Below are positions 1 through 64,000 of a stretch of 64,000 nt of DNA, piece by piece (within the stretch, counting starts at the first letter, position 1; each line of letters begins with the position of its first letter). The stretch is from Candidatus Thiodiazotropha sp. CDECU1 (GTDB lineage: Bacteria > Pseudomonadota > Gammaproteobacteria > Chromatiales > Chromatiaceae): contig NZ_OY734020.1 in NCBI RefSeq assembly GCF_963455295.1, positions 1,240,001 to 1,304,000 on the forward strand, read 5' to 3'. Both the position numbers and the translations under genes were made by a program. The notes beneath the pieces are model-generated. The model did no database searches, was not told the origin of the DNA, and was given only the letters and a program-made list of their open reading frames with translations.

Positions 1-2
1 TG

Positions 3-1079
3 AAGCAGGTTGGCGGCGCCAGAGTGGCGGTGATCGGTCAGGCCTTTCCCTATACCCCGATTGCCAATCCGCAACGTTTCATTCCCGACTGGACCTTCGG
101 CATCCAGGATGAATTGATGCAGGGCGTGGTGGATACGGTGCGTGAAAATGAGAAACCCGACCTGGTGGTGGTCCTCTCTCACAACGGTATGGACGTGGAT
201 CTGAAGATGGCCTCCCGGATCTCAGGTATCGATGTCATCTTCGGCGGACATACCCATGACGGGATGCCCGCCCCCACAGTGGTGAAGAATGCCGGCGGCA
301 AGACCCTGGTGACCAACGCCGGTTCCAACGGTAAGTTTCTCGGGGTCATGGACCTGGATGTGAAGGGCGGCAAGGTGCGGGATTTCCGCTATCGTCTGCT
401 GCCGATCTTTTCCAACCTGCTGCCGGCGGACAAGGAGATGCAGGCCTATATCGATGAGGTGCGTGCACCCCACAAGGAGAAACTGGAGGAGAAGCTGGCG
501 GTCACCGAGGAGACCCTCTATCGCCGCGGCAACTTCAACGGTACCTTCGATCAGGTCATCTGCGATGCCCTGACCACGGTCAACGATGCCCAGATCTCCC
601 TCTCCCCGGGTTTCCGCTGGGGTACTACAGTAATGCCGGGGCAGACCATCACCATGGACAATGTCATGGACCAGACCTGTATCACCTATCCCGAGACCTA
701 TCGCCGGGAGATGAAGGGCAGCGATATCAAGGCGATACTCGAGGATGTCTGCGACAACCTCTTCAATAAGGACCCCTATTACCAGCAGGGGGGCGACATG
801 GTGCGGGTCGGCGGCCTCGACTACGTCTGCGAACCTGGCGCCGGCTTCGGCAAGCGTATCTCCAACATGACCCTGGACGACGGCACCAAGATCGAAGCGG
901 ACAAGAACTACGTGGTCGCAGGTTGGGCAACCGTCGGCTCCAAGTCACCCGGTGAGCCGATCTGGGACACCGTGGCGAAATACCTGCGGGATCAGAAGAC
1001 GGTGAAGATCAAGAAAATCAATACACCGAAACTTGTGGGTGTGAAGGATAATCCGGGGCTGGCTGACTATCTTGGATAA
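3..1079 (+). CDS. soxB: Thiosulfohydrolase SoxB, C-terminal part (cut by window edge)
   Basis: The reading frame is open from the first bases of the window, so the start lies upstream. SoxB is the periplasmic di-manganese enzyme that hydrolyses the sulfonate from cysteine-bound thiosulfonate on the SoxYZ carrier. Visible here are the metallophosphatase-type motif GGHTHDG near 245-265, the preceding SHNGMDVD segment, and a complete C-terminal 5'-nucleotidase-like domain ending in NPGLADYLG. About 358 residues are present of the roughly 560 usual for the family. No other sox gene lies downstream; the next gene is convergent. It marks the organism as a thiosulfate/sulfur oxidiser. The family call is firm. 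Confidence 0.93.
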   Translation, partial: KQVGGARVAVIGQAFPYTPIANPQRFIPDWTFGIQDELMQGVVDTVRENEKPDLVVVLSHNGMDVDLKMASRISGIDVIFGGHTHDGMPAPTVVKNAGGKTLVTNAGSNGKFLGVMDLDVKGGKVRDFRYRLLPIFSNLLPADKEMQAYIDEVRAPHKEKLEEKLAVTEETLYRRGNFNGTFDQVICDALTTVNDAQISLSPGFRWGTTVMPGQTITMDNVMDQTCITYPETYRREMKGSDIKAILEDVCDNLFNKDPYYQQGGDMVRVGGLDYVCEPGAGFGKRISNMTLDDGTKIEADKNYVVAGWATVGSKSPGEPIWDTVAKYLRDQKTVKIKKINTPKLVGVKDNPGLADYLG

Positions 1080-1083
1080 AAGA

Positions 1084-1131
1084 AGTCCGCAAATGAACGT
1101 AAATGATATGTAGGGTGCGGCTTGCCGCACC
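1084..1131. repeat. Half copy of a dispersed MITE-like repeat with hairpin
   Basis: This stretch begins with AAGTCCGCAAATGAACGTAA just after soxB and ends in a hairpin (GGTGCGG-CTTG-CCGCACC, 1114-1131). The same order, AAGTCCGCAAAT followed by a GGCTTGCC hairpin core, occurs at 51270-51340 as the left half of a 171-base element with terminal inverted repeats. Here the right half is missing or overwritten by the convergent gene. The hairpin could act as a weak terminator for soxB, but no T tract follows. Confidence 0.55.
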
Positions 1132-1138
1132 ACTGTGC

Positions 1139-2524
1139 TCATTTCTCGATTCCATGGCGCTTCATCTTCTCCCAAAGGTTTTTGCGAGATATACCGAGCG
1201 CATCCGCTGCCTGGCTCATTTTCCCGTCATTTTCGGTTAATGCCATGATGATTGCTTTGCGTTCCGCTGTTTCAATTGAGTGCCTCAGGGTTGTCATGCT
1301 GATGTTTTTGTTATCGTCTTCCTGGGTCAGCAGGTCATTGATGCTGATCCAGGGTGCGTCACACAAGGTGACCGCTCTTTCGATAGCATTTTTAAGTTCA
1401 CGGACATTTCCCGGAAAGGGCATGGATTGCAGCTGTAACTCCACCTCTTTTGAAAGCCCTTTAATACTTTTCCCCGATTTTTTGACAAATTCAGAGGCGA
1501 ACAACCTGGCGAGGTAGACAATATCTTCCCTGCGTTCCCGCAGTGGAGGGATGTCTATGTGAATGACATTGAGGCGCCAGTAGAGATCGGATCTGAATTC
1601 ATTTCTCTTGATGGATTCAGCGAGAGCAACCTGGGTTGCGGCGATGATCCTGGCATCCAGTGTGACTGTTTCCGAGCCACCGACACGCTCGAATTCACGT
1701 TCCTGTAGAATGCGCAGTAGTTTGATCTGTATGTCGGGTGATACTTCGGCGATCTCATCGAGAAAGATTGTCCCACCTTGAGCCTGTTCAAAGCGACCGA
1801 TACGTTGTTGTGTTGCCCCGGTGAAGGCCCCCTTTTCATGACCGAAGAGTTCACTTTCAATCAGGCTGGATGACAGTGCAGCACAGTTGACCTTGATCAT
1901 AGGGCCATGTCGACGTTGACTATTGCGGTGTATCAGGGTGGCTATCACCTCTTTACCAACCCCGGATTCACCCGTGAGCAAGACTGAACTGTCACTCTCT
2001 CCAAGACGGGCAACCAGACGTTCAATTTTGCGCATGGCTGAACTTTTGCCAAGGAATCCACTACCAGGTTTGAAGTTGTTTTCGGCGTCTGAGTGATTGT
2101 GAGTCAATCGCCTGTCGGCACTACAGGAGAGGTGGTGTTCTATCTTGCCAATAAGGTCATTGATATCAAAGGGTTTGGCCAGATAATCAAGTGCCCCGGC
2201 CTTGACCAGGGTAACAGCATCCGATACGTCACAGTAGGCTGTCATGAGGATTACAGGAATGCCGGGAAACTGGAGAGTAATATCGCTAAACAGTTCAATG
2301 CCTGTGCCATCGGATAGGCGAATGTCCGTGACAACAAGGTCGATATCACCTTCTTCAAGCGCTTTTCTGGCGCTGGCAATGTTACTCACCGCACATACAG
2401 GAATCTGTTCCAGGTTCAACCTGTCTTCGAGTGACAGCCGCATGATTTCATCATCTTCAACCAATAGTACGCGATATTCGTTGAAACCACTCCTGTCTTG
2501 CATATCGTTAAGCTTACCCTGCAT
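1139..2524 (-). CDS. NtrC-family sigma-54 response regulator of the cytochrome/Mo operon
   Basis: A 461-residue transcription activator with a receiver domain (about 17-130; phosphoacceptor Asp67 in VVTDIRL, Lys in the AKPFD segment), an AAA+ sigma-54 interaction domain (Walker A GESGVGKE at 185-192, sigma-54 loop GAFTGA at 232-237) and a C-terminal Fis-type helix-turn-helix (about 435-461). Its start overlaps the kinase stop by one base (TGATG), so the two are translationally coupled. The divergent operon begins with a textbook -24/-12 promoter and two GTTACC palindromes at 5186-5201 and 5279-5294, which are the likely binding sites of this protein. The architecture matches the ArxR-type regulators of arsenite oxidation loci, but the signal here is unknown. 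Confidence 0.93.
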   Translation of the reverse strand: MQGKLNDMQDRSGFNEYRVLLVEDDEIMRLSLEDRLNLEQIPVCAVSNIASARKALEEGDIDLVVTDIRLSDGTGIELFSDITLQFPGIPVILMTAYCDVSDAVTLVKAGALDYLAKPFDINDLIGKIEHHLSCSADRRLTHNHSDAENNFKPGSGFLGKSSAMRKIERLVARLGESDSSVLLTGESGVGKEVIATLIHRNSQRRHGPMIKVNCAALSSSLIESELFGHEKGAFTGATQQRIGRFEQAQGGTIFLDEIAEVSPDIQIKLLRILQEREFERVGGSETVTLDARIIAATQVALAESIKRNEFRSDLYWRLNVIHIDIPPLRERREDIVYLARLFASEFVKKSGKSIKGLSKEVELQLQSMPFPGNVRELKNAIERAVTLCDAPWISINDLLTQEDDNKNISMTTLRHSIETAERKAIIMALTENDGKMSQAADALGISRKNLWEKMKRHGIEK

Positions 2525-3999
2525 CAGGCTGCCTTGACTGCAATTATCGGTACGGAAACGTGGAATGTTGTACCCTGATTCTCGTCACTCATCACTTCAA
2601 TTATACCTTCCATACTTTGCACCAATCGATACACGACCCAGAGCCCCAGCCCTGTGCCGTTTGTCTTGGTTGTGAAAAAAGGATCAAAAAGTTGATTCCT
2701 TATGTTGGCCGGTATTCCTGGACCGTTATCACTGACCTCGATGATCAGATGGGCCCCATTCTGATGCATGCAGAAAACAACATTTCCTCCCTGTGGAAGT
2801 ATTTCTATTGCATTCTTCAGCAGGTTGCAGACGATCTGTTCGATTTTTCCAGGAATATGGAGATCCTTGTTGGCACGATTATCCCAGACCACATCGATAC
2901 TCCTGTCTCCAATCTCAGCCTGAATGAGATCATGAAGTTTATCAATATCCTGAATGCTTATTGATTCATGACTCTCTTCAATCTTAAGCCCTACCAACAG
3001 GCTGTGAACGATATCTTTGATTCTGTGCAGTCCTAGGTCGATGACCGGTAGGTAACGGTCAATCAGTTTTTTATCGTCTGGGTGCTTGCGCAACGTATCG
3101 ATACAGTTCAAAAGCCCAGCAAGGGGGTTGTTTACTTCATGTGCAACACCTGCTGTTATACGTCCGAGCGCAACCAGTTTCTCACTCATTGCGATCTCCT
3201 CTTCGAGCATCTTTTTTTCAGCCAATTCAACCATGATTTGGTTAAAGGTGACACTGAGGCGGCCGATCTCGTCCCTCTCCTTGATTGGAATAGGTGTGAA
3301 GTCCGTCATCTCACCCCGACCGACCGCTTCCAGTCCCTGGGTGACTGCGGTAAGGGGTTTGACCATGCGTCGTGACACAATTGTTCCCAAAACGCTGCCG
3401 ATAATAACGAAGCAGAATACAAGTGCAAGAACGATCAGCGCGGTATCTTTTGCTTTTTCGTATAATTGCGCGACAGACAAACGAACTCGAACAACACCCA
3501 TATATTTTTGATCAGAGAAGATTGGAACGACACCTTCCTGAAAACCTGTCTTTGAAAAACCCCCACTGCTTAGCACAATGGTTGACCTTGTATTCATGGC
3601 TTGTTTAAACAGCCTCTCTTCAATCTTGTTGTCAGGTGAAAACGGTAGGCCAATTTTATTACCCGCGGGATGAAGATGTGCCAGAACCTTGCCATCTGCA
3701 TCCAGTATCATTGCAGTGATTACTTCATGACCACCTGTTGTGTCTGATCTTCTGGATGCCATGTTCTTCAAGCTAAGATAGAGCTGCCAGTAGTCACTGC
3801 GCAGCATAACCTTGGGTGTGGTGACGGCGACAAATTCGGATAGCAGAAGGGCCTTGGCACCTAATTCATCCTGAAAGCGTTTCAGGTCCTGTACCACGAT
3901 CACTGCGCCGATCATAAAACCTACTGCCGCCACAACAGTTGTGATGGTAAGTGATAGCTTGATAGCCAATGGCCATGATTTTGGGCTGAATATCGGCAT
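2524..3999 (-). CDS. Membrane sensor histidine kinase of the cytochrome/Mo operon
   Basis: A 491-residue kinase: first membrane helix about 12-36, a periplasmic domain of about 150 residues, second helix about 186-207, a HAMP linker, then HisKA and HATPase. The phosphorylated His287 sits in AGVAHEVNNP; the N box is NLLKNAIE and the G boxes are DNGPGIP and GTGLGLW. I chose the ATG at 3999 because it leaves 13 bases after the upstream stop and has the hydrophobic helix close to the N terminus; longer upstream forms would run through the preceding gene. It sits between a periplasmic binding protein and the response regulator, as in TtrS- or ArxS-like three-component systems. It probably receives the signal from the 4013-4882 protein. 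Confidence 0.9.
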   Translation of the reverse strand: MPIFSPKSWPLAIKLSLTITTVVAAVGFMIGAVIVVQDLKRFQDELGAKALLLSEFVAVTTPKVMLRSDYWQLYLSLKNMASRRSDTTGGHEVITAMILDADGKVLAHLHPAGNKIGLPFSPDNKIEERLFKQAMNTRSTIVLSSGGFSKTGFQEGVVPIFSDQKYMGVVRVRLSVAQLYEKAKDTALIVLALVFCFVIIGSVLGTIVSRRMVKPLTAVTQGLEAVGRGEMTDFTPIPIKERDEIGRLSVTFNQIMVELAEKKMLEEEIAMSEKLVALGRITAGVAHEVNNPLAGLLNCIDTLRKHPDDKKLIDRYLPVIDLGLHRIKDIVHSLLVGLKIEESHESISIQDIDKLHDLIQAEIGDRSIDVVWDNRANKDLHIPGKIEQIVCNLLKNAIEILPQGGNVVFCMHQNGAHLIIEVSDNGPGIPANIRNQLFDPFFTTKTNGTGLGLWVVYRLVQSMEGIIEVMSDENQGTTFHVSVPIIAVKAA

Positions 4000-4012
4000 C
4001 GAAACTCTATAC

Positions 4013-4882
4013 TTAGTCAGTTGGTAACATGGAATAGATAGGATCGGATCGTTTGATTTTGTAAACCATAGCGCGGATATCGTTGAACAATGAATCAGAA
4101 AAGTGACCAAAGCCGTCCAGTTTCAGGTTTTCCAGGAGTGCCTTGCCGGCTGAATCCTCATCCATTCTCTCTAAGGTACTCTTCATCAGACCGACAGTGG
4201 CGTCGTTTACACCTACACGGGAAACAATAGGTGGAAAGCCGAAGCTGGGTGAAGTTTTTATGATTCTGGTTTTCTCAGTGATGTCGGGTCTGAAGATGGC
4301 TAGATATTCCCATATATAGGAATCGACGGCTCCGGCATCAGCAACTTGTTCGGAGACAGCCTGAACTGTCTCAGCATGATTGAAAGTAAAAAAAGTATGG
4401 CGGAAAAATGTTTCTGGTTTCTCACCTTTCTCTATCATTAAGGAAAGAGGATAGAGGAATCCTGAATTGGAATCAGGATCTGAGAAGGCAAATATTTTTC
4501 CCTTCAGGTCGCTGAAGTGTTGGTCTGGGCTGTCATGGTGAACAATGATGTAAGAGTGATAACGGGGTGCGCCTCGGTAGATCGGTACGGTCAGCAGTTG
4601 CAGCGATTCAGGTTTTCTGATCTGGACATATGGATAACCGCATATCCAGGCAAAATCGATACCACCTGAATCCAACAGATCCATCACATCCTGATAAGAT
4701 TTCCGCAGCACAAATTCAACCTTACGATTCATCTTCTGACCTAGATATTGGCTCCACTGGTCTAGAAACCTGAGATTTTCAGTGACTACCACAGCGGTTA
4801 AACCAAAGCGTATGGGCGGCTCTGTTTCGCTGGCAAAAACAGGATTGATCCAGATAAGCATTAATAAACAGATCAGACGCAC
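4013..4882 (-). CDS. PhnD-like periplasmic binding protein, presumed signal sensor
   Basis: A 289-residue exported protein with a short signal peptide (cleavage near VFA-SE, residue 17) and a phosphate/phosphonate-type (PhnD) binding fold: RFGLTAVVV at the N terminus, the DFAWICGYPYV segment and FAFSDPDSNSGFLYP, typical of the ligand cleft. No ABC permease or ATPase is adjacent; instead a histidine kinase and a sigma-54 regulator follow in the same direction. Proteins of this type next to two-component systems (ArxX, or the PhnD-like domain of TtrS) are thought to bind the inducing oxyanion and present it to the kinase. The ligand cannot be read from sequence. First gene of the three-gene sensory operon. 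Confidence 0.85.
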   Translation of the reverse strand: MRLICLLMLIWINPVFASETEPPIRFGLTAVVVTENLRFLDQWSQYLGQKMNRKVEFVLRKSYQDVMDLLDSGGIDFAWICGYPYVQIRKPESLQLLTVPIYRGAPRYHSYIIVHHDSPDQHFSDLKGKIFAFSDPDSNSGFLYPLSLMIEKGEKPETFFRHTFFTFNHAETVQAVSEQVADAGAVDSYIWEYLAIFRPDITEKTRIIKTSPSFGFPPIVSRVGVNDATVGLMKSTLERMDEDSAGKALLENLKLDGFGHFSDSLFNDIRAMVYKIKRSDPIYSMLPTD

Positions 4883-5185
4883 TGGTGTTCCTCAAGAAAG
4901 ATTGCTACTCAGTATTCAGGTTTGGATTAAATGTCACGACCATACTTTCATTAAGTATGTGTCTTGTACTCTATGTGGGTGACATAAGCTTTCGTTGACT
5001 ATAACTGTCACTATTTGTAAAGCCCTATCCTGGAAAGGATAGCAAAAAAACCACTATATATATCTGGATATCGTCATCTTGATATAAATGTAGTTGCGCT
5101 ATTGCCGCTCTGATGACAAATAGTAGTGACTGTTTCGGCAGGGTAAATAAGAATATGGTGAGTTGCTGTCACCTATTTTCACTCT

Positions 5186-5201
5186 GTTACCCATTGGTAA
5201 C
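5186..5201. promoter_or_regulatory. Palindrome GTTACC-N4-GGTAAC, distal activator site
   Basis: A perfect inverted repeat with 6-base arms about 170 bases upstream of the -24 element. The identical arms recur at 5279-5294 with the same 4-base spacer. Position, symmetry and duplication fit an upstream activating site for a Fis-type sigma-54 activator. Binding by the 1139-2524 regulator is inferred. Confidence 0.7.
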
Positions 5202-5278
5202 GGAATGATATCGAGTAGTTACTCTAACAGTATGAAATTTATAGTTTAGTTTTTCCTGGTTACCTTTTTTCTGTTTTT

Positions 5279-5294
5279 GTTACCGCCTGGTAAC
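5279..5294. promoter_or_regulatory. Palindrome GTTACC-N4-GGTAAC, proximal activator site
   Basis: Second copy of the palindrome, centred 93 bases downstream of the first (about nine helical turns) and about 70 bases upstream of the -24 box. A GGTTACC half-site lies at 5258-5264 between the two. Confidence 0.7.
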
Positions 5295-5356
5295 AAGTTT
5301 TAGCCTTAATCTCACCAGCATTATATTAATCTTGTTAATTCAAGTAGATAGAAATA

Positions 5357-5371
5357 TGGCGCGACTCTTGC
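5357..5371 (+). promoter_or_regulatory. Sigma-54 (-24/-12) promoter of the cytochrome/Mo operon
   Basis: TGGCGCG-ACTC-TTGC, with the invariant GG (5358-5359) and GC (5370-5371) exactly 10 bases apart. Transcription would start near 5383, about 60 bases before the first gene. The divergently encoded regulator has the GAFTGA loop needed to activate such a promoter. Confidence 0.88.
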
Positions 5372-5445
5372 CCTTTTGTTCAGCAATGCATTTTTTCTCA
5401 TACCGAATAACTTAGCCATAGTTTGGAGTTGGAGAAGACTGGGCA

Positions 5446-6972
5446 ATGAACAGTGGCGGCGGGATAAATATTACCTGGCGATTGGCGGCAATTCTTTTTG
5501 TTGCGGCAATTCTGTTTTTTTTAACTGCCTGGGGTGGTGTTGAGTACTATACCGCACAATCCTCATTTTGTGGCGGTAGTTGCCATACCATGACAGAACA
5601 GTATGAGGCCTGGAAATCGAACTACCACCACAAGAGCAACAACCCTGATGGGATGCAGGCAGATTGCGTAGATTGTCACTTTCTACCAGGTGATAAACAC
5701 TCTCTGAAGGCAAAATATGAGGGATTGCGACATCTGGCTGCCTATCTCTATAACCCGAATGCGCCACTACCCATACGCCCGGTGATCCCGGATGGCGCCT
5801 GTCTGCAAGCAGGTTGCCACGATCGGGAAATGCTTGGCCAAATTGAAATACAGTACACAGAGAAGGTTCGCTTCAAACACCAGGTCCATTTCAGTGACCA
5901 GGCGCTCGATGGCTACCCGATTACTTGTGATACCTGCCACTTTAAAACATCAGAAGCCAAGCATTTTGAGGTCCCCACGGAGATCTGCTATCTGTGCCAT
6001 TTGAAGCTTGAAAAACCCACCCTTGATAAGGCTGAGATGAGTGAGTGTTGTACAGGTGGCGATATTCAGAAGATCACCTTCGTAAACAGACCAGCCATAG
6101 ATTTCAACCAGGGGGCGTCCCGTTGCGATATCTGTCATGCGATCCCTGAAACATCCTTGCAAAGCCAGTTGCAGGTCGGTGATGAGGCAACAACCAAGAA
6201 ACCGATAACACATCAGTCGATACAGGAAGCGAATGTGGCCTGTGAGAGCTGCCATTTCGAGGTGGTGAAGGGCGGGGGAGAGGTCGTTACCGGAAATGTG
6301 GTGTCGAATGGATGCTTGACCTGCCACAACAGAAGTCAAACCCTGCTGGCCACTGCAGGAGACAAGACACTGATGCATGACAAGCATGTGCCCGACAAGG
6401 CGGACTGTTTTGATTGCCATAGTGTGATCGAACACAAGAACAGAACCGATCATCTCGATTTTGTACGCAACGATTGCCAACTCTGCCACGTTGATCAACA
6501 TAAATATCAAAAGCTGCTGCTTTCAGGAATGCCTGTTGATGAGGAGATTTCAGGTACTCCGCATCTGATGTATGAAGTCAATACCAACTGTATGGCTTGT
6601 CATCTAAAGAAGACATTGAGCAGGGGGCATGATGTAAGAACTGCATCCGGTGATACCTGCGCTGCCTGTCACACAGATCAGCATATACAAATGCTCAGCG
6701 ACTGGAAGGAGTTGCTCGGCAGTGAGGTTGCTGATGTAGAAGAGGTTGAAACTGAAGCACTGGATCTGCTTGCAGAATTGGAAGCGAACTTGACTGAGGA
6801 GCAGTTATCCCTGGCAGAGTCGATGATGGGCAAGGGCAAAGAGCTGTTGAATATAGTGCGTGTCGGTAACGGCGTTCACAACAAGAAATATGCAATCACT
6901 ATTCTTGATGGCGCCTTTGGTAATTTCGAAGACACGATTGAACTACTTGAAGCAACAAGGACTACTGAATGA
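5446..6972 (+). CDS. Membrane-anchored 12-haem c-type cytochrome, NapC/NirT-like N terminus
   Basis: A 508-residue protein with one N-terminal membrane helix (about 9-29) directly followed by FCGGSCHTM, as in NapC/NrfH/CymA quinol dehydrogenases. I count twelve potential haem sites: ten CXXCH (for example CVDCH, CYLCH, CQLCH, CAACH) plus one CX3CH (CGGSCH) and one CX4CH (CLQAGCH). The last ~85 residues lack haem motifs and are acidic/helical. It is the first gene of the operon and replaces the NrfD-type membrane subunit that usually partners such Mo enzymes, so it probably passes electrons between the quinone pool and the Tat-exported FeS and Mo subunits. It is much longer than the tetrahaem NapC proteins; the downstream haem domain is of unassigned type. 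Confidence 0.88.
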   Translation: MNSGGGINITWRLAAILFVAAILFFLTAWGGVEYYTAQSSFCGGSCHTMTEQYEAWKSNYHHKSNNPDGMQADCVDCHFLPGDKHSLKAKYEGLRHLAAYLYNPNAPLPIRPVIPDGACLQAGCHDREMLGQIEIQYTEKVRFKHQVHFSDQALDGYPITCDTCHFKTSEAKHFEVPTEICYLCHLKLEKPTLDKAEMSECCTGGDIQKITFVNRPAIDFNQGASRCDICHAIPETSLQSQLQVGDEATTKKPITHQSIQEANVACESCHFEVVKGGGEVVTGNVVSNGCLTCHNRSQTLLATAGDKTLMHDKHVPDKADCFDCHSVIEHKNRTDHLDFVRNDCQLCHVDQHKYQKLLLSGMPVDEEISGTPHLMYEVNTNCMACHLKKTLSRGHDVRTASGDTCAACHTDQHIQMLSDWKELLGSEVADVEEVETEALDLLAELEANLTEEQLSLAESMMGKGKELLNIVRVGNGVHNKKYAITILDGAFGNFEDTIELLEATRTTE

Positions 6973-7025
6973 GGCGTTAGCAGTATTACGCTACCAATAC
7001 ACGCGGAGGATGAGGAGAGAACAGT

Positions 7026-7877
7026 ATGAGTGATCAGAAACAACCGGAAATCAGTCGCCGCAAGTTTCTAGGTGGCGTCGGTTCCGCAGCCGCTGGTGCA
7101 GCAGCACTGGCAACACCAAATGTTTCGCTTGAGGCGGCGCAATCGAAAGCCCCTCGCTGGGCAATGGTCATGGATCTCAGGCGGTGTATTGGCTGCAGGG
7201 CCTGTACGGTGGCATGTAAATCGGAGAACAGGGTATCGCTTGGCCGGTTCAGGGCAGTCATCCAAGAGAAGACCATGGGTAGCTATCCAAATACTAAGAA
7301 GGCATTCCTGCCATTGATGTGTAATCACTGCGAAGGAAATGAAAAGGATGCTGTTCCGCCATGTGTGAAAGCCTGTCCGGAATACCCTGGCAAGCGTGTC
7401 AAGTTCAAGACTGCTGATGGGAAGACAATACGTTATCGGACTGGCGCTACTTATAAACGACCGGACGGCTTGATCCTGATAGATAAAGAGAAGTGCATCG
7501 GTTGTGGCAAATGTATTGATGCCTGTCCGTATGGTGTTCGTTCATTTGATCCCTTTGTCAAAGCTGGTGCTGATCCAACCAAGCAGGCAGCCGACAAGTG
7601 CGATATGTGCGCACATCGAGTCGACAATGGGGTAGAGCCATCATGTGTCAATACCTGTCAAGGGCGTGCGCGTATCTTTGGCGATCTTAACGATCCAAAC
7701 AGCCAGGTTTCGCAACTCGTGAAACAGCACAATCTTGCGACACCCGATAATGTGCTGCTTGCTGATGAGGGAACCAACCCGCATGTGTTCTATATTGATC
7801 CGGATAATATCTTAAAGACCCTCTATACACAGCGGAAGAAGGGAAAACTGGACCACTTTGTGGATCAGATTGTTTAG
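7026..7877 (+). CDS. Tat-exported four-cluster ferredoxin subunit (DmsB/PsrB/ArrB type)
   Basis: A 283-residue electron-transfer subunit. The N terminus carries a twin-arginine signal (SRRKFLGG, residues 10-17) followed by an Ala-rich region. Sixteen cysteines form four [4Fe-4S] motifs: CIGCRACTVACK, CNHC...CVKACP, CIGCGKCIDACP and CDMC...CVNTC. The pattern is that of the small subunits of polysulfide, thiosulfate, tetrathionate and arsenate reductases. A ribosome site GAGGAG precedes the ATG by about 7 bases. It would bridge the multihaem cytochrome and the molybdenum subunit encoded on either side. A separate Tat signal on this subunit is somewhat unusual, since such subunits often travel with the catalytic subunit. 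Confidence 0.92.
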   Translation: MSDQKQPEISRRKFLGGVGSAAAGAAALATPNVSLEAAQSKAPRWAMVMDLRRCIGCRACTVACKSENRVSLGRFRAVIQEKTMGSYPNTKKAFLPLMCNHCEGNEKDAVPPCVKACPEYPGKRVKFKTADGKTIRYRTGATYKRPDGLILIDKEKCIGCGKCIDACPYGVRSFDPFVKAGADPTKQAADKCDMCAHRVDNGVEPSCVNTCQGRARIFGDLNDPNSQVSQLVKQHNLATPDNVLLADEGTNPHVFYIDPDNILKTLYTQRKKGKLDHFVDQIV

Positions 7878-7910
7878 TCCCTTGCGGCATGTTTTTAGAG
7901 AGGAATTGAT

Positions 7911-10433
7911 ATGAAAAAGTTAAATCGTCGAAATTTTATCAAATTGGCAGCTGGTGGCGGCAGTGCATTGGCTGCAGGATTGGGTTTCAGTCAAGGTGCA
8001 TTGGCCGGATCGATCAAGCTGCAGGCAGGAGGCCGCGATTTCTCACCAACCACCAAGAAGGAGTTGCAGGCAATTCCTACCGCCTGTTGGCAGTGTGTTA
8101 CCCGTGATGCCATGATCGGCTATGTTGAAGATGGACGGGTGGTAAAACTGGAGGGTCACCCTGACTCCATTCGTACCCTTGGCAAGCTTTGCGCCAAGGG
8201 ACAGGCCGGCGTCAATCATGTCTATTTCCCGGATCGTATTCTCTATCCAATGCTGCGTGTGGGTAAGCGTGGTGAACATAAGTGGAAGAGAGTCTCCTGG
8301 GATGAGGCACTGGATCTTATGGCATCCAAGCTCAAACCGCTGCTTGATGCCGGCACACCGGAACTGTTCATGTACCAGTATGGCCGCCACAAGGGTAGTC
8401 AGTCCTCGATCATGCACGATTTCATGGATGCCTTCGGTTCGCACACCATTGGCACCCATACATCGGTCTGTGAAGGACCAAAATGGGTTGGTCAGGAGAG
8501 CTTATGGGGCGGGATGTACGATAACTGGGATTACGATCATACAGATTTCGTGGTGAATTTTGGTTCAAACCAGTTCGAGACCCATACCAACCACATACCA
8601 ACTTCGCAACGTCTGATTAGGGCAATGGTTGACCGCAACGTCCCCCTCTACACCTTTGATGTGCGTCTTTCCAACACGGCTGCCAAATCAACCGAGTGGA
8701 TTCCCATCAACGTTGGCAAGGACGGTCTTGTGATGCTTGCCATGGTCAACGTAATAATGAACGAAAAATTGTTCCGCAGGGATCATCTTAAATATATGCG
8801 TGTATCGCCGGATTATCATGCCACTGATGATGAAAAGATCGCGGCTATTAAAAAGCATGTCGAAAAGTTCACGCCGGAGTTTGCGGCAAAGGAAAGCGGT
8901 GTTCCGGCCGATAAGATCAGGCAGATTGCACGCGGCTATGCCAAGGCCAAGTCAGCTTGTTTGATTGGTTATCGTGGCACTGTTATGCATTATCACGGCG
9001 CGGATCAGGAGCGCGCTGCGATGTTGCTGTCGGCGATAACCAATAACCTGGATAGAAAAGGTGGGCGGGTAATGGGCGTAGGCGCCGGTTGGAAGGCACC
9101 CCATTCACCCAAGGCCAAAGTACAAAAAGGTCTGGATATCGTGAATGGTTTTCCTGGTGAAGCGGCTTTTCCAACTCACCAATGCAGCCAGCAAAACCTT
9201 CCGATGATCAAGGATGGGCAAAATGGCAGACCCAAGGTTTACTGGTCGAGCTGTAACAATCAGGCCTTTATAAATGGAAACAACAACGAGGCTGAAGCGA
9301 TCTTGAAGGATGAGAGCTTGATTCCGTTCTATGTGAATTCAAATATCGTTTATGACGAGACTTCACAATACGCCGACCTTATCCTGCCGGATGTCACCTA
9401 TCTGGAACGCTGGGATACTGAAGATATGGTATCTCCGACCGGAGTTGCCGAGTACTACATCCGACAACCCCTTATCAAGCCGCTGGGTGAGGCGCGGGAT
9501 CAGGGTGAGATTTTCGCCGGATTGGCGAAGCGGTTGGGTATCGAACTGGCCTATTCGAGCAAGGAGGAGTATGTGCGTAAGTCCTGTGAATTGACACCGG
9601 GAGTCAAGGAGGCCGGTGGCTTCGAGTACATGAAGAAACAGGGTGTCTGGCACGATAAGAACGCCAAGCCGAATTTTGGTTTCTATGAAGCCAAGGTTGA
9701 TGTCTCCGGCGATGGTGTGATTCTCGATGAGAAGACAGGTGTCTACTGGAATTACAAGCAGGCGGGGGTCAGCGAGGCCGAGGCCAGGAGTAAAGGATTC
9801 CTGGGAGTCGAGGGGGCTAAGGATGCCTATGTTGCTCAGAATATTGCTGGAACGCCACGCAAGGCCTATCCACCCAATACATCTTTTGTAAAGTCCGGAT
9901 TGCTCGACTTCTACTCAGACAACTTTGCGGCAAAGGGATTCCCGCCGTTCCCAACTTATACGCCGATACCCGAGCATCAGAAGATGGGTAAGGATGATTT
10001 GCATTTGACTACCTACAAGGTGGCCGTGCATACCCACTCTCGCACATCGCATTGCAAGTGGCTCACTGAGATCAAGCACGACAATCCAGCTTGGATAAAT
10101 AGCAAGACTGCTGCTGCTCGTGGCATCAAGGATGGTGACCGCATCAAGGTGGCCAGTGAGCTTGGTGAGATAACCACCACGGCCCATGTTACCGAGGGAA
10201 TCATCCCCGGTATCATCGCCATTTCACACCACTTGGGACGTCAGCATTCAGGTATCTACGGATCGGGTAAAAGTTCTCCCACACCCGGGGGTGCAAGCGC
10301 AGATCCGGATGCCAAGAATATGTGGTGGGACAAGCATGGAATACATCCCAATTCAATCATTCCGAACAGTTCCGACCCGATTAGTGGCGGACAACGGTGG
10401 ATGGATACAGTGGTAAAAGTCGCCAAGGTATAG
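7911..10433 (+). CDS. Mo-bisPGD oxidoreductase catalytic subunit, substrate unknown (PsrA/PhsA/ArrA superfamily)
   Basis: An 840-residue DMSO-reductase-family enzyme exported by Tat (NRRNFIKL, residues 5-12). The N-terminal FeS motif reads C59-X2-C62-X3-Asp66...C94, so the third cysteine is replaced by aspartate. A Cys at 187 in HTSVCEGP sits where the Mo-ligating cysteine of polysulfide/thiosulfate/arsenate enzymes lies. The C-terminal molydopterin-binding domain (VAVHTHSRTSHCKW onward) is complete. The neighbourhood where arsenate reductases have an RGRYT-like and ArxA a GRGWG-like motif reads QYGRHKGSQ, arguing against both. Its partners are the 12-haem cytochrome, the ferredoxin subunit and a TorD chaperone. 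Likely a periplasmic respiratory reductase for an oxyanion or sulfur compound; oxidation is possible. Substrate cannot be assigned. Confidence 0.88.
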   Translation: MKKLNRRNFIKLAAGGGSALAAGLGFSQGALAGSIKLQAGGRDFSPTTKKELQAIPTACWQCVTRDAMIGYVEDGRVVKLEGHPDSIRTLGKLCAKGQAGVNHVYFPDRILYPMLRVGKRGEHKWKRVSWDEALDLMASKLKPLLDAGTPELFMYQYGRHKGSQSSIMHDFMDAFGSHTIGTHTSVCEGPKWVGQESLWGGMYDNWDYDHTDFVVNFGSNQFETHTNHIPTSQRLIRAMVDRNVPLYTFDVRLSNTAAKSTEWIPINVGKDGLVMLAMVNVIMNEKLFRRDHLKYMRVSPDYHATDDEKIAAIKKHVEKFTPEFAAKESGVPADKIRQIARGYAKAKSACLIGYRGTVMHYHGADQERAAMLLSAITNNLDRKGGRVMGVGAGWKAPHSPKAKVQKGLDIVNGFPGEAAFPTHQCSQQNLPMIKDGQNGRPKVYWSSCNNQAFINGNNNEAEAILKDESLIPFYVNSNIVYDETSQYADLILPDVTYLERWDTEDMVSPTGVAEYYIRQPLIKPLGEARDQGEIFAGLAKRLGIELAYSSKEEYVRKSCELTPGVKEAGGFEYMKKQGVWHDKNAKPNFGFYEAKVDVSGDGVILDEKTGVYWNYKQAGVSEAEARSKGFLGVEGAKDAYVAQNIAGTPRKAYPPNTSFVKSGLLDFYSDNFAAKGFPPFPTYTPIPEHQKMGKDDLHLTTYKVAVHTHSRTSHCKWLTEIKHDNPAWINSKTAAARGIKDGDRIKVASELGEITTTAHVTEGIIPGIIAISHHLGRQHSGIYGSGKSSPTPGGASADPDAKNMWWDKHGIHPNSIIPNSSDPISGGQRWMDTVVKVAKV

Positions 10434-10450
10434 ATTCATAGAAAGCATCG

Positions 10451-10473
10451 GCAGCCCCGTAATGAGGGGCTGC
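10451..10473 (+). terminator. Hairpin between catalytic subunit and chaperone gene
   Basis: GCAGCCCC-GTAATGA-GGGGCTGC forms a perfect 8-base-pair stem 18 bases after the Mo-subunit stop. No T tract follows, so it is more likely an mRNA stabiliser or attenuator that lowers expression of the distal chaperone gene than a full terminator. Confidence 0.5.
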
Positions 10474-10513
10474 TGAATCGCGACGAATGGTTGATTGTAG
10501 CAGGAGGATTGAT

Positions 10514-11167
10514 ATGGGAATTGACAGAAAAGACTTGGTTGATAGTGCCAGATCAAGAAGTGATATATATGGGCTATTGAGTACGGTTTTTCGACGCGAG
10601 CCCAGTCAGGACCTGATCAAGAGAATGAGGAGTGACAGTTTGTTGGGTACCTTCACCGGCTTGGGTGTTGAATTAGGTGAGCGGTTCTATAACGACCGTG
10701 AATCTGAGGTGGTTGAGGAGTTGGCAATAGAGTATGCCCGCCTGTTCATCGGTCCTGGTCAACATATCTCTGCCCATGAGTCTATCTTTAACGAGGCAGA
10801 TGGTGAAATGGGTGGCCTATGGGGTGTAAAGACTGTCGAAGTGAAAAAATTTATCCAGGCCACCGGTCTCGAATATGGGAAAAACTTTACCGGTCTTCCT
10901 GATCATATCAGTGTTGAACTTGAGTTTATGCAGAAACTGACAGAGTGGGAAGCCGACAAGTGGCTGCAGGAAGACCGAGAGAGTGCAGAACAATGTCAGC
11001 TAGTGCAGCATAAGTTTCTAGAACAACATCTCCTGTGTTGGGTGAATTCTTTCTGTGATGCAGTCTTGGATCAGGCTGAAATACCCTTCTATAGAGTGAT
11101 GGCTGAGCTGACTAAACAGTATATGGAGTTTGAACGGCAGAGCATTGCAACCGATACAGCTGCTTGA
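10514..11167 (+). CDS. TorD/DmsD-family redox enzyme maturation chaperone
   Basis: A 217-residue all-helical cytoplasmic chaperone. It shows the family features YARLFIGPG and the E-P-D-H-like segment GLPDHISVELEFM. Such proteins bind the Tat signal of a DMSO-reductase-family subunit and hold it until the Mo cofactor is inserted. The ATG at 10514 is chosen because AGGAGG lies 7 bases upstream; an earlier in-frame start at 10487 has no ribosome site. It closes the operon, so its client is presumably the 7911-10433 subunit. Confidence 0.88.
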   Translation: MGIDRKDLVDSARSRSDIYGLLSTVFRREPSQDLIKRMRSDSLLGTFTGLGVELGERFYNDRESEVVEELAIEYARLFIGPGQHISAHESIFNEADGEMGGLWGVKTVEVKKFIQATGLEYGKNFTGLPDHISVELEFMQKLTEWEADKWLQEDRESAEQCQLVQHKFLEQHLLCWVNSFCDAVLDQAEIPFYRVMAELTKQYMEFERQSIATDTAA

Positions 11168-11273
11168 GATGAGGCATCTTTGCTCCCAAGTGCCTTGACC
11201 TGGCGCGGTCCATTATAGCTGCGCTAGGTGCTGATTAGGGGGTCGATCAATATATTGAGCATATTCATATTGT

Positions 11274-12122
11274 TCACCAGCGCCGGTTGATGGTGTATTC
11301 ACCCGGTTGGCGTACGAACGGAAGCATCAGCATACCCGGCAGTCGATCCACCTTTTGTGGATCGCGAAACTCATTCACGCCGATCTCCATCGCCACATGT
11401 CCTTCGGGGGGTTGCGCCACATAGGTACCGAACAGGCGATCCCACCAGGGTAGATTGAAACCGAAGTTGGAGTTGGCCAAGGGGGCATGGATCGAATGGT
11501 GAACCCGGTGCATGTCGGGTGTGACTACAAACAGGCGCAACACCCGGTCGATCTTTTCCGGTATCGAGATATTACCGTGATTGAACATGGCGGTGGCATT
11601 CAGCAAAACCTCAAAAATCACTACTGCTACCACCGGCGGCCCCAGCAGTGTAATGGTGGCCATTTTAATCAGCATGGAGAGGATGATCTCAATGGTGTGA
11701 AAGCGGGCACCGGTTGTGACATCGTAATCAAGGTCGGCATGGTGGACCCGGTGCAAGCGCCAGAGCAGGGGAACGGCATGGACCATCACATGCTGCAGGT
11801 AGATGACGAAATCCATTGCCACCACCGCCATGATCGCTGCCAGCGGAAGTGGTAGCGCGTAGTGGTTGAGCACTCCCCAACCCTGTTCCTGGGCAACTAC
11901 CGCCATACCCACTGCAGCTGCTGGGAAGAGTAGGCGCAGAACCACAGAGTTGAGTGCGATAAGGCCGAGATTGTTAATCCAGCGAGCCCCTTTGGAATCA
12001 GTCAGCTGACGACGGGGTGAGAAGACCTCCCACAGGGCTATGAGGGCGAATATACCGAAAAAGAAGCTCAAACGGATGGGGAGTTCGTTGCCAAGGACCC
12101 AGTCGTTCCAATTCATGACCAT
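11274..12122 (-). CDS. Sterol desaturase / fatty acid hydroxylase family membrane protein
   Basis: A 282-residue integral membrane di-iron protein with several hydrophobic helices (about 16-34, 46-75, 88-110, 150-175). It has the histidine boxes of the superfamily: HVMVH, HRVHHAD and MHRVHHS. Members hydroxylate or desaturate lipids using O2. Substrate not predictable. Two ATGs lie close together (12122 and 12116) downstream of GGAGG. It is transcribed divergently from an ArsR-rhodanese regulator, and the shared 88-base region holds a perfect inverted repeat, so the regulator may control it. Confidence 0.87.
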   Translation of the reverse strand: MVMNWNDWVLGNELPIRLSFFFGIFALIALWEVFSPRRQLTDSKGARWINNLGLIALNSVVLRLLFPAAAVGMAVVAQEQGWGVLNHYALPLPLAAIMAVVAMDFVIYLQHVMVHAVPLLWRLHRVHHADLDYDVTTGARFHTIEIILSMLIKMATITLLGPPVVAVVIFEVLLNATAMFNHGNISIPEKIDRVLRLFVVTPDMHRVHHSIHAPLANSNFGFNLPWWDRLFGTYVAQPPEGHVAMEIGVNEFRDPQKVDRLPGMLMLPFVRQPGEYTINRRW

Positions 12123-12164
12123 CTATCCTCCAATGCCATTTCTGCTATAATTTTTTAAATATCC

Positions 12165-12190
12165 ATAATTCAATAGATCTCTTGAATTAT
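12165..12190. promoter_or_regulatory. Inverted repeat ATAATTCAA-N8-TTGAATTAT, probable ArsR-type operator
   Basis: Perfect 9-base arms located 20 bases before the regulator ATG and just after a TATAAT box at 12146-12151. The AATTCA/TGAATT arms resemble the operators of BigR-like ArsR repressors. Likely used for autoregulation and for the divergent desaturase gene. Confidence 0.7.
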
Positions 12191-12210
12191 TGAAGTTCAT
12201 TGGGGCCAAT

Positions 12211-12870
12211 ATGTCAAGTACGCATTTCAAACACGATCTGTTCAATGAGTTTGCCCGGGTCGCTAAGGCGATGAGTAACGGTTACCGTTTGGAATTGTTG
12301 GAATTTCTGGCGCAGGGCGAACGCAGTGTGGATGCCTTGGCGCAGGTATCGGGACTGACGGTGGCGAATACTTCGCAACACCTGCAGCAGTTGCGGCAGG
12401 CAGGCCTGGTGGTTAACCGCAAGGAGGGTCACAAGGTCATTTATCGCTTGAGTGGTATGGATGTTTCATCCCTGCTCGCAGCATTGCGCGAAGTGGCGGA
12501 ACACCGCCTGGCGGAAGTGGACCGTCTTGTGGATGACTATCTGAAGGTCAAAGACGGCCTGGAGCCCATACCGGCCAGTGAACTGCTCGAGCGTGTGAAA
12601 CAGGGCCTGGTAACCGTGCTGGATGTTCGCCCCAGGGAGGAGTACCAATCGGGGCATCTGCCCGGAGCCATCAACATCCCGATTAACGAGCTTGAAGCAC
12701 ATCTTGACAGTTTGGATCCAGAACGTGAAATCGTCGCCTACTGTCGCGGTCCCCATTGTGTATTGGCCTTTGATGCGGTGGCCAAACTGAGACTGAAAGG
12801 ATTGACGGCGTACCGTTTGGAAGGGGGGCTTCCGGAGTGGCTGCTGGAGGGATTACCGGTCGAGAGATGA
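12211..12870 (+). CDS. ArsR-family repressor fused to a rhodanese domain
   Basis: A 219-residue protein. Residues about 5-85 form an ArsR/SmtB winged helix (GLTVANTSQHLQQLRQAGLV is the recognition region); residues about 120-218 form a rhodanese domain with the active-site loop C178-RGPH-C183. No metal-binding CxC motif of classical ArsR is present in the helix. Such fusions are thought to sense sulfane sulfur or persulfides, which fits a sulfur oxidiser. The ATG at 12211 is preferred over an upstream TTG at 12190 that lies in the operator. The divergent gene is a desaturase-like protein. Confidence 0.9.
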   Translation: MSSTHFKHDLFNEFARVAKAMSNGYRLELLEFLAQGERSVDALAQVSGLTVANTSQHLQQLRQAGLVVNRKEGHKVIYRLSGMDVSSLLAALREVAEHRLAEVDRLVDDYLKVKDGLEPIPASELLERVKQGLVTVLDVRPREEYQSGHLPGAINIPINELEAHLDSLDPEREIVAYCRGPHCVLAFDAVAKLRLKGLTAYRLEGGLPEWLLEGLPVER

Positions 12871-12942
12871 TCAAACCCGGTAGATCACATATTAGCCCTC
12901 TTTCATAAACCATTGATCGGACATATAGTTAAATTATGAAGG

Positions 12943-13042
12943 GCTGGGGCTGTTTTTGCGCCCAGCGGCGTTATCATTCGCTCATGTAGCCGGGCTACAC
13001 CACGCTCATTCTGCCTTGCTGGGCGCAAAAACAGTCCCAGCA
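12943..13042. repeat. 100-base nested hairpin repeat
   Basis: Outer arms (12943-12966 and 13019-13042) match at 23 of 24 positions, beginning GCTGGG and including TGTTTTTGCGCCCAGC. At the exact centre lies a second perfect palindrome GTAGCC-G-GGCTAC (12986-12998). A further inverted pair, GTGCACCCC and GGGGCGCAT, follows at about 13046-13078. The whole resembles a dispersed REP/BIME-like element in the leader of the GGDEF-EAL gene. It contains no credible coding sequence. Confidence 0.75.
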
Positions 13043-13167
13043 GAGTGCACCCCAAGGGCACTTCCTGCGGGGCGCATTGGATTAGTGTTAACAGGCCTTA
13101 GGGTAATGTCCACTCAAGATGGATCTCGTGGACCATGTTTTCTATGCCAATATGTCAGGCAGCAGAT

Positions 13168-16100
13168 ATGACTCATGTGAATATCATAGGCAATAACGGA
13201 ATGGAGTTTCCGTGGGATTATTTGCCAGGTAATCAGACAGAACCAGCCTTTACTGCCGAGGTGACTGCGCATGGCGGTATCGATCTATTAGATGCCAATC
13301 CGGCCTGGTTTCAGTTGATGCAGCGGTGCAGTGAACCATCGGCCTCGGCTGCTGGCGATGTAGCCGGGAAAGACGGGGCTTCGCAACAATTTTTCCAGCA
13401 GCTCCGGGAAAATTTTCAGGAAAACGATGCGTACAACCTATCCTCCTGGATTCCTATCATCGTTGGTGGACGTAGCCTGCTGGCGCAAATAACGCCTATT
13501 TGCGATGTGGAGAGTCATATTGTGCGTTTGATGGGAAATGTCAGGGATATCACAGACAAGGCTGATTCCGAAGGCGAACGTCTGTCGAATCTTTGTTTTT
13601 TCAAGAACATGGACAGGATCAATCGCACTATCCAGCAGGCGTCGGATCTGAAACAGATGATGAGCGATGTGCTCGATTTGGTTCTAGATATATTCAACTG
13701 CGACCGTACCTTTCTGCTCCACCCCTGTGATCCCGATGCCGCCACCTGGCAGGTGCCAATGGAGCGAACCCGGCCAGCCTACCCTGGGGCGCAGGCGCTG
13801 GGGCTCGAGATCGAGATGACGCCTGAAGTTGCAGACTCCTTCCTACACATGCTTGCCAGCGATGGTCCGATTCAATTTGGTCCTGAAACAATCCGGATCA
13901 TCCCGCCAGAGGTGGAGACGCAGTTTCAGGTGAAGTCCTTCATGTCTATGGTGATCTATCCGAAGATCGGCAAGCCCTGGCAGTTCGGTATCCATCAATG
14001 TTCCTCGGTACGGAAATGGAGCGCCAGTGAAGAGCGCCTGCTGAATGAAATCGGTTTACGCCTGTCTGATGGTTTGACCAGCATGCTGATCCTTCGTGAT
14101 CTGAAAGAGAGCGAGGGAAAGCTCAAAGAGGCTGAACTGCAGTTTCATACCCTGTTCGATAACCTCCCTGATTGTATCGCGCGTTTTGACCGCGATGGAC
14201 GCGTGCTTCTGCTAAATCAGACGTCTCTGAAAACCTTCAACCTGAGTGCAGAAGAGGCTGTTGGCACGTTACTGACTTCCAACGGGCCCAGTAGTGACCC
14301 GGAAAATGCCATGCTCACAACAATTATCAGGCGCACCTTCGACGAGGGGATTGCTAACCGTTTGGAGACCGAATGGCAGACGGGGGAAGGCAGACGCAGC
14401 TACAGTGTACTGTATATTCCCGAAAAGGATGAACATGACCGGGTGGTGAGTGTGATCGGCATCGCTCATGATATCACTGATCAGAAGATGGCTGAGGAGG
14501 AGTTGCGGCACAGTGAGGAGCGTTACCGGCTCATCGTGGATACGGCAAGTGAGGGGGTCTGGGTTGTCGACAGCGACAACATCACCACATTCGTCAACTC
14601 ATCTATGGCGGAGATGCTGGGTTATAGCGTACAGGAAATGCTGGGCCGAAAGATGTCGGATTTTCTGTTTGCGGAGGATACGGAGAGTCACCAGGAGATA
14701 GAATCGATATTACATCATGGTGAAACCGATGTCAGCGAGAGAAGGCTTCGCCGCATAGATGGTAAAAATTTGTGGACGCTCGCCTCTGCATCACCGATTT
14801 TAAGCAGAGAACAGGGATACAAGGGCTCGATCACCCTGTTTACCGATATTACCCAACGAAGGTTGCAGCAGGAGCAGCTGCTCTACCAGGCACATTACGA
14901 CGCGTTGACCGGTCTGCCAAACCGTTTTCTGGCGTTGGATCGTCTGCAACAGAATATTAATCTGGCAGCACGCAAAGGCGAAACTACAGCCCTGCTGTTT
15001 CTGGATCTGGACGATTTCAAAAAGATAAACGATGCCCTTGGACACGAGGTGGGTGATCAGGTTCTGAGAATGGCTGCGACTCGACTTGAACAGACTATTC
15101 GCAGTTCGGACACTGTTGCTCGCTTGGGGGGTGATGAGTTTGTTGTTCTGATCCAAGAAAATGCAGATGCAGAAGCGATACGTCCTGTAGCCGAGAAAAT
15201 CCTTGAGACCTTCCAGGAGATTTTTTTGGTCATGAATAGGCAGGTAATGCTGACCGCAAGCATGGGTATCTCGATCTACCCTGACCACGGAGATAAACCG
15301 CTGCTGTTGCTGCGCAATGCTGATACGGCGATGTACCATTCGAAGGCAATGGGCGGAAATACCTTTCATTACTTTACTGAATCGATGAATCGACATGTGG
15401 CCCATCGTCTGCAGATGGAGGAGCAGTTACGCATGGCCCTTCAGCGTAATGAGTTATATATCGAGTTTCAGCCGATGGTTGAATTGTCCAGCGACAAGAT
15501 TATTGGTGTTGAAGCCCTATTGAGGTGGCATAACGAAATCCTGGGTCGGGTATCTACCACCGAGTTTATTGAAATTGCTGAACAGACTGGCATGATAATC
15601 ACAATCGGTGAATGGGTGATCGATACTGCATTGACCTACCTGAAGCATTGGGAACGTTGGATCGATGAAGACTTTCGCATGGCCTTGAACGTATCACCCC
15701 GTCAGTTCAGAAAAGTGGGTTTCGTCGATCTGCTTGGACGTGCCATGAAACGTGCGGGTGTTACTGGTAATCAAATCGAACTGGAGATCACCGAAGGCAT
15801 GCTGCTTGGTGATGAGGTGGGTGCGGCCCAAATCATAACCAAACTGCATGAACTAGGTGTGAGTATCTCGATGGATGATTTTGGCACCGGCTATTCATCG
15901 CTCAGTTATTTAAGAGACTACCATTTCGATACTTTGAAGATCGATCGTGTTTTCGTGCGAGATATTATAGAAGATCCAAGCGATCGCGAATTAATCATCG
16001 CAACCTTACGTATGGCGAAGGGATTGGGTGTCAGGGTTGTGGCTGAGGGAGTAGAGTCGGCTGAGCAGTTGGAGTTTCTTAGACAGGAAGGCTGTGATTT

Positions 16101-16182
16101 TGTGCAGGGATGGTATTTTAGCAAGTCTGTATCACCTGATGATTTCGCAGAAATGCTACAGCACAAAAGGCACCTGCCTTAA
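13168..16182 (+). CDS. PAS-GGDEF-EAL cyclic-di-GMP signalling protein
   Basis: A cytoplasmic protein of about 1004 residues. Order of domains: an N-terminal PAS-like region, a GAF-like region (about 140-315), two PAS domains (about 330-445 and 455-575), a diguanylate cyclase domain with an intact RLGGDEF active site, and an EAL phosphodiesterase domain with VEALLRW and DDFGTGYSSL, both consistent with activity. No membrane helix is visible, so it would respond to internal signals. The start at 13168 is chosen because the upstream in-frame ATGs lack homology-like sequence; the ribosome site is weak. It is preceded by the hairpin repeat and stands alone. Confidence 0.92.
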   Translation: MTHVNIIGNNGMEFPWDYLPGNQTEPAFTAEVTAHGGIDLLDANPAWFQLMQRCSEPSASAAGDVAGKDGASQQFFQQLRENFQENDAYNLSSWIPIIVGGRSLLAQITPICDVESHIVRLMGNVRDITDKADSEGERLSNLCFFKNMDRINRTIQQASDLKQMMSDVLDLVLDIFNCDRTFLLHPCDPDAATWQVPMERTRPAYPGAQALGLEIEMTPEVADSFLHMLASDGPIQFGPETIRIIPPEVETQFQVKSFMSMVIYPKIGKPWQFGIHQCSSVRKWSASEERLLNEIGLRLSDGLTSMLILRDLKESEGKLKEAELQFHTLFDNLPDCIARFDRDGRVLLLNQTSLKTFNLSAEEAVGTLLTSNGPSSDPENAMLTTIIRRTFDEGIANRLETEWQTGEGRRSYSVLYIPEKDEHDRVVSVIGIAHDITDQKMAEEELRHSEERYRLIVDTASEGVWVVDSDNITTFVNSSMAEMLGYSVQEMLGRKMSDFLFAEDTESHQEIESILHHGETDVSERRLRRIDGKNLWTLASASPILSREQGYKGSITLFTDITQRRLQQEQLLYQAHYDALTGLPNRFLALDRLQQNINLAARKGETTALLFLDLDDFKKINDALGHEVGDQVLRMAATRLEQTIRSSDTVARLGGDEFVVLIQENADAEAIRPVAEKILETFQEIFLVMNRQVMLTASMGISIYPDHGDKPLLLLRNADTAMYHSKAMGGNTFHYFTESMNRHVAHRLQMEEQLRMALQRNELYIEFQPMVELSSDKIIGVEALLRWHNEILGRVSTTEFIEIAEQTGMIITIGEWVIDTALTYLKHWERWIDEDFRMALNVSPRQFRKVGFVDLLGRAMKRAGVTGNQIELEITEGMLLGDEVGAAQIITKLHELGVSISMDDFGTGYSSLSYLRDYHFDTLKIDRVFVRDIIEDPSDRELIIATLRMAKGLGVRVVAEGVESAEQLEFLRQEGCDFVQGWYFSKSVSPDDFAEMLQHKRHLP

Positions 16183-16305
16183 GAGTAAGTAATGTGCGGC
16201 CGTGTGATCGATGATGTATGCTTTGGTCACCCGTGCTGGGTGGCCCGGGGGTGAAGTATATCGATGCAGGGAGAGGTCGTTGCATCCCAATCCGGTCCCA
16301 CACTC

Positions 16306-16995
16306 TTACAGATTGAACATTTTGTCTGGGTCTATAATCCCCTCTTTATAGTTATTCAAACATTCACAGCCCTTGTTGCACGCTCTCTTTTCGATTGGAA
16401 CGTCAAAACCGCCTTCTCTCATCGCAAGTTTTAGCGCACCGTATGCCATACTGAAATAATCCACCTGGTGTTGATCTGTATGTAGTTTCGGGTCATCGAG
16501 TATAATCCTGTTAAGATGACTGAGAAGTGGTAATTTTCCTGCGCAATGGCGAAATACCACCATGTGATCAAAGCTTCCGTATGAGAAGTTGTGGGCCAAG
16601 TCGTTGGCTGAGACAAACCATTTTCTTTCATGGTGGGTATTACTGTCCCATTTCATGGGATTGCTTTTTGTAACCCAAACCTTTCCTGTAAATGTGTTTC
16701 TGATGATTTCAATATCAAGTTCTAAAAGCACAGGACCATGTTCATGTGCGCTGTTGGCACTTTTATGTATGTCTATGGAATCGGCAAATATATCATTCCG
16801 GATACTATAATTATTGCCGCTGTGGCTCGATTTTGGTGTGGTCTTTTGTACGCCAAGTTTTTCGATATATTCGCGTGACATCAAGCATCGATTTCTAAGA
16901 AAAAGAGATGAATTTTCAACACTGTTTGCATGTAGTATTGAAGAGACGCCTTTATCTTTGAGGATCTCATAGATCCTCTTGGGTAGTATTTCCAT
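16306..16995 (-). CDS. Unrecognised protein with HANSV and DSIDIH motifs
   Basis: A 229-residue soluble protein in DNA that is visibly richer in A+T than its neighbours. Conspicuous stretches are ILHANSVENSSLFLRNRCLM near the N terminus, DIFADSIDIH in the middle and WFVSANDL later; the C-terminal region is rich in Cys (ACNKGCECL). The N-terminal arrangement (His-Ala-Asn-Ser, then a conserved Ser-Arg, then an acidic DxxxD-H block) reminds me loosely of the DarT/ART-like family of ADP-ribosyltransferases, but I cannot assign a family. It stands alone between a signalling gene and a quinone reductase, with no antitoxin-like partner visible. Base composition hints at transfer. Confidence 0.65.
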   Translation of the reverse strand: MEILPKRIYEILKDKGVSSILHANSVENSSLFLRNRCLMSREYIEKLGVQKTTPKSSHSGNNYSIRNDIFADSIDIHKSANSAHEHGPVLLELDIEIIRNTFTGKVWVTKSNPMKWDSNTHHERKWFVSANDLAHNFSYGSFDHMVVFRHCAGKLPLLSHLNRIILDDPKLHTDQHQVDYFSMAYGALKLAMREGGFDVPIEKRACNKGCECLNNYKEGIIDPDKMFNL

Positions 16996-17321
16996 TGCAA
17001 CATTCCAGCCTGAAATTAACAGTTATCTGGCATTGCCAGTTAATAGCGCCTTTGAATATTAGGTGCAATCCAATAGCGTTCAGTATCATAGCTCTTCACT
17101 TTACGGTATAGATAGACACTCATCACAAGTTCAACACCATATAAATGAGAGTTGCTTATTGATTTCTTTACTGATATGGCAAATGGTGTGTGAGAAACTT
17201 TATTGCTAATGCATGCATAGGCATGGGAGGCGCGTAGCTTGATGGTCACAATAAACATTACTTGTTAAATAGTAATTCGTTTTTGTTTTAAACTAAGAAA
17301 TGACTAAGTGAGGAGATCACA
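16996..17321. other. AT-rich intergenic region, no supported gene
   Basis: This 326-base stretch holds the divergent promoters of the 16306-16995 gene and the quinone oxidoreductase. A 72-codon minus-strand frame is present but lacks a ribosome site and recognisable features. GAGGAG at 17311-17316 is the ribosome site of the next gene. Confidence 0.5.
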
Positions 17322-18302
17322 ATGAATCATGCGCTGATGGTTCACGACTGTGGTGGTAGTGAAGTTTTGCAGTGGCAAGAGCTTCCACTTGTCGAGCCCA
17401 CTCCCGGTGAGGTGCGCATCAAACATAGTGCCGTTGGGCTTAATTTCATCGATATCTATCATCGAACCGGTCTCTATCCTGGCGGGAGCCTGCCCTTTGT
17501 CCCAGGCCTTGAGGCGGCCGGTACCATAGAGTCAGTGGGAGAGGGGGTCGAGGGATTTTCACCCGGGGATCGGGTGGCCTATGCGGGTGGTCCCCTGGGT
17601 GCCTATACAGAGTCTAGAAATTTCCCAGCGGAACGTTTGATCAAACTGCCTGAGGGTATCAGTGAAAAACAGGCCGCGGCCATGATGCTCAAGGGTATGA
17701 CAGCCGAGTACCTGATCCGCCGGACTTACCCGGTGCAGGCGGGGGAGACCATTCTAGTCCACGCGGCGGCTGGCGGCGTCGGTCAGCTGCTCTGTCAGTG
17801 GGCGGTGGCACTCGGTGCCGAAGTCATCGCTACAGTCAGCAGTGAGGAGAAAGCGGATGTGGTGCGCGCACTCGGATGCCACCATATCATTAACTACCGT
17901 AACCAGGATGTCGTGGAGCAAGTCAAGGCAATCACCACTGGCGCAGGTGTACCGGTGGTCTATGACTCGGTGGGAAAAGATACCTTTGAGGCCTCACTGT
18001 CGGTGCTCGCACCCCTGGGCACCCTGGTCTCCTTCGGCCAGGCTTCGGGTAAGGTGCCGCCTTTCGATGTCACACAGCTGAGCACCATGGGCTCTCTCTA
18101 TCTGACCCGCCCTACACTCTTCGACTACACCAGAACCAGGGAGCAATTGCTGCAGAGTTCAAGGGCACTCTTCGATATGGTCCTGGGGGGAGAGATCAAG
18201 CTTGAGATCGCCCAGGAATATCCGCTCAGGGAGGCAGCGCAGGCCCACCAGGCCCTGGAGTCACGTAACACCAGGGGCAGCACGCTGCTCCTGCCGGACT
18301 GA
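17322..18302 (+). CDS. qorA: NADPH:quinone oxidoreductase, zeta-crystallin type
   Basis: A 326-residue medium-chain dehydrogenase/reductase lacking zinc ligands. Features are the N-terminal GroES-like fold with GLNFIDIYHRTGLY, the nucleotide-binding HAAAGGVGQLLCQWA and the NYRNQDV segment. It reduces quinones by one electron with NADPH in the cytosol. A strong ribosome site, GAGGAG, lies 8 bases before the ATG. The following gene starts 126 bases downstream and may be cotranscribed. Confidence 0.92.
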   Translation: MNHALMVHDCGGSEVLQWQELPLVEPTPGEVRIKHSAVGLNFIDIYHRTGLYPGGSLPFVPGLEAAGTIESVGEGVEGFSPGDRVAYAGGPLGAYTESRNFPAERLIKLPEGISEKQAAAMMLKGMTAEYLIRRTYPVQAGETILVHAAAGGVGQLLCQWAVALGAEVIATVSSEEKADVVRALGCHHIINYRNQDVVEQVKAITTGAGVPVVYDSVGKDTFEASLSVLAPLGTLVSFGQASGKVPPFDVTQLSTMGSLYLTRPTLFDYTRTREQLLQSSRALFDMVLGGEIKLEIAQEYPLREAAQAHQALESRNTRGSTLLLPD

Positions 18303-18427
18303 GCCTGCTGCCGCAAGCCAGCATCCAAATCGAGGTGATCCTGTGATATGCCAATGTGTTCGCCAGGTTGGACTTGACCTTGGCTGAGATCTGGTTCAGC
18401 GTTACCACACTTTCAACCACGAGCAGC

Positions 18428-19537
18428 ATGATGTCAGAGGAACAATCAAACCACTATCGACCCAGCCAGGGGGCGGCCAGCTCCCAGGCAGCCGTCGAGC
18501 GTTTCTGTGATGGCTGCAACTGCTCACAGGCGGTGTTGACAACCTATGCCAAGCGTTACGCCCTCGATGAGGGGCTGGCTATGCGTATCGCATCCGGTCT
18601 TGGCGGCGGAGTGGGTCGTATGGGGGATGTTTGTGGTACCCTCACCGGCGCTGCGCTGGTATTGGGTCTGGAACTGGGTCCCGAGAGAATGGAGGAGAGT
18701 GATGCCAAGGAGGCGACCTATGTGGCAACCCGACAGCTTCAGGAGCGTTTTATCGAACGCCACGGCAGCAGCCGCTGCAGGGAGCTGCTGGAGAAGGATC
18801 TGAGTGTCCCCGAAGAGTACCGGCAGGCTAAAGCGCTGGATCTGTTTAAAACCCGCTGCCCCCTATATGTGGAGACGGCGGTGATCCTGCTCGACGAACT
18901 GCTCAACGAAAAGAAGATCAATATGAAACAGAAAATCCTAACCATGCTCGAACTGCAGGATGCCATGAACCGTAAGGTGAATGACGACTGGCGGGATGCG
19001 GGCTATCCCTGGTATCGGGCGATCTGGACCGAGTGCGCTGAAATGCTCGACCACTACGGCTGGAAGTGGTGGAAACACCAAAAACCCGATATGCAACAGG
19101 TCCACCTGGAGATCGTCGACATCTGGCACTTTGCCCTGAGCGACCTGATCCTGCATAACACCACCCTCGAGGAGGCGGCTGAGTTGGCTATGAAGGGATT
19201 GGGTGAACCCTCTGAAGCGGTGGATTTCAGGACCTCCATCGAACAGCTGGCAATGGCCAGTATCCAGACCCAGTCAGCCGACATCAGCCATTTTGCCGCA
19301 GTGATGCAGGCAGCCGAGCTGGGTTTCGATGAGCTCTTCAAGACCTATGTGGGAAAGAATGTGCTCAACTTTTTCCGCCAGGATCACGGTTACAAGGAGG
19401 GTAGCTATATCAAGCTTTGGAACGGGCGCGAGGACAACGAACATCTGGCGGATATTCTAGCCAACCTCGATGCCAGCAGTTCGGGCTTCAGCGATGAAGT
19501 CTATCGCCAGTTGGAGCAGGCCTACCCGGCTGAATGA
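18428..19537 (+). CDS. Fusion of a C_GCAxxG_C_C redox domain and a dimeric dUTPase
   Basis: A single 369-residue frame. Residues about 15-150 match the C_GCAxxG_C_C family: FCDGCNCSQAV, a glycine-rich GLGGGVGRMG, then the CGTLTGA core and later SRCRELL and RCP cysteines. From Met166 onward the sequence is that of an all-alpha dimeric dUTPase (MazG-like superfamily): ECAEMLDHYGWKWWK, EIVDIWHF and the C-terminal FRQDHGYKEGSYIKLWNG with the EDNEHL end. The dUTPase would hydrolyse dUTP to dUMP; the N-terminal domain is of unknown function and possibly redox active. Joining the two is unusual. ATGATG at 18428-18433 is the likely start; a longer upstream frame looks non-coding. Confidence 0.88.
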   Translation: MMSEEQSNHYRPSQGAASSQAAVERFCDGCNCSQAVLTTYAKRYALDEGLAMRIASGLGGGVGRMGDVCGTLTGAALVLGLELGPERMEESDAKEATYVATRQLQERFIERHGSSRCRELLEKDLSVPEEYRQAKALDLFKTRCPLYVETAVILLDELLNEKKINMKQKILTMLELQDAMNRKVNDDWRDAGYPWYRAIWTECAEMLDHYGWKWWKHQKPDMQQVHLEIVDIWHFALSDLILHNTTLEEAAELAMKGLGEPSEAVDFRTSIEQLAMASIQTQSADISHFAAVMQAAELGFDELFKTYVGKNVLNFFRQDHGYKEGSYIKLWNGREDNEHLADILANLDASSSGFSDEVYRQLEQAYPAE

Positions 19538-19567
19538 TGCATAACCCCGCCTGCCAGTAAAGAGCGA

Positions 19568-19588
19568 GCAGGCCCGGATCGGGCCTGC
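19568..19588. terminator. Bidirectional hairpin between convergent genes
   Basis: GCAGGCCC-GGATC-GGGCCTGC is a perfect 8-base-pair GC-rich stem between the stops of the fusion gene (+) and the Spy-like gene (-). The short T-rich flank makes it a plausible but not ideal intrinsic terminator. Confidence 0.65.
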
Positions 19589-19604
19589 CGTTTATGGTAT
19601 GGGC

Positions 19605-20069
19605 TCAGAAACCTTTTCGGCCGGGACCGAATCCCTTCTTTGACCAGCGAAGATCCTGCAGTTGTTCACGCTGTTCCTCGGTTAGTACGCTGTTTATCTT
19701 GTTGCGCACCTCTGCACGCAGCACGATCATGCGGGTAACCTGGTCACCCTGTTTTTCCGCCAGGCTACGGATACTGGCCATGTCTGCATTGTCAATCATC
19801 GCATCGCGCAGGTCGGTGCGGTTATCCTGCATCGCATCGCGTAAGTCCCGCATGGCGTCACGTGTGGCCTTGCGAATATCCTTCAAAACCTGCTTCTGTT
19901 CTGTGCTCAGGTCGTCAAGCTGTGTCAGGGCAGCCATCGGTCCATGTTTGCCACCCCGATCGCAACCACCGTGACCTTTGGGACCACCAAAGGCCATGGC
20001 GGCACCGGCGCTGGTGAAAAGCAGGGTGGAAAGGCTGATAATCGCAATCCGTTGATATGTGGGTTTCAT
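19605..20069 (-). CDS. Spy/CpxP-family periplasmic protein
   Basis: A 154-residue exported protein with a signal peptide (about 1-26, ending AMA-FGG). A Gly/His-rich segment (GGPKGHGGC...GGKHGP) follows, which could bind metal. Two LTxxQ-type motifs, LSTEQKQ and LTEEQREQ, flank a long helical, Arg/Asp-rich middle part. Family members are periplasmic chaperones or inhibitors of the CpxA sensor. A CpxRA-like pair is encoded 1.2 kb away, so it is a likely target and modulator of that system. Confidence 0.88.
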   Translation of the reverse strand: MKPTYQRIAIISLSTLLFTSAGAAMAFGGPKGHGGCDRGGKHGPMAALTQLDDLSTEQKQVLKDIRKATRDAMRDLRDAMQDNRTDLRDAMIDNADMASIRSLAEKQGDQVTRMIVLRAEVRNKINSVLTEEQREQLQDLRWSKKGFGPGRKGF

Positions 20070-20226
20070 CTTTAGTCTCCAATGTTGTTGCTGAATACTG
20101 CACCATGGCAGCTGTTTAAATTTTAAGTTTTCCTTGCATCAAGTTGGGTCAGGTTCTGTCAGCTTTGGCAAAGAATTACAAAGTGACCTAATGCCTAGGG
20201 TGTGAATTTATCCGTGCCTGAATCAT

Positions 20227-21171
20227 TCAGGCAGGAGTCAACAATGCACGCTCTCTCATGCGCCGCCGGCGTCTCAGCCAGGAGATGGACCCACTCAGGA
20301 TCAGCAGGCTCAATGCCGAAGCGCCCAACAGATTGATGGTGCCACTCAGAGGGCCGGCCCAGGTGCCCTCATGCAGGGTTTTGACAAGATTCTCCTGGGG
20401 ATTTATGGGGGTGACGGAGTGATCGGTTAGAATCAGTAGCTGTTTATCCCCTTTGTCATATGTGCTGACGAGCACACTGCCGCCTCGGAGGCGTCGTACC
20501 ATGTTCAGGCTGTCCAGCCCTTGGGTTTGTTGTGCACGACTCAATACGTCGGCCAGTGGCAGGCGGCTATCTGGCTGGCTCATACTCGGTAGTTCAGGCA
20601 TGCCCACATGCAGGCTCATCAATACCCCGGTCAAGGGTAATATCAGCACCATCGGCAACAAGAACCAGCCGACGCCTCGATGCCAACCCATCAGGTTATT
20701 GCGCAGACGCGGCCATGGCAGTAGCAGTGCCATGAGCATCATCAGTATCATCAGATAGCTGGCGATCTGAATCAGGATATCGGCGCCAAACAACAGCTCC
20801 TTGTGTAGATGCTCAGCGAATTCGAAGAGATTGAATCGGATTGGTGCATCGTTGCCACAGGCGCATACACCACTACTCAAATCATATCGCCCTGCGATCT
20901 GCGGATCCTGTGAACGTACATCTGCCTGGTTGGTTGCCATGTCGATGGAGATGGCATCCACCTCATCGCCTTCGGGATCGATGCGCTCCAGGAGTTTGAT
21001 GACTTGGGCTGCGGGGGCAGCATTCAAGCTGTCCGGTACCGATTGCTGCACTATCGGTTTAAACGCCAGCACGGCACCCGACAGGGCAATCAGCAGAAAC
21101 AGCGGCGCCAGTCCGATACCTATCCAGCGATGAAGTTTGAAAAGGGTGGGTTTGAGTCTCTTGAAGTTCAT
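20227..21171 (-). CDS. PepSY-associated membrane protein
   Basis: A 314-residue inner-membrane protein with about four hydrophobic helices (near 19-37, 128-150, 175-195 and 275-297) and an N-terminal WIGIGLAPLFLLIALSGAVLAF typical of PepSY_TM proteins. These are often iron or redox related, but the role is unclear. It is divergent from the response regulator gene, with tandem 10-base repeats in the shared region, so it is probably controlled by it. Confidence 0.83.
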   Translation of the reverse strand: MNFKRLKPTLFKLHRWIGIGLAPLFLLIALSGAVLAFKPIVQQSVPDSLNAAPAAQVIKLLERIDPEGDEVDAISIDMATNQADVRSQDPQIAGRYDLSSGVCACGNDAPIRFNLFEFAEHLHKELLFGADILIQIASYLMILMMLMALLLPWPRLRNNLMGWHRGVGWFLLPMVLILPLTGVLMSLHVGMPELPSMSQPDSRLPLADVLSRAQQTQGLDSLNMVRRLRGGSVLVSTYDKGDKQLLILTDHSVTPINPQENLVKTLHEGTWAGPLSGTINLLGASALSLLILSGSISWLRRRRRMRERALLTPA

Positions 21172-21237
21172 GCTTCAGCTCCGGTGAATAACCTGTGCGG
21201 CAAGCATATGAGCTAAAGCGTCAATGGAGTGGTAAGT

Positions 21238-21267
21238 TATGCAAGCGAGTGCAAAGAAGTGCAAATC
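21238..21267. promoter_or_regulatory. Three tandem 10-base repeats, likely OmpR-type response regulator site
   Basis: TATGCAAGCG, AGTGCAAAGA and AGTGCAAATC follow each other with exactly one helical turn period. Direct repeats of this kind (compare the CpxR box GTAAA-N5-GTAAA) are the usual binding pattern of OmpR-family regulators. They lie 55-84 bases before the regulator ATG, in the region shared with the PepSY gene. Confidence 0.6.
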
Positions 21268-21321
21268 CGGCCTTTCAAACGCTGGGAGCCAGGCGTTAAA
21301 CAAGTCAGAATAGATGGTGCA

Positions 21322-22005
21322 ATGAAAAAGATACTGCTGATCGATGACGACGTGGCCCTGTGCGAATTGCTTACCGAGTATCTGGTGGGTGAGGGTTTTG
21401 CCGTGGAGAGTGCGCATAGCGGTCCGGAGGGGGTTTCCCGCGCCGTTGCCCATGATTGGGATGCGATCGTGCTGGATGTCATGCTACCCGGCATGAACGG
21501 CTTCGATGTGTTGCGGCAGATACAGGCAGAGAGTGCCGTACCGGTGCTGATGTTGACCGCCCGGGGTGATGATACCGATACCGTGCTCGGGTTGGAGCTG
21601 GGGGCAGATGATTATGTGGCCAAACCCTGTAGCCCCCGGGTGCTGGTGGCGCGGTTGCGTAATCTGTTTCGCCGCAAGCTAGAGCAAACCACAGTGGAGA
21701 CAGAGCAGCGGGTCGGCGATCTCGATTACGACAAGCAGAACCGGCGGGTGCGGGTGGGTGATCGTGATGTGGAACTGACCGGCGCCGAGTTCAATCTGCT
21801 GGTGTTGTTGCTTGAGCATGCCGGTGATCTGGTCTCCAAGGAGATCCTGGCCAAGCAGGGCCTGGGGCGGGCATTACAGGCCTACGATCGCCGCATCGAA
21901 ACCCACATGGCCCAGATCCGCAAGAAGCTTGGCCCCCTGCCGGACGGTTCCCCGCGTATCAAGACGGTGCGCGGCGCCGGCTACCAATATCTGGTGAGCG
22001 AGTGA
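21322..22005 (+). CDS. OmpR-family response regulator, CpxR-like
   Basis: A 227-residue regulator. The receiver domain begins KKILLIDDDVALCELL, with phosphoacceptor Asp in VLDVMLPG and the conserved AKPCSPR Lys. A winged-helix DNA-binding domain ends in RIKTVRGAGYQYL. The ATG at 21322 starts the receiver cleanly; an upstream in-frame GTG/ATG extension lies in the promoter region. The stop overlaps the kinase start by four bases (GTGA). The neighbourhood, with a Spy-like protein, suggests envelope stress or metal sensing. Confidence 0.93.
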   Translation: MKKILLIDDDVALCELLTEYLVGEGFAVESAHSGPEGVSRAVAHDWDAIVLDVMLPGMNGFDVLRQIQAESAVPVLMLTARGDDTDTVLGLELGADDYVAKPCSPRVLVARLRNLFRRKLEQTTVETEQRVGDLDYDKQNRRVRVGDRDVELTGAEFNLLVLLLEHAGDLVSKEILAKQGLGRALQAYDRRIETHMAQIRKKLGPLPDGSPRIKTVRGAGYQYLVSE

Positions 22006-23300
22006 GCCTGTTTCTGCGTATCTTTCTCTCCTTCTGGCTGGCGAGCCTGCTGCTGGCCCTCTCCTTCTTTCTGATCCAGCGCCACTACGGTGGCGAGGTG
22101 GTGGAACAGGTAGAGGCGGTGATGCAGGCCCAGGCGGAGACGGCGGCGGTGTTGTGGCGGGACGGGGGTGACAAGGCGCTGCATCGATGGCTGCATCGTC
22201 AACCCAAGCGGCACCGGCTGGTGCTGGTCGACGAGGGGGGCGAGTCGCTGAGACGCCGACCGCTGCCTCCCCATCTCAAACAGATACTGCCGCGGGCGAT
22301 CAGTCCGGGGGTAGAGCGCATTCGCCCGGGACATCTGATGCTCGTTGTGGAATTGCCCGAGGTGGCGCCAAAACGCTTTCTGCTCACGATTATCGATCTC
22401 GGCAGGCTTCATGGCATGCCGATATGGGCGCGCGGGCTGTTGGCGATCCTTATCTTCGCCCTGGTCAGCCTGTTGCTTGCAAGGATGTTGACCCGACAGG
22501 TGCGCCCATTAAGGCAGGCGGCCCAACGCATGGCCGAAGGGGATCTGAGCGGCCGGGTCGAGCTCAAGGGGAGGGATGAGATCAGCGCCCTGGGGGGCGA
22601 TTTCAACCTGATGGCGGAGCGGCTCAACGACCTGCTGCAGAGTCAGCGTCAGTTGGTGCGGGATGTCTCTCACGAGCTGCGTTCTCCCCTGGCGCGGCTG
22701 CGGGTCGCCCTGGAGCTGGCGGAGAGGGAGGAGGACCGTACAAAGGCCCTGGGCCGCATCGAACAGGAGGCAGACGAACTGGAACGTCTGGTCACCGAGC
22801 TCCTCTCCCTGGCCCGCCTGGAGTCGGGGCAGGCCGGGCTGGAAAGGCAACGCCTGGACCTCCATGGGTTGTTGGAGAAGGTGGTGACCGATGCCGAGTT
22901 CGAGGCCCAGGCGCAGCAGAAAGGGGTGAGTGTCAGCAGCGAGGCGGTGACCCTGGAGGGTGACGCGGTGCTGCTGCGCTCCGCGGTGGAGAATGTGGTA
23001 AGGAATGCCATCCGCCATACTCCACCGGGCCAAGCCATCCAGGTTTCGTTGACCAGTGAGAAAAATGATTGCTTGATTCGAGTGAGGGATTTTGGACCCG
23101 GTGTCGACGACTCTCAACTGGAGTCCATGTTCGATCCCTTCACCCGCACCGCCGATGCGCGAGAGCGAGATAGTGGAGGTTTCGGCCTTGGTTTGGCCAT
23201 CGCAAGACGCGCCATGCAGATTCATGGCGGTGATGCCTTAGCGAGAAATCACCCGGAGGGGGGATTGGAGGTCACACTACGGCTACCCTTGTATGAGTAA
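22002..23300 (+). CDS. Sensor histidine kinase, CpxA-like
   Basis: A 432-residue inner-membrane kinase: helix at about 5-25, a periplasmic domain of about 110 residues, second helix (about 142-162), HAMP, HisKA with DVSHELRSPLARL and HATPase with VENVVRNAIRHT, RDFGPGV and GFGLGLAI. It starts with GTG overlapping the regulator stop. The layout and size match CpxA. The signal is likely envelope stress, modulated by the nearby Spy-like protein. Confidence 0.92.
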   Translation: MSLFLRIFLSFWLASLLLALSFFLIQRHYGGEVVEQVEAVMQAQAETAAVLWRDGGDKALHRWLHRQPKRHRLVLVDEGGESLRRRPLPPHLKQILPRAISPGVERIRPGHLMLVVELPEVAPKRFLLTIIDLGRLHGMPIWARGLLAILIFALVSLLLARMLTRQVRPLRQAAQRMAEGDLSGRVELKGRDEISALGGDFNLMAERLNDLLQSQRQLVRDVSHELRSPLARLRVALELAEREEDRTKALGRIEQEADELERLVTELLSLARLESGQAGLERQRLDLHGLLEKVVTDAEFEAQAQQKGVSVSSEAVTLEGDAVLLRSAVENVVRNAIRHTPPGQAIQVSLTSEKNDCLIRVRDFGPGVDDSQLESMFDPFTRTADARERDSGGFGLGLAIARRAMQIHGGDALARNHPEGGLEVTLRLPLYE

Positions 23301-23409
23301 ATTGACTTCATCCAGCGAACTTCAATCTTGAAGGCCCTGCCGGGGGATGGGATTTGGTCTCATAAAGCCTATAACAACCCCGGGAAGCTCATTGTGAGCC
23401 TAATGACAA

Positions 23410-23435
23410 ATGTTGTGATCCACGCTACACAACAT
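23410..23435. promoter_or_regulatory. Inverted repeat ATGTTGTG-N10-CACAACAT before modABC
   Basis: Perfect 8-base arms located about 140 bases upstream of modA. It does not look like the enteric ModE box. It may be an operator for the molybdate operon or the end of the kinase transcript. Function inferred from position only. Confidence 0.45.
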
Positions 23436-23574
23436 CCTGTCTGATCCGTGCAACCCATTGAAATTATAATTAAACATTCATGGCACTCCGATTGCATAAG
23501 ATGAGTTTCACTTAGAGTTTAGCAGCGTTGTTAAGCTTAACTGTATGATGGTGTTCATGATAAAGATAGGCTTC

Positions 23575-24327
23575 ATGAAAGTAACAAACTACTACATCAT
23601 TGCCGCATGCATTGTATTCGCCCAGCCCCGAGTGGAGGCCGAAGAGGTGTTGATCGCCGTCGCGGCCAACTTCATCGATGCCAGCCGCGAGATCGCTCCC
23701 TTGTTTGAACGGGTCAGCGGTCATACCACCCGTATCAGCTACGGCTCCACAGGCAAACTCTATTCCCAGATCGAGCATGGCGCTCCCTTCGAACTGTTCC
23801 TGGCGGCGGACACCCAACGGCCGATCAAGGCCGAGGAGGAGGGTATGGCGGTACCCGGTACTCGATTTATCTACGCCAAGGGCAAGCTGGTGTTGTGGAG
23901 TGTAAAACCGGGTCTTTTCAATGATGCTGAGGGGTTTCTCAGGCAGGGTGATTTCGATCATCTTGCCCTGGCCAATCCCAAGACCGCCCCCTATGGCCTG
24001 GCAGCCCAGCAGGTGATGCATCAGCTGGGAGTGCTGCCATCACTCACAGCCAAACTGGTACGGGGTGAATCCATTGCCCAGGCATTTCAGTTCACCGCCA
24101 CAGGCAATGCGGAGCTGGGTTTTGTCGCCTTGGCCCAGATCAAGACGTGGAAAGGGGAAGCGGGTACATTGTGGGAGATTCCAGCGGAATACTACAGCCC
24201 CATCGCCCAGGCGGCGGTGTTGTTGAAAAAGGGTGAAGCAAATCCAGCGGCCACCGCTTATCTCGAATTCCTCAAAAGCGATGTCGCACGTGAAGTGATC
24301 GAGCGATATGGTTATGGTGTGGAGTAA
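23575..24327 (+). CDS. modA: Molybdate ABC transporter, periplasmic binding protein
   Basis: About 250 residues with a signal peptide (KVTNYYIIAACIVFAQPRVEA). The mature start EEVLIAVAANFIDASREI and YGSTGKLYSQI are typical of ModA oxyanion binding. It delivers molybdate (or tungstate) to ModBC. The ATG at 23575 gives a normal signal peptide; earlier in-frame ATGs at 23545 and 23557 only lengthen it. First gene of modABC. Supply of Mo matches the Mo-bisPGD enzyme at 7.9-10.4 kb. Confidence 0.92.
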   Translation: MKVTNYYIIAACIVFAQPRVEAEEVLIAVAANFIDASREIAPLFERVSGHTTRISYGSTGKLYSQIEHGAPFELFLAADTQRPIKAEEEGMAVPGTRFIYAKGKLVLWSVKPGLFNDAEGFLRQGDFDHLALANPKTAPYGLAAQQVMHQLGVLPSLTAKLVRGESIAQAFQFTATGNAELGFVALAQIKTWKGEAGTLWEIPAEYYSPIAQAAVLLKKGEANPAATAYLEFLKSDVAREVIERYGYGVE

Positions 24328-24360
24328 AACAAACAACTCTCATACATGCGGAGCATTTTC

Positions 24361-25038
24361 ATGGATTTCGACTGGCAACCCGTCTGGCTGACCCTCAAGC
24401 TGGCCAGCACCACCACCCTGGTGCTGCTGATCATCGGCACCCCCATCGCCTGGTGGTTGGCGCGTACTCACGCCTGGTACAAGCAGGCCCTGTCAGCGGT
24501 GGTCGCGCTGCCCCTGGTATTGCCACCCACCGTGCTCGGCTTCTATCTGTTGATAATGCTTGCCCCGGACGGGCCGGTGGGTCGGCTGACCCAGGCCCTT
24601 GGTATCGGCACCTTGCCCTTTACCTTCGGCGGACTCGTTTTCGCCTCTGTGCTCTACTCGCTGCCCTTTGTGGTGCAGCCGCTGCAGAATGCGTTTGAGT
24701 CTCTGGGACCTCGCCCGGCAGAGGTTGCCGCCACCCTGCGAGCCTCACCCTGGGACCGCTTTATGACCGTGGTGATTCCCCTGGCGCGACCAGGATTTCT
24801 GACCGCTGCGGTGCTCTGTTTCGCCCACACCGTGGGTGAATTCGGGGTGGTGCTGATGATCGGCGGCAATATCCCCGGTGAGACCCGGGTGTTGTCGGTG
24901 GCGATCTACGACCATGTCGAGACCCTGGAGTATGGCCAGGCCCACCTGCTGGCTGCCGGCATGCTTGCCTTCGCCTTCCTGGTGTTGATGACCCTCTACC
25001 TGGTCAACGGCCGCATCACTCGGAGCCATCAACCTTGA
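24361..25038 (+). CDS. modB: Molybdate ABC transporter permease
   Basis: A 225-residue inner-membrane protein with about five helices and the permease signature around [19 protein letters not shown], the EAA loop that contacts ModC. Start at 24361 is preferred because GGAG lies 7 bases upstream. It overlaps modC by four bases. Length and context fit ModB. Confidence 0.92.
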
Positions 25039-26108
25039 GCGGTATCGAGGTCAGGCTGAAGCACCGCATGGGTGATTTCGAGCTGGATGTGGCCTTCACC
25101 GCACCGGCTCAGGGTGTCACGGCCCTGTTCGGTAGCTCCGGTTCGGGCAAGACCAGTGTCCTGCGTGCTGTGGCCGGTCTCGAACGTACCCAACAGGGAC
25201 TGATCAGGGTCAATGGCGAGGTATGGCAGGACCCGGACCACTTCCTGCCAATTCACCGCCGTCCCATCGGTTACGTTTTCCAGGAGGCGAGTCTCTTTCC
25301 CCATCTCTCGGTGCAGGACAATATGGAATACGGTATGCGCCGGGTCCCCGCAGCAGAGCGACAGATTCCCTTTCAGGATGTGGTGGAGCTGCTCGGTATT
25401 TCAGCCCTTTTAAAAAGGGCGACCCCCCGGTTATCCGGTGGTGAGCGCCAGCGGGTCGCCATCGCCCGCGCCCTGCTCACGAGTCCGCGTCTGTTGCTGA
25501 TGGACGAGCCCCTCTCGGCCCTCGACCATGCGGCCAAGCAGGTAATCCTCCCCTATCTGGAACGGCTCCACGACGAGTTCGCCATCCCCTCCCTGTATGT
25601 CTCCCACGACCCCAACGAGGTGGCCAGGTTGGCCGACCATATGGTGGTGTTGGAGCAGGGACGTGTCGCGGCCCAGGGGGAGGCTGCACCCCTATTGACC
25701 CGGCTCGACCTTCCCCTGGCCGGCTATGACGACGCCTCCGCACTGCTGGAGGGCTATGTCAGCTCCCATGACCACAGCTACCACCTGACCTGGATCTCCC
25801 TGCAGGGCAACCGGGTCGCCGTACCCCGAGAGGATCTGCCGGTGGGCCGGCATGCCCGGGTACAGATCCAGGCCCGGGATGTGAGCCTCTCCATCCGCGC
25901 CCACGCCGATACCAGCATCCTCAACATCCTTCCGGTACGGGTTATCGATACCCGGGAAATCAGCCGCACCCAGGTATTAGTGCGGCTGCAACTGGAGGAT
26001 AACCAGACCCTGCTGTCGCGCATCACCCGTCGCTCAGCCATGGGTATGGGGATTCACGAGGGAATGCAGCTTTATGCCCAGGTCAAGAGTGTGGCATTGT
26101 TGTCATGA
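25035..26108 (+). CDS. modC: Molybdate ABC transporter ATPase
   Basis: A 357-residue ABC ATPase with Walker [11 protein letters not shown]-loop [10 protein letters not shown], signature [15 protein letters not shown], Walker [13 protein letters not shown] and a C-terminal TOBE/MOP-like molybdate-binding domain (about 290-357). The start codon is a TTG overlapping the modB stop (TTGA). It powers molybdate import. No modE regulator is adjacent. Confidence 0.92.
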
Positions 26109-26184
26109 TTTGGATTTAGGAAACAGTACAAGTTACAGGTGTGAGTCTTGTGTGCATCAGTATATGAATTTGGGGTGGCCTGAC

Positions 26185-26649
26185 ATGAAACTTTATCTCG
26201 TACAGCATGCTGAGGCATGTACAAAGGAGATTGATCCTGATCGACCTCTAACCGAACAAGGTAAGCAGGATATTGATCGGCTTGCCGCGTTTCTCAAGCA
26301 GGCCGGTATTCAAGCTGACAGGGTGATACACAGTGGAAAGCTGCGTGCTGTTCAGACAGCGCAGCGCCTGTCCAATAAGATTGCCCATGGAATAGCGCTG
26401 GAAACGAGTACCTGTATTAAGCCAAACGACAATCCCAGAGCGTTTGACCTGCAGGGTGAGAATGGGCAAAAAGACACCCTGGTTGTTGGCCATCTTCCGT
26501 TCATGGCACAACTGGTATCGTATTTGGTTGCCGAGGATGAAGGTAGACTTGTCACTGCCTACCAGCCTGGTAGTGTGGTCTGCCTGGAGCGCATGAACGA
26601 TGCGCACTGGCAGATCAATTGGATGTTAAGGCCGGAACTATTGAGGTAG
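26185..26649 (+). CDS. SixA-like histidine phosphatase
   Basis: A 154-residue member of the histidine phosphatase superfamily. The first motif reads LVQHAEA, where most members have RHG; the Arg is replaced by Gln. The second His lies in VVGHLPFM. The conserved DPDRPLTEQG and SGKLRAVQTAQ segments are present. SixA removes phosphate from histidine phosphotransfer domains; the substrate here is unknown. ATG at 26185 is the only start that fits the fold. An upstream 37-codon extension is rejected. Confidence 0.85.
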   Translation: MKLYLVQHAEACTKEIDPDRPLTEQGKQDIDRLAAFLKQAGIQADRVIHSGKLRAVQTAQRLSNKIAHGIALETSTCIKPNDNPRAFDLQGENGQKDTLVVGHLPFMAQLVSYLVAEDEGRLVTAYQPGSVVCLERMNDAHWQINWMLRPELLR

Positions 26650-26710
26650 AGGTTTAGGGTGTCTGTTCAACTATACTGGTAAATTATCACAGCATTCTTT
26701 TCAGAATTTG

Positions 26711-27499
26711 ATGTCAGGCATTTTGTTCGATCTTGATGGTGTCTTTTATGTGGGTGACCGGGCCATCCCTGGAGGTGCCGAAACCCTGGCCTGGGTTCGG
26801 CGGCAGGAGATCCCCCACTGCTTTCTCACCAATACAACCTCCAAACCCCGAGATGCCTTGGTGGCCAAGCTGGAGGGTTTGGGACTCACCACTGATGCGG
26901 AACATATCCTTACGCCACCGGTCGCTGCCTGTCGATGGATTACGCAAAACCTGAACGGTCCTGTGGTTCTCTTTGTTCCAGCCGCCACCGAGGCCGAGTT
27001 CAGCCATCTGACCCTGGCGTACCGTAACACCCAACAACCGGTAGCCGCCGTGATTATCGGTGACTTGGGAGAGGCATGGGATTTCGCCACTCTCAATCAG
27101 GCCTTTCGCCTCCTGATGCAGCAACCTCCGCCACGTTTAATCGCCCTTGGCATGACACGCTACTGGCGCGCCCCTGACGGCCTGCGGCTCGATGTCGCTC
27201 CCTTTGTCCATGCGTTACAGCATGCCTGTGGGATTGAGCCCGTGGTTCTAGGTAAGCCCTCCGCAACCTTCTACCATAGTGCTCTTGAGATAATCGGCTG
27301 TATGCCAGAGCAGAGTGTGATGATCGGCGATGACATTCGCGGTGATGTGGCCGCAGCCCAGCAAGCCGGACTGCGAGCATTACTGGTCCACACCGGGAAG
27401 TTTCAGGACTCAGATTTGAGTGGTGATATCACACCTGACGGTCAACTCGCTTCAATCGCTGAACTGCCGGATTGGTGGGGTAGGGCGGTTCTGTCATAA
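26711..27499 (+). CDS. HAD-superfamily phosphatase, NagD/LHPP-like
   Basis: A 262-residue cytosolic HAD hydrolase of subclass IIA. Motif I is FDLDGVFYVG, motif II FLTNTTSKP, then GKPSATFY (Lys) and the GDDIRGDVAAAQQAG Mg-binding motif. It resembles NagD nucleotidases and LHPP-type phosphatases. Substrate unknown. ATG at 26711 with a TTG alternative three bases upstream. Confidence 0.88.
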   Translation: MSGILFDLDGVFYVGDRAIPGGAETLAWVRRQEIPHCFLTNTTSKPRDALVAKLEGLGLTTDAEHILTPPVAACRWITQNLNGPVVLFVPAATEAEFSHLTLAYRNTQQPVAAVIIGDLGEAWDFATLNQAFRLLMQQPPPRLIALGMTRYWRAPDGLRLDVAPFVHALQHACGIEPVVLGKPSATFYHSALEIIGCMPEQSVMIGDDIRGDVAAAQQAGLRALLVHTGKFQDSDLSGDITPDGQLASIAELPDWWGRAVLS

Positions 27500-27580
27500 C
27501 CCGTTATATAGTATATGAAGAGGTAAGCTGAAACATTTATTGATACCCCGAACGACCAGAGGAGAGCTCTGGTTAGTGTT

Positions 27581-27599
27581 GCAAATGATAATCATTCGT
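27581..27599. promoter_or_regulatory. Fur box upstream of porin-like gene
   Basis: GCAAATGATAATCATTCGT contains the perfect palindrome AATGAT-A-ATCATT and matches the 19-base Fur consensus at 14 positions. It lies about 170 bases before the outer-membrane protein gene, which is thus probably iron regulated. A CCAGAG/CTCTGG hairpin (27555-27573) precedes it. Confidence 0.75.
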
Positions 27600-27769
27600 A
27601 ATATTATCAGCTGCAACAATGTCGAGTAGCTGCTCCACCATGGTATGAGAAAGGTATGAACCTGGTGAATAGTATACCAGCGAGCGGTTTCTCCCTTTTA
27701 TGATAAGTGTCGGCCTGCCAGCAGACGCCAGCCAGCCTTAATGTTAATCCTGTATTGGAGTAATGAAAT

Positions 27770-29005
27770 ATGCAGAATTCAAGACTGACTGTGATCGGTT
27801 ACGATCGTGTGCCAATAAGAAACTTTATTCCTTTGCCGAGGGCTGGTCACACTCTTCAAGTTGGTGTTAAGCCATCAATCAGAAATCGTCGTTCAGCGTC
27901 GCAAACTGGCAGATATTTGCTATCAAGCAGGTACAGAAATAGCATGGCTGGGCTATGGCTGGGTGCAATATGCGTTTTCGCTTTTGTCAGTCCAGTGCAG
28001 TCCGAAGAGGGTGTTTTCGGCAACCTCAGGGTGGGCTTTATCCATGCCGAGGATGATGCCGGTGATGAAACGGACGGCTCCGCCATCGGCGGTAAGCTGG
28101 GTTATATCAGTCCGAGCTGGAAGGGATTGAGCGCGGGGGCGACCTTCTACACCACCGGTGAGTTGTTCGACGATGAAAACGGTGACTTCTTCTCCTCGGA
28201 AAACGGCAGTTACTCCATCCTCGGGGAGGCCTATGTACAGGGTGAACTGGGCAACACCCAGCTGCGTATCGGTCGCTTCGAACTGGATACGCCCCATGCG
28301 GACACCGATGATATCCGCATGGTGCCGAATACCTTTCAGGGCTTGTTGCTGAGTAATAGTGATATCGCCGGCACGACCCTCTACCTGACCCATCTCGACA
28401 AATGGGCCGGTGTGGACGCCGATATTCCGGAAAGTTTTGAGGAGATGAACGGCGACGACGGTGTGACCGTGGTTGGTGCCGTATACGAGGGTATCGAGCA
28501 ATTGACGGTGCAGGGCTGGTATTACCAGGGTAGTGATTTTGCCAAGCTGTTCTATCTGGATGGCATGTATGAAGCCGACGCCTTTAGTGTCGGTATACAG
28601 TTTGGCTCTCAATCGGATGATACAGACGACGATTCAGGGCCTGATGGTGATGTCTGGGGCATTACCGGGAGCTATAGCCTGGCGGATTTCACCATCACCG
28701 CTGCTTACAATGACGTATCGGGTAGCGTAACCAACGGTTTCGGTGGCGGTCCCTACTTCACCTCGGCTGATGACCATACCATTGACGGTGTGGAGGACCA
28801 GGAGGCAACCGCCTTGGGTGTCGAGTATGGGGGTGTGGCGGCGCTGGCCGTGGGCGTGTTGCATGTGGATTTCGACCAGGGTGCGAACGAGACCGACTAC
28901 TACGCGGTCTACGATGTGAATGAACAGTTGGGTCTGGAGCTGATCTATACCGATATGCACGAGGATGGGGATTTCATACGTCTGATGGCCAATTACGGCT
29001 TCTGA
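27770..29005 (+). CDS. Outer-membrane porin-like beta-barrel (Opr family), iron-regulated
   Basis: A protein of up to 411 residues ending in Phe (LMANYGF), as expected of an outer-membrane barrel, with many alternating strands and acidic loops (DGSAIGGKLGY, LRIGRFELDTP, VPNTFQGLLLSN). The segment RIGRFELDTP...VPNTFQG is typical of OprD/Opr-family selective porins. The signal peptide is internal to this frame (MAGLWLGAICVFAFVSPVQS, near residue 59), so the true start may be 27944; 27770 has a GGAG ribosome site but would give an unusual 58-residue leader. A Fur box lies upstream. Solute unknown. Confidence 0.78.
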   Translation: MQNSRLTVIGYDRVPIRNFIPLPRAGHTLQVGVKPSIRNRRSASQTGRYLLSSRYRNSMAGLWLGAICVFAFVSPVQSEEGVFGNLRVGFIHAEDDAGDETDGSAIGGKLGYISPSWKGLSAGATFYTTGELFDDENGDFFSSENGSYSILGEAYVQGELGNTQLRIGRFELDTPHADTDDIRMVPNTFQGLLLSNSDIAGTTLYLTHLDKWAGVDADIPESFEEMNGDDGVTVVGAVYEGIEQLTVQGWYYQGSDFAKLFYLDGMYEADAFSVGIQFGSQSDDTDDDSGPDGDVWGITGSYSLADFTITAAYNDVSGSVTNGFGGGPYFTSADDHTIDGVEDQEATALGVEYGGVAALAVGVLHVDFDQGANETDYYAVYDVNEQLGLELIYTDMHEDGDFIRLMANYGF

Positions 29006-29028
29006 CCTGGATCCCCGGCCATCCCTGC

Positions 29029-29400
29029 TCAAGGCATGACCGGTTGCTGGATCTGCTTATGTTCATGGGCTTCCGGCGGCGGCAGGGGTTTACCTTCGAT
29101 CACGGCAGTGACCGCGGTAAGGGGGTCCTCTTCACCGGTAAGAATGACCTCGACACCGGCGTCATTCAGGCGCCGGACGAAGCCCTGTCCGCTGCTGCCG
29201 GTGATCAGGTAGTCCATTTTGAAGATAGGGTGGTCATCCCCCCGGAACTCGTGCATGGACATCTGTTTGGGCAGATTGAGACGGGTGAGCTGGTGTATCT
29301 CTCCCGTTGTTTGGTCCTGTTCAAAAATCAGGAAGCGTCTGGTCTTGCCTGCATGCTGGGTGATGGTGCGGAAGTTTTGGCTGGTTACTGCAATTTTCAT
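29029..29400 (-). CDS. NifX/NifB-type (dinitrogenase FeMo-cofactor) family protein
   Basis: A 123-residue protein. MKIAVTSQNFRTITQHAGK, then FLIFEQD, and the YLITGSSGQGFVRRL-VEVILTGEED core match the NifX/NafY FeMo-co-binding fold. No nif genes are nearby, so it may bind another Fe-S or Mo cluster intermediate. The C-terminal tail is Pro/His/Gln-rich. It is convergent with the porin gene (24 bases apart). Confidence 0.82.
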   Translation of the reverse strand: MKIAVTSQNFRTITQHAGKTRRFLIFEQDQTTGEIHQLTRLNLPKQMSMHEFRGDDHPIFKMDYLITGSSGQGFVRRLNDAGVEVILTGEEDPLTAVTAVIEGKPLPPPEAHEHKQIQQPVMP

Positions 29401-29622
29401 AAACCTGGGATCCGGTGAGACCTCGAATATCTGGACATCCGGGAAGATGCTGACTGCGCATCAAGTAGCCGTTAACAGTTAACTTGTTACTATGCTGAAG
29501 CCTACTCTAGGCACGTCATGTCAGGCATTGAAAATGATCAATAGCTGTTTGGCGGATGGCACATATGGATAGCCCATCGGATAGGCTAATATTGATATTC
29601 CGAATATTGCTATGAGAACCAT

Positions 29623-30129
29623 ATGAGATTCATTCAAACCCGATTGCCGTGGCTGTTGCTGGCAATAAGCGCACTTCTCCTGGAGGCTGCGGCGCTCTAT
29701 TTTCAGTACGGCCTGGAGCTCGATCCCTGCGTCCTCTGTATCTACCAGCGGGCTGCGGTGATGGGTATCTTTTTCTCTGCGCTTATCGGTATGAGTGCTC
29801 CCCGCTCTATAGTTGCCAGAATGATCGGTTATGCCGGCTGGGGGTTGGCAGCCGGCTGGTGTCTCTATCTGGCGTTGGAACTCTCCGGTATGCAGTTGGG
29901 CATGGTTCAGCCATCCCTGAGTTGTGATGTGAATGCCAAGTTCCCAGCATGGCTCAAGCTCGACCAATGGCTACCGATGGTATTCCAGCCGACGGGTTTT
30001 TGTGGCGATATCCAGTGGCAGTTTCTCGGCTTGAGTATGCCGCTTTGGATGTTAATTATCATGCTGTTGCAACTGATTGTCCTGGGTGTGGTGCTGTCGA
30101 TTGAATTGCGTACCAAACTGAGCGGGTAA
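29623..30129 (+). CDS. dsbB: Disulfide bond formation protein DsbB
   Basis: A 168-residue inner-membrane protein with four helices. The quinone-linked CVLC pair (Cys36, Cys39) follows helix 1-2, and the second periplasmic loop carries PSLSCDV and GFCGD cysteines, as in DsbB. It reoxidises DsbA with quinone, supporting folding of secreted cysteine-rich proteins such as the cytochromes of this window. Stand-alone gene. Confidence 0.92.
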   Translation: MRFIQTRLPWLLLAISALLLEAAALYFQYGLELDPCVLCIYQRAAVMGIFFSALIGMSAPRSIVARMIGYAGWGLAAGWCLYLALELSGMQLGMVQPSLSCDVNAKFPAWLKLDQWLPMVFQPTGFCGDIQWQFLGLSMPLWMLIIMLLQLIVLGVVLSIELRTKLSG

Positions 30130-30277
30130 ATGACATTTCATACCCCGGGCAGGTATCTGCTATTTAACATGATCCGTAATCAATCCATGCCTGAGTCGAA
30201 GGTGATCATTGTTTCTTGCCTATACTTGATATCAGACAGGCCACTCTATCTGGCTGAGTATGAAGGCGAGTTGTTTT

Positions 30278-31225
30278 ATGAGCGAAAAACCGGTCACTAT
30301 CTATTTCGGTGAGGCCCTGGGAAATTATGGTTTTGGTGATGGGCATCCCTTTGGACCGGATCGCATTCAGGCCTTCTGGCAGGAGACCATCAAGCAGGGT
30401 TTGGACAAACGAGTATCTGTCGCTGCCCCGCAGCTATGCGGTGAGGCGCTGTTACTCCCATTCCATAGCCAGGCCTATGTCAATCGCGTCAAGGTCCAGT
30501 CTGAGAGTGGCCATGGCTATCTCGACGCCGGTGATACCCCAGCCTTTGAAGGTGTGTATGAGGCTGCCTGTGCGGTGGTTGGGTCGGTGTTGGACGGCAT
30601 GCAACGTATCCTTTCCGGCAGTCATCCCAAGGTGTTTGTTCCCATTGCCGGTCTGCACCACGCGCGGCGGGATTCAGCGGCAGGTTTCTGCGTCTTTAAC
30701 GATGCCGGGGTGTTGATCGAGAATTTGCGACTCAAGCATGCCATTCGTCGTATCGCCTATGTGGATATAGATGCCCACCATGGCGATGGCGTGTTTTACG
30801 CTTTTGAATCCGATCCGGATCTGATCTTTGCCGATATCCATGAGGATGGTCGCTATCTCTATCCGGGTACCGGGGCGGTCGAGGAGACAGGAAAAGGCGA
30901 GGCCAAGGGTACAAAGCTGAATGTCCCGTTGCCGCCTCTGGCCAACGATAACCATTTTCATCGGGTCTGGCCATCTGTTGAGTCATTCGTTCGTCAGGGC
31001 AAACCGGAATTGATCATACTTCAGGCAGGCGCAGACAGCATTCAGGGGGATCCGATTACCCATATGGCGTTCACCCCTGCGGTGCATGAATATGCAGCCA
31101 GTCGATTGAGCAAACTGGCGGATGAGTTCTGTAACGGTCGTTTTATTGCGCTTGGAGGAGGGGGTTATAACCGAACCAATTTGGCCCTGGGGTGGAATGG
31201 TGTCGTCAAGGCGATGTTGAATTAA
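30278..31225 (+). CDS. Histone-deacetylase-like amidohydrolase
   Basis: A 315-residue zinc hydrolase of the arginase/deacetylase fold. Active-site features are PIAGLHHARRDSAAGFC (catalytic His pair), the zinc ligands in DIDAHHGDGV and the later LQAGADSIQGDP; GGGGYN near the C terminus. It probably deacetylates polyamines or acyl-lysine. Start at 30278 (MSEKPVT) is preferred over an upstream ATG at 30260. It converges with, and overlaps by four bases, the broken antiporter. Confidence 0.9.
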   Translation: MSEKPVTIYFGEALGNYGFGDGHPFGPDRIQAFWQETIKQGLDKRVSVAAPQLCGEALLLPFHSQAYVNRVKVQSESGHGYLDAGDTPAFEGVYEAACAVVGSVLDGMQRILSGSHPKVFVPIAGLHHARRDSAAGFCVFNDAGVLIENLRLKHAIRRIAYVDIDAHHGDGVFYAFESDPDLIFADIHEDGRYLYPGTGAVEETGKGEAKGTKLNVPLPPLANDNHFHRVWPSVESFVRQGKPELIILQAGADSIQGDPITHMAFTPAVHEYAASRLSKLADEFCNGRFIALGGGGYNRTNLALGWNGVVKAMLN

Positions 31226-32057
31226 GTCTGTTGTGATTCTGCACCACTCATTTCGGCGCCGATTCTGGCGCCAAGCAACTTTCCAATAATGCGTGACAAT
31301 ATATATACGATGCCGATCATGCCGATTTCCATGACTGAGATAAATTCGAGAGAAGCACCGGCCAGCACAAAAAATATGCTCATAAAAGGCCATTCGATAT
31401 TTTCGATCTCATGAAACGGGTACTCATGGTGGCTGGCGAAGTTGGCAACCACTGATCCCATGACAATCGATGCCACTAGAAAAGAGACTTCCAGCAGTAG
31501 TGCAAGGCCACCGCATAAAAAAACCAGCCCGAGTGCTTCCATTAACATCGGTTGTCCCTTTCTGATTCTTCCGGTCAGATAGGCCGCTGGAAAACCCAGG
31601 CCAAGCCCCAGAAGCAATGCCCCGCCTATGTCCTTGATCACGAAGAAATAATGGAATGTTTCAGTGGTATTGCCGCTGAGCGCCATGACCACGGCTACGC
31701 CAATGCTGAATAGTATCAAGCCCCATACATCATCCAGGGCAACGATTGACAGTAACAGGTCGCTAAAGAATCCCTTGTCATCCGACTCAAGCACGATATC
31801 CAATGTTGCTGCGGGTGCCGTCGCCGAAGCGACGCACCCCAGCAGTATCGCTAACCCGGCAGGTACCCCAACCGCCATCAAACCGGTAATTACCACCAGT
31901 ACCGTTATGATCGCAGTACTGATGGATATCAAAAGTGTTTTTTCAGCAGCAACAGCGTGACGCGTGGCAAGAATGTGTGCCGCCCGATAGCGTCTGTAGC
32001 CAGGCCTGCGAGTAAAATCACGCCCAGTGTCAACAGAAACTCATATGTCTCGTACAT
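31222..32057 (-). pseudogene. Cation:proton antiporter (Kef/NhaP-like), broken by deletion and frameshift
   Basis: The N-terminal fragment MYETYEFLLTLGVILLAGLA through RHTFLPRVTLLL (32057 down to about 31945) is the first helix of a CPA-type antiporter. It ends at a stop at 31929. The next frame continues from about 31945 with SISTAIITVLVV and covers the rest (SATAPAATLDIV, SIVALDDVWGL). In intact relatives about 60 residues, including helix 2 and 3, lie between these parts, so an internal deletion with loss of frame is likely. A C-terminal product could start only at a TTG. It follows the Usp-like gene by 20 bases and probably belonged to that operon. A sequencing or assembly error cannot be excluded. 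Confidence 0.72.
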
Positions 32058-32076
32058 AGTTTGATCTATCCATCCG

Positions 32077-32871
32077 CTATTGGCGCACCAACACTGTGGG
32101 ATAGGGCAGACCCTCGAGTAACCGCCTGATGGTAGGTCCCTGTAGCAGTGAACTGTGCTCACTGATCATGAGTAAATCGCATGCGGCTCTCTTTAGCTGG
32201 GTAGCCAGGGTTGCGGGCTTGCTGTCTGTGAGAGGTACGACTGTGATGTGATTATCAGGGTCATGTTCAGTGAGGTAACTCTGCAGGGCTTGTTCCCAGG
32301 ATGGGTCTTCATCCGGAAATAGAAACAGGATCAACCTGATCTCGGGTTTCTGCAAAAGTTCGGTGATCGTTTTCAAAAGCTTTTGCCTGGATATGCCCGT
32401 ATCGAGAATAACCCCCAACTTCAATGGCTGAGATACCGGGGTGGTTTGTCTGGAGTGGATGGAGAAGCGGCGTGCGGCATGGATACCCTGACTTCCCATC
32501 AACAGCAACTCGGAGTCGCTCGCCAGTTGTTTCAGGTCGCTATCGTACTCACCGCGCCAGACGCGAAAACTCCAGCTCAATCCCGCACGCTTGGCCGAAT
32601 CCTCCAGGGCTTTGCGGGCTTGTTTTGCAATCGCACGCCACTCCTGGGTTAAGCGGGCAGGATCGAGACGTGCCTCATTGCGGCTATCCACCCGTAGTTC
32701 GCGCAGAAAGGGGAGGCCGGTGAGCCGGTATAGGGCATCGTCTTCAACGAATACGGCTTCTATCTCTACCTGCAGCAAAGAGGCAATGGTAGCTCCCAGC
32801 GACAACAGCTCCCGACTCTGGGATTTGTCCAGCAACACGACGGTAATACGACGACGGCCGGGCGAGTTCAC
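32077..32871 (-). CDS. Universal stress protein-like, two-domain
   Basis: A 264-residue soluble protein with a Usp-like alpha/beta pattern: ITVVLLDKSQSRELLSLG at the N terminus, SELLLMGSQGI at the end of the first domain and a second domain with LLMISEHSSLL and YPTVLVRQ at the C terminus. The classical ATP-binding GxxGx9GS motif is degenerate. The start is a GTG overlapping the stop of the Lon-like gene (GTGA) with AGGAG before it. Together with the protease and the antiporter remnant it forms a stress operon. Confidence 0.75.
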   Translation of the reverse strand: MNSPGRRRITVVLLDKSQSRELLSLGATIASLLQVEIEAVFVEDDALYRLTGLPFLRELRVDSRNEARLDPARLTQEWRAIAKQARKALEDSAKRAGLSWSFRVWRGEYDSDLKQLASDSELLLMGSQGIHAARRFSIHSRQTTPVSQPLKLGVILDTGISRQKLLKTITELLQKPEIRLILFLFPDEDPSWEQALQSYLTEHDPDNHITVVPLTDSKPATLATQLKRAACDLLMISEHSSLLQGPTIRRLLEGLPYPTVLVRQ

Positions 32872-35294
32872 TGCTCCTCTCCTTCGACCAAGACGCTCAT
32901 CTCATCCAGTGACTGCAGACGTTTCGAGAAGCGGATAAGACTCGCTTCCACACGGCCGTTGACGCTATCCTCGGGAAACAGGCCGTTTTCATCCCGCGAT
33001 CCTGCAGGAGTATTGGTCAGCAGGGCAATGCCCTCATCGATGGTTTTGATGGGATAGATGGCAAATGCTCCCGTTTTCACCGCCTCCACCACATCCTCGC
33101 GCAGCATCAGGTGTTTGACATTCGCGCTCGGGATCAGCACCCCCTGGTCACCACTCAATCCCATTCTCCGGCAGATATCGAAAAAACCCTCGATCTTTTC
33201 GTTGACCCCGCCGATGGCTTGCACTTCACCCAATTGGTTGACCGACCCGGTAACCGCAAACTGCTGTTTGATGGGTAGGCCAGAGAGGGCCGAGAGCAGG
33301 GCATAGAGTTCAGCGGATGATGCGCTATCCCCTTCCACCTGGCCGTAGGATTGTTCGAACACCAGGCTGGCGGAGAGTGAGAGCGGGTAATCGGGGGCGT
33401 ACCGCCCTGAGATGAACCCGGAGAGGATGTAGACCCCTTTAGAGTGGATCGGACCTCCCAGTTCCACTTCACGCTCGATGTCCACGACCTGACCCTTGCC
33501 GAGACGAGCGCGTGCGGTGATACGGGTGGGGTGGCCAAAGCGCTGATCGCCGAGCAGCATGACCGAGAGGCCGTTGACCTGACCCACTACCTCTCCTGTG
33601 GTTGCGATCATCAGGGTGCCTCTTACAACCTCACTCTGCAGACGCCGCTGGATCCTGTCTGCACGGTGGATCTGGGCCTCGATGGCTGTCTGCACATCGT
33701 CTTCGGCAATCAGGGTATGGTCATGTTCACCCGCCCAGTAGTCAGCCTGTTGGATCAGGTCGGTGATGGAGCGCATATGGCTGCTGAGGCGCTCGCTATC
33801 ATCCGCCAGCCGCATGCTGTGGTCGATCACTCGTGCCACCGCGATTCTGTCCAGCGGGCGCAGATTATGCTGCCGTGCGAGGGAGGCGATCATTTGCCCG
33901 TAGTGGTGTTCATTCTGACTGTCGCGCACCAGGTCATCATCGAAATCCACAGCCACCTTGAACAGCTCGTCAAACTCCGGATCGAGGGCCTGCAGCAGAT
34001 AGTAGATATGACGCTCGCCGAGCAGCACTACTTTCACTTCCAGCGGGATAGGTTCAGGTTCAAGGGATTGGGTGCTGATCAGGCTGGTGATCTGGGCCAG
34101 GGATTCGATACGGATTTCAGCCGATTGTAAAACCCGCTTCAGGGTCTCCCAAGCGAAGGGTTGCATCAGCAGTTTGAGGGCGTCGAGAATCAGATAGCCG
34201 CCATTCGCCCGATGCAGGGCGCCGGGTCTGATCATGGTGAAATCTGTCTCCAATGCCCCAAGGTGGGCGCGGTGCTCGATGCGGCCCACCAGGTTGTTGT
34301 AGCCTGGCAGATCTTCATAAACGATAGGTGCGCCGCCATTGGCCTGGTGAGCCAACAGCAGGTTGACCCGATAGCGGTAGTGCCAGGGTGGTCCCTCTTC
34401 CTGTTGGCTCAGGTGGAGGCCGAACAGGCTGGGTTTGCGTTCATCACGGGGGAGGAACTGCTGATAGTTATTGATCACATCCTCCTCTACCCGGTCCAGA
34501 TAGGCGGTGACTGTCTGAAGATCCCGGTACTTCTCCCGTAGTTCATCTATCAGGTGGTGTACCGCCGATGCGGTCATCTCCCGATTCAGCTTGCTGATCT
34601 CCTCGCGGGTCTCTTTTTGCCACTGCGGGATGGCGTGCAGGGTTTTGCGCAACTCCTCCTGCAGCTCTTTAACGTCCTTTTCAATCGCATTCTGCTTCTT
34701 TGACGGGAGTTTCTGGAACTGCTCCGGATCGAGGATCTTGTCGTCCTGTTTTGGGCCGAGGGTAAAACCGGTGGGGGTGTTGATCAGAGCGATATGTTTC
34801 TCCTCCGCCTTTTTCTGCATCGTCACCATGGCGTGTTCCTGACGCTCTTCGAGCCGATCTTCCATGGCTTGTCTGCGGGTGTGGTATTCATCGCTTTCGA
34901 ATACCAGGGGTATAGTCTCCTGCAAGCCGATGACCAGTTGCTCCATATCCTGTTTGAGTGTCACCCCTTTTCCGGCGGGTAGGGCGACCGCCTGAGGTTT
35001 GCGGGCATCGCTGAAGTTGTTTACGTAACACCAGTCGGATGGGATAGGTCGATCAGCGGCCTGGGCCTGGAGAAATTTCCTAACCATGGCCGATTTACCC
35101 GCCCCGGCAGGGCCTAATGCATAGAGGTTGTAGCCCTTGTGTTTGACACCCAGGCCGAAATGCAGTGATTGGGTGGCCCGTTCCTGGCCGATAAAGCCTT
35201 CCAGGTCCTCCAGTTGATCGGTATTGTCAAAGCTGAACTGTGACGGATCACAATGGCGACACAGAACCTCTGGTGTCAGTGCGTGAGTAACCAT
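32868..35294 (-). CDS. Lon-like ATP-dependent protease (AAA_32 type)
   Basis: An 808-residue protease. The N-terminal region has a Walker A, GPAGAGKSAM, and a middle coiled part rich in Glu/Lys. The C-terminal Lon domain shows GDSASSAELYALLSAL, with the catalytic Ser, and the following INEKIEGFF-like GGVNEKIEGFF segment. It resembles archaeal-type LonB/LonC proteins, and is cytosolic. The ATG at 35294 is preferred because AGGAG lies 7 bases upstream; a start 7 codons earlier has none. First gene of a three-gene minus-strand unit. Confidence 0.9.
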   Translation of the reverse strand: MVTHALTPEVLCRHCDPSQFSFDNTDQLEDLEGFIGQERATQSLHFGLGVKHKGYNLYALGPAGAGKSAMVRKFLQAQAADRPIPSDWCYVNNFSDARKPQAVALPAGKGVTLKQDMEQLVIGLQETIPLVFESDEYHTRRQAMEDRLEERQEHAMVTMQKKAEEKHIALINTPTGFTLGPKQDDKILDPEQFQKLPSKKQNAIEKDVKELQEELRKTLHAIPQWQKETREEISKLNREMTASAVHHLIDELREKYRDLQTVTAYLDRVEEDVINNYQQFLPRDERKPSLFGLHLSQQEEGPPWHYRYRVNLLLAHQANGGAPIVYEDLPGYNNLVGRIEHRAHLGALETDFTMIRPGALHRANGGYLILDALKLLMQPFAWETLKRVLQSAEIRIESLAQITSLISTQSLEPEPIPLEVKVVLLGERHIYYLLQALDPEFDELFKVAVDFDDDLVRDSQNEHHYGQMIASLARQHNLRPLDRIAVARVIDHSMRLADDSERLSSHMRSITDLIQQADYWAGEHDHTLIAEDDVQTAIEAQIHRADRIQRRLQSEVVRGTLMIATTGEVVGQVNGLSVMLLGDQRFGHPTRITARARLGKGQVVDIEREVELGGPIHSKGVYILSGFISGRYAPDYPLSLSASLVFEQSYGQVEGDSASSAELYALLSALSGLPIKQQFAVTGSVNQLGEVQAIGGVNEKIEGFFDICRRMGLSGDQGVLIPSANVKHLMLREDVVEAVKTGAFAIYPIKTIDEGIALLTNTPAGSRDENGLFPEDSVNGRVEASLIRFSKRLQSLDEMSVLVEGEEQ

Positions 35295-35540
35295 GAATAG
35301 ACTCCTATATGACACACAGACTGATACAAGTCAGCGTGGCATGGCTCGTAACCAGCCTGAATATGCAGTCCCTATAAAAATTGTAGACCTATGCTGCAGC
35401 GGGAACATGATTCAGCGCAGTTCTACCTCCAACTCAGCAGCGATATTCACCGCTGATCACTGATTGCTCATCACAAGCTACAATTAAGATGGAACAAGAA
35501 GAAAAAGAGATCATTCACGCCATCTCGTCAGGAGGTCGCT

Positions 35541-36044
35541 ATGATGTCTCGACAGACAACCCCCACATCAATGAAGAGAAGGGACAGACTACTCAAGGAG
35601 CGGAGTATGGATGCCTATCGAAATGAAAAAAAACTGCCAGATCCCACCCTTTGCCAGATCTGTGGCGCGGTCTTTACAGCTGGACGTTGGCAGTGGCTGG
35701 AGAGCTTGCCGGATGAGGCCAAAGAGACCCGTTGCCCGGCCTGCCAGCGTATCCATGACAGGGTGCCGGCCGGTTATCTCAAACTCAGTGGCGATTTTTT
35801 CACTCAGCATAGAAAGGAGATAATGCGGTTGATTCACAATCATGTAGAGAGGCAGAGAATCCAACATCCACTGCAGCGGATCATCGACACCAATGTCATG
35901 GAAACCGGTGAAATGGAGATCACATTCACTGAGTTTCATCTACCTAAGGGTGTCGGTGAGGCGGTCAAACACGCCTACCAGGGAGAGCTTCAGATTCACT
36001 ATCCGGAGGAATCCGGGCAGGTGCGCGCCAGCTGGTCGCGCTAA
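35541..36044 (+). CDS. Zinc-ribbon protein of the BCAM0308 family
   Basis: A 167-residue small protein. Two CXXC pairs (CQIC and CPAC) separated by about 34 residues form a probable zinc site. The N terminus is basic. The C-terminal half is a mixed alpha/beta region (FHLPKGVGEAVKHAYQGEL). Function unknown; it often sits with stress or ribosome-related genes. AGGAGG lies 7 bases upstream of the ATG. A Pcm gene follows within 45 bases. Confidence 0.8.
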   Translation: MMSRQTTPTSMKRRDRLLKERSMDAYRNEKKLPDPTLCQICGAVFTAGRWQWLESLPDEAKETRCPACQRIHDRVPAGYLKLSGDFFTQHRKEIMRLIHNHVERQRIQHPLQRIIDTNVMETGEMEITFTEFHLPKGVGEAVKHAYQGELQIHYPEESGQVRASWSR

Positions 36045-36085
36045 AGGAGGCAGAGACAGCATTAGCTGGCCATTGGAGTGCAGTG

Positions 36086-36745
36086 ATGTCAGATCAGCTT
36101 CAGATGGTTAGGGATATCGAACGGGAGGTGGCCTATACCCGGCGCATGATCGGCCGCACAGCCTTGCGCGATTCGGTCATGCATGCGATCCGTGATGTGC
36201 CCAGAGAGGCGTTTGTGCCGGAAACCGAGCGCCGCTTTGCCTATGACAACGGGCCACTGCCGATCGGTTGCGGACAGACCATCTCACAGCCCTATATCGT
36301 CGCCTTGATGACCGATCTTCTCGAGCTTGAAGCCGATGCCGTGGTGTTGGAGGTTGGCACCGGTTCCGGCTACCAGGCCGCCGTACTCTCCAGGGTGGCG
36401 AAGCGGGTATACACGGTGGAGATCATCGAAACCCTTGCCATGCGTGCCGCTGAGACACTGACGCATCTAGGTTACGACAATGTCTCCTGCCGCTGTGTCG
36501 ATGGCTTCCATGGCTGGCCTGAACACGCCCCCTACGACGCCATCATGGTCACTGCCGCCGCATTGGAGATTCCACCTCCGCTGATCGATCAGCTGAAACC
36601 GGGTGGCCGACTGGTGATTCCGATTGGACACCCCTTTGACTACCAGCAGCTGATCCTGGTGGAGAAGAGCCTCTCGGGTGAGGTCAGTGAAAGGACGATC
36701 CTCGGGGTGGCATTCGTGCCGTTGACCCGCAGCGGACAGGCATAG
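36086..36745 (+). CDS. pcm: Protein-L-isoaspartate O-methyltransferase
   Basis: A 219-residue SAM-dependent methyltransferase. The N-terminal VPREAFVPE and the PIGCGQTISQPYIVALMT segment are signatures of Pcm; the SAM site is LEVGTGSGYQAA. It repairs isoaspartyl residues of damaged proteins. The start at 36086 (ATG) follows GTG at 36083. It lies between a zinc-ribbon gene and a ribonucleotide reductase gene, in one direction with short gaps. Confidence 0.94.
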   Translation: MSDQLQMVRDIEREVAYTRRMIGRTALRDSVMHAIRDVPREAFVPETERRFAYDNGPLPIGCGQTISQPYIVALMTDLLELEADAVVLEVGTGSGYQAAVLSRVAKRVYTVEIIETLAMRAAETLTHLGYDNVSCRCVDGFHGWPEHAPYDAIMVTAAALEIPPPLIDQLKPGGRLVIPIGHPFDYQQLILVEKSLSGEVSERTILGVAFVPLTRSGQA

Positions 36746-36763
36746 CAGTGAGGGTTGACAGGT

Positions 36764-38590
36764 ATGTTTCAAACTCCTTTTCATTCGGAGATTGCCCGTT
36801 TCATCTGGGACAGCAAGTATCGTTACCGTCAACAGGGCAGACCTGTCGACGATACCATTGACGATACTTGGCAGCGAGTGGTGCAAGGGGTTGCCGGTAT
36901 CGAGCTGCAACAACAGGCTGCATGGCGCAGACGTTTTTTGAATATCCTGCAAGATTTCAGTTTTCTGCCCGGGGGACGAATCCTGGCGGGCACCGGTGTG
37001 GCCCATGATGTCACCCTTTTCAATTGCTTTGTGATGGGGCAGGTGGAGGATTCCCTAGAGGCTATCTTCCAGGCCCTTAAAGAGGGGGCATTGACCATGC
37101 AGCAGGGTGGTGGTGTCGGTTATGATTTTTCAAATCTGCTTCCACAGGGCTCACCGGCAAGGCGTGTCGGGGCTATCGCATCTGGGCCAGTCTCCGTTAT
37201 GCGCATCTGGGATGCCATGTGTGACACGTTGATCTCCAGTGGGGCGCGACGGGGTGCGATGATGGCGAGCCTGCGCTGCGACCACCCCGATATCGAAGCT
37301 TTTATCGAGGCCAAGCGACAACCTGGAGAGTTGCGCCATTTTAATCTCTCGGTGCAGATCAGCGATCAATTTGTGGCCGCCGTGCATGGGGACGACGAGT
37401 GGCCCCTGATATTTCCGACCCAGGGACTGGCAGATAATGGCCTGGGTAGTGGTGACATCATTGAGCGTACCTGGAGCGACCCAAATTGCGCCGAGCCCTG
37501 CAGAGTTGTGCGCATTGTCAAGGCCCGTGAGCTTTGGGAGCGCCTCATGCGGGCAACCTATGAATATGCCGAGCCGGGGGTGTTGTTCATCGATACGATC
37601 AACCGGATGAACAATCTTGCCTACCGTGAGCAGATCACTACCACCAATCCCTGTGGCGAGGTTCCTCTACCGGCCTACGGCGCCTGCAATCTGGGTTGTG
37701 TGAATCTGACCCGCTTCATCAAGGCGCCGTTTCATGAATCTGCCAGCATTGATCTGGATGCAGTGGTGCATACCGTCACACAGGCGGTCCGATTCCTGGA
37801 TAATGTTATCGACCTGTCAGGTTTTCCGTTGCAAACCCAACAGCAACAGGCCCAGGGTACAAGAAGGATCGGTCTGGGTATCACCGGTCTGGCAGACGCC
37901 CTGATCATGCTGGGCCTGCATTATGCAGAAGCGGTGGCCAGAGATATGGCGGCGAAGCTAATGGCAAGCATCTGCCATAGCGCATATCGGGCCTCCATTG
38001 AGTTGGCGAAAGAGAAGGGTGCCTTCCCCTATTTCCAAGCGGATGCCTATCTGCAGAGCCCATTCATTCGTACCTTACCCGATGATATACAGCAGGGTAT
38101 TGCAAGGCATGGTATGCGCAACAGTCACCTGACCGCCGTAGCGCCAGCCGGTACGATCAGCCTGCTGGCGAACAATGTCAGCAGTGGCATCGAACCGGTG
38201 TTTGCATTCAATCACCGACGTAGGATCAGGCAGGTCTCGGGTCAATACCAGGAGTACGATTTGACCGACTATGCCTGGCAACTTTGGCGAGGCCTGCATC
38301 CGGGGGAGTCCATGCCCGACGCCTTTGTCGCCAGTGGTGGATTGTCACCCCGGGATCATCTGCGCATGCAGGGGGTGATCCAACCCTATGTGGACAGCGC
38401 CATCTCAAAGACCATCAACATCCCTTCGGACTATCCCTATGAAGCTTTCAAGTCACTCTATATAGAGGCCCATGACCTGGGTCTGAAGGGTTGTACGAGT
38501 TTCAGGCCTAATCCGGTCAGCGGGGAGATATTATCTAGCGCTGCCGAGGCCGCTCATCACTGTCCAGTCTTCGCCTGCGAAGCCGACTAG
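36764..38590 (+). CDS. nrdJ: Adenosylcobalamin-dependent (class II) ribonucleotide reductase
   Basis: A protein of about 608 residues that lacks an N-terminal ATP cone. Key features: FNCFVMG (first Cys of the redox pair), GGGVGYDFSNL, SSGARRGAMM, NPCGEVPLP, the radical-site ACNLGCVNL loop and LTAVAPAGTIS. The C terminus ends in a CPVFAC pair that would re-reduce the active site. It makes deoxynucleotides with vitamin B12 and without oxygen, useful at oxic-anoxic interfaces. No cobalamin riboswitch is visible upstream. The ATG at 36764 is used; a TTG at 36755 precedes it. Confidence 0.92.
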   Translation: MFQTPFHSEIARFIWDSKYRYRQQGRPVDDTIDDTWQRVVQGVAGIELQQQAAWRRRFLNILQDFSFLPGGRILAGTGVAHDVTLFNCFVMGQVEDSLEAIFQALKEGALTMQQGGGVGYDFSNLLPQGSPARRVGAIASGPVSVMRIWDAMCDTLISSGARRGAMMASLRCDHPDIEAFIEAKRQPGELRHFNLSVQISDQFVAAVHGDDEWPLIFPTQGLADNGLGSGDIIERTWSDPNCAEPCRVVRIVKARELWERLMRATYEYAEPGVLFIDTINRMNNLAYREQITTTNPCGEVPLPAYGACNLGCVNLTRFIKAPFHESASIDLDAVVHTVTQAVRFLDNVIDLSGFPLQTQQQQAQGTRRIGLGITGLADALIMLGLHYAEAVARDMAAKLMASICHSAYRASIELAKEKGAFPYFQADAYLQSPFIRTLPDDIQQGIARHGMRNSHLTAVAPAGTISLLANNVSSGIEPVFAFNHRRRIRQVSGQYQEYDLTDYAWQLWRGLHPGESMPDAFVASGGLSPRDHLRMQGVIQPYVDSAISKTINIPSDYPYEAFKSLYIEAHDLGLKGCTSFRPNPVSGEILSSAAEAAHHCPVFACEAD

Positions 38591-38753
38591 AATCGGTCTG
38601 TTTTTACCCTCATAGGATTTGAGCTACCCATCCACAAACCGGTAAGTAACTTTCCATCTGCCCTCTCAAGAGCAACTGGGAGCAGCCAGCCAATCCTTTC
38701 CCTGATTTTTTTGTGGGAAACTCAAGCGCCTGAAACATATAGAATTAATTACA

Positions 38754-38769
38754 TGGCATAAGTGTTGCA
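38754..38769 (+). promoter_or_regulatory. Sigma-54 (-24/-12) promoter of the hydrogenase operon
   Basis: TGGCATA-AGTG-TTGCA with GG (38755-38756) and GC (38767-38768) exactly 10 bases apart. The start would be near 38781, about 60 bases before the small-subunit ATG. Uptake hydrogenase genes are often sigma-54 dependent with an HoxA/HupR activator, which is not in this window. Confidence 0.85.
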
Positions 38770-38839
38770 CTCCAGAGATTAAGCACGGCTATCAAGCCGA
38801 CTTTTAAAACGGCTTTTATCGACCTGGAGGCACGGGATA

Positions 38840-39919
38840 ATGACCGAGACTTTTTATGACGTGATGCGGCGTCAGGGAATCACACGTCGCAGTTTCCTGA
38901 AATTCTGCAGCCTAACGGCCTCTGCACTCGGGCTTGGTCCGGCGCTGGTGCCACGGATCGCGGAGGCGATGGAGAACAAACCCCGTATCCCGGTTCTCTG
39001 GCTGCATGGTCTGGAGTGTACCTGTTGTTCCGAGTCATTCATCCGCTCGGCACATCCGCTGGCGAAGGATGTCGTGTTGTCGATGATATCCCTCGATTAC
39101 GACGACACCATCATGGCCGCTGCCGGTCACGAAGCGGAAGCGATCATCGAGGAGACCATCGAAAAGTATAGCGGTAACTACATCCTCGCAGTGGAGGGTA
39201 ATCCGCCCCTGGATGAGGATGGTATGTACTGCATCATCGGTGGCAAACCCTTTGTCGATCAGTTGAAGATGACGGCCGAGCACTGCAAGGCGATCATCTC
39301 CTGGGGATCCTGCGCCTCATGGGGATGTGTGCAGGCGGCGCGCCCCAATCCGACCCGTGCAACGCCCGTGCATAAGGTGCCCGGCCTGGCCAACAAGCCG
39401 ATTATCAAGGTACCCGGCTGCCCGCCTATCGCCGAGGTCATGACGGCTGTAGTGACCTATATCCTCACCTTTGAAAAATTTCCCGAGCTGGATCGCCAGG
39501 GCCGGCCCAAGATGTTCTACAGCCAACGCATCCATGACAAGTGTTATCGACGCCCCCACTTCGATGCGGGCCAGTTTGTGGAGGCCTGGGATGACGATTC
39601 CGCAAGGAAGGGCTACTGCCTCTACAAAATGGGTTGCAAGGGACCGACCACCTACAACGCCTGTTCGACCGTGCGCTGGAATGGCGGGCTCTCCTTCCCG
39701 ATCCAGGCGGGTCATGGCTGTATCGGCTGTTCAGAGGATGGTTTCTGGGACAAGGGAAGCTTCTATCAGCACGTCACCGACACCCATCAGTTCGGGGTTG
39801 AGGCGAATGCGGACAAGGTTGGCCTGGCCACCGCCGGGATCGTCGGCGCCAGCGCCGCCGCCCATGCCGCTGTCACCGCCATCAAGAATGCACAGAAGAA
39901 AGGAGACCAGGATCAATGA
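38840..39919 (+). CDS. hupS: Uptake [NiFe] hydrogenase small subunit (group 1)
   Basis: A 359-residue Fe-S subunit exported by Tat (TRRSFLKF, residues 15-22, and a long hydrophobic stretch). The proximal cluster motif is [10 protein letters not shown] (Cys60, Cys63). Further cysteines for medial and distal clusters are in the last third ([10 protein letters not shown] and [12 protein letters not shown]). The C-terminal hydrophobic region would anchor the enzyme to the membrane. The gene overlaps the large subunit by four bases (ATGA). It passes electrons from H2 to cytochrome b. Confidence 0.95.
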
Positions 39920-41712
39920 GTACCAAGACCACTCCAAACGGCTATAACCTGGATGATTCCGGACAGCGTGTCGTCGTCGATCCGGTTACCCGCATCGAGG
40001 GCCATATGCGCTGCGAGGTGAATGTGGATGAGGAGAACATTATCCGCAATGCCGTCTCCACCGGTACCATGTGGCGCGGCCTCGAGGTGATTCTCAAGGG
40101 TCGCGATCCGCGGGACGCCTGGGCCTTCACCCAACGCATCTGTGGTGTCTGCACCGGTACCCACGCCTTGACGTCGGTAAGGGCGGTGGAGGATGCATTG
40201 AAGATCGAGATTCCGGAGAACGCCAACTCGATCCGCAATATCATGCAGCTGACCCTGCAGATTCACGACCACCTGGTCCATTTCTATCATCTGCACGCCC
40301 TGGATTGGGTTAATCCAGTGAATGCCCTGAAGGCGGATCCGAGAGCGACCTCGGAACTGCAGCAGAAGGTTTCACCGAAACACCCCAAGTCGTCTCCCGG
40401 CTATTTCCGCGATATTCAGAATCGCTTGAAGAAGTTCGTCGAGAGCGGTCAGCTTGGCCCATTTAAAAACGGCTACTGGACCAGTCCGGCCTATCTGCTG
40501 CCACCGGAGGCCGATCTGATGGCAGTGACCCACTATCTGGAGGCCCTCGATTTCCAGAAGGAGATCATGAAGATCCGCACCATCCTAGGGGGCAAGGATC
40601 CCCACCCCAACTGGTTGGTGGGTGGAGTGCCATGTCCGATCAACGTGGATGGTGTCGGTTCGGTGGGGGCTCTGAACATGGTCTCCCTCAACCAGATCTC
40701 CTCGATTATCGAGGCCTCGCGGGAGTTCGTGAAAAACGTCTATATCCCCGACATCCTGGCGGTGGGGCAGTTCTACAAGGGTTGGCTCTATGGCGGCGGT
40801 CTCTCCGGCACCAGTGTGCTGGCTTATGGTGACATTCCTGACCATGCCAACGACTACTCGCCGGGCAACCTGATGATGCCCAGTGGCGCCATTATCAACG
40901 GCAACCTGAAAGAGGTGCACGAGGTCGACCTGCGCAATCCTGAGGAGATCCAGGAGTTCGTGCCTCACTCCTGGTACAACTATCCGGACGGTGTCAAAGG
41001 CCTGCATCCCTGGGATGGCGTCACCGACGACAACTTCCAGCTCGGCCCCAATACCAAGGGGAGCAAGACCAACATCGAGCAGATCGACGAAAACGCCAAG
41101 TACTCCTGGATCAAGGCCCCGCGTTGGCGTGGTCATGCCATGGAGGTCGGTCCGTTGGCCCGCTACGTGGTCGGCTATGCCAAGGGCCATGAGGAGATCA
41201 CTGAACAGATCAACTTCGTGCTCAAGACCCTCGACGTACCGCTTACAGCACTCTTCTCCACCCTGGGCCGCACCGCGGCGCGTGCCCTGGAGGCCGACTG
41301 GGCCGGCGACAAGATGCGTTACTTCATGGACAAGCTGATGGCCAACATCAAGGCCGGCGATCAGAACACCGCCAACGTGGACAACTGGGATCCCGCCACC
41401 TGGCCCAAGGAGGCCAAGGGCGTGGGTATCAGCGAAGCGCCAAGGGGCGCACTCGGCCACTGGATCCGCATCAAGGATACCCGCATCGACAACTACCAGT
41501 GCGTGGTCCCCACTACCTGGAACGGCTCTCCCCGGGACAGCGAGGGCAATATCGGCGCCTTCGAGGCCTCGTTGATGAATACCAAGGTGGCGCGGGCGGA
41601 AGAGCCGGTGGAGATCCTGCGCACCCTGCACAGCTTCGATCCCTGTCTCGCCTGTTCCACCCATGTGATGAGTGAGGAGGGGAGGGAGTTGGCGAAGGTG
41701 AAAGTCCGGTAG
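39916..41712 (+). CDS. hupL: Uptake [NiFe] hydrogenase large subunit (group 1)
   Basis: A 598-residue catalytic subunit. The L1 motif [10 protein letters not shown] (Cys76, Cys79) and the L2 motif DPCLACSTH (Cys577, Cys580, His583) coordinate the Ni-Fe site. The 15-residue tail after His583 would be removed by an endopeptidase during maturation. No maturation protease gene lies in the window. The enzyme oxidises H2 in the periplasm. Confidence 0.96.
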
Positions 41713-41716
41713 CTTA

Positions 41717-41750
41717 AGAGTTTTGAGTTTTGAGTTGTGAGTTTTTAGTT
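41717..41750. repeat. Short imperfect tandem repeat (TGAGTTTT unit)
   Basis: GAGTTTT/GAGTTTT/GAGTTGT/GAGTTTT-like units run together between the hydrogenase large-subunit gene and the following small gene. It is the kind of repeat that can vary in length by slippage. No function seen. Confidence 0.5.
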
Positions 41751-41768
41751 ATATGCAGAGGATACGAG

Positions 41769-41966
41769 ATGAAAAAGATTGCAGTTGGATTAGTCGGTAT
41801 AACTAGCATGGTCTTGAGTGGACAATCATCGGCCCATGTGGGTGAACATGGGGCTATGGGTTTTGTGTCGGGTGTTGAACACCTGCTGGCCGAGCATGGC
41901 TACCTGCTGGCATTGTTGGGTGTTGTTGCAGTGGGTCTGATCCTGAAGCGAACAGCTCGCAGCTGA
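41769..41966 (+). CDS. Small HupE-like membrane protein in the hydrogenase operon
   Basis: A 65-residue protein with a signal peptide (MKKIAVGLVGITSMVLSGQS) and a mature start AHVGEHGAMGFVSGVEHLL followed by one hydrophobic helix. The His-containing N terminus and GVEHLLAEHGYLLALLGVV resemble the first helix of HupE/UreJ nickel permeases, which normally have six helices and about 200 residues. It is thus either a single-helix relative or a remnant. It sits between the large subunit and the cytochrome b genes. A longer frame from 41730 exists without ribosome site; AGAGGATACGAG precedes the ATG at 41769. Confidence 0.72.
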   Translation: MKKIAVGLVGITSMVLSGQSSAHVGEHGAMGFVSGVEHLLAEHGYLLALLGVVAVGLILKRTARS

Positions 41967-42010
41967 ACCACCACCACGCCATCTCAGATAGACGATCAGG
42001 AGTCACGCTT

Positions 42011-42694
42011 ATGCAAACAGCCATCAAACGCAGTGCTGTCTACGTCTATGAGGCCCCGGTCAGGTTATGGCACTGGGTCAACGCATTGACAATCACGGTG
42101 CTTGCCATAACCGGTTACTTCATAGCCAATCCACTTCCCACCATGCCGGGGGAGGCGAGCGACCACTTTCTCATGGGTTACATGCGCTTTGCCCACTTTG
42201 CAGCGGCCTATATCTTCACCGTGGGTTTTATCGGCCGGATCTACTGGGCCTTTGTCGGTAACGAACATGCCAAAGAGTTGTTTAGACTGCCCTTCTATCG
42301 TCTCTCGTTCTGGAAAGAGTTGCTACATGAAGTGCGCTGGTATGCATTTATAGAAAAAGAGCCGAAAAAATATGTGGGTCACAATCCCCTGGCCCATCTC
42401 ACCATGGTCGCCATCATCACCGTGGGCGGTATCGCCATGGTGCTGACCGGCTTCTCCCTGTATGCCGAGCAGACGGGCTTGGGTAGCTGGCAGGATCAGC
42501 TCTTCGGTTGGTTGATACCCTTGGTGGGTCAGAGCCAGGATGTACGCCTGTGGCACCACTGGGGCATGTGGATCATTGTCGCTTTCGTCATCATCCATGT
42601 CTATGTGGCGATCCGGGAGGACATCGTTTCGCGGCAGAGTCTGATCAGTACCATGATCAGTGGTTGGCGTATGTTCAAGGATGACAGACCATGA
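42011..42694 (+). CDS. hupC: Ni/Fe-hydrogenase b-type cytochrome
   Basis: A 227-residue integral membrane di-haem cytochrome b. Features: RLWHWVNALTITVLAITGY (first helix, haem His), FAHFAAAYIFTVGF and WHHWGMWIIVAFVIIHVYVA. It carries electrons from the small subunit to the quinone pool. It follows hupSL and the small HupE-like gene in the same direction; the next gene is convergent. Confidence 0.94.
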   Translation: MQTAIKRSAVYVYEAPVRLWHWVNALTITVLAITGYFIANPLPTMPGEASDHFLMGYMRFAHFAAAYIFTVGFIGRIYWAFVGNEHAKELFRLPFYRLSFWKELLHEVRWYAFIEKEPKKYVGHNPLAHLTMVAIITVGGIAMVLTGFSLYAEQTGLGSWQDQLFGWLIPLVGQSQDVRLWHHWGMWIIVAFVIIHVYVAIREDIVSRQSLISTMISGWRMFKDDRP

Positions 42695-42734
42695 AGTTGA
42701 TTCCTTGAATACCTAACCTGCTCCCAAGACCACA

Positions 42735-43469
42735 CTAGCGTGACTTCTGTTCATGCTGGGCTTTGGCTACTGAAAACCGCTCGTGCAAATAGTCGAGCAG
42801 GTTATCCAATACCGTTGCAAGCATGTGTTGATCCCGCTGTTTCAATGCGGACAGAAGTGCCTCGTGAAAGGCGATGATCTCTCGTCGATCCTTTACATAG
42901 GCAACCACCATGTTGGTGATCGGGACCAATGCTTCAATGATGGTGTACATGACGAAGCGCACCATGCCGTTGCCGGAGGCGTCCACCAGTGCCCGATGAA
43001 AGGCAACATCAGCATCACAAAAGGCCTTATCGGAAAGGGAGAGATTCTTCTGCTGTAGCAGGGCGGATTCCACCTCCTTGATCTGTGTCAGCGTTGCGCT
43101 GGTCGAGGCCAGTTTCAGGCAGCTTCCTTGCAGCAGGCGCCTTGCTTCGATGATCTCATCAATATCCAAAGCGCCAAGGCCGACCAGCAGTGTCGCGGCG
43201 CCACTGAGTGATTCCGCCAGCTCGGCATGGGTGGGCTGATTGACAAAATTACCACCTGCAGGTCCGCGTTTGGAGCGTACCAGGTTTTGTGCAGCCAGGC
43301 GTTTCAGGGCTTCGCGCACTGTAGCGCGAGAGACGCCATAGCGTGTGGCCAACTCGTCCTCTGTAGGCAGGCGCTCTCCTGACTTGAAACGACCGGAGAC
43401 GATGGCGGCACGCAGCTGCTCAGCAATCTGTTTGGAAATACTGCTTTTTATAATTGCCTGCTCTTGCAC
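42735..43469 (-). CDS. GntR-family (FadR/FCD subfamily) transcription regulator
   Basis: A 244-residue repressor: N-terminal winged helix (SGERLPTEDELATRYGVSRATVREALKRLAAQNLV) and a C-terminal FCD ligand domain (about 85-230), with DADVAFHRALVDASGN. It is divergent from an acrylyl-CoA reductase-like gene; the shared region contains the palindrome CTATTTGTC-A-GACAAATAG at 43553-43571, which fits the TNGTNNNACNA pattern of this subfamily. Ligand likely an organic acid. Confidence 0.9.
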   Translation of the reverse strand: MQEQAIIKSSISKQIAEQLRAAIVSGRFKSGERLPTEDELATRYGVSRATVREALKRLAAQNLVRSKRGPAGGNFVNQPTHAELAESLSGAATLLVGLGALDIDEIIEARRLLQGSCLKLASTSATLTQIKEVESALLQQKNLSLSDKAFCDADVAFHRALVDASGNGMVRFVMYTIIEALVPITNMVVAYVKDRREIIAFHEALLSALKQRDQHMLATVLDNLLDYLHERFSVAKAQHEQKSR

Positions 43470-43552
43470 GGAGTTGCTCGCATTGGGTGATATAACAGGA
43501 GAATTGTTTCAGGATGGGTACTATCCTAACACTAAACAATAAGGTTTGACTT

Positions 43553-43571
43553 CTATTTGTCAGACAAATAG
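43553..43571. promoter_or_regulatory. Perfect palindrome CTATTTGTC-A-GACAAATAG, FCD/GntR operator
   Basis: Nine-base arms around a single central A, 32 bases upstream of the plus-strand gene and 84 bases upstream of the regulator. It fits the TNGTNNNACNA consensus exactly (TTGTCAGACAA). Probably bound by the adjacent regulator. Confidence 0.78.
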
Positions 43572-43603
43572 CATTATACGCCTATTTCATCGGAGAATAA
43601 TCA

Positions 43604-44596
43604 ATGACTGACACCTTTCCAGCATACTTGATTTCAAAAACAGAAAGTGGCCAAGCTACTGAATTAACTAATATTACTTCTGACGACCTGATGGATGGTG
43701 ATGTCACAGTGAAGGTGGAATACTCCACTCTCAACTACAAAGACGGTCTTGCTATGACCGGCAAGGCGCCAGTGGTAAGACGATTTCCCCTGGTTCCGGG
43801 CATCGATTTTGCGGGTAGTGTCGTCAGTTCCGATCATCCGCGATTCAAGCAGGGAGACCGGGTTGTATTGAACGGTTTTGGTGTGGGCGAGGTGCATTCC
43901 GGTGGTTATGCCGGCATGGCCAGGGTGAAGGGCGATTGGTTGGTTGCACTGCCTAAGGGGTTTAGCGCTCGCCAGGCCATGGCGGTGGGTACGGCAGGCT
44001 ATACCGCCATGTTGTGCGTAATGGCATTGGAACAGCATGGCCTGACGCCTGATAGCGGGGAGCTATTGGTAACCGGCGCTGCAGGTGGAGTCGGCAGCGT
44101 GGCTGTCTCCCTGCTCTCCCGGCTGGGTTTTCAGGTGACGGGTTCGAGTGGAAGGGCATCGCAAAGGGATTATCTCATCGGTCTGGGCGCCCATGAGGTG
44201 ATCGATCGCAGCGAATTCAATGGCAAGGTCAGGCCCCTGGCAAAGGAGCGTTGGGCCGGGGCCGTGGATGTGGCCGGGGGAAACACCCTGGCGAACGTCC
44301 TGAGCCAGATACGATATGGTGGCGCCGTCGCTGCCTGTGGATTGGCGGAATCGATGGATCTTCCCGCCTCGGTGGCGCCATTCATTCTCCGGGGTGTTAC
44401 CCTGTATGGTATAGATTCTGTGATGGCATCCATTGAAAAGCGTCAACAGGCATGGGATAGATTGGCAACGGACCTGGATCTGGATCAGTTGGAGAAGATG
44501 ATCGTCGAGGTCCCCTTCGAAGAGTTACCGGCTGCGGCGCAAGCGATACTGGAAGGGAAGGTGCGGGGTCGAACCGTTGTGAAGATACCAAGCTGA
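43604..44596 (+). CDS. AcuI/YhdH-type acrylyl-CoA reductase
   Basis: A 330-residue zinc-free medium-chain reductase. Features: [38 protein letters not shown] and the NADPH-binding [16 protein letters not shown]. This is the AcuI/YhdH subfamily, which reduces acrylyl-CoA to propionyl-CoA in acrylate/DMSP degradation and detoxification. It is under the presumed control of the divergent GntR-type regulator. No DMSP lyase is seen nearby. Confidence 0.87.
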
Positions 44597-44613
44597 TCTC
44601 CTTGCAAACAGGC

Positions 44614-45114
44614 ATGGATGTCGAATTTACGCTGAGTGTGGAGTCCCTTGATATGAAAAAAAAAGACAAAAAGCTGAAGAAAAAGCTCAAAAAAGGAAAA
44701 CAGAAACAGAAATATTCTGCCACAGGTTCAGACGATACCCTGATTCAGACCTTGACCGATAAAATAAAAGCACTCAAAACCGAGCTGAAGAATAGGGACG
44801 ACCAGATAGGGGGTTTGCAGAAGCGACTGAAAAAGTCAGAGAGTAAAAACGACAAGAGTGACAAACAAAATCAGAAGCTGAAAAGTAGAGGAGGGGCTGC
44901 CAAGCTACTCCGATCGCAACAATCTGCGCGCATCGGTGTTGCACAAAAAACCGCATGGAAAAAGCACGGTTTTCTGCGGGATAGATATGAGCACCACCTG
45001 GAGCATGGACAAGCCAAGGAGGCGGCAAGGACATTGGCAGACCAGGACCTGAGAGATGCTTTTGGTGATGAGGCGGGTTACTCCGAGCAGGAATTGGCAG
45101 ACATTTTGTCCTGA
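44614..45114 (+). CDS. Lysine-rich coiled-coil protein of unknown function
   Basis: A 166-residue protein (from ATG 44614; 44653 gives a shorter version beginning MKKKDKK). The N-terminal third is an almost pure Lys run, the middle (about 45-95) is a coiled coil with heptads (LTDKIKALKTELKNRDDQI, LQKRLKKSESKN). The C-terminal 70 residues form a separate basic domain (KTAWKKHGFLRDRYEHHLE) ending with an acidic GYSEQELADIL. I recognise no family. It could bind nucleic acid. It starts only 18 bases after the reductase stop. Confidence 0.65.
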   Translation: MDVEFTLSVESLDMKKKDKKLKKKLKKGKQKQKYSATGSDDTLIQTLTDKIKALKTELKNRDDQIGGLQKRLKKSESKNDKSDKQNQKLKSRGGAAKLLRSQQSARIGVAQKTAWKKHGFLRDRYEHHLEHGQAKEAARTLADQDLRDAFGDEAGYSEQELADILS

Positions 45115-45313
45115 GCTCCCGATAAAGCCTGGCAGCGTAGCTGAATCAAATGTAGACGTTCTTCTATAAACGGCTAAACTGGATAAACGACTAAAATAAC
45201 GAATCTTGCATAAACCAGTCCAAGCACAATTAAATACAACAACCTGGCCTTAGCGCATGTAATCGACGTATGATCTCATTTCGAGTATTTGCCTGAGCGC
45301 CTTCTTTGGAGGA

Positions 45314-46105
45314 ATGAAGATGGAGACCACGGCGTATACACGTAGCACAAGATGGCCCGATCTCGTAGTTAATAAAATCAAACTAACCGAGCCTTTCGAA
45401 TGGTTAACGAAGGGTTGGAAAGATATGCGGGATGCCGGGCGATATAGTCTGATGTATGGTTTGGGAATTGTCCTGATCAGCGGCCTGCTAACCTTCGCCT
45501 TGTTTGCAACAGACAACTTGTTTCTCTTGCCTTTCCTTGTAGCGGCCTTTTTTCTGATTGCCCCATTCCTGGGTATCGGTCTTTATCAAATGAGCGCGCA
45601 TCTGGAAAGGGGGGAATCGCTCAAAACCTGTAACGCACTGGAAGCTTGGAAGAGTAATCATACCCAGATCAGTATGATCACGGTTGGATTTTTGATCATT
45701 GCGCAGCTTTGGATAGCCTTTAATTTCATACTTTTTGCCCTGCTCTATAAGGGTATTTCTCCACCGATACACAACTTTATCAGCAACGTATTTCTCACAG
45801 AAAAAGGCATGCTCTTTTCTTTAGCAAGTATTTGTGTCGGTTTTTTCTTTGCCTTTTGCGCCTACTTGATCAGTGTCATTACCGTACCCATATTGATCGA
45901 CCGCAAGATCGATGGATTCACCGCGATCCGGATCAGCATTAAGTCCGTGTTGAACAATATGCTCCCCATGATGCTGTGGGCATTTCTGATCGTTCTCATC
46001 GTTGGTCTTGGGCTGATTACCTACTACATTGGTTTAATTGTTGCCCTACCTATAATTGGGCACGCTAGCTGGCATGCCTATCGTTCTTTGGTGCCATCTA
46101 CTTAG
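45314..46105 (+). CDS. DUF2189-family membrane protein
   Basis: A 263-residue integral membrane protein with six predicted helices. It starts with a soluble segment (LTEPFEWLTKGWKDMRDAG), then helices from about 48, with the typical YGLGIVLISGLL and a APFLGIGLYQMSAHLERGE. The family is found near cytochrome oxidase genes but is of unknown function. A GGAGG ribosome site lies 6 bases before the ATG. It stands alone. Confidence 0.82.
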   Translation: MKMETTAYTRSTRWPDLVVNKIKLTEPFEWLTKGWKDMRDAGRYSLMYGLGIVLISGLLTFALFATDNLFLLPFLVAAFFLIAPFLGIGLYQMSAHLERGESLKTCNALEAWKSNHTQISMITVGFLIIAQLWIAFNFILFALLYKGISPPIHNFISNVFLTEKGMLFSLASICVGFFFAFCAYLISVITVPILIDRKIDGFTAIRISIKSVLNNMLPMMLWAFLIVLIVGLGLITYYIGLIVALPIIGHASWHAYRSLVPST

Positions 46106-46133
46106 TAAATGTCAGGAGAGATGTACACTAGGT

Positions 46134-46745
46134 TCACATGCGAAGCCTGGATTTAGGCTGCTTCGGCAACGGATATACCATCCAATCGGATCGGCCCTGT
46201 TTGAACTCGAACCAATCAGCGGCAATGATCGAGCCACCCTTTAGACGGGAGGTATTGCGTGAACCGGCAGGGGCGATCTTTCTATCCGGTCCGCGAAAGT
46301 CATCTTGGAAGGTGTCCAATTGGCCGAAGATCAGATTCAGACCGGATGCATCGACAAAAACACGAATACCGGTGGAGTGGCGTTTTCTCGATATCGATCC
46401 GCCTACGCTTCGATAGATTACCAGATGCATGTCCTGGCTGGCACGCAGGCGTCTTAACGACAATAAGACCTCTGTCGCCAGGCGCTCAGCATTCAGTTCG
46501 CTCATCAGGTAGATGGTGGCTTGTTCCACATCCGATTTGATCTGAATCGAGGCAAACAATTTAGCCAATGAGAGTTCATCCACTCCGTAGACTGGGTGAG
46601 CATTGCGTAATTCGTTCTCAGCTGCAACAGAATAAATTTCAGCCAGACTGGAACTGAACAATAGGGCTGCATCTACTCGTACAAAAAATAGAAGTGCGAA
46701 GGTCGCTAAAAAAGTCTTTTTTGCCGACATACTGAGATTCAACAT
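46134..46745 (-). CDS. Unknown secreted protein
   Basis: A 203-residue protein with a signal peptide (about 1-27, ending RVDA-AL). The mature part is mixed helix and strand with Lys/Arg and a C terminus SDWMVYPLPKQPKSRLRM. I recognise no family. It is a neighbour of a porin gene, transcribed in the same direction from another unit. The middle segment VLLSLRRLRASQDMHLVIY looks like a conserved core. Confidence 0.6.
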   Translation of the reverse strand: MLNLSMSAKKTFLATFALLFFVRVDAALLFSSSLAEIYSVAAENELRNAHPVYGVDELSLAKLFASIQIKSDVEQATIYLMSELNAERLATEVLLSLRRLRASQDMHLVIYRSVGGSISRKRHSTGIRVFVDASGLNLIFGQLDTFQDDFRGPDRKIAPAGSRNTSRLKGGSIIAADWFEFKQGRSDWMVYPLPKQPKSRLRM

Positions 46746-46781
46746 AAGCCTTACCCTTTATGCCAATAGATCATAAAGAAA

Positions 46782-46805
46782 AGGCCGGGGTAAGTCACCC
46801 GGCCT
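46782..46805 (-). terminator. Intrinsic terminator of the porin gene
   Basis: On the minus strand AGGCCGGG-TGACTTAC-CCCGGCCT folds into a perfect 8-base-pair stem followed by TTTTCTTTAT. It lies 56 bases after the porin stop. The 46134-46745 gene begins further on, so the two are likely separate transcripts. Confidence 0.82.
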
Positions 46806-46860
46806 GTTAACCCATCAACTCAGAGAAATGTTTTTGTTGTAATACGAGCAAAGAATCCTT

Positions 46861-48045
46861 TTAGAAGAACATTATCGCGCCGACATTTAAGGCATTGGTG
46901 TCATCAGACCCAACAGAGGTCTCACTCTCCATATCGGAATACTCAGCCATCAAGGTCAGGGCGGGAGTCAGGTTATGATAGACACCGAGTGTGATACGGG
47001 TATTCTCAACCTCGGTGAGCTTTTCCTGCTCACTTTCACTCCAGTGCAGCCCCAACTTGGTGTTGCCCATCTTATAGGTGCCCTGCAGATAGTAACCACT
47101 GGACTCTTCTGCATCACCGGTTGTGGCATCGAAACCGGGGAATACCAGACCGCCGAGGGCCAGAGTTGACATGCCTTCACCATCGTAGATATAGGCGGCC
47201 AGGCCAAAATCACCAAGACCAAGCTTGCCGAAAATATCCCAGCCTCTCATGGTGCTATCGTTATCGCCTCCCAGATCCATGTCCTGGTTAATGAAGGTTG
47301 CGGAGACCATACCGCTCATGTCTCCATCCCATTTATAGCTGGCCTTACCGTGAAAGCCTGGAGAATCCTGGCCTGCGGCGGAACCGCCGGTGGCATTACC
47401 GTTCATGGGATTGAAGATACCGATGGTAGCGGAGAAACCGCCCATATCCGGTGTGGTCCAGTTGATCTGTGCCAGGCGATCAACATAGACATAGCCATAA
47501 CCGAGTCCACCCAAGGTGGTATGTCCCGGATTGTCGGCGGTGAAGGTAGGACCAATGCCGACCAGGCTGATATCGTTGAGGATGGCATCCAGGCCAAACA
47601 GACCGAAGTTACGACCTGCGGTCACGGTACCCATGTCGTCGTTACCGAACGTCAGATAGACCTGACGGGCATCGACCGTGGAGAAGGCCAAAGCATCGCT
47701 TCCACTCCCACCCTGTGATGTCAAGCCATAATAGACATTGATGTGCGCGCCTAAATCATAGCCGTTTTGATTGGTTGTTGCGCTGAAGTTGAGTGACGCA
47801 GGCAACAGTCCATTGGATACAGTGTGTGCGTCATCATCCGTTGAACCACAGGCGAGTCCGGCCAGGGTGGTACCTCCCGAGTTAAAATCACCGCTGTCAC
47901 ATGATGTTACTGTGTAAAAGGCGTTGATATTGCCGCCTAGGCCTAAAGTCCAGTCTCCGGCCTGCCAGTTGACCGCCTGGGCAGTGCCAGCGCCTGCCAG
48001 ACAAACTCCTCCCAGCATTGCCAATACGAGTTTGGATTTGTTCAT
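46861..48045 (-). CDS. Gram-negative trimeric-type porin
   Basis: A 394-residue outer-membrane protein. Signal peptide KLVLAMLGGVCLAGAGTAQA; mature start VNWQAGDWTLGLGGNINAFY; C terminus ending in Phe (GAIMFF). It contains a long series of Gly-rich beta strands (e.g. RNFGLFGLDAIL, TVTAGRNFGLF). Two cysteines (CDSGD, ACGS) could form a loop disulfide. It follows the general diffusion porin pattern. ATG 48045 is chosen for AGGAG 11 bases upstream. Solute unknown. Confidence 0.87.
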   Translation of the reverse strand: MNKSKLVLAMLGGVCLAGAGTAQAVNWQAGDWTLGLGGNINAFYTVTSCDSGDFNSGGTTLAGLACGSTDDDAHTVSNGLLPASLNFSATTNQNGYDLGAHINVYYGLTSQGGSGSDALAFSTVDARQVYLTFGNDDMGTVTAGRNFGLFGLDAILNDISLVGIGPTFTADNPGHTTLGGLGYGYVYVDRLAQINWTTPDMGGFSATIGIFNPMNGNATGGSAAGQDSPGFHGKASYKWDGDMSGMVSATFINQDMDLGGDNDSTMRGWDIFGKLGLGDFGLAAYIYDGEGMSTLALGGLVFPGFDATTGDAEESSGYYLQGTYKMGNTKLGLHWSESEQEKLTEVENTRITLGVYHNLTPALTLMAEYSDMESETSVGSDDTNALNVGAIMFF

Positions 48046-48803
48046 ATCGAGTTGGGCTCCTCTCATTGGGTTTTATATAGACGGCCGTCGAAGGCCGTAT
48101 CTGTCGTTACGACTTGAATCACTTTCTGTTACAAAAAAAATACACAGCTCCTCTGTGTGGCCGAATCTGCAATCACTATGCCACTATGATTATTGATAGA
48201 AATAACAATATGATAGGAGGGTTACTGATCAGAGCGACAGTATTGTGATGGGGTGTAGTGTCCCTTTTTTAAGACATTAACCAAGGACCAGTTGTGCTAA
48301 TGTGGGACAACTGTTGGAGTTATGGTGAGATACCTATTGACCACAATCCGCTTGGATTGTTGCAATATGCTATAAATCTTGTGCCATCAAAAGATACAAT
48401 CCTTGTTGTGAATTGATACTTTACCGGAGTCAGCAAGATCCGGGACTCTGCATCTCATCTGATCCCTATTGTTGTACTGCTGTTTTTTAAAGGTACTACC
48501 ATATAGGTAAGTGTGGTATTTACATGGAAGTTGAATTTTTGCGATTAATTCTGTCTGAGCAATAGTATTGTAAATGCTGTTGTGCTGAATTGGTTTTTGG
48601 CACAAGTGTAAAACAGAAACACCAGGATGCGGGATTGGCATAAAACAATCGGCAACATATTTAAAATAGACTTTCACTATCTTTGTAAATTGTTTGCTAT
48701 TGGTTTGTCTGTCTATAGTAGTCTGTTATCCTCTAAACTTACTGCATACGTCGGCATGTTATGAATGTGCCTCCTGCTGACAACAATTCTGAAGTGAAGT
48801 CAC
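48046..48803. other. AT-rich intergenic region, no supported gene
   Basis: A 758-base region of low GC between the porin (-) and the ABC transporter (+). A 96-codon minus-strand frame at 48387-48677 has no signal, motif or ribosome site and is not considered coding. It carries the divergent promoters of the two flanking genes; no sigma-54 element was found. Confidence 0.5.
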
Positions 48804-49799
48804 ATGTATAGAATCATCGCTTGTTTACTCTTCTTCGCAACTTGCCTACCTGTTAATGCTATGGAGCAGCTGCGGGTAGGAGTGCTTCAGTTTGGCACAG
48901 TGAATTGGGAAATGGATGTCATCATCCGTCATCAACTCGATGTGAAGAATGGTTTCACGATAAAAATCGTGCCATTGAGTTCTAAAAATGCCAACAGCAT
49001 CGCACTGCAGGGTGGCGCCGTCGATGTGATTGTTAGTGATTGGATCTGGGTGAACAGGCAGCGGGCGGTAGGAAAGGATTACACCTTCTTTCCCTATTCG
49101 CTCACTGTTGGTGGTTTATATGTACGCCCCGATTCAGGTATAAATCAGCTGTCTGATTTAAAGCAACTTAAACTGGGTGTGGCCGGTGGCCCTGTCGATA
49201 AAAGTTGGCTGTTGCTGCAGACCTATGGACGAAATCAGGGATTGGATATTGCTGCTGCTGTAGAGCCAGCGTTTGCCGCACCACCGCTGCTTAATCAGCT
49301 CATGCTCAAAGGCGATCTGCCCGCGGTGCTGAACTTCTGGCACTACGGTGCGCGCCTTGAAGCGGCAGGAATGCGTCCGCTGATCGATGTCAAATCGATG
49401 CTTAATGGTCTTGATATAAAAGAGCCTGTTCCCATGTTGGGATGGGTTTTTTCATCCCAGTGGGCAGGTGAACATCAAGCGCTGATCGAGGGATTTATAC
49501 ATGCCTCATATGCAGCGAAACGGATATTGGCTGATAGTGACGAGGAGTGGGAGATAATCGCACCACTGACAAAGGCAAAGAATGCAGCAACCCTGAACAA
49601 CCTGAAACAGGCCTATCGAACAGGCATACCCTATGGGTTGAAGAAGAATGGAATGAACGTTGCATCCCTGGTATTCGATATGTTAGCCAAGGAGGGGGGT
49701 AAAAAGTTGGTGGGTGAGGCGGCGCTGTTGCAAGCCGGTACCTTCTGGCAGGTTTTGGACAGCGGGGAGTTGATTAAAAAAGATGTTGCAGGGCAGTAA
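48804..49799 (+). CDS. ABC transporter substrate-binding protein (SsuA/NMT1-like)
   Basis: A 331-residue exported binding protein with a signal peptide (MYRIIACLLFFATCLPVNA). The mature part starts MEQLRVGVLQFGTVNWEMDV; the periplasmic-binding type II fold has the SDWIWVNRQRAVG and LGVAGGPVDKSWLLL segments. It overlaps the permease gene by 17 bases. Together with the permease and ATPase it is an SsuABC/TauABC-like importer. Because it lies before the alcohol oxidation cluster, it may import something related to it, but the substrate is not known. Confidence 0.87.
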   Translation: MYRIIACLLFFATCLPVNAMEQLRVGVLQFGTVNWEMDVIIRHQLDVKNGFTIKIVPLSSKNANSIALQGGAVDVIVSDWIWVNRQRAVGKDYTFFPYSLTVGGLYVRPDSGINQLSDLKQLKLGVAGGPVDKSWLLLQTYGRNQGLDIAAAVEPAFAAPPLLNQLMLKGDLPAVLNFWHYGARLEAAGMRPLIDVKSMLNGLDIKEPVPMLGWVFSSQWAGEHQALIEGFIHASYAAKRILADSDEEWEIIAPLTKAKNAATLNNLKQAYRTGIPYGLKKNGMNVASLVFDMLAKEGGKKLVGEAALLQAGTFWQVLDSGELIKKDVAGQ

Positions 49800-50529
49800 T
49801 TGGGGAAGGTGGCTTTTTCTCTCTGTTTTTATACTTATCTGGCAGATAGCGGCGTATCTGCTGGAGAGCGATCAACTGCCAGGCCCATTGGCGGTCCTGC
49901 AATCACTCTGGTATCACTTGATTGAAGGTGATTTGCTGAATAGCATCATTGTCACCTTACGCCGGGTCGTGCTGGCTTTTACCCTGGCTATGCTGGTCGG
50001 TATTGTAGTGGGCTTTCTGATGGGGCGTTTCCCCCTGATTGACACCATTCTGGATGGCGTTCTGATCATGGGATTAAATATCCCTGCACTGGTGATTATC
50101 ATACTTTGCTACGTCTGGTTCGGATTGGTCGAAGCAGCGGCGGTGGCAGCGGTTGCGATCAATAAGATGCCATTGGTGGCGGTGACGGTACGCGAGGGCG
50201 TGCGGGCGATCGACCAACAACTGCTGCAGGTTGGCGAGGTGTTCAGGGTGCCGCTTGTCAGATCCCTGTTACATATCTACATGCCTCAGCTCTATCCCTA
50301 TCTAATCACCGCTGCCCGTTCCGGACTCTCCCTGATCTGGAAGATTGTATTAGTGGTTGAGTTGCTTGGGCGCAGTGATGGGGTGGGTTTTCAGCTCAAC
50401 ACATTTTTCCAGTTCTTTGACATTACCAGTATCCTCGCCTACACCCTGGCATTTGTGCTGGTGATCTACAGTATCGAGTCATTGTTGATGCGGCCCTTGG
50501 AGAACTATTTAACCCGGTGGCGCTCGTGA
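49783..50529 (+). CDS. ABC transporter permease (SsuC/TauC-like)
   Basis: A 248-residue integral membrane protein with about six helices. The EAA loop region (QVGEVFRVPLVRSLLHIYMPQLYPYL) contacts the ATPase. The start overlaps the binding-protein gene by 17 bases and the stop overlaps the next gene. Member of the NitT/TauT permease family. Confidence 0.9.
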   Translation: MLQGSNWGRWLFLSVFILIWQIAAYLLESDQLPGPLAVLQSLWYHLIEGDLLNSIIVTLRRVVLAFTLAMLVGIVVGFLMGRFPLIDTILDGVLIMGLNIPALVIIILCYVWFGLVEAAAVAAVAINKMPLVAVTVREGVRAIDQQLLQVGEVFRVPLVRSLLHIYMPQLYPYLITAARSGLSLIWKIVLVVELLGRSDGVGFQLNTFFQFFDITSILAYTLAFVLVIYSIESLLMRPLENYLTRWRS

Positions 50530-51293
50530 AAGGTTGCCGTGTAAAGATAAGAGAGAAGTCCTTTGGTGAGATCTCGGTCATCCAGAATCTCGAGTTTGAG
50601 ATTGTAACCGACGCGTTTATCAGTATGGTGGGCCCTTCTGGTGCCGGTAAGAGTACCCTGCTTAACATTCTCAGCGGATTGGATACCGACTTTGATGGCA
50701 GCCTGGAGTGGGTGGGTGGGGGTCCAGGTTGTGTCAGTTATGTTTTTCAGGATCCCCGCTTGATGCCCTGGCTGACTGTCAGAGAAAACGTCGAGCTCGT
50801 TATGAGCGATGCCAAAAAAGAACGTGCATGGATCGACCACCTGTTGCAAATGGTAGAACTCTATGACAGGTCAGAGGCATTTCCAGGACAACTCTCAGGC
50901 GGCATGCAACGGCGTGTGGCATTGGCAAGAGCGATGGCCATAAAGCCGGATATACTATTGCTGGATGAACCCTTATCATCCCTGGATGCCCCAACAGCAG
51001 CGTCACTGAGAGAGATGGTGCTTGAGCTCTGGCGGAATCACTCAAGCGCGGTGATGCTGGTGACCCACAATCTGAATGAGGCATTGGAATTGGCCGACCA
51101 GGTGCTCTTCCTCTCAAAGGGGCCTGCCAGTATTATCCATGAGGAAGTAGTACAGCCGTCAAGGATCGATCCTGCAGTCGAGCGCGATTCGGATCAGCTG
51201 ACTAGAGCCCTGCTGCAGCGCCATCCTGAAATACTCTCCGGGATAGCTGCCTTGGATGGAAGAAAATATAAGTCCGCAAATAAAAGCAAATAA
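50526..51293 (+). CDS. ABC transporter ATPase (SsuB/TauB-like)
   Basis: A 255-residue ATPase. Walker A GPSGAGKSTLL, Q-loop YVFQDPRLMPW, signature LSGGMQRRVALARAM, Walker B LLLDEPLSSLDAP. Start at GTG 50526 overlaps the permease stop (GTGA); another in-frame GTG at 50517 is possible. Partner of the two preceding genes. Confidence 0.9.
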   Translation: MKGCRVKIREKSFGEISVIQNLEFEIVTDAFISMVGPSGAGKSTLLNILSGLDTDFDGSLEWVGGGPGCVSYVFQDPRLMPWLTVRENVELVMSDAKKERAWIDHLLQMVELYDRSEAFPGQLSGGMQRRVALARAMAIKPDILLLDEPLSSLDAPTAASLREMVLELWRNHSSAVMLVTHNLNEALELADQVLFLSKGPASIIHEEVVQPSRIDPAVERDSDQLTRALLQRHPEILSGIAALDGRKYKSANKSK

Positions 51294-51440
51294 ACGCAAA
51301 TATTTTAAAATTCAAACTAGGCTGAGGCTTGCCACACCGATCAGGGTTGGATTTATTTCATAACCCGATTTCCGTATTTCCATACTTCGGTATAGAAACG
51401 CAGAATCAATATGCGTTGATTAGCATTTATTTGCGGACTT
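51270..51440. mobile_element. MITE-like element with 30-base terminal inverted repeats
   Basis: The left end (51270-51299) AAGTCCGCAAATAAAAGCAA... and the reverse complement of the right end (51411-51440) agree at 26 of 30 positions. The element is 171 bases, has no reading frame, and begins 24 bases before the ATPase stop. A related half copy lies after soxB (1084-1131). This is what a non-autonomous transposon family looks like; no transposase with matching ends is in the window. The element supplies the last codons of the ATPase gene. Confidence 0.72.
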
Positions 51441-51495
51441 TTCACTTTCCCCATGCCTGCGCATTCTCAACAGGCATAGAGGTTAGTGTTATCGT

Positions 51496-53016
51496 TTAAA
51501 AAAATCCGAGCGGGTTGATGTCGTAGCTGACCAGCATGTTCTTGGTTTGCTGGTAGTGATCCAGCATCAATTTATGGGTTTCGCGACCGATACCCGATTT
51601 CTTGTAACCGCCAAAGGCCGCGTGGGCGGGGTAGAGGTGGTAGCAGTTGGTCCAGACCCGTCCTGCCTCAATGCCTCTACCCATGCGGTAGGCGCGGTTC
51701 ATGTCCCGGGTCCACAATCCGGCGCCGAGTCCAAACTCGGTGTCGTTGGCAATGGCAAGTGCTTCCGCCTCGTCTTTGAAGGTTGCTACCGATACCACTG
51801 GCCCGAAGATCTCTTCCTGAAAGACACGCATCTTGTTATGGCCTTTGAGCAGTGTTGGTTGAATATAATAGCCATCACTATAGTCATCATCCATGGCTTC
51901 CGTATCGCCGCCGACGATCACTTCTGCGCCTTCTTCTACGCCGATCTTCATGTAGCTGAGGATTTTGTCATATTGCTCTTGAGATGCCTGGGCGCCCACC
52001 ATGGTTTCGGTATCGAGTGGATTACCCCGTTTGATCTGCTGTGAGCGCTGGATGACTTTTTCTATGAACTCGTCATAGATCGATTCCTGAATCAGTAAGC
52101 GGGAAGGGCAGGTGCATACTTCGCCCTGATTGAAGAAGGCGAGTACCGCACCCTCTACCGCCTTGCTGACGAATTCGTCCTCTTGATCCAGCACATCCTC
52201 GAAGTAGATGTTGGGAGACTTGCCGCCCAGCTCCACTGTCGAAGGAATAATGTTCTCGGCGGCACACTTGAGGATGTGGGAGCCGACCGGGGTGGAGCCG
52301 GTAAAGGCGATCTTCGCGATACGGGTGCTGGTTGCAAGCGCCTGTCCAGCCTCATTGCCGAAACCGTTGACCACGTTCAAGACACCAGGCGGTAGCAAGT
52401 CACCGATCAACTCTATCATCACGAGGATTGAAGCCGGGGTCTGTTCTGCCGGTTTCAGTACGATACAGTTACCTGCGGCAAGCGCCGGCGCCAGTTTCCA
52501 GACTGCCATCAGGAGAGGGAAATTCCAGGGTATGATCTGCCCCACCACGCCATAGGGTTCATGATAGTGATAGGCGACGGTTTTTTCATCGATCTCACTC
52601 ATGCTACCTTCCTGGGCACGCAGACATCCGGCAAAATAACGAAAATGGTCGACAGCGAGCGGTACATCCGCATTCAGTGTTTCACGTACCGCCTTACCAT
52701 TGTCCCAGGTTTCCGCAACTGCCAGCAGCTCAAGGTTCTGTTCAATCCGATCTGCGATCCTGAGCAGTGTATTGGAGCGCTCGGTTACCGAGGTTTTACC
52801 CCAGGTGTCTTTTGCCCGGTGTGCCGCATCGATGGCCAAATCCACATCGAGTGCGGAGGAGCGGGGAATTTTGCAAAAGCTCTTACCGTTGACTGGACTG
52901 ATATTCTCGAAATAGCGACCTTCCACCGGGGCAACCCATTCGCCACCAATATAGTTTTCGTAGCGGGATTTGAACTCAATCTTACTACCTGGTTGGTTGG
53001 GTTCAACATAGATCAT
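51496..53016 (-). CDS. NAD-dependent aldehyde dehydrogenase (ExaC/AldB-like)
   Basis: A 506-residue soluble dehydrogenase. Motifs: [20 protein letters not shown] (active-site region), [12 protein letters not shown], catalytic ELGGKSP and the nucleophile segment [13 protein letters not shown], where the Cys is in the EVCTC stretch. It resembles AldB/ExaC enzymes that oxidise acetaldehyde or other aldehydes from the alcohol dehydrogenase at 57.6 kb. AGGAG lies before the ATG. It has its own sigma-54 promoter (53103-53117). Oriented opposite to the alcohol dehydrogenase genes. Confidence 0.93.
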
Positions 53017-53102
53017 GGACTTCTCCTCATAGATTATTGAGTAACATCGTTATGGCTTTATGCTCAAAGATTATTTTTCAAACTTGATCCGTTATGCAGA
53101 TA

Positions 53103-53117
53103 GCAGAGAACATGCCA
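53103..53117 (-). promoter_or_regulatory. Sigma-54 (-24/-12) promoter of the aldehyde dehydrogenase gene
   Basis: On the minus strand TGGCATG-TTCT-CTGC, with GG (53116-53115) and GC (53104-53103) exactly 10 bases apart. The start would be near 53091, about 75 bases before the ATG. The regulator gene immediately upstream encodes a sigma-54 activator. Confidence 0.8.
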
Positions 53118-53208
53118 AAGTGATGCTTGAGGATGGATTTAACTTTTATGTTTATATTCAGCGAGATATAAACTGAGATAGAAATAGTGGAATAAAATGA
53201 ATGCATGG

Positions 53209-53236
53209 GTACAGATTCGAACTGAGTGAACTGTAC
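53209..53236. promoter_or_regulatory. Inverted repeat GTACAG-N16-CTGTAC, candidate activator site
   Basis: Arms GTACAG(A)TTC and GAACTGTAC, about 95 bases upstream of the -24 element of the aldehyde dehydrogenase promoter. Spacing and symmetry fit an upstream activating site for an AcoR-type protein. The role is inferred. Confidence 0.5.
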
Positions 53237-53278
53237 GATTACTCAACAACTGTTATGAAATGAAACAGGAAATCACCA

Positions 53279-53298
53279 GGCATGTCTTGGGACATGCC
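53279..53298 (-). terminator. Hairpin after the AcoR-type regulator gene
   Basis: GGCATGTC-CCAA-GACATGCC on the minus strand, an 8-base-pair perfect stem located 43 bases beyond the regulator stop. A weak T-rich tail follows (TGGTGATTTCC). It would end the regulator transcript before the aldehyde dehydrogenase promoter. Confidence 0.55.
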
Positions 53299-53340
53299 AT
53301 GTCTCTGCTTGAAACCGCGGCTGCGAAAGTTTGCCGGGAT

Positions 53341-55356
53341 TTAACGGTTGTCTTGTTTAATGTCGTGTTTTTGGATCTTGCGATAGAGCGTGTTTCTGCT
53401 CATATCGAGGGCTTCCGCAGTACGCGATATGTTCCAGTTATAGGTTTTCAGTGCATTCAGAATTACCATATGTTCTGCGGACCTTAGAGGATTGTCTGAG
53501 GTTGCTTCAACATGAGTGGGTTCTTCGCTTTGCACGGTCGGTGCAGCCATCTCCTGGGGCTGGCTAAGGGGAGGCTTTATATTCCGTCCAACCAGGGTCG
53601 GCAGATTGATATGGGATGCATCGATGACGTCCCCATCACACAGGGCAACAGCGGTTCGTATAACATTCCGCAGTTGACGCAGATTGCCCGGCCAGGGATA
53701 TTTCAGCAGATGTGAAATGGCTTCCGGGGTGATTTGCAGTTTCTTGCCGGTATCGTTTTCCGCCTCGAGGACCTTGAGGATGATATTGCGCAGATCCTGG
53801 CGCTCTCTGAGAGGCGGTAAGTAGAGAGTGATACCGTTGAGTCTATAGTAGAGGTCTTCGCGAAATGCACCCTCATTGATCAGTTGTACAAGGTCGCGAT
53901 GGGTCGCGGCCACGATGTTGAGATCGACCTTGATCAGCTCCTCCGCGCCAAGGGGGACAACCTCTTCCGTTTCGAGTACGCGTAGCAGTCTGGATTGCAT
54001 ATTCAGCGGCATATCGCCGATCTCATCCAGGAACAGGGTGCCGCCGCTGGACTCTATCAGCTTTCCGCGCCGTCCCTCTTTGCGTGCCCCGGTAAAGGCG
54101 CCATGTTTATAACCAAACAGTTCGCTTTCGATGAGTGACTCGGGGATTGAGGCGCAGTTCAAGGCAACAAAGGGTTTATCCTTGCGCTTACTTGCCTTGT
54201 GCATTGCCTGAGAGAAGAGGTCCTTGCCGGTTCCCGTTTCTCCCTGCAATAGAATCGGGATACGCTTATCAATCACCCGTAGTGCACGTTTGGCCGCATC
54301 CAGCATCTGCGGATCTTCACCGGCAAGTTTATTCAGGTTACAGAGTTCCCCGCGACACTCATCGGGACTTTGGGTGGCGGGTTTGATCGTGAGCCCACGC
54401 AAAGGTGCCGGTTCCTTGTACTTGTAGATGAAGCCGAAAAAGCGCGCACCGCTCTCCTGGTGACGGAAAGGTAGCACGGTACCTTCATTTGACTTTGAGG
54501 CGAACAATAAACTATCGAGATCATTACCCACAAGTTCAGACAGGCTCTTGCCGATCAGCATACTCCTATCGTGAATCCCAAGCAGTTGTAACGCGATGAT
54601 GTTGGCAGCGAGAATCCTATTGTCTTCACCTAGCGCAAGCATCGCTTCATTCGGCAATGCGACACACTCCACGCGACTGTGAAAACGCAATACCCGTTGA
54701 TTGCGGAATTCACGCAGAAAATATCGGCCTTCAATCAGGCGTGCATAACTGACGACCAAGGCACGGGTATGGATCTGCGAGGCACGCGAGTCCTGCGTGC
54801 CGCAACAGGATGCGTCCAGCACGGTAAGCAGATTGCCATGCGGGTCGAGTATCGGCGATGCCGAGCATGAGAGGTCGATGTTTTGTCTGAGAAAATGTTC
54901 ATCACGGTGCACGGTTACCGGGCGCCTTTCCGATATACAGGTGCCTATGCCATTGGTACCGACATGCCCCTCTCCCCAGTCCGCTCCCTGCCACAATCCA
55001 GCCTTCTTGAACTCCTCGGTCAGATTATCCTCGACCTGATGATGCAGGATGAGACCTTTGTTATCGGTCAATATGACGGCATAACCGCTACCGGATAGTG
55101 CCGATGCCAGATTGGCCAACTCCGGTTCTGAGAGCCTGATAAAGGCATCGAAACGGGATCTGAGTTCATGCAGGGTCTGCGGTTCGAGAACATTCGGGCC
55201 GCGGGGCTTGAATGGGTCCAAATGATCATCATTCAAACAGCGTTGCCAGGATCTGACAATCTCACGCTCAATGCCTAGATCCTCAACACCATCACTCAAC
55301 GCCGCCACTGAAGAGAGGCGCTGAGCATGTTGCCGAAGCTTCTGATTTTGGGTCAT
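53341..55356 (-). CDS. AcoR-type sigma-54 activator with GAF domain
   Basis: A 671-residue activator (ATG 55356; GTG at 55362 is two codons earlier). An N-terminal GAF-type sensory region (about 60-330, with DWGEGHVGTNGIGTC) takes the place of a receiver domain. The AAA+ domain has Walker A GETGTGKD and the sigma-54 loop GAFTGARKE; a Fis-type helix-turn-helix ends the protein (NISRTAEALDMSRNTLYRKI). AcoR-like proteins sense small metabolites such as acetoin or alcohols. It lies between three genes with -24/-12 promoters (53103, 55786, 57545) and is the obvious candidate for their activator. Confidence 0.92.
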   Translation of the reverse strand: MTQNQKLRQHAQRLSSVAALSDGVEDLGIEREIVRSWQRCLNDDHLDPFKPRGPNVLEPQTLHELRSRFDAFIRLSEPELANLASALSGSGYAVILTDNKGLILHHQVEDNLTEEFKKAGLWQGADWGEGHVGTNGIGTCISERRPVTVHRDEHFLRQNIDLSCSASPILDPHGNLLTVLDASCCGTQDSRASQIHTRALVVSYARLIEGRYFLREFRNQRVLRFHSRVECVALPNEAMLALGEDNRILAANIIALQLLGIHDRSMLIGKSLSELVGNDLDSLLFASKSNEGTVLPFRHQESGARFFGFIYKYKEPAPLRGLTIKPATQSPDECRGELCNLNKLAGEDPQMLDAAKRALRVIDKRIPILLQGETGTGKDLFSQAMHKASKRKDKPFVALNCASIPESLIESELFGYKHGAFTGARKEGRRGKLIESSGGTLFLDEIGDMPLNMQSRLLRVLETEEVVPLGAEELIKVDLNIVAATHRDLVQLINEGAFREDLYYRLNGITLYLPPLRERQDLRNIILKVLEAENDTGKKLQITPEAISHLLKYPWPGNLRQLRNVIRTAVALCDGDVIDASHINLPTLVGRNIKPPLSQPQEMAAPTVQSEEPTHVEATSDNPLRSAEHMVILNALKTYNWNISRTAEALDMSRNTLYRKIQKHDIKQDNR

Positions 55357-55419
55357 TTTCACTCCATCCGGTCATAATGGCAGTCAGTCTGCACTAGTTA
55401 TTATTTTTTTGTTGTCGTA

Positions 55420-55431
55420 ACAGTTAACTGT
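55420..55431. promoter_or_regulatory. Perfect palindrome ACAGTTAACTGT
   Basis: Twelve-base palindrome in the region shared by the AcoR-type regulator gene and the flavoprotein gene, 64 bases upstream of the regulator start. Possible binding site of the regulator or another factor. No copy was found at the other promoters. Confidence 0.4.
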
Positions 55432-55785
55432 AGACGCTATGCAACCAATTTTGTATATAAAGTGTTCATTTTCGACACAATCGATTGTTCAAAAATGGCA
55501 TAGCCAGTCAAATTGGATTTTGCCTTTTTCCGGCACAACGTGTGTGCCGTCGCAAAATCAAAGATCAAATTGTTAATCACGTCTCACGCTATTACAGTTC
55601 GTAATAATGCTTACAATAACAATCGGATACTGTCTATTTATAGTTCTTTATCAGGGCTTGTCGGCGGTGATTCAGCGGCTTGGAATATCCAGGTTTCAAG
55701 CCTGTTTCCAGGATCTCCCGGTAAATCGTCACAAGCATAAACCACCAACACTATTCATATAACATCAATTTCTATACCAACATGG

Positions 55786-55800
55786 TGGCGCGCTTTTTGC
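55786..55800 (+). promoter_or_regulatory. Sigma-54 (-24/-12) promoter upstream of the flavoprotein gene
   Basis: TGGCGCG-CTTT-TTGC, with GG (55787-55788) and GC (55799-55800) exactly 10 bases apart. Nearly identical to the promoter at 5357. The start near 55812 is about 275 bases before the ATG. Confidence 0.85.
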
Positions 55801-56088
55801 GAGGGCTTTAGGCACAATCATTTTCAGGTCGAAATCCTGTGTAAGGTCCGGGATCTATCCCGGTTTTGTGCGGAATTGGGCGGCTGGAATTTTCGGGTAG
55901 TTCACACAAAGTTGGGCGGGTAATTGGATGCTGGTGATCCCTCTACATTGGAAGATTACAAACACAGCAGGCGTTGTAACAACGACAGTCCAAGGCTCAG
56001 TCAGGAAGAAGTTCGGAGTAGTTGTAAAACACTTACGATCAGCTTTGATCCTTAGGTGTTTTGCTTTCAGGGAGTGGAGATAGAGACT

Positions 56089-57366
56089 ATGCAGCATGTG
56101 ATCATTGGAGCCGGACCCGCAGGTGTGGTTGCGGCCGAATCGATTAGAAAATTCGATAAATCCAGTACTGTCACATTAATCAGCAATGAATCGGAAAGGC
56201 CCTATTCACGACTGGAGATACCTCGGTTTCTGCAAGGCAAGATCGACGAAAAGGATACCTATCTCAGATGTGGCCAAAACTATTTTGCATCCCAGTCCAT
56301 CGATGTATGCAAAGGCAGTGTTGTCAAGGTAGAGAGCCAGAATAATGCAATCAATCTGGCAGATGGCACCCGCTTGGAATATGACCGTTTATTGATTGCC
56401 ACCGGGAGCCGGCCAGAAAAACCGAAGATACCCGGTAGTGAACTTCCTGGTGTGGTCAACTGCTGGACCCTCGAGGATGCAAGGAAGATTATCTGCAACC
56501 TGGGTATCAACAGCCGCTTGGTCGTTGTTGGCGGTGGCTTTATCGGATTCGTCATCATCGATGCACTGGCACGCACAGGTGCGCAGATAAACCTGATCGA
56601 GAAGGGTAAGCATGTCCTTCCGCACATGATGGACGATAACTCCAGCAGTCTCATACAGTCATGGTGCGAGGCGAAAGGAATTACGGTACAAACCTGCGTC
56701 GACGTCAAAGCGATTGATAGAAAGAGAAAGACGAATAAAAGCACCGGTTCGGGTTTGAATCAGCTCACCGTGTTACTGAACAGTGGTGAATCAATTACTG
56801 CGGACATGGTAATTTTCGCCACTGGCACAAAAATGAATACAACGTTTTTAGAGGGATCAGGGATTGCCTTCGATCATGGTGTGCTTGTGGACGAGCGCCT
56901 CAACACAACCCAGCCGAATGTATTTGCCGCCGGTGATGTTTGTCAGGGACTTGGCTTCTCTACGGGTGGACGAAGGGTGCAAGCCGTGCAACTTACCGCC
57001 AGTGAGCATGGCCGTATAGCAGCAGCAAACATGTGTGGTCTCAAGGCAAAATTATCAGGCAGTCTCACCATGAATGTGCTTGATACGCTGGGACTTGTCT
57101 CAAGCTCTTTTGGCACCTGGAATGGAATTCAGGGTGGTGAGAGTGCTGTCTATTCCTTAACAAGCAGCTACACATATCTGAATCTCCAGTTTGATGAGGA
57201 GAGACTGATCGGTGCATCCAGTATCGGTAATGCTGAACATCTACAGCTACTACCTAGATTGATTCATTCAAATTTACCCCTTAAAGGGTGGAAAAAGCGG
57301 CTCATGCAGGATCCGTGTCGCGTTGGTGAGGCTTATCATGCGCTCTCCCAGGGTGCCAGACAGTAG
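56089..57366 (+). CDS. FAD-dependent NAD(P)H oxidoreductase (rubredoxin/nitrite reductase-like)
   Basis: A 425-residue pyridine nucleotide-disulfide family flavoprotein. It starts MQHVIIGAGPAGVVAAESIR (FAD), then RLLIATGSRPEKP, LVVVGGGFIGFVIIDAL (NAD) and the FAAGDVCQG FAD motif. No redox-active CXXXXC pair is seen, so it is of the type that reduces an acceptor protein. It has its own sigma-54 promoter and precedes the alcohol dehydrogenase gene by 278 bases. Its place in alcohol oxidation is unclear; it may be a partner of one of the cytochromes. Confidence 0.85.
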   Translation: MQHVIIGAGPAGVVAAESIRKFDKSSTVTLISNESERPYSRLEIPRFLQGKIDEKDTYLRCGQNYFASQSIDVCKGSVVKVESQNNAINLADGTRLEYDRLLIATGSRPEKPKIPGSELPGVVNCWTLEDARKIICNLGINSRLVVVGGGFIGFVIIDALARTGAQINLIEKGKHVLPHMMDDNSSSLIQSWCEAKGITVQTCVDVKAIDRKRKTNKSTGSGLNQLTVLLNSGESITADMVIFATGTKMNTTFLEGSGIAFDHGVLVDERLNTTQPNVFAAGDVCQGLGFSTGGRRVQAVQLTASEHGRIAAANMCGLKAKLSGSLTMNVLDTLGLVSSSFGTWNGIQGGESAVYSLTSSYTYLNLQFDEERLIGASSIGNAEHLQLLPRLIHSNLPLKGWKKRLMQDPCRVGEAYHALSQGARQ

Positions 57367-57544
57367 TTTGCTGGAACACTGTAAATACAACAATTGTGTT
57401 GAGTCTTGAATCACTGTCCCAAAAACATGACAGCACAGACAGGCTAGACACTTCCCGCCAAATATTCTTTTCAGTCCAAGCGTTTTCATTGTTTTTTAAA
57501 TAAAAATAAGCGCTTAACAATAAACAAAAGCCAACAATTCCGTT

Positions 57545-57560
57545 TGGCCTGCTTCTTGCT
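57545..57560 (+). promoter_or_regulatory. Sigma-54 (-24/-12) promoter of the alcohol dehydrogenase operon
   Basis: TGGCCTG-CTTC-TTGCT with GG (57546-57547) and GC (57558-57559) exactly 10 bases apart, about 85 bases before the ATG at 57644. Upstream at 57414-57433 lies CTGTC-N10-GACAG, a possible activator site. Confidence 0.85.
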
Positions 57561-57643
57561 CAAACGTCTAACCAGGAATGGGAGTTATCCAACAAACTGT
57601 CACGGGAACAGAACAATCCAATGAACCTGGAGGAGAAGAGATT

Positions 57644-59410
57644 ATGATTTCCCAGCATCGAAACAAGATTTTCCGCAACGCGGTCGTGATAACCGGTCTC
57701 AGTGCCGCTATCACTTTTAGCGGAGCGGTAAGCGCACGTACGACTCAGGCTGAAATAGATGGTGATGCAGCAAGTACTGGCGATGTCCTGAGTTGGGGCA
57801 TGGGCCAGCAGGGTCAGCGCTACAGCCCGCTCAAAAAAATCAATACCGGTAACGTAAAGAAACTGGTACCGGCATGGAGTTTCTCTTTTGGTGGAGAGAA
57901 GCAGCGTGGACAGGAGGCACAACCGGTTATCAAGGATGGAAAGATGTTCGTTACCGCCTCATATTCCAGACTCTATGCGATTGACACCAAGACTGGTCAA
58001 GAGTTGTGGCAATATGATCATCGCCTGCCTGATGGCATCCTGCCCTGTTGTGACGTGGTCAATCGTGGTGCCGCGTTGTATGACGATCTGGTGATATTCG
58101 GCACCCTGGATGCACGCATTATCGCTCTCCATCAAGACACAGGTAAGGTGGTCTGGCGTGCGAAGATTGATGATTACAAGGCGGGTTACTCGTTCACTGC
58201 AGCACCGCTGATCGTCAAGGACATGGTAATCACCGGGGTCTCGGGCGGTGAGTTCGGGGTCATTGGACGTGTTGAGGCACGTGATGCGAAGACCGGTAAG
58301 TTGCGCTGGATTCGTCCCTCGGTAGAGGGCCATATGGGTTACATATGGAAAGGTGATAAGAAGATGGAAAACGGTCTCACCGGGAACACCAACGCCACCT
58401 GGCCTGGTGATTTGTGGAAGACCGGTGGTGCCGCAACCTGGCAAGGAGGCACCTACGATCATGAAACCGATCTGATATTTTACGGTACGGGTAATCCCGC
58501 ACCCTGGAATGCCCATCTAAGACCGGGTGATAATCTTTACTCAACTTCAACCTTGGCCATCGATCCGGACACCGGCAAGATCGCCTGGCACTATCAATAC
58601 ACACCCAACGATGGCTGGGATTACGATGGCGTGAATGAACTGGTTTCGTTCAACATCGGTGGGGATAAGTTGGCGGGTCATGCCGATCGGAATGGTTTTT
58701 TCTATGTCCTCGATCGTACTAACGGCGAGTTGAAAAACGCCTTTCCTTTTGTCAACAAGATCGATTGGGCGAAAGGGGTTGATCTCAAGACCGGTCGTCC
58801 TATCGAAACGGGTGTGCGTCCCGGAGATCCCACCAAGAGCAAAGACGGTAAGAAGGGTGACGTGGTATTTGTCGCGCCTTCATTTCTCGGTGCAAAAAAC
58901 TGGATGCCCATGGCCTACAGTCCAGATACCGAGCTCTTTTATGTTCCCGCCAATGAGTGGGGCATGGATATTTGGAACGAGCCGATTACTTATAAAAAGG
59001 GCGCAGCCTATCTTGGCGCCGGTTTTACCATCAAGCCACTCAATGATGACTACATCGGTGCCTTGCGGGCGGTGGATCCAAAGAGCGGAAAGATTGTATG
59101 GGAATACAAGAATAATGCGCCGCTCTGGGGTGGTGTCATGACCACTGCCGGTAATCTGGTTTTTACCGGTACTCCGGAAGGCTACCTAAAGGCTTTTGAC
59201 GCCAAATCTGGAAAAGAGCTGTGGAAGTTCCAGACCGGCTCCGGAGTGGTTGGCTGTCCGGTTACCTGGGAACAGGATGGGGAGCAGTACATCGCTGTAC
59301 CTTCCGGCTGGGGTGGCGCGGTACCGCTGTGGGGCGGTGATGTGGCGAAGAAGGTCAAGTACCTGAACCAGGGTGGATCGCTCTGGGTCTTCAAGCTGTC
59401 CGACGTCTGA
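57644..59410 (+). CDS. Lanthanide-type PQQ-dependent alcohol dehydrogenase (ExaF/PedH-like)
   Basis: A 588-residue periplasmic quinoprotein with a signal peptide (about 1-31). It shows the eight-bladed propeller repeats (W-docking motifs such as [24 protein letters not shown]), the adjacent disulfide Cys135-Cys136 (ILPCCDVVN) and catalytic Asp326. Asp328 two residues later (GWDYDGVNE) is the extra ligand found in lanthanide-dependent enzymes; calcium enzymes have another residue there. The N terminus ([27 protein letters not shown]) groups it with ethanol dehydrogenases of the ExaA/PedH type and not with XoxF methanol dehydrogenases. AGGAG precedes the ATG; an upstream start at 57578 is rejected. 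It is the first gene of the relay operon. Confidence 0.92.
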
Positions 59411-59581
59411 TCAGTTGGGCCAGGGTCGGATATAGCACGCAATATCCGACCCTGGTTCAGGCCAAGCAACCTTATTACACAAACAACCAACTCAGTATTC
59501 GATAGATAAATAGCGAAAAGGGAAATTGTTGGATGATTATCATCTTTCGGTTTTCTGTTTGATTACCTGGAGTATTTCCAC

Positions 59582-60010
59582 ATGCAAAGCACAACATCTA
59601 TTAAAGTCGTACTCGGTATAGTGCTATCGACTATTATTACGGGTAAGGCTTTAGCCCACGGCAATGTATCTCCTCAGGCTGTAGATACCAAGCATCTACC
59701 CCAATTGGGTGAGGATTGGCTCGAGGTCAATCCTTACAGAGACAATACAGATGCCGTGGCCACCGGGTCATCCGCCTACAATCAGAACTGCGCGCGTTGC
59801 CATGGACTGGGTGCTGTCTCCGGCGGGATCGCCCCCGACCTGCGCATGCTGCCACCTGAAGATGAAGGCGATGAGTGGTATATCTATCGTGTCCGTAACG
59901 GCGCTATACGTAACGGAATTACCTATATGCCGAAGTTTGAAGGCATCCTTTCGCAGGAGGCACTGTGGTCGATCCGGGCCTGGCTGGTGACTCTGCCTGT
60001 GGAAGAGTAA
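59582..60010 (+). CDS. c-type cytochrome of the quinoprotein system (PedF/c550-like)
   Basis: A 142-residue exported monohaem cytochrome. Signal peptide about 1-25 (KALA-HG), haem site CARCH (Cys70-His74), and the likely Met ligand in GITYMPKFEG. It accepts electrons from the PQQ enzyme and hands them to the respiratory chain. It lies 171 bases after the dehydrogenase stop with its own GGAG ribosome site. Confidence 0.92.
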   Translation: MQSTTSIKVVLGIVLSTIITGKALAHGNVSPQAVDTKHLPQLGEDWLEVNPYRDNTDAVATGSSAYNQNCARCHGLGAVSGGIAPDLRMLPPEDEGDEWYIYRVRNGAIRNGITYMPKFEGILSQEALWSIRAWLVTLPVEE

Positions 60011-60039
60011 TCACTGAGACATAACAATGAGAGAGTGAT

Positions 60040-60951
60040 ATGTATAGGATCAAAGACATCTTAATCTTTGCGGCTGCAATGGCCTCTCTTATGCTGCAGA
60101 GTCCGGCAATGGCCGAGGATGAATCCAGTGCCTTGGATCGGATTCGTGAACGGGGCGTCCTGGAAGTGGCTGTTTACAACAATTTTCCACCTTTTTCCTA
60201 TCGTGATGAAAAAGGCAGGATTGTCGGAATAGATGCCGACATTGCACGAGCGCTGGCGAAAAGCCTTGGAGTCTCTGCGGCAATCAGGGTGGTGGGCGCG
60301 GATGAATCCATGGAAGATGACCTGCGCAACAACGTTTGGAAAGGCCACTATCTTGGGGGTGGCGTGGCAGATGTCATGTTGCACGTCCCCTATGATGCTG
60401 CATTTGCCGAAGAGAACGATCGGGTCCAGTTTGTTGCACCCTATTATCGGGAACAGGTTGTAGTGGCGGTGGAGAAAGGGGTCGGTACCAATCTTGACCC
60501 ATTGGACTATTTCAGCCGCGAAAAGGTAGGTGTGGAGCTGGATACCCTGACCGATTTTTATCTTCTCTCCGCCTACAACGGAAAAATCCGCAATCAGGTC
60601 GTTCATTTTTCAAATATTGGTCAAGCGGTTGCCGCCTTGAAGAAGGGTGAGATTGCCGCTGTCGCCGGACCTCGCAGCGAGATTGAGTTCGCACTCGGAG
60701 AGCATGCTGACAACTATGCGGTTGGACCGATACAGATGCCGGGTTTGCGCACCTCCGGTTGGGATTTGGGGGCTGCGGTAAAACAGGGTAACAGTGTATT
60801 GGCTGAGGCGGTGGAGCAGGCGATGACCCAGCTGCGTAAGCAGAGCTCAGTAAGCAAGATATTTGCCCAGTACCGTTCAACTTATCAATTACCCAGCCGA
60901 ATCAGACTGGTTAGGGTTGAATCGAATGGGCGAATCAGTCAGCGTGACTAA
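60040..60951 (+). CDS. MoxJ-like quinoprotein-associated periplasmic binding protein
   Basis: A 303-residue exported protein of the type-2 periplasmic binding fold: DRIRERGVLEVAVYNNFPPFSYRDEKG, then VGIDADIARALA and GGVADVMLHVP. No ABC permease is adjacent, as is typical for MoxJ-like proteins beside PQQ dehydrogenases, where they may help maturation or electron transfer. The stop overlaps the next gene's start. Substrate unknown. Confidence 0.88.
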   Translation: MYRIKDILIFAAAMASLMLQSPAMAEDESSALDRIRERGVLEVAVYNNFPPFSYRDEKGRIVGIDADIARALAKSLGVSAAIRVVGADESMEDDLRNNVWKGHYLGGGVADVMLHVPYDAAFAEENDRVQFVAPYYREQVVVAVEKGVGTNLDPLDYFSREKVGVELDTLTDFYLLSAYNGKIRNQVVHFSNIGQAVAALKKGEIAAVAGPRSEIEFALGEHADNYAVGPIQMPGLRTSGWDLGAAVKQGNSVLAEAVEQAMTQLRKQSSVSKIFAQYRSTYQLPSRIRLVRVESNGRISQRD

Positions 60952-61519
60952 CAGACAGGGTTGGCGTAGCTGGTTTGTCATTGCTCTTCTGACTGTGGTG
61001 TTGAAAGTGAGTGCTGTGGAAGCAGCAGATGATCTGTATCGCATACTCGGCCAGAATCAGCAGCAAGAATCAGTCGTGCTTGGAAGCTTAAAACTGGTTG
61101 ATAGCGTGAATGGCAAAAGCTATCGCATCGAATGGGATGAGGGGCAGTTCGAAAACCACTTTCTCTCCATGCGTCCATTCAAGTGTCTTCCCCATCCTGT
61201 GCAGTTAATCTGTCACCTGCCTTACCCCTATGAAATCCAACGCCAGATAAGCGAGGATGACCTGACCGACCTGGAGTATGATCTACTGTTTCTGCATAAG
61301 ACGCCTCAGGAATATGGCATCAATGCCTGGAACGGTCTCTATTTTAAATTTCAACGCAGCACAAACGGATTTATCGGCGAGTTGAGAGAGACCGATTTGA
61401 ATGTGCTCCAGGCACCCCCGGAGGAGGGAGATCTGCGCCCCATCGATCCCGATGCCCTGTATGAGCCATCCGACAAGCATTGGCTACGACGCATCATTAT
61501 CGATAAGGTCAGGTCCTAG
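60926..61519 (+). CDS. Unknown exported protein of the quinoprotein relay operon
   Basis: A 197-residue protein with a probable signal anchor (RSWFVIALLTVVLKVSAVEA). The mature part has a Cys pair (FKCLPHPVQLICHLPYPYEI) and a C-terminal region rich in acidic residues (EEGDLRPIDPDAL). I recognise no family. It starts inside the preceding gene and ends in the next gene's start (overlap of one base), so it is translationally coupled to both, which makes it a functional part of the system. Confidence 0.75.
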   Translation: MGESVSVTNRQGWRSWFVIALLTVVLKVSAVEAADDLYRILGQNQQQESVVLGSLKLVDSVNGKSYRIEWDEGQFENHFLSMRPFKCLPHPVQLICHLPYPYEIQRQISEDDLTDLEYDLLFLHKTPQEYGINAWNGLYFKFQRSTNGFIGELRETDLNVLQAPPEEGDLRPIDPDALYEPSDKHWLRRIIIDKVRS

Positions 61520-62304
61520 TGAAGATATCGATTCACATTCTGCTTGTATCATTTGTCCTCGGCTGCCCAACGAATCCACTCCATGCACAACAAAACCTAG
61601 TTGACCCATTGAAATCGTCCATGTGGGAGGATATGCGTCTCTCACTCTTGGGTGGTGCCAAGGTTGTATTCGATGACAGGGTTCGGGTCTTGGCCCCCGA
61701 TGATGCTGAGGACTCGATGAATGTACCTGTGTTGGTGGATGCTTCGGCACTGGGAAAAGTCTCGAGGATAGTTGTATTCGCGGAGCTCAATCCCATCCAT
61801 AAGGTACTGGAGATGGAACCGCTGCATGCAAAGCCCTTGGTAGGATTTCGCATCAAGGTTCAGCAGGCCACGCCGATTCGTGCAGCGGTGCAGACACAGG
61901 ATGGTCAATGGCATGTGGGCGGGCGCATAGTGGATGCGGCCGGGGGTGGCTGTACCCTGCCCAGCCTTGGCAGTGAGAACAGTGATTGGGCCAGCCGCAT
62001 GGGAGAGGTGATCGGCCGCCTCTGGTCGAATAAGGATTCCACCCGTCTGCGACTGCGTATCATGCATCCCATGGATACCGGTTTGGTGCCGGGTATTCCG
62101 GCCTTCTATATCAACCGCCTGGAGTTTCTCGACCCAAAAGGGGAGACCCTCTCCCGTCTCTTCCTGTATGAACCGGTCTCTGGAAATCCCGTCATCACAC
62201 TCGATCTGCCACAGCGGGATTCAGTGACCGTGATCGGGACGGATAACAATGGTAATCCGGTAGAGGCCAGGATTATGACTGGTTTGAATGAGGTAGAGCT
62301 ATGA
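61519..62304 (+). CDS. SoxYZ-like carrier protein, quinoprotein-associated
   Basis: A 261-residue exported protein. The N-terminal half is SoxY-like, ending in AGGGCTLPSL (Cys145), the counterpart of the GGCGG swinging arm; the second half (about 160-255) is SoxZ-like (RLRIMHPMDTGL, FYINRLEFLD). It is a SoxYZ fusion where the reactive Cys is internal. In sulfur oxidation such a Cys carries sulfur; in quinoprotein operons its cargo is unknown. It starts with GTG and overlaps its neighbours. Confidence 0.9.
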   Translation: MKISIHILLVSFVLGCPTNPLHAQQNLVDPLKSSMWEDMRLSLLGGAKVVFDDRVRVLAPDDAEDSMNVPVLVDASALGKVSRIVVFAELNPIHKVLEMEPLHAKPLVGFRIKVQQATPIRAAVQTQDGQWHVGGRIVDAAGGGCTLPSLGSENSDWASRMGEVIGRLWSNKDSTRLRLRIMHPMDTGLVPGIPAFYINRLEFLDPKGETLSRLFLYEPVSGNPVITLDLPQRDSVTVIGTDNNGNPVEARIMTGLNEVEL

Positions 62305-63248
62305 TGATCCAACTGCGAATAGTTGTCGTCCTACTGCTTATCCTGGTCATCTTGCCCGTGTGGGCTGCCAAGGATTATGGCCTGAAGCCAGTTGAGATAG
62401 CACCTGGTACTTATGTATTGCTTGGTGAGAATGCGCATTTTAACTCCCGCAATGGCGGCAATATCGTCAATACCGCCTTTATCGTCACCGACGCGGGGGT
62501 GGTGGTTATCGATAGCGGCCCATCCCGGCTGTATGGGGAACAGCTGCGTCAGGTCATTGGCAATGTTACAGAGCTGCCGATTCTCAAACTCTTCAATACC
62601 CATCTGCATCCGGATCATATCCTCGGCAATCAGGCGTTTGAGGATATTCCCATTGCCGCCCTGGCGGGGACAATCGAAGGCATTCGTGATCAGGGAGAAA
62701 ACTTCAACGACAACATGTACCGCTTAGTGGGTCCCTGGATGGTGGGTACCCGAGTGGTTGTGCCTACTGAAACCGTGCAACCGGGTATTCTCGAGATAGG
62801 TGGTCATCGTCTGCAATTGATCGAGATGCAGGGTCATTCCCATGCCGACCTGGTGATTCTGGACCAGACGACAGGGGTCCTGTTTGCAGCAGATGTTGTC
62901 TTCCATGGGCGTACGCCCACCACTCCCCATGCGGATGTGGCCCATTGGTTGAAGGCATTGGATAAGTTTTCCCATCTTGACTTCAAACTACTTGTGCCGG
63001 GACATGGTGGTGTGGTTGCTGACACCCGAGCCGTTGTTCAGACACATGACTATCTGCAATGGTTGGTGACCAGCCTGATTCTTGCCGCCGAGCAGGGAAT
63101 GACCATGGCCGAAGTGCTGCGACTGGATGCGCCTCCTTCGATTGCCCGACTTGCGGTATTTCCAGAAGAGTATCAACGCTCTGTGGTGCACCTGTTTCCG
63201 GAGATAGAAGCGAAGGTGTTGAGTCGGGGCAGGGTTGTACAAGAGTGA
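62301..63248 (+). CDS. SoxH-like zinc metallohydrolase, quinoprotein-associated
   Basis: A 315-residue exported metallo-beta-lactamase-fold enzyme. The metal site is HLHPDH (His101, His103, Asp105, His106), with further ligands at GHSHADLV, AADVVFHGR and PGHGGV. SoxH-type proteins are periplasmic hydrolases tied to Sox or PQQ systems; the substrate is unknown but may be a carrier-bound adduct. The ATG overlaps the previous stop. Confidence 0.9.
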   Translation: MMIQLRIVVVLLLILVILPVWAAKDYGLKPVEIAPGTYVLLGENAHFNSRNGGNIVNTAFIVTDAGVVVIDSGPSRLYGEQLRQVIGNVTELPILKLFNTHLHPDHILGNQAFEDIPIAALAGTIEGIRDQGENFNDNMYRLVGPWMVGTRVVVPTETVQPGILEIGGHRLQLIEMQGHSHADLVILDQTTGVLFAADVVFHGRTPTTPHADVAHWLKALDKFSHLDFKLLVPGHGGVVADTRAVVQTHDYLQWLVTSLILAAEQGMTMAEVLRLDAPPSIARLAVFPEEYQRSVVHLFPEIEAKVLSRGRVVQE

Positions 63249-63254
63249 CCCGGT

Positions 63255-63827
63255 ATGCGAGTGCGATCCATTGTACTGACAATGATCTGCACCATTCCAT
63301 TGTTGTTACCCTGTGTTGCATCTGCCGCCGATGGCCCGCTCTTTTCACCCCAGGGTTACCGTATTGCCCGCTATCGCGCACCACTTCCAGCTGAACCGCC
63401 AGCGGGAAAACGCCTGGACACAGTTCAACTTGTCGAACTCATTCAGCAGGTCGATCCACTGCTGCTGGATGTTCAGGCGGTCACCGTTCGGCCGGAGACG
63501 GAGGAGTTCGGTATCGCCTGGCTGCCCAGTAGGCAGAGATGGCATATACCAGGCAGCACCTGGCTACCGAATGTGGGATATGGCCAACTCGACTCACGCA
63601 TGCGTGCCTATCTGAAAAGCAATCTGGAGCGCCTCACCCGAGGTGATAGGGATCGTGCGCTGGTTCTCTACTGCGTGGTCGATTGCTGGATGTCCTGGAA
63701 TGCGGTCAAGCGTGTGGCTGCAATGGGTTATCGCAACCTCTACTGGTATGCGGAAGGTAGCGACGGCTGGCAGGAGGCCGGGTTGGAACTGGTTCCCGGT
63801 GTTCCGGTTCCTCTGCTATCAAAATAA
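63255..63827 (+). CDS. PQQ-associated CXXCW-type rhodanese-like protein
   Basis: A 190-residue exported protein with a signal peptide (about 1-25, ASA-AD). The rhodanese-like fold carries the active-site segment LYCVVDCWMSWNAVKR (Cys140, Cys144, Trp145), the signature of proteins that accompany PQQ alcohol dehydrogenase operons. It starts 7 bases after the hydrolase stop. A sulfur-transfer role fits the SoxYZ-like and SoxH-like neighbours. Last gene of the operon visible here. Confidence 0.9.
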   Translation: MRVRSIVLTMICTIPLLLPCVASAADGPLFSPQGYRIARYRAPLPAEPPAGKRLDTVQLVELIQQVDPLLLDVQAVTVRPETEEFGIAWLPSRQRWHIPGSTWLPNVGYGQLDSRMRAYLKSNLERLTRGDRDRALVLYCVVDCWMSWNAVKRVAAMGYRNLYWYAEGSDGWQEAGLELVPGVPVPLLSK

Positions 63828-63873
63828 CTCACCTGGTCTTTATGTCAAAGTGATCTGGTTATGTGAAATAGGA

Positions 63874-64000
63874 TTATGCAACTATCTCACTCACGGATGT
63901 CGGCACCATGCCATGCCACATACAGTCGATCAGTTCGTCGTATAAATTCGGCAGTGGTTCGTCGATGACCCGGTCCAGTCGCAGGTGAATCAAACGGATG
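63874..64000 (-). CDS. TetR-family regulator, C-terminal end (cut by window edge)
   Basis: The minus-strand frame open to the right edge ends at 63874 and reads LYDELIDCMWHGMVPTSVSE in its last part, the usual C-terminal helix of TetR/AcrR regulators. Only 41 codons are visible. Convergent with the relay operon. Identification rests on this short stretch. Confidence 0.5.
   Translation of the reverse strand, partial: IRLIHLRLDRVIDEPLPNLYDELIDCMWHGMVPTSVSEIVA

Follow-up and report, generated by a model that had tools for sequence, protein, structure and literature searches.

A possible arsenic-respiring molybdoenzyme with a dedicated 12-haem cytochrome in Candidatus Thiodiazotropha

The closest described counterparts of the locus reported here are arsenic molybdoenzymes and their regulators. 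In 2008, a clade with arsenate reductase on one side and the sulfur reductases on the other was described as an orphan, "Unk", of unknown function (Duval, PMC2500031). For pairing an arsenic molybdoenzyme with a NapC-family protein, the precedent is CymA, which works with ArrAB in Shewanella (PMC2500031). Among regulators, AioR has a documented site, GTT-N10-AAC (PMC5335332), and AioX and ArxX bound arsenite alone of the oxyanions tested, leaving antimonite and selenate unbound; ArrX has the same pocket residues, yet binds arsenate (PMC5908839). Enzymes for other oxyanions fall elsewhere: SrrA and SrdA are assigned to the Psr/Phs and Ttr lineages (PMC7331816), and NaoA, which oxidises Sb(III), is nearest to NapA (PMC11521347).

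We analysed a 64-kb window (the whole stretch of DNA considered here, 64,000 nucleotides) from Candidatus Thiodiazotropha sp. CDECU1. Candidatus Thiodiazotropha are symbionts in the gills of lucinid clams. Gene calls and domain matches in the window place a sigma-54 regulator, a kinase and a periplasmic sensor divergently from an operon for a cytochrome, a ferredoxin, a Mo-bisPGD subunit and a TorD chaperone (Table 1). A preliminary description had recognised an inducible respiratory locus in which sensor, kinase and regulator face the operon, and all of the genes that it described are present. Its range, 4013-11167, covers the operon and the sensor but leaves the kinase and regulator (1139-3999) outside. 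Its likening of the layout to that of arx loci is borne out by a homologous sensor-kinase-regulator set, divergent from the Mo operon; the regulator is 43.5% identical to that of the Sulfuricella denitrificans arx cluster. The kinase reading frame as listed extends to 4110, and the ATG at 3999 is the more plausible start.

Table 1. Features of the locus and their positions in the window.
Feature	Position	Strand	Basis
soxB (partial), sulfur-oxidation gene near the locus	24-1079		
Sigma-54-dependent response regulator, ArxR/AioR-like (receiver, AAA+, Fis-type HTH)	1139..2524	-	Pfam
Membrane sensor histidine kinase (sCache_3_2, HAMP, HisKA, HATPase)	2524..3999	-	Pfam
Periplasmic oxyanion sensor, AioX/ArxX family	4013..4882	-	phmmer, pocket alignment, sensor tree
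Operator 1, GTTACCCATTGGTAAC, fits AioR spacing GTT-N10-AAC	5186..5201	.	Motif count and conservation
Operator 2, GTTACCGCCTGGTAAC, 93 bp after operator 1	5279..5294	.	Motif count and spacing
Sigma-54 (-24/-12) promoter, TGGCGCGACTCTTGCC	5357..5372	+	Position conserved in related loci
12-haem c-type cytochrome, one N-terminal TM helix, NapC/NirT-NrfH-like N-terminal domain	5446..6972	+	Pfam PF03264
Ferredoxin, four [4Fe-4S], TtrB/ArrB/PsrB-type subunit	7026..7877	+	Domain matches
Catalytic Mo-bisPGD subunit	7911..10433	+	Tat signal, Fe4S4, molybdopterin and dinucleotide-binding domains
TorD-family chaperone (predicted Mo cofactor insertion, Tat proofreading)	10487..11167	+	Pfam PF02613; NCBIfam TorD-type

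The same cassette occurs at ~35-40 further loci, mostly in marine gamma- and alphaproteobacterial MAGs. The gene set recurs far above chance, with clusters in 36-52 of the loci examined. The survey for this gene order that had been proposed earlier finds the cassette conserved in dozens of genomes, so it is not unique to Thiodiazotropha CDECU1. In the literature searched, the locus goes unmentioned for Thiodiazotropha, as does Azoarcus KH32C in connection with arxA.

The sensor had been called PhnD-like; a sensor is indeed present, but the generic label is wrong. Against PDB sequences, phmmer scores it at 212 bits for AioX, 126 for ArrX, 57 for PtxB and only 53 for PhnD, and it is 40% identical to ArxX. 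It holds all seven AioX pocket residues (Y88, C106, Y131, S161, S163, H192 and D210 in AioX numbering), including the arsenite-binding Cys, with Cys81 corresponding to AioX Cys106. Pocket alignment finds these residues kept in nearly every sensor of the cassette family, and the length of the 53-61 loop is that of AioX/ArxX, not that of ArrX. From these sequence features, the window sensor is an AioX/ArxX-type arsenic-oxyanion sensor, with predicted arsenite binding. Control sensors (f189) that are 27-35% identical and lie beside TtrS-like kinases and other genes also have the pocket intact, Cys included, which rules out pocket conservation alone as proof of arsenic sensing. Because these controls from non-arsenic settings share it, the AioX pocket is necessary but insufficient for an arsenic assignment.

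The control region carries two operators and a promoter motif. GTTACC-N4-GGTAAC is found twice in the 64-kb window, where 0.06 occurrences are expected, and paired dyads 90-93 bp apart are present in 27 related loci. The -24/-12 motif, a sequence that by itself is no rarity in the window, lies 78 bp after operator 2 and 89 bp before the cytochrome ATG. A third genomic copy of the dyad (2626286) was dismissed as a chance occurrence since it lies inside an unrelated gene. The same dyad is also seen ahead of three genuine arx clusters, L099, L133 and L135; the Azoarcus type has a GTTACG-N4-CGTAAC form there. In one related cassette (L023), whose Mo subunit is 76% identical, an AioR-like site replaces the dyad and the sensor falls inside the AioX clade of the sensor tree; in an NrfD-type relative (L045), the sensor falls inside the ArxX clade. 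Judging from the sensor tree, sensor exchange has brought proteins of the AioX or ArxX clade into related cassettes.

The catalytic subunit belongs to none of the characterised enzymes with which it was compared. In trees that covered ArrA, ArxA, PsrA/PhsA and TtrA, it forms a clade (SH-aLRT 99) that is sister to Arr/Arx (88-92). AU tests reject its grouping with ArxA (p 3.45e-74), ArrA (p 6.7e-8) and PsrA/PhsA (p 2.5e-5), and the trees place it outside TtrA. A SoeA candidate in the same genome (L169), named from its gene order only (Mo-FeS-DmsC/NrfD), groups with TtrA, apart from the window subunit. Membership in ArxA, ArrA, PsrA/PhsA, TtrA and SoeA was rejected on these grounds, and the phylogeny that the preliminary description had set as a check leads into no characterised clade. 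Likewise, the subunit reaches 164 bits against an NCBIfam ArrA cut-off of 1600, and 323 of 694 bits for PhsA. No other close relative is found elsewhere in the genome. In tree position, sister to Arr/Arx and outside Psr and Ttr, its clade matches Unk. As for the B-C-A order of Unk, the window cassette has B ahead of A, with a cytochrome instead of C, and the sister branch has C as NrfD. An anchorless, Tat-less branch with a large FeS subunit (L087-L089), which joins the same clade, fits the anchorless, Tat-less Unk subgroup. The literature searched yielded no assayed member of the clade and no assigned function for it.

The setting of the locus raises the prospect of a sulfur-oxyanion enzyme, acting on thiosulfate, polysulfide, tetrathionate or sulfite, that would serve host sulfur oxidation. 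The host oxidises sulfur and has a partial soxB near the locus, and part of the wider Mo clade, a distant anchorless branch, adjoins the sulfur-transfer genes DsrE and TusA. By score, the best solved structure is PsrA (269 bits vs 265 for ArrA). An ArsR-rhodanese regulator lies near the cassette in several loci, but is not conserved with it. The Mo subunit is outside PsrA/PhsA and TtrA and apart from the SoeA candidate, and the sensor comes from an arsenic-linked family, distinct from the TtrS sensor domain, where the Cys is missing. We regard this sulfur reading as quite unlikely, and favour arsenic over sulfur as substrate because the sensor belongs to the AioX/ArxX arsenic-sensor family. 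Arsenic-linked settings are also seen: a relative that is 38-41% identical lies beside arsA-ACR3 in Azoarcus KH32C, and in G487 its distance from a genuine arx cluster is ~8 kb.

At the active site, alignment identifies Cys187 as the Mo ligand, and His183 and Arg159 align with ArrA His189 and Arg165. The loop reads QYGRHKG where ArrA has GRY and ArxA has GRGWG, which upholds the earlier statement that the subunit carries neither motif. The family variants, YGR(H/N/M)K, are new. An alternative substrate would be an oxyanion of a different pnictogen or chalcogen, or a thioarsenate (antimonite, selenite and tellurite being the other candidates), detected through the Cys-containing pocket. The host lives in sulfidic surroundings, where arsenic is largely present as thioarsenates. 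The pocket does not fix the ligand, as the arsenate-binding ArrX illustrates (PMC5908839). We nevertheless give this reading a small chance of being correct: the characterised AioX and ArxX bound arsenite, not antimonite or selenate, and SrrA, SrdA and NaoA belong to the Psr/Phs, Ttr and NapA-like lineages cited above. The preliminary description had left the substrate as an unassigned oxyanion or sulfur compound. It is not simply open, with arsenic favoured, and the other compounds are kept as lower-rated rivals.

The cytochrome bears out the claim of 12 haems, with ten CXXCH motifs, one CX3CH (residue 42) and one CX4CH (residue 119), a pattern kept in 38 of the 41 family members. Its N-terminal domain matches Cytochrom_NNT (PF03264, E 1.7e-15) and scores 51 bits with the NrfH model, under the cut-off of 134. 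The haem-1 CHxM motif (CH-x-M49) is conserved in the family. No match was found among PDB sequences, and the AlphaFold2 model has a mean pLDDT of 50 and a pTM of 0.33. An NrfD gene was looked for in the cassette and is absent, whereas relatives that are ~53% identical have one; this agrees with the earlier proposal that a NapC-like multihaem cytochrome stands in place of NrfD. The 16 Cys of the ferredoxin fall into four sets of four, and its N-terminus is Tat-like.

NapC-family cytochromes typically oxidise quinol, that is, they serve reductases. The enzyme might then be a respiratory arsenate reductase, its NapC-like domain oxidising quinol as CymA does for ArrAB. The conserved haem-1 CHxM in a NapC/NirT/NrfH domain, the CymA precedent (PMC2500031), the conserved ArrA Arg, His and Cys, and a Mo clade sister to Arr and Arx together would all suit arsenate reduction. 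The sensors, however, have the arsenite-type loop, the swapped-in sensors are of the AioX and ArxX kinds, which work with oxidases, and the GRY motif of ArrA is missing. In the genome, MqnA is absent and nothing scores over cut-off for MenD, and the quinone is therefore taken to be ubiquinone. Ubiquinol is a poor electron donor for arsenate, by established redox values. We consider arsenate reduction unlikely.

The wider genome has no AioA over cut-off and no ArxA. BLAST searches of the flanks read of the cytochrome-type cassettes found neither ArsA nor ACR3; the ACR3 that the genome does have is at another site, among copper-oxidase-like genes. A dihaem cytochrome c follows TorD in six related loci.

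Taken together, the locus probably encodes an unrecognised arsenic-respiring enzyme, because a never-studied Mo family is wired to a 12-haem cytochrome under an apparent arsenite sensor. We infer both arsenic as substrate and oxidation as direction. Our preferred reading, which we place just short of probable, is a periplasmic arsenite oxidase that arsenite induces and that represents a third kind beside Aio and Arx; its electrons would travel via the multihaem cytochrome to either ubiquinone or c-type cytochromes. Periplasmic arsenite would bind the sensor at Cys81, the kinase would phosphorylate the regulator, and the regulator would bind the GTTACC-N4-GGTAAC dyads and fire the sigma-54 promoter. 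The exported Mo subunit would oxidise arsenite to arsenate at the Cys187-held Mo, where His183 and Arg159 would hold the oxyanion in place, as their counterparts do in ArrA. Electrons might then pass from its Fe4S4 cluster through the four ferredoxin clusters into the haem chain, which would hand them either to soluble c-type cytochromes or, at the NapC-like membrane domain, to ubiquinone. An NrfD subunit would be unneeded because the haem chain itself would make this delivery.

Counting for arsenite oxidation are the sensor match, pocket and loop, the paired dyads, the sensor swaps, the arsenic-linked settings of relatives, the Mo clade sister to Arr/Arx, the lack of menaquinone genes and AioA, and the dihaem cytochrome c after TorD. 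Counting against it are the lack of arsA and ACR3 in the cassette flanks read, the NapC habit of serving reductases, a loop unlike those of ArrA and ArxA, the intact pocket in control sensors, and DsrE/TusA beside part of the wider clade.

New here are the sensor identity, the -24/-12 promoter and the paired operators, whose dyad also precedes arx clusters, the sensor swaps, the Mo clade placement, and the lack of AioA, ArxA and a menaquinone pathway. The regulatory evidence offers a concrete, testable substrate for a clade labelled "unknown" in 2008. It is possible, though we stop somewhat short of calling it probable, that the family is an independent third class of respiratory arsenite oxidase in animal symbionts and low-oxygen marine water and sediment bacteria, with an orphan-clade catalytic subunit, a dedicated 12-haem cytochrome replacing the quinone-binding NrfD, and repeated sensor exchange with aio and arx. 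If so, arsenic redox metabolism would reach chemosynthetic animal symbionts and marine low-oxygen and sulfidic bacteria, which surveys by arrA, arxA and aioA would miss, and a multihaem cytochrome would replace the NrfD membrane subunit inside one enzyme family.

Among known systems, the arx clusters of anaerobic arsenite oxidase (arxXSR/arxB2ABCD) share the divergent arrangement of sensor, kinase and sigma-54 regulator against a Mo/FeS/TorD operon, the GTTACC-N4-GGTAAC operators with a -24/-12 promoter, and the Cys ligand, xGR and HxSxC active-site signatures. In contrast to arx, the window Mo subunit is only ~26-31% identical to ArxA in local segments and outside its clade, GRGWG and ArxB2 are lacking, the FeS gene precedes the Mo gene, and the 12-haem cytochrome stands for the NrfD-type ArxC. 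AioXSR of aerobic arsenite oxidase shares the sensor family, pocket residues, sigma-54 output and GTT-N10-AAC spacing, but has operator arms of GTTCGG rather than GTTACC and controls AioBA, whereas the enzyme here has no Rieske subunit. As with Shewanella ArrAB and CymA, a Mo/FeS pair of arsenic type would here be linked to quinone via a NapC/NirT-family multihaem cytochrome, with no NrfD; CymA is a tetrahaem general hub, whereas the window cytochrome is a dedicated 12-haem protein of the same operon, and the window Mo subunit is not ArrA. The Unk clade (unkBCA, Duval 2008) shares the sister position to Arr, Tat on the Mo subunit and, in NrfD-bearing relatives of the window cassette, the B-C-A order with FeS first and Mo last. 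The window cassette differs in having no NrfD at the C position and a multihaem NapC-type cytochrome at the head of the operon.

We show that the window genome, a single contig of 4.46 Mb, carries the gene set named in the preliminary description, with open reading frames (ORFs) and domains in agreement; the architecture of the cassette is certain. A gap of 563 bp separates the sensor and cytochrome genes, and the ferredoxin has exactly 16 cysteines, in four groups of four.

Genes of the cassette in the window
Gene	Position	Strand
Response regulator	1139-2524	-
Kinase	2524-3999	-
Sensor	4013-4882	-
Cytochrome	5446-6972	+
Ferredoxin	7026-7877	+
Mo subunit	7911-10433	+
TorD	10487-11167	+

The Mo subunit belongs to none of the ArxA, ArrA, Psr/Phs, Ttr, and Soe groups. 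The preliminary description had noted that it lacks the motifs associated with ArrA and ArxA, and the phylogeny agrees: AU tests reject placement in ArrA (P = 6.7e-8), ArxA (P = 3.5e-74), and PsrA/PhsA (P = 2.5e-5), while TtrA and the SoeA candidate of the window genome (Mo-FeS-DmsC/NrfD gene order) are both placed elsewhere in the tree. In quick maximum likelihood trees (SH-aLRT support), where some references are fragments from printed PDB alignments and ArrA/ArxA references, except the ANA-3 structure and the S. denitrificans plasmid, are identified from their profile score or gene neighborhood, the family falls within a clade (99%) that also includes relatives with an NrfD membrane subunit, the type found in Azoarcus KH32C, and a branch without an anchor. 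This clade is sister to Arr+Arx (88 to 92%). Against solved structures, the family profile scores 269 bits for PsrA and 265 bits for ArrA. ArrA Cys193, the Mo ligand, aligns with Cys187, His189 with His183, Arg165 with Arg159, and Tyr166 with His160; we take the roles of these residues from general knowledge. No second close relative was found in the window genome, where a further multiheme cytochrome-Mo-FeS-TorD-like operon (L168, 3680-7741) has a c7-type cytochrome and a 25% identical Mo subunit.

The gene order, for which a survey had been proposed, recurs across loci. Peptide patterns taken from the window found 53 loci with the Mo subunit, and distant relatives are under-sampled because of that choice of patterns. 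Neighbor clustering of the Mo loci plus a few window-genome loci, with several contigs ending within the cassette, recovered Mo in 52, FeS in 49, TorD in 44, and the cytochrome in 39; the sensor, regulator, and kinase were recovered in 38, 37, and 36 loci, respectively. The closest public Mo-subunit record (99% identical) is that of a Ctena orbiculata (lucinid clam) symbiont, followed by Candidatus Thiodiazotropha MAGs; such lucinid symbionts are sulfur-oxidizing and gill-dwelling. The loci also occur in other gammaproteobacteria, among them the tubeworm symbiont Endoriftia (L058), in many alphaproteobacterial MAGs of Rhodospirillales type, and in a single Desulfobacteraceae MAG (L047). The nearest relatives at 51 to 55% identity (L044, L045, L062, and others) have an NrfD gene between FeS and Mo.

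Several neighboring genes were also observed. In many hosts the cassette is followed by a small secreted protein (L017:11283-12005, minus strand, with 17 related loci; L045:11298-11942), which starts with ..CGWWGDGE after its signal peptide and continues as a degenerate tyrosine-phosphatase-like domain, or as Sel1 repeats in L045; it was not found in the window genome. An ArsR-rhodanese fusion regulator lies near the cassette or its relatives (window 12190-12870; L008, L010, L015, L055, L058, and L094), a possible sulfur-sensing link. It adjoins a 34% Mo relative in a Sedimenticola MAG (L055:4743-10737); this enzyme, from the same wide clade, is uptake-linked, its gene lying between those of an ABC ATPase and a phosphonate-type binding protein. 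Window 53341-63827 (ORF translations only) holds a large sigma-54 regulator together with a region resembling PQQ-dependent alcohol dehydrogenase, typical of methanol/alcohol oxidation.

The sensor had been called PhnD-like. It does match PhnD (53 bits), but AioX is far better (212 bits; ArrX 126, PtxB 57), and the label does not hold. The AioX pocket consists of Tyr88, Cys106, Tyr131, Ser161, Ser163, His192, and Asp210, with arsenite bound to Cys106 (Badilla et al. 2018, PMC5908839). Among oxyanions tested, AioX and ArxX bind arsenite only, and ArrX, with a shorter loop, binds arsenate (PMC5908839). In alignment, the window sensor has all seven pocket residues and the long loop, unlike the TtrS sensor domain, which lacks the pocket Cys. 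Control sensors from one genome family (27 to 35% identical) keep the pocket yet adjoin TtrS-like kinases; thus, the pocket alone is no proof of arsenic. These AioX-like control sensors, of the f189 genomes (L114-L129), also adjoin non-arsenic genes and warn against annotating by pocket residues. In the same survey, of 299 Pseudomonadota genomes, closer sensors (36 to 44%) mostly adjoin AioA, ArxA, or this Mo clade; no arsenic Mo gene occurs within the stretch read around the L108/L131 and L112 sensors, and the large protein adjoining the L109 sensor has no AioA match.

Sensors have also been exchanged. In the sensor tree (support as bootstrap/SH-aLRT), L023, with a Mo subunit 76% identical to that of the window, has a sensor inside the AioX clade (100/100); the NrfD-type L045 has one inside the ArxX clade (100/100), and the Azoarcus-type sensors form the sister group of ArxX (92/86). 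Thus, relatives of arsenite sensors from three lineages serve this Mo clade, a pattern difficult to reconcile with an inducer other than an arsenic oxyanion.

Perfect GTTACC-N4-GGTAAC dyads lie at 5186 and 5279, where 0.06 are expected per window and no shuffle reached two; a -24/-12 promoter follows at 5357-5372, a motif not rare in the window by itself. Among the 37 family upstream regions long enough, 27 have two dyads spaced 90 to 93 bp, 8 a single dyad, and 2 no dyad; the promoter, where present, is mostly 78 to 80 or 90 to 92 bp downstream. The rest of the window genome has one further dyad, within an unrelated gene. Three complete arx clusters (L099, L133, and L135) likewise have the dyad upstream, as does, with arms GTTACG/CGTAAC, the Azoarcus type; S. 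denitrificans L086, the fourth arx cluster, has its single such dyad within the annotated arxB2 gene. In genome G487, GTTACC dyads (L133:15809-15866) also lie upstream of a third gene for a molybdoenzyme (from 16006), next to the arx cluster. AioA loci instead have sites of the GTTCGG type, resembling GTTCGGATTTCCGAAC, the footprinted AioR site (PMC5335332). L023, with its AioX-clade sensor, carries GTCCGATTTTCCGAAC and TGGCACAGCTATTGC and no GTTACC dyad.

The cytochrome has 12 heme motifs, two of them unusual (CX3CH and CX4CH), a pattern kept in 38 of 41 family members. Its N terminus is NapC/NirT/NrfH-like with a conserved CH-x-M49 motif, which in NrfH provides the heme-1 ligand beside the quinol site. 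In Shewanella arsenate respiration, ArrC is replaced by CymA, of the same family as NapC-type cytochromes (PMC2500031). Neither MenD over the cut-off nor MqnA was found in the window genome, although positive controls were detected, so the quinone is presumably ubiquinone. Given established redox potentials, this favors arsenite oxidation over arsenate reduction, but only slightly. In six alphaproteobacterial loci (L034, L035, L036, L039, L041, and L059), a dihaem cytochrome c gene (cbb3 subunit III-like) directly follows TorD, which suggests an exit of electrons to soluble cytochromes and a candidate acceptor.

Relatives at 38 to 41% identity adjoin arsA and ACR3 on the plasmid of Azoarcus KH32C and lie ~8 kb from the complete arx cluster of G487. 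The ACR3 of the window genome is located away from the cassette, and no AioA over the cut-off was found there. Taken together, arsenic is quite probably the inducer of the locus, and it is somewhat likely to be the substrate of the Mo enzyme; were it so, oxidation would probably be the direction. The joint reading, a third kind of arsenite oxidase, is tentative and slightly doubtful.

Duval et al. (2008) described a clade adjoining Arr in which the genes run B-C-A and one subgroup, without an anchor, has a large FeS subunit and lacks a Tat signal; they named the clade unk because no member had been studied (PMC2500031). We find each described trait in the wider Mo clade: the order FeS-NrfD-Mo in L044, L045, and Azoarcus, and a large FeS subunit without Tat in L087-L089. 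This match is one of traits. We class the locus with the orphan Unk clade, as a variant that bears a cytochrome.
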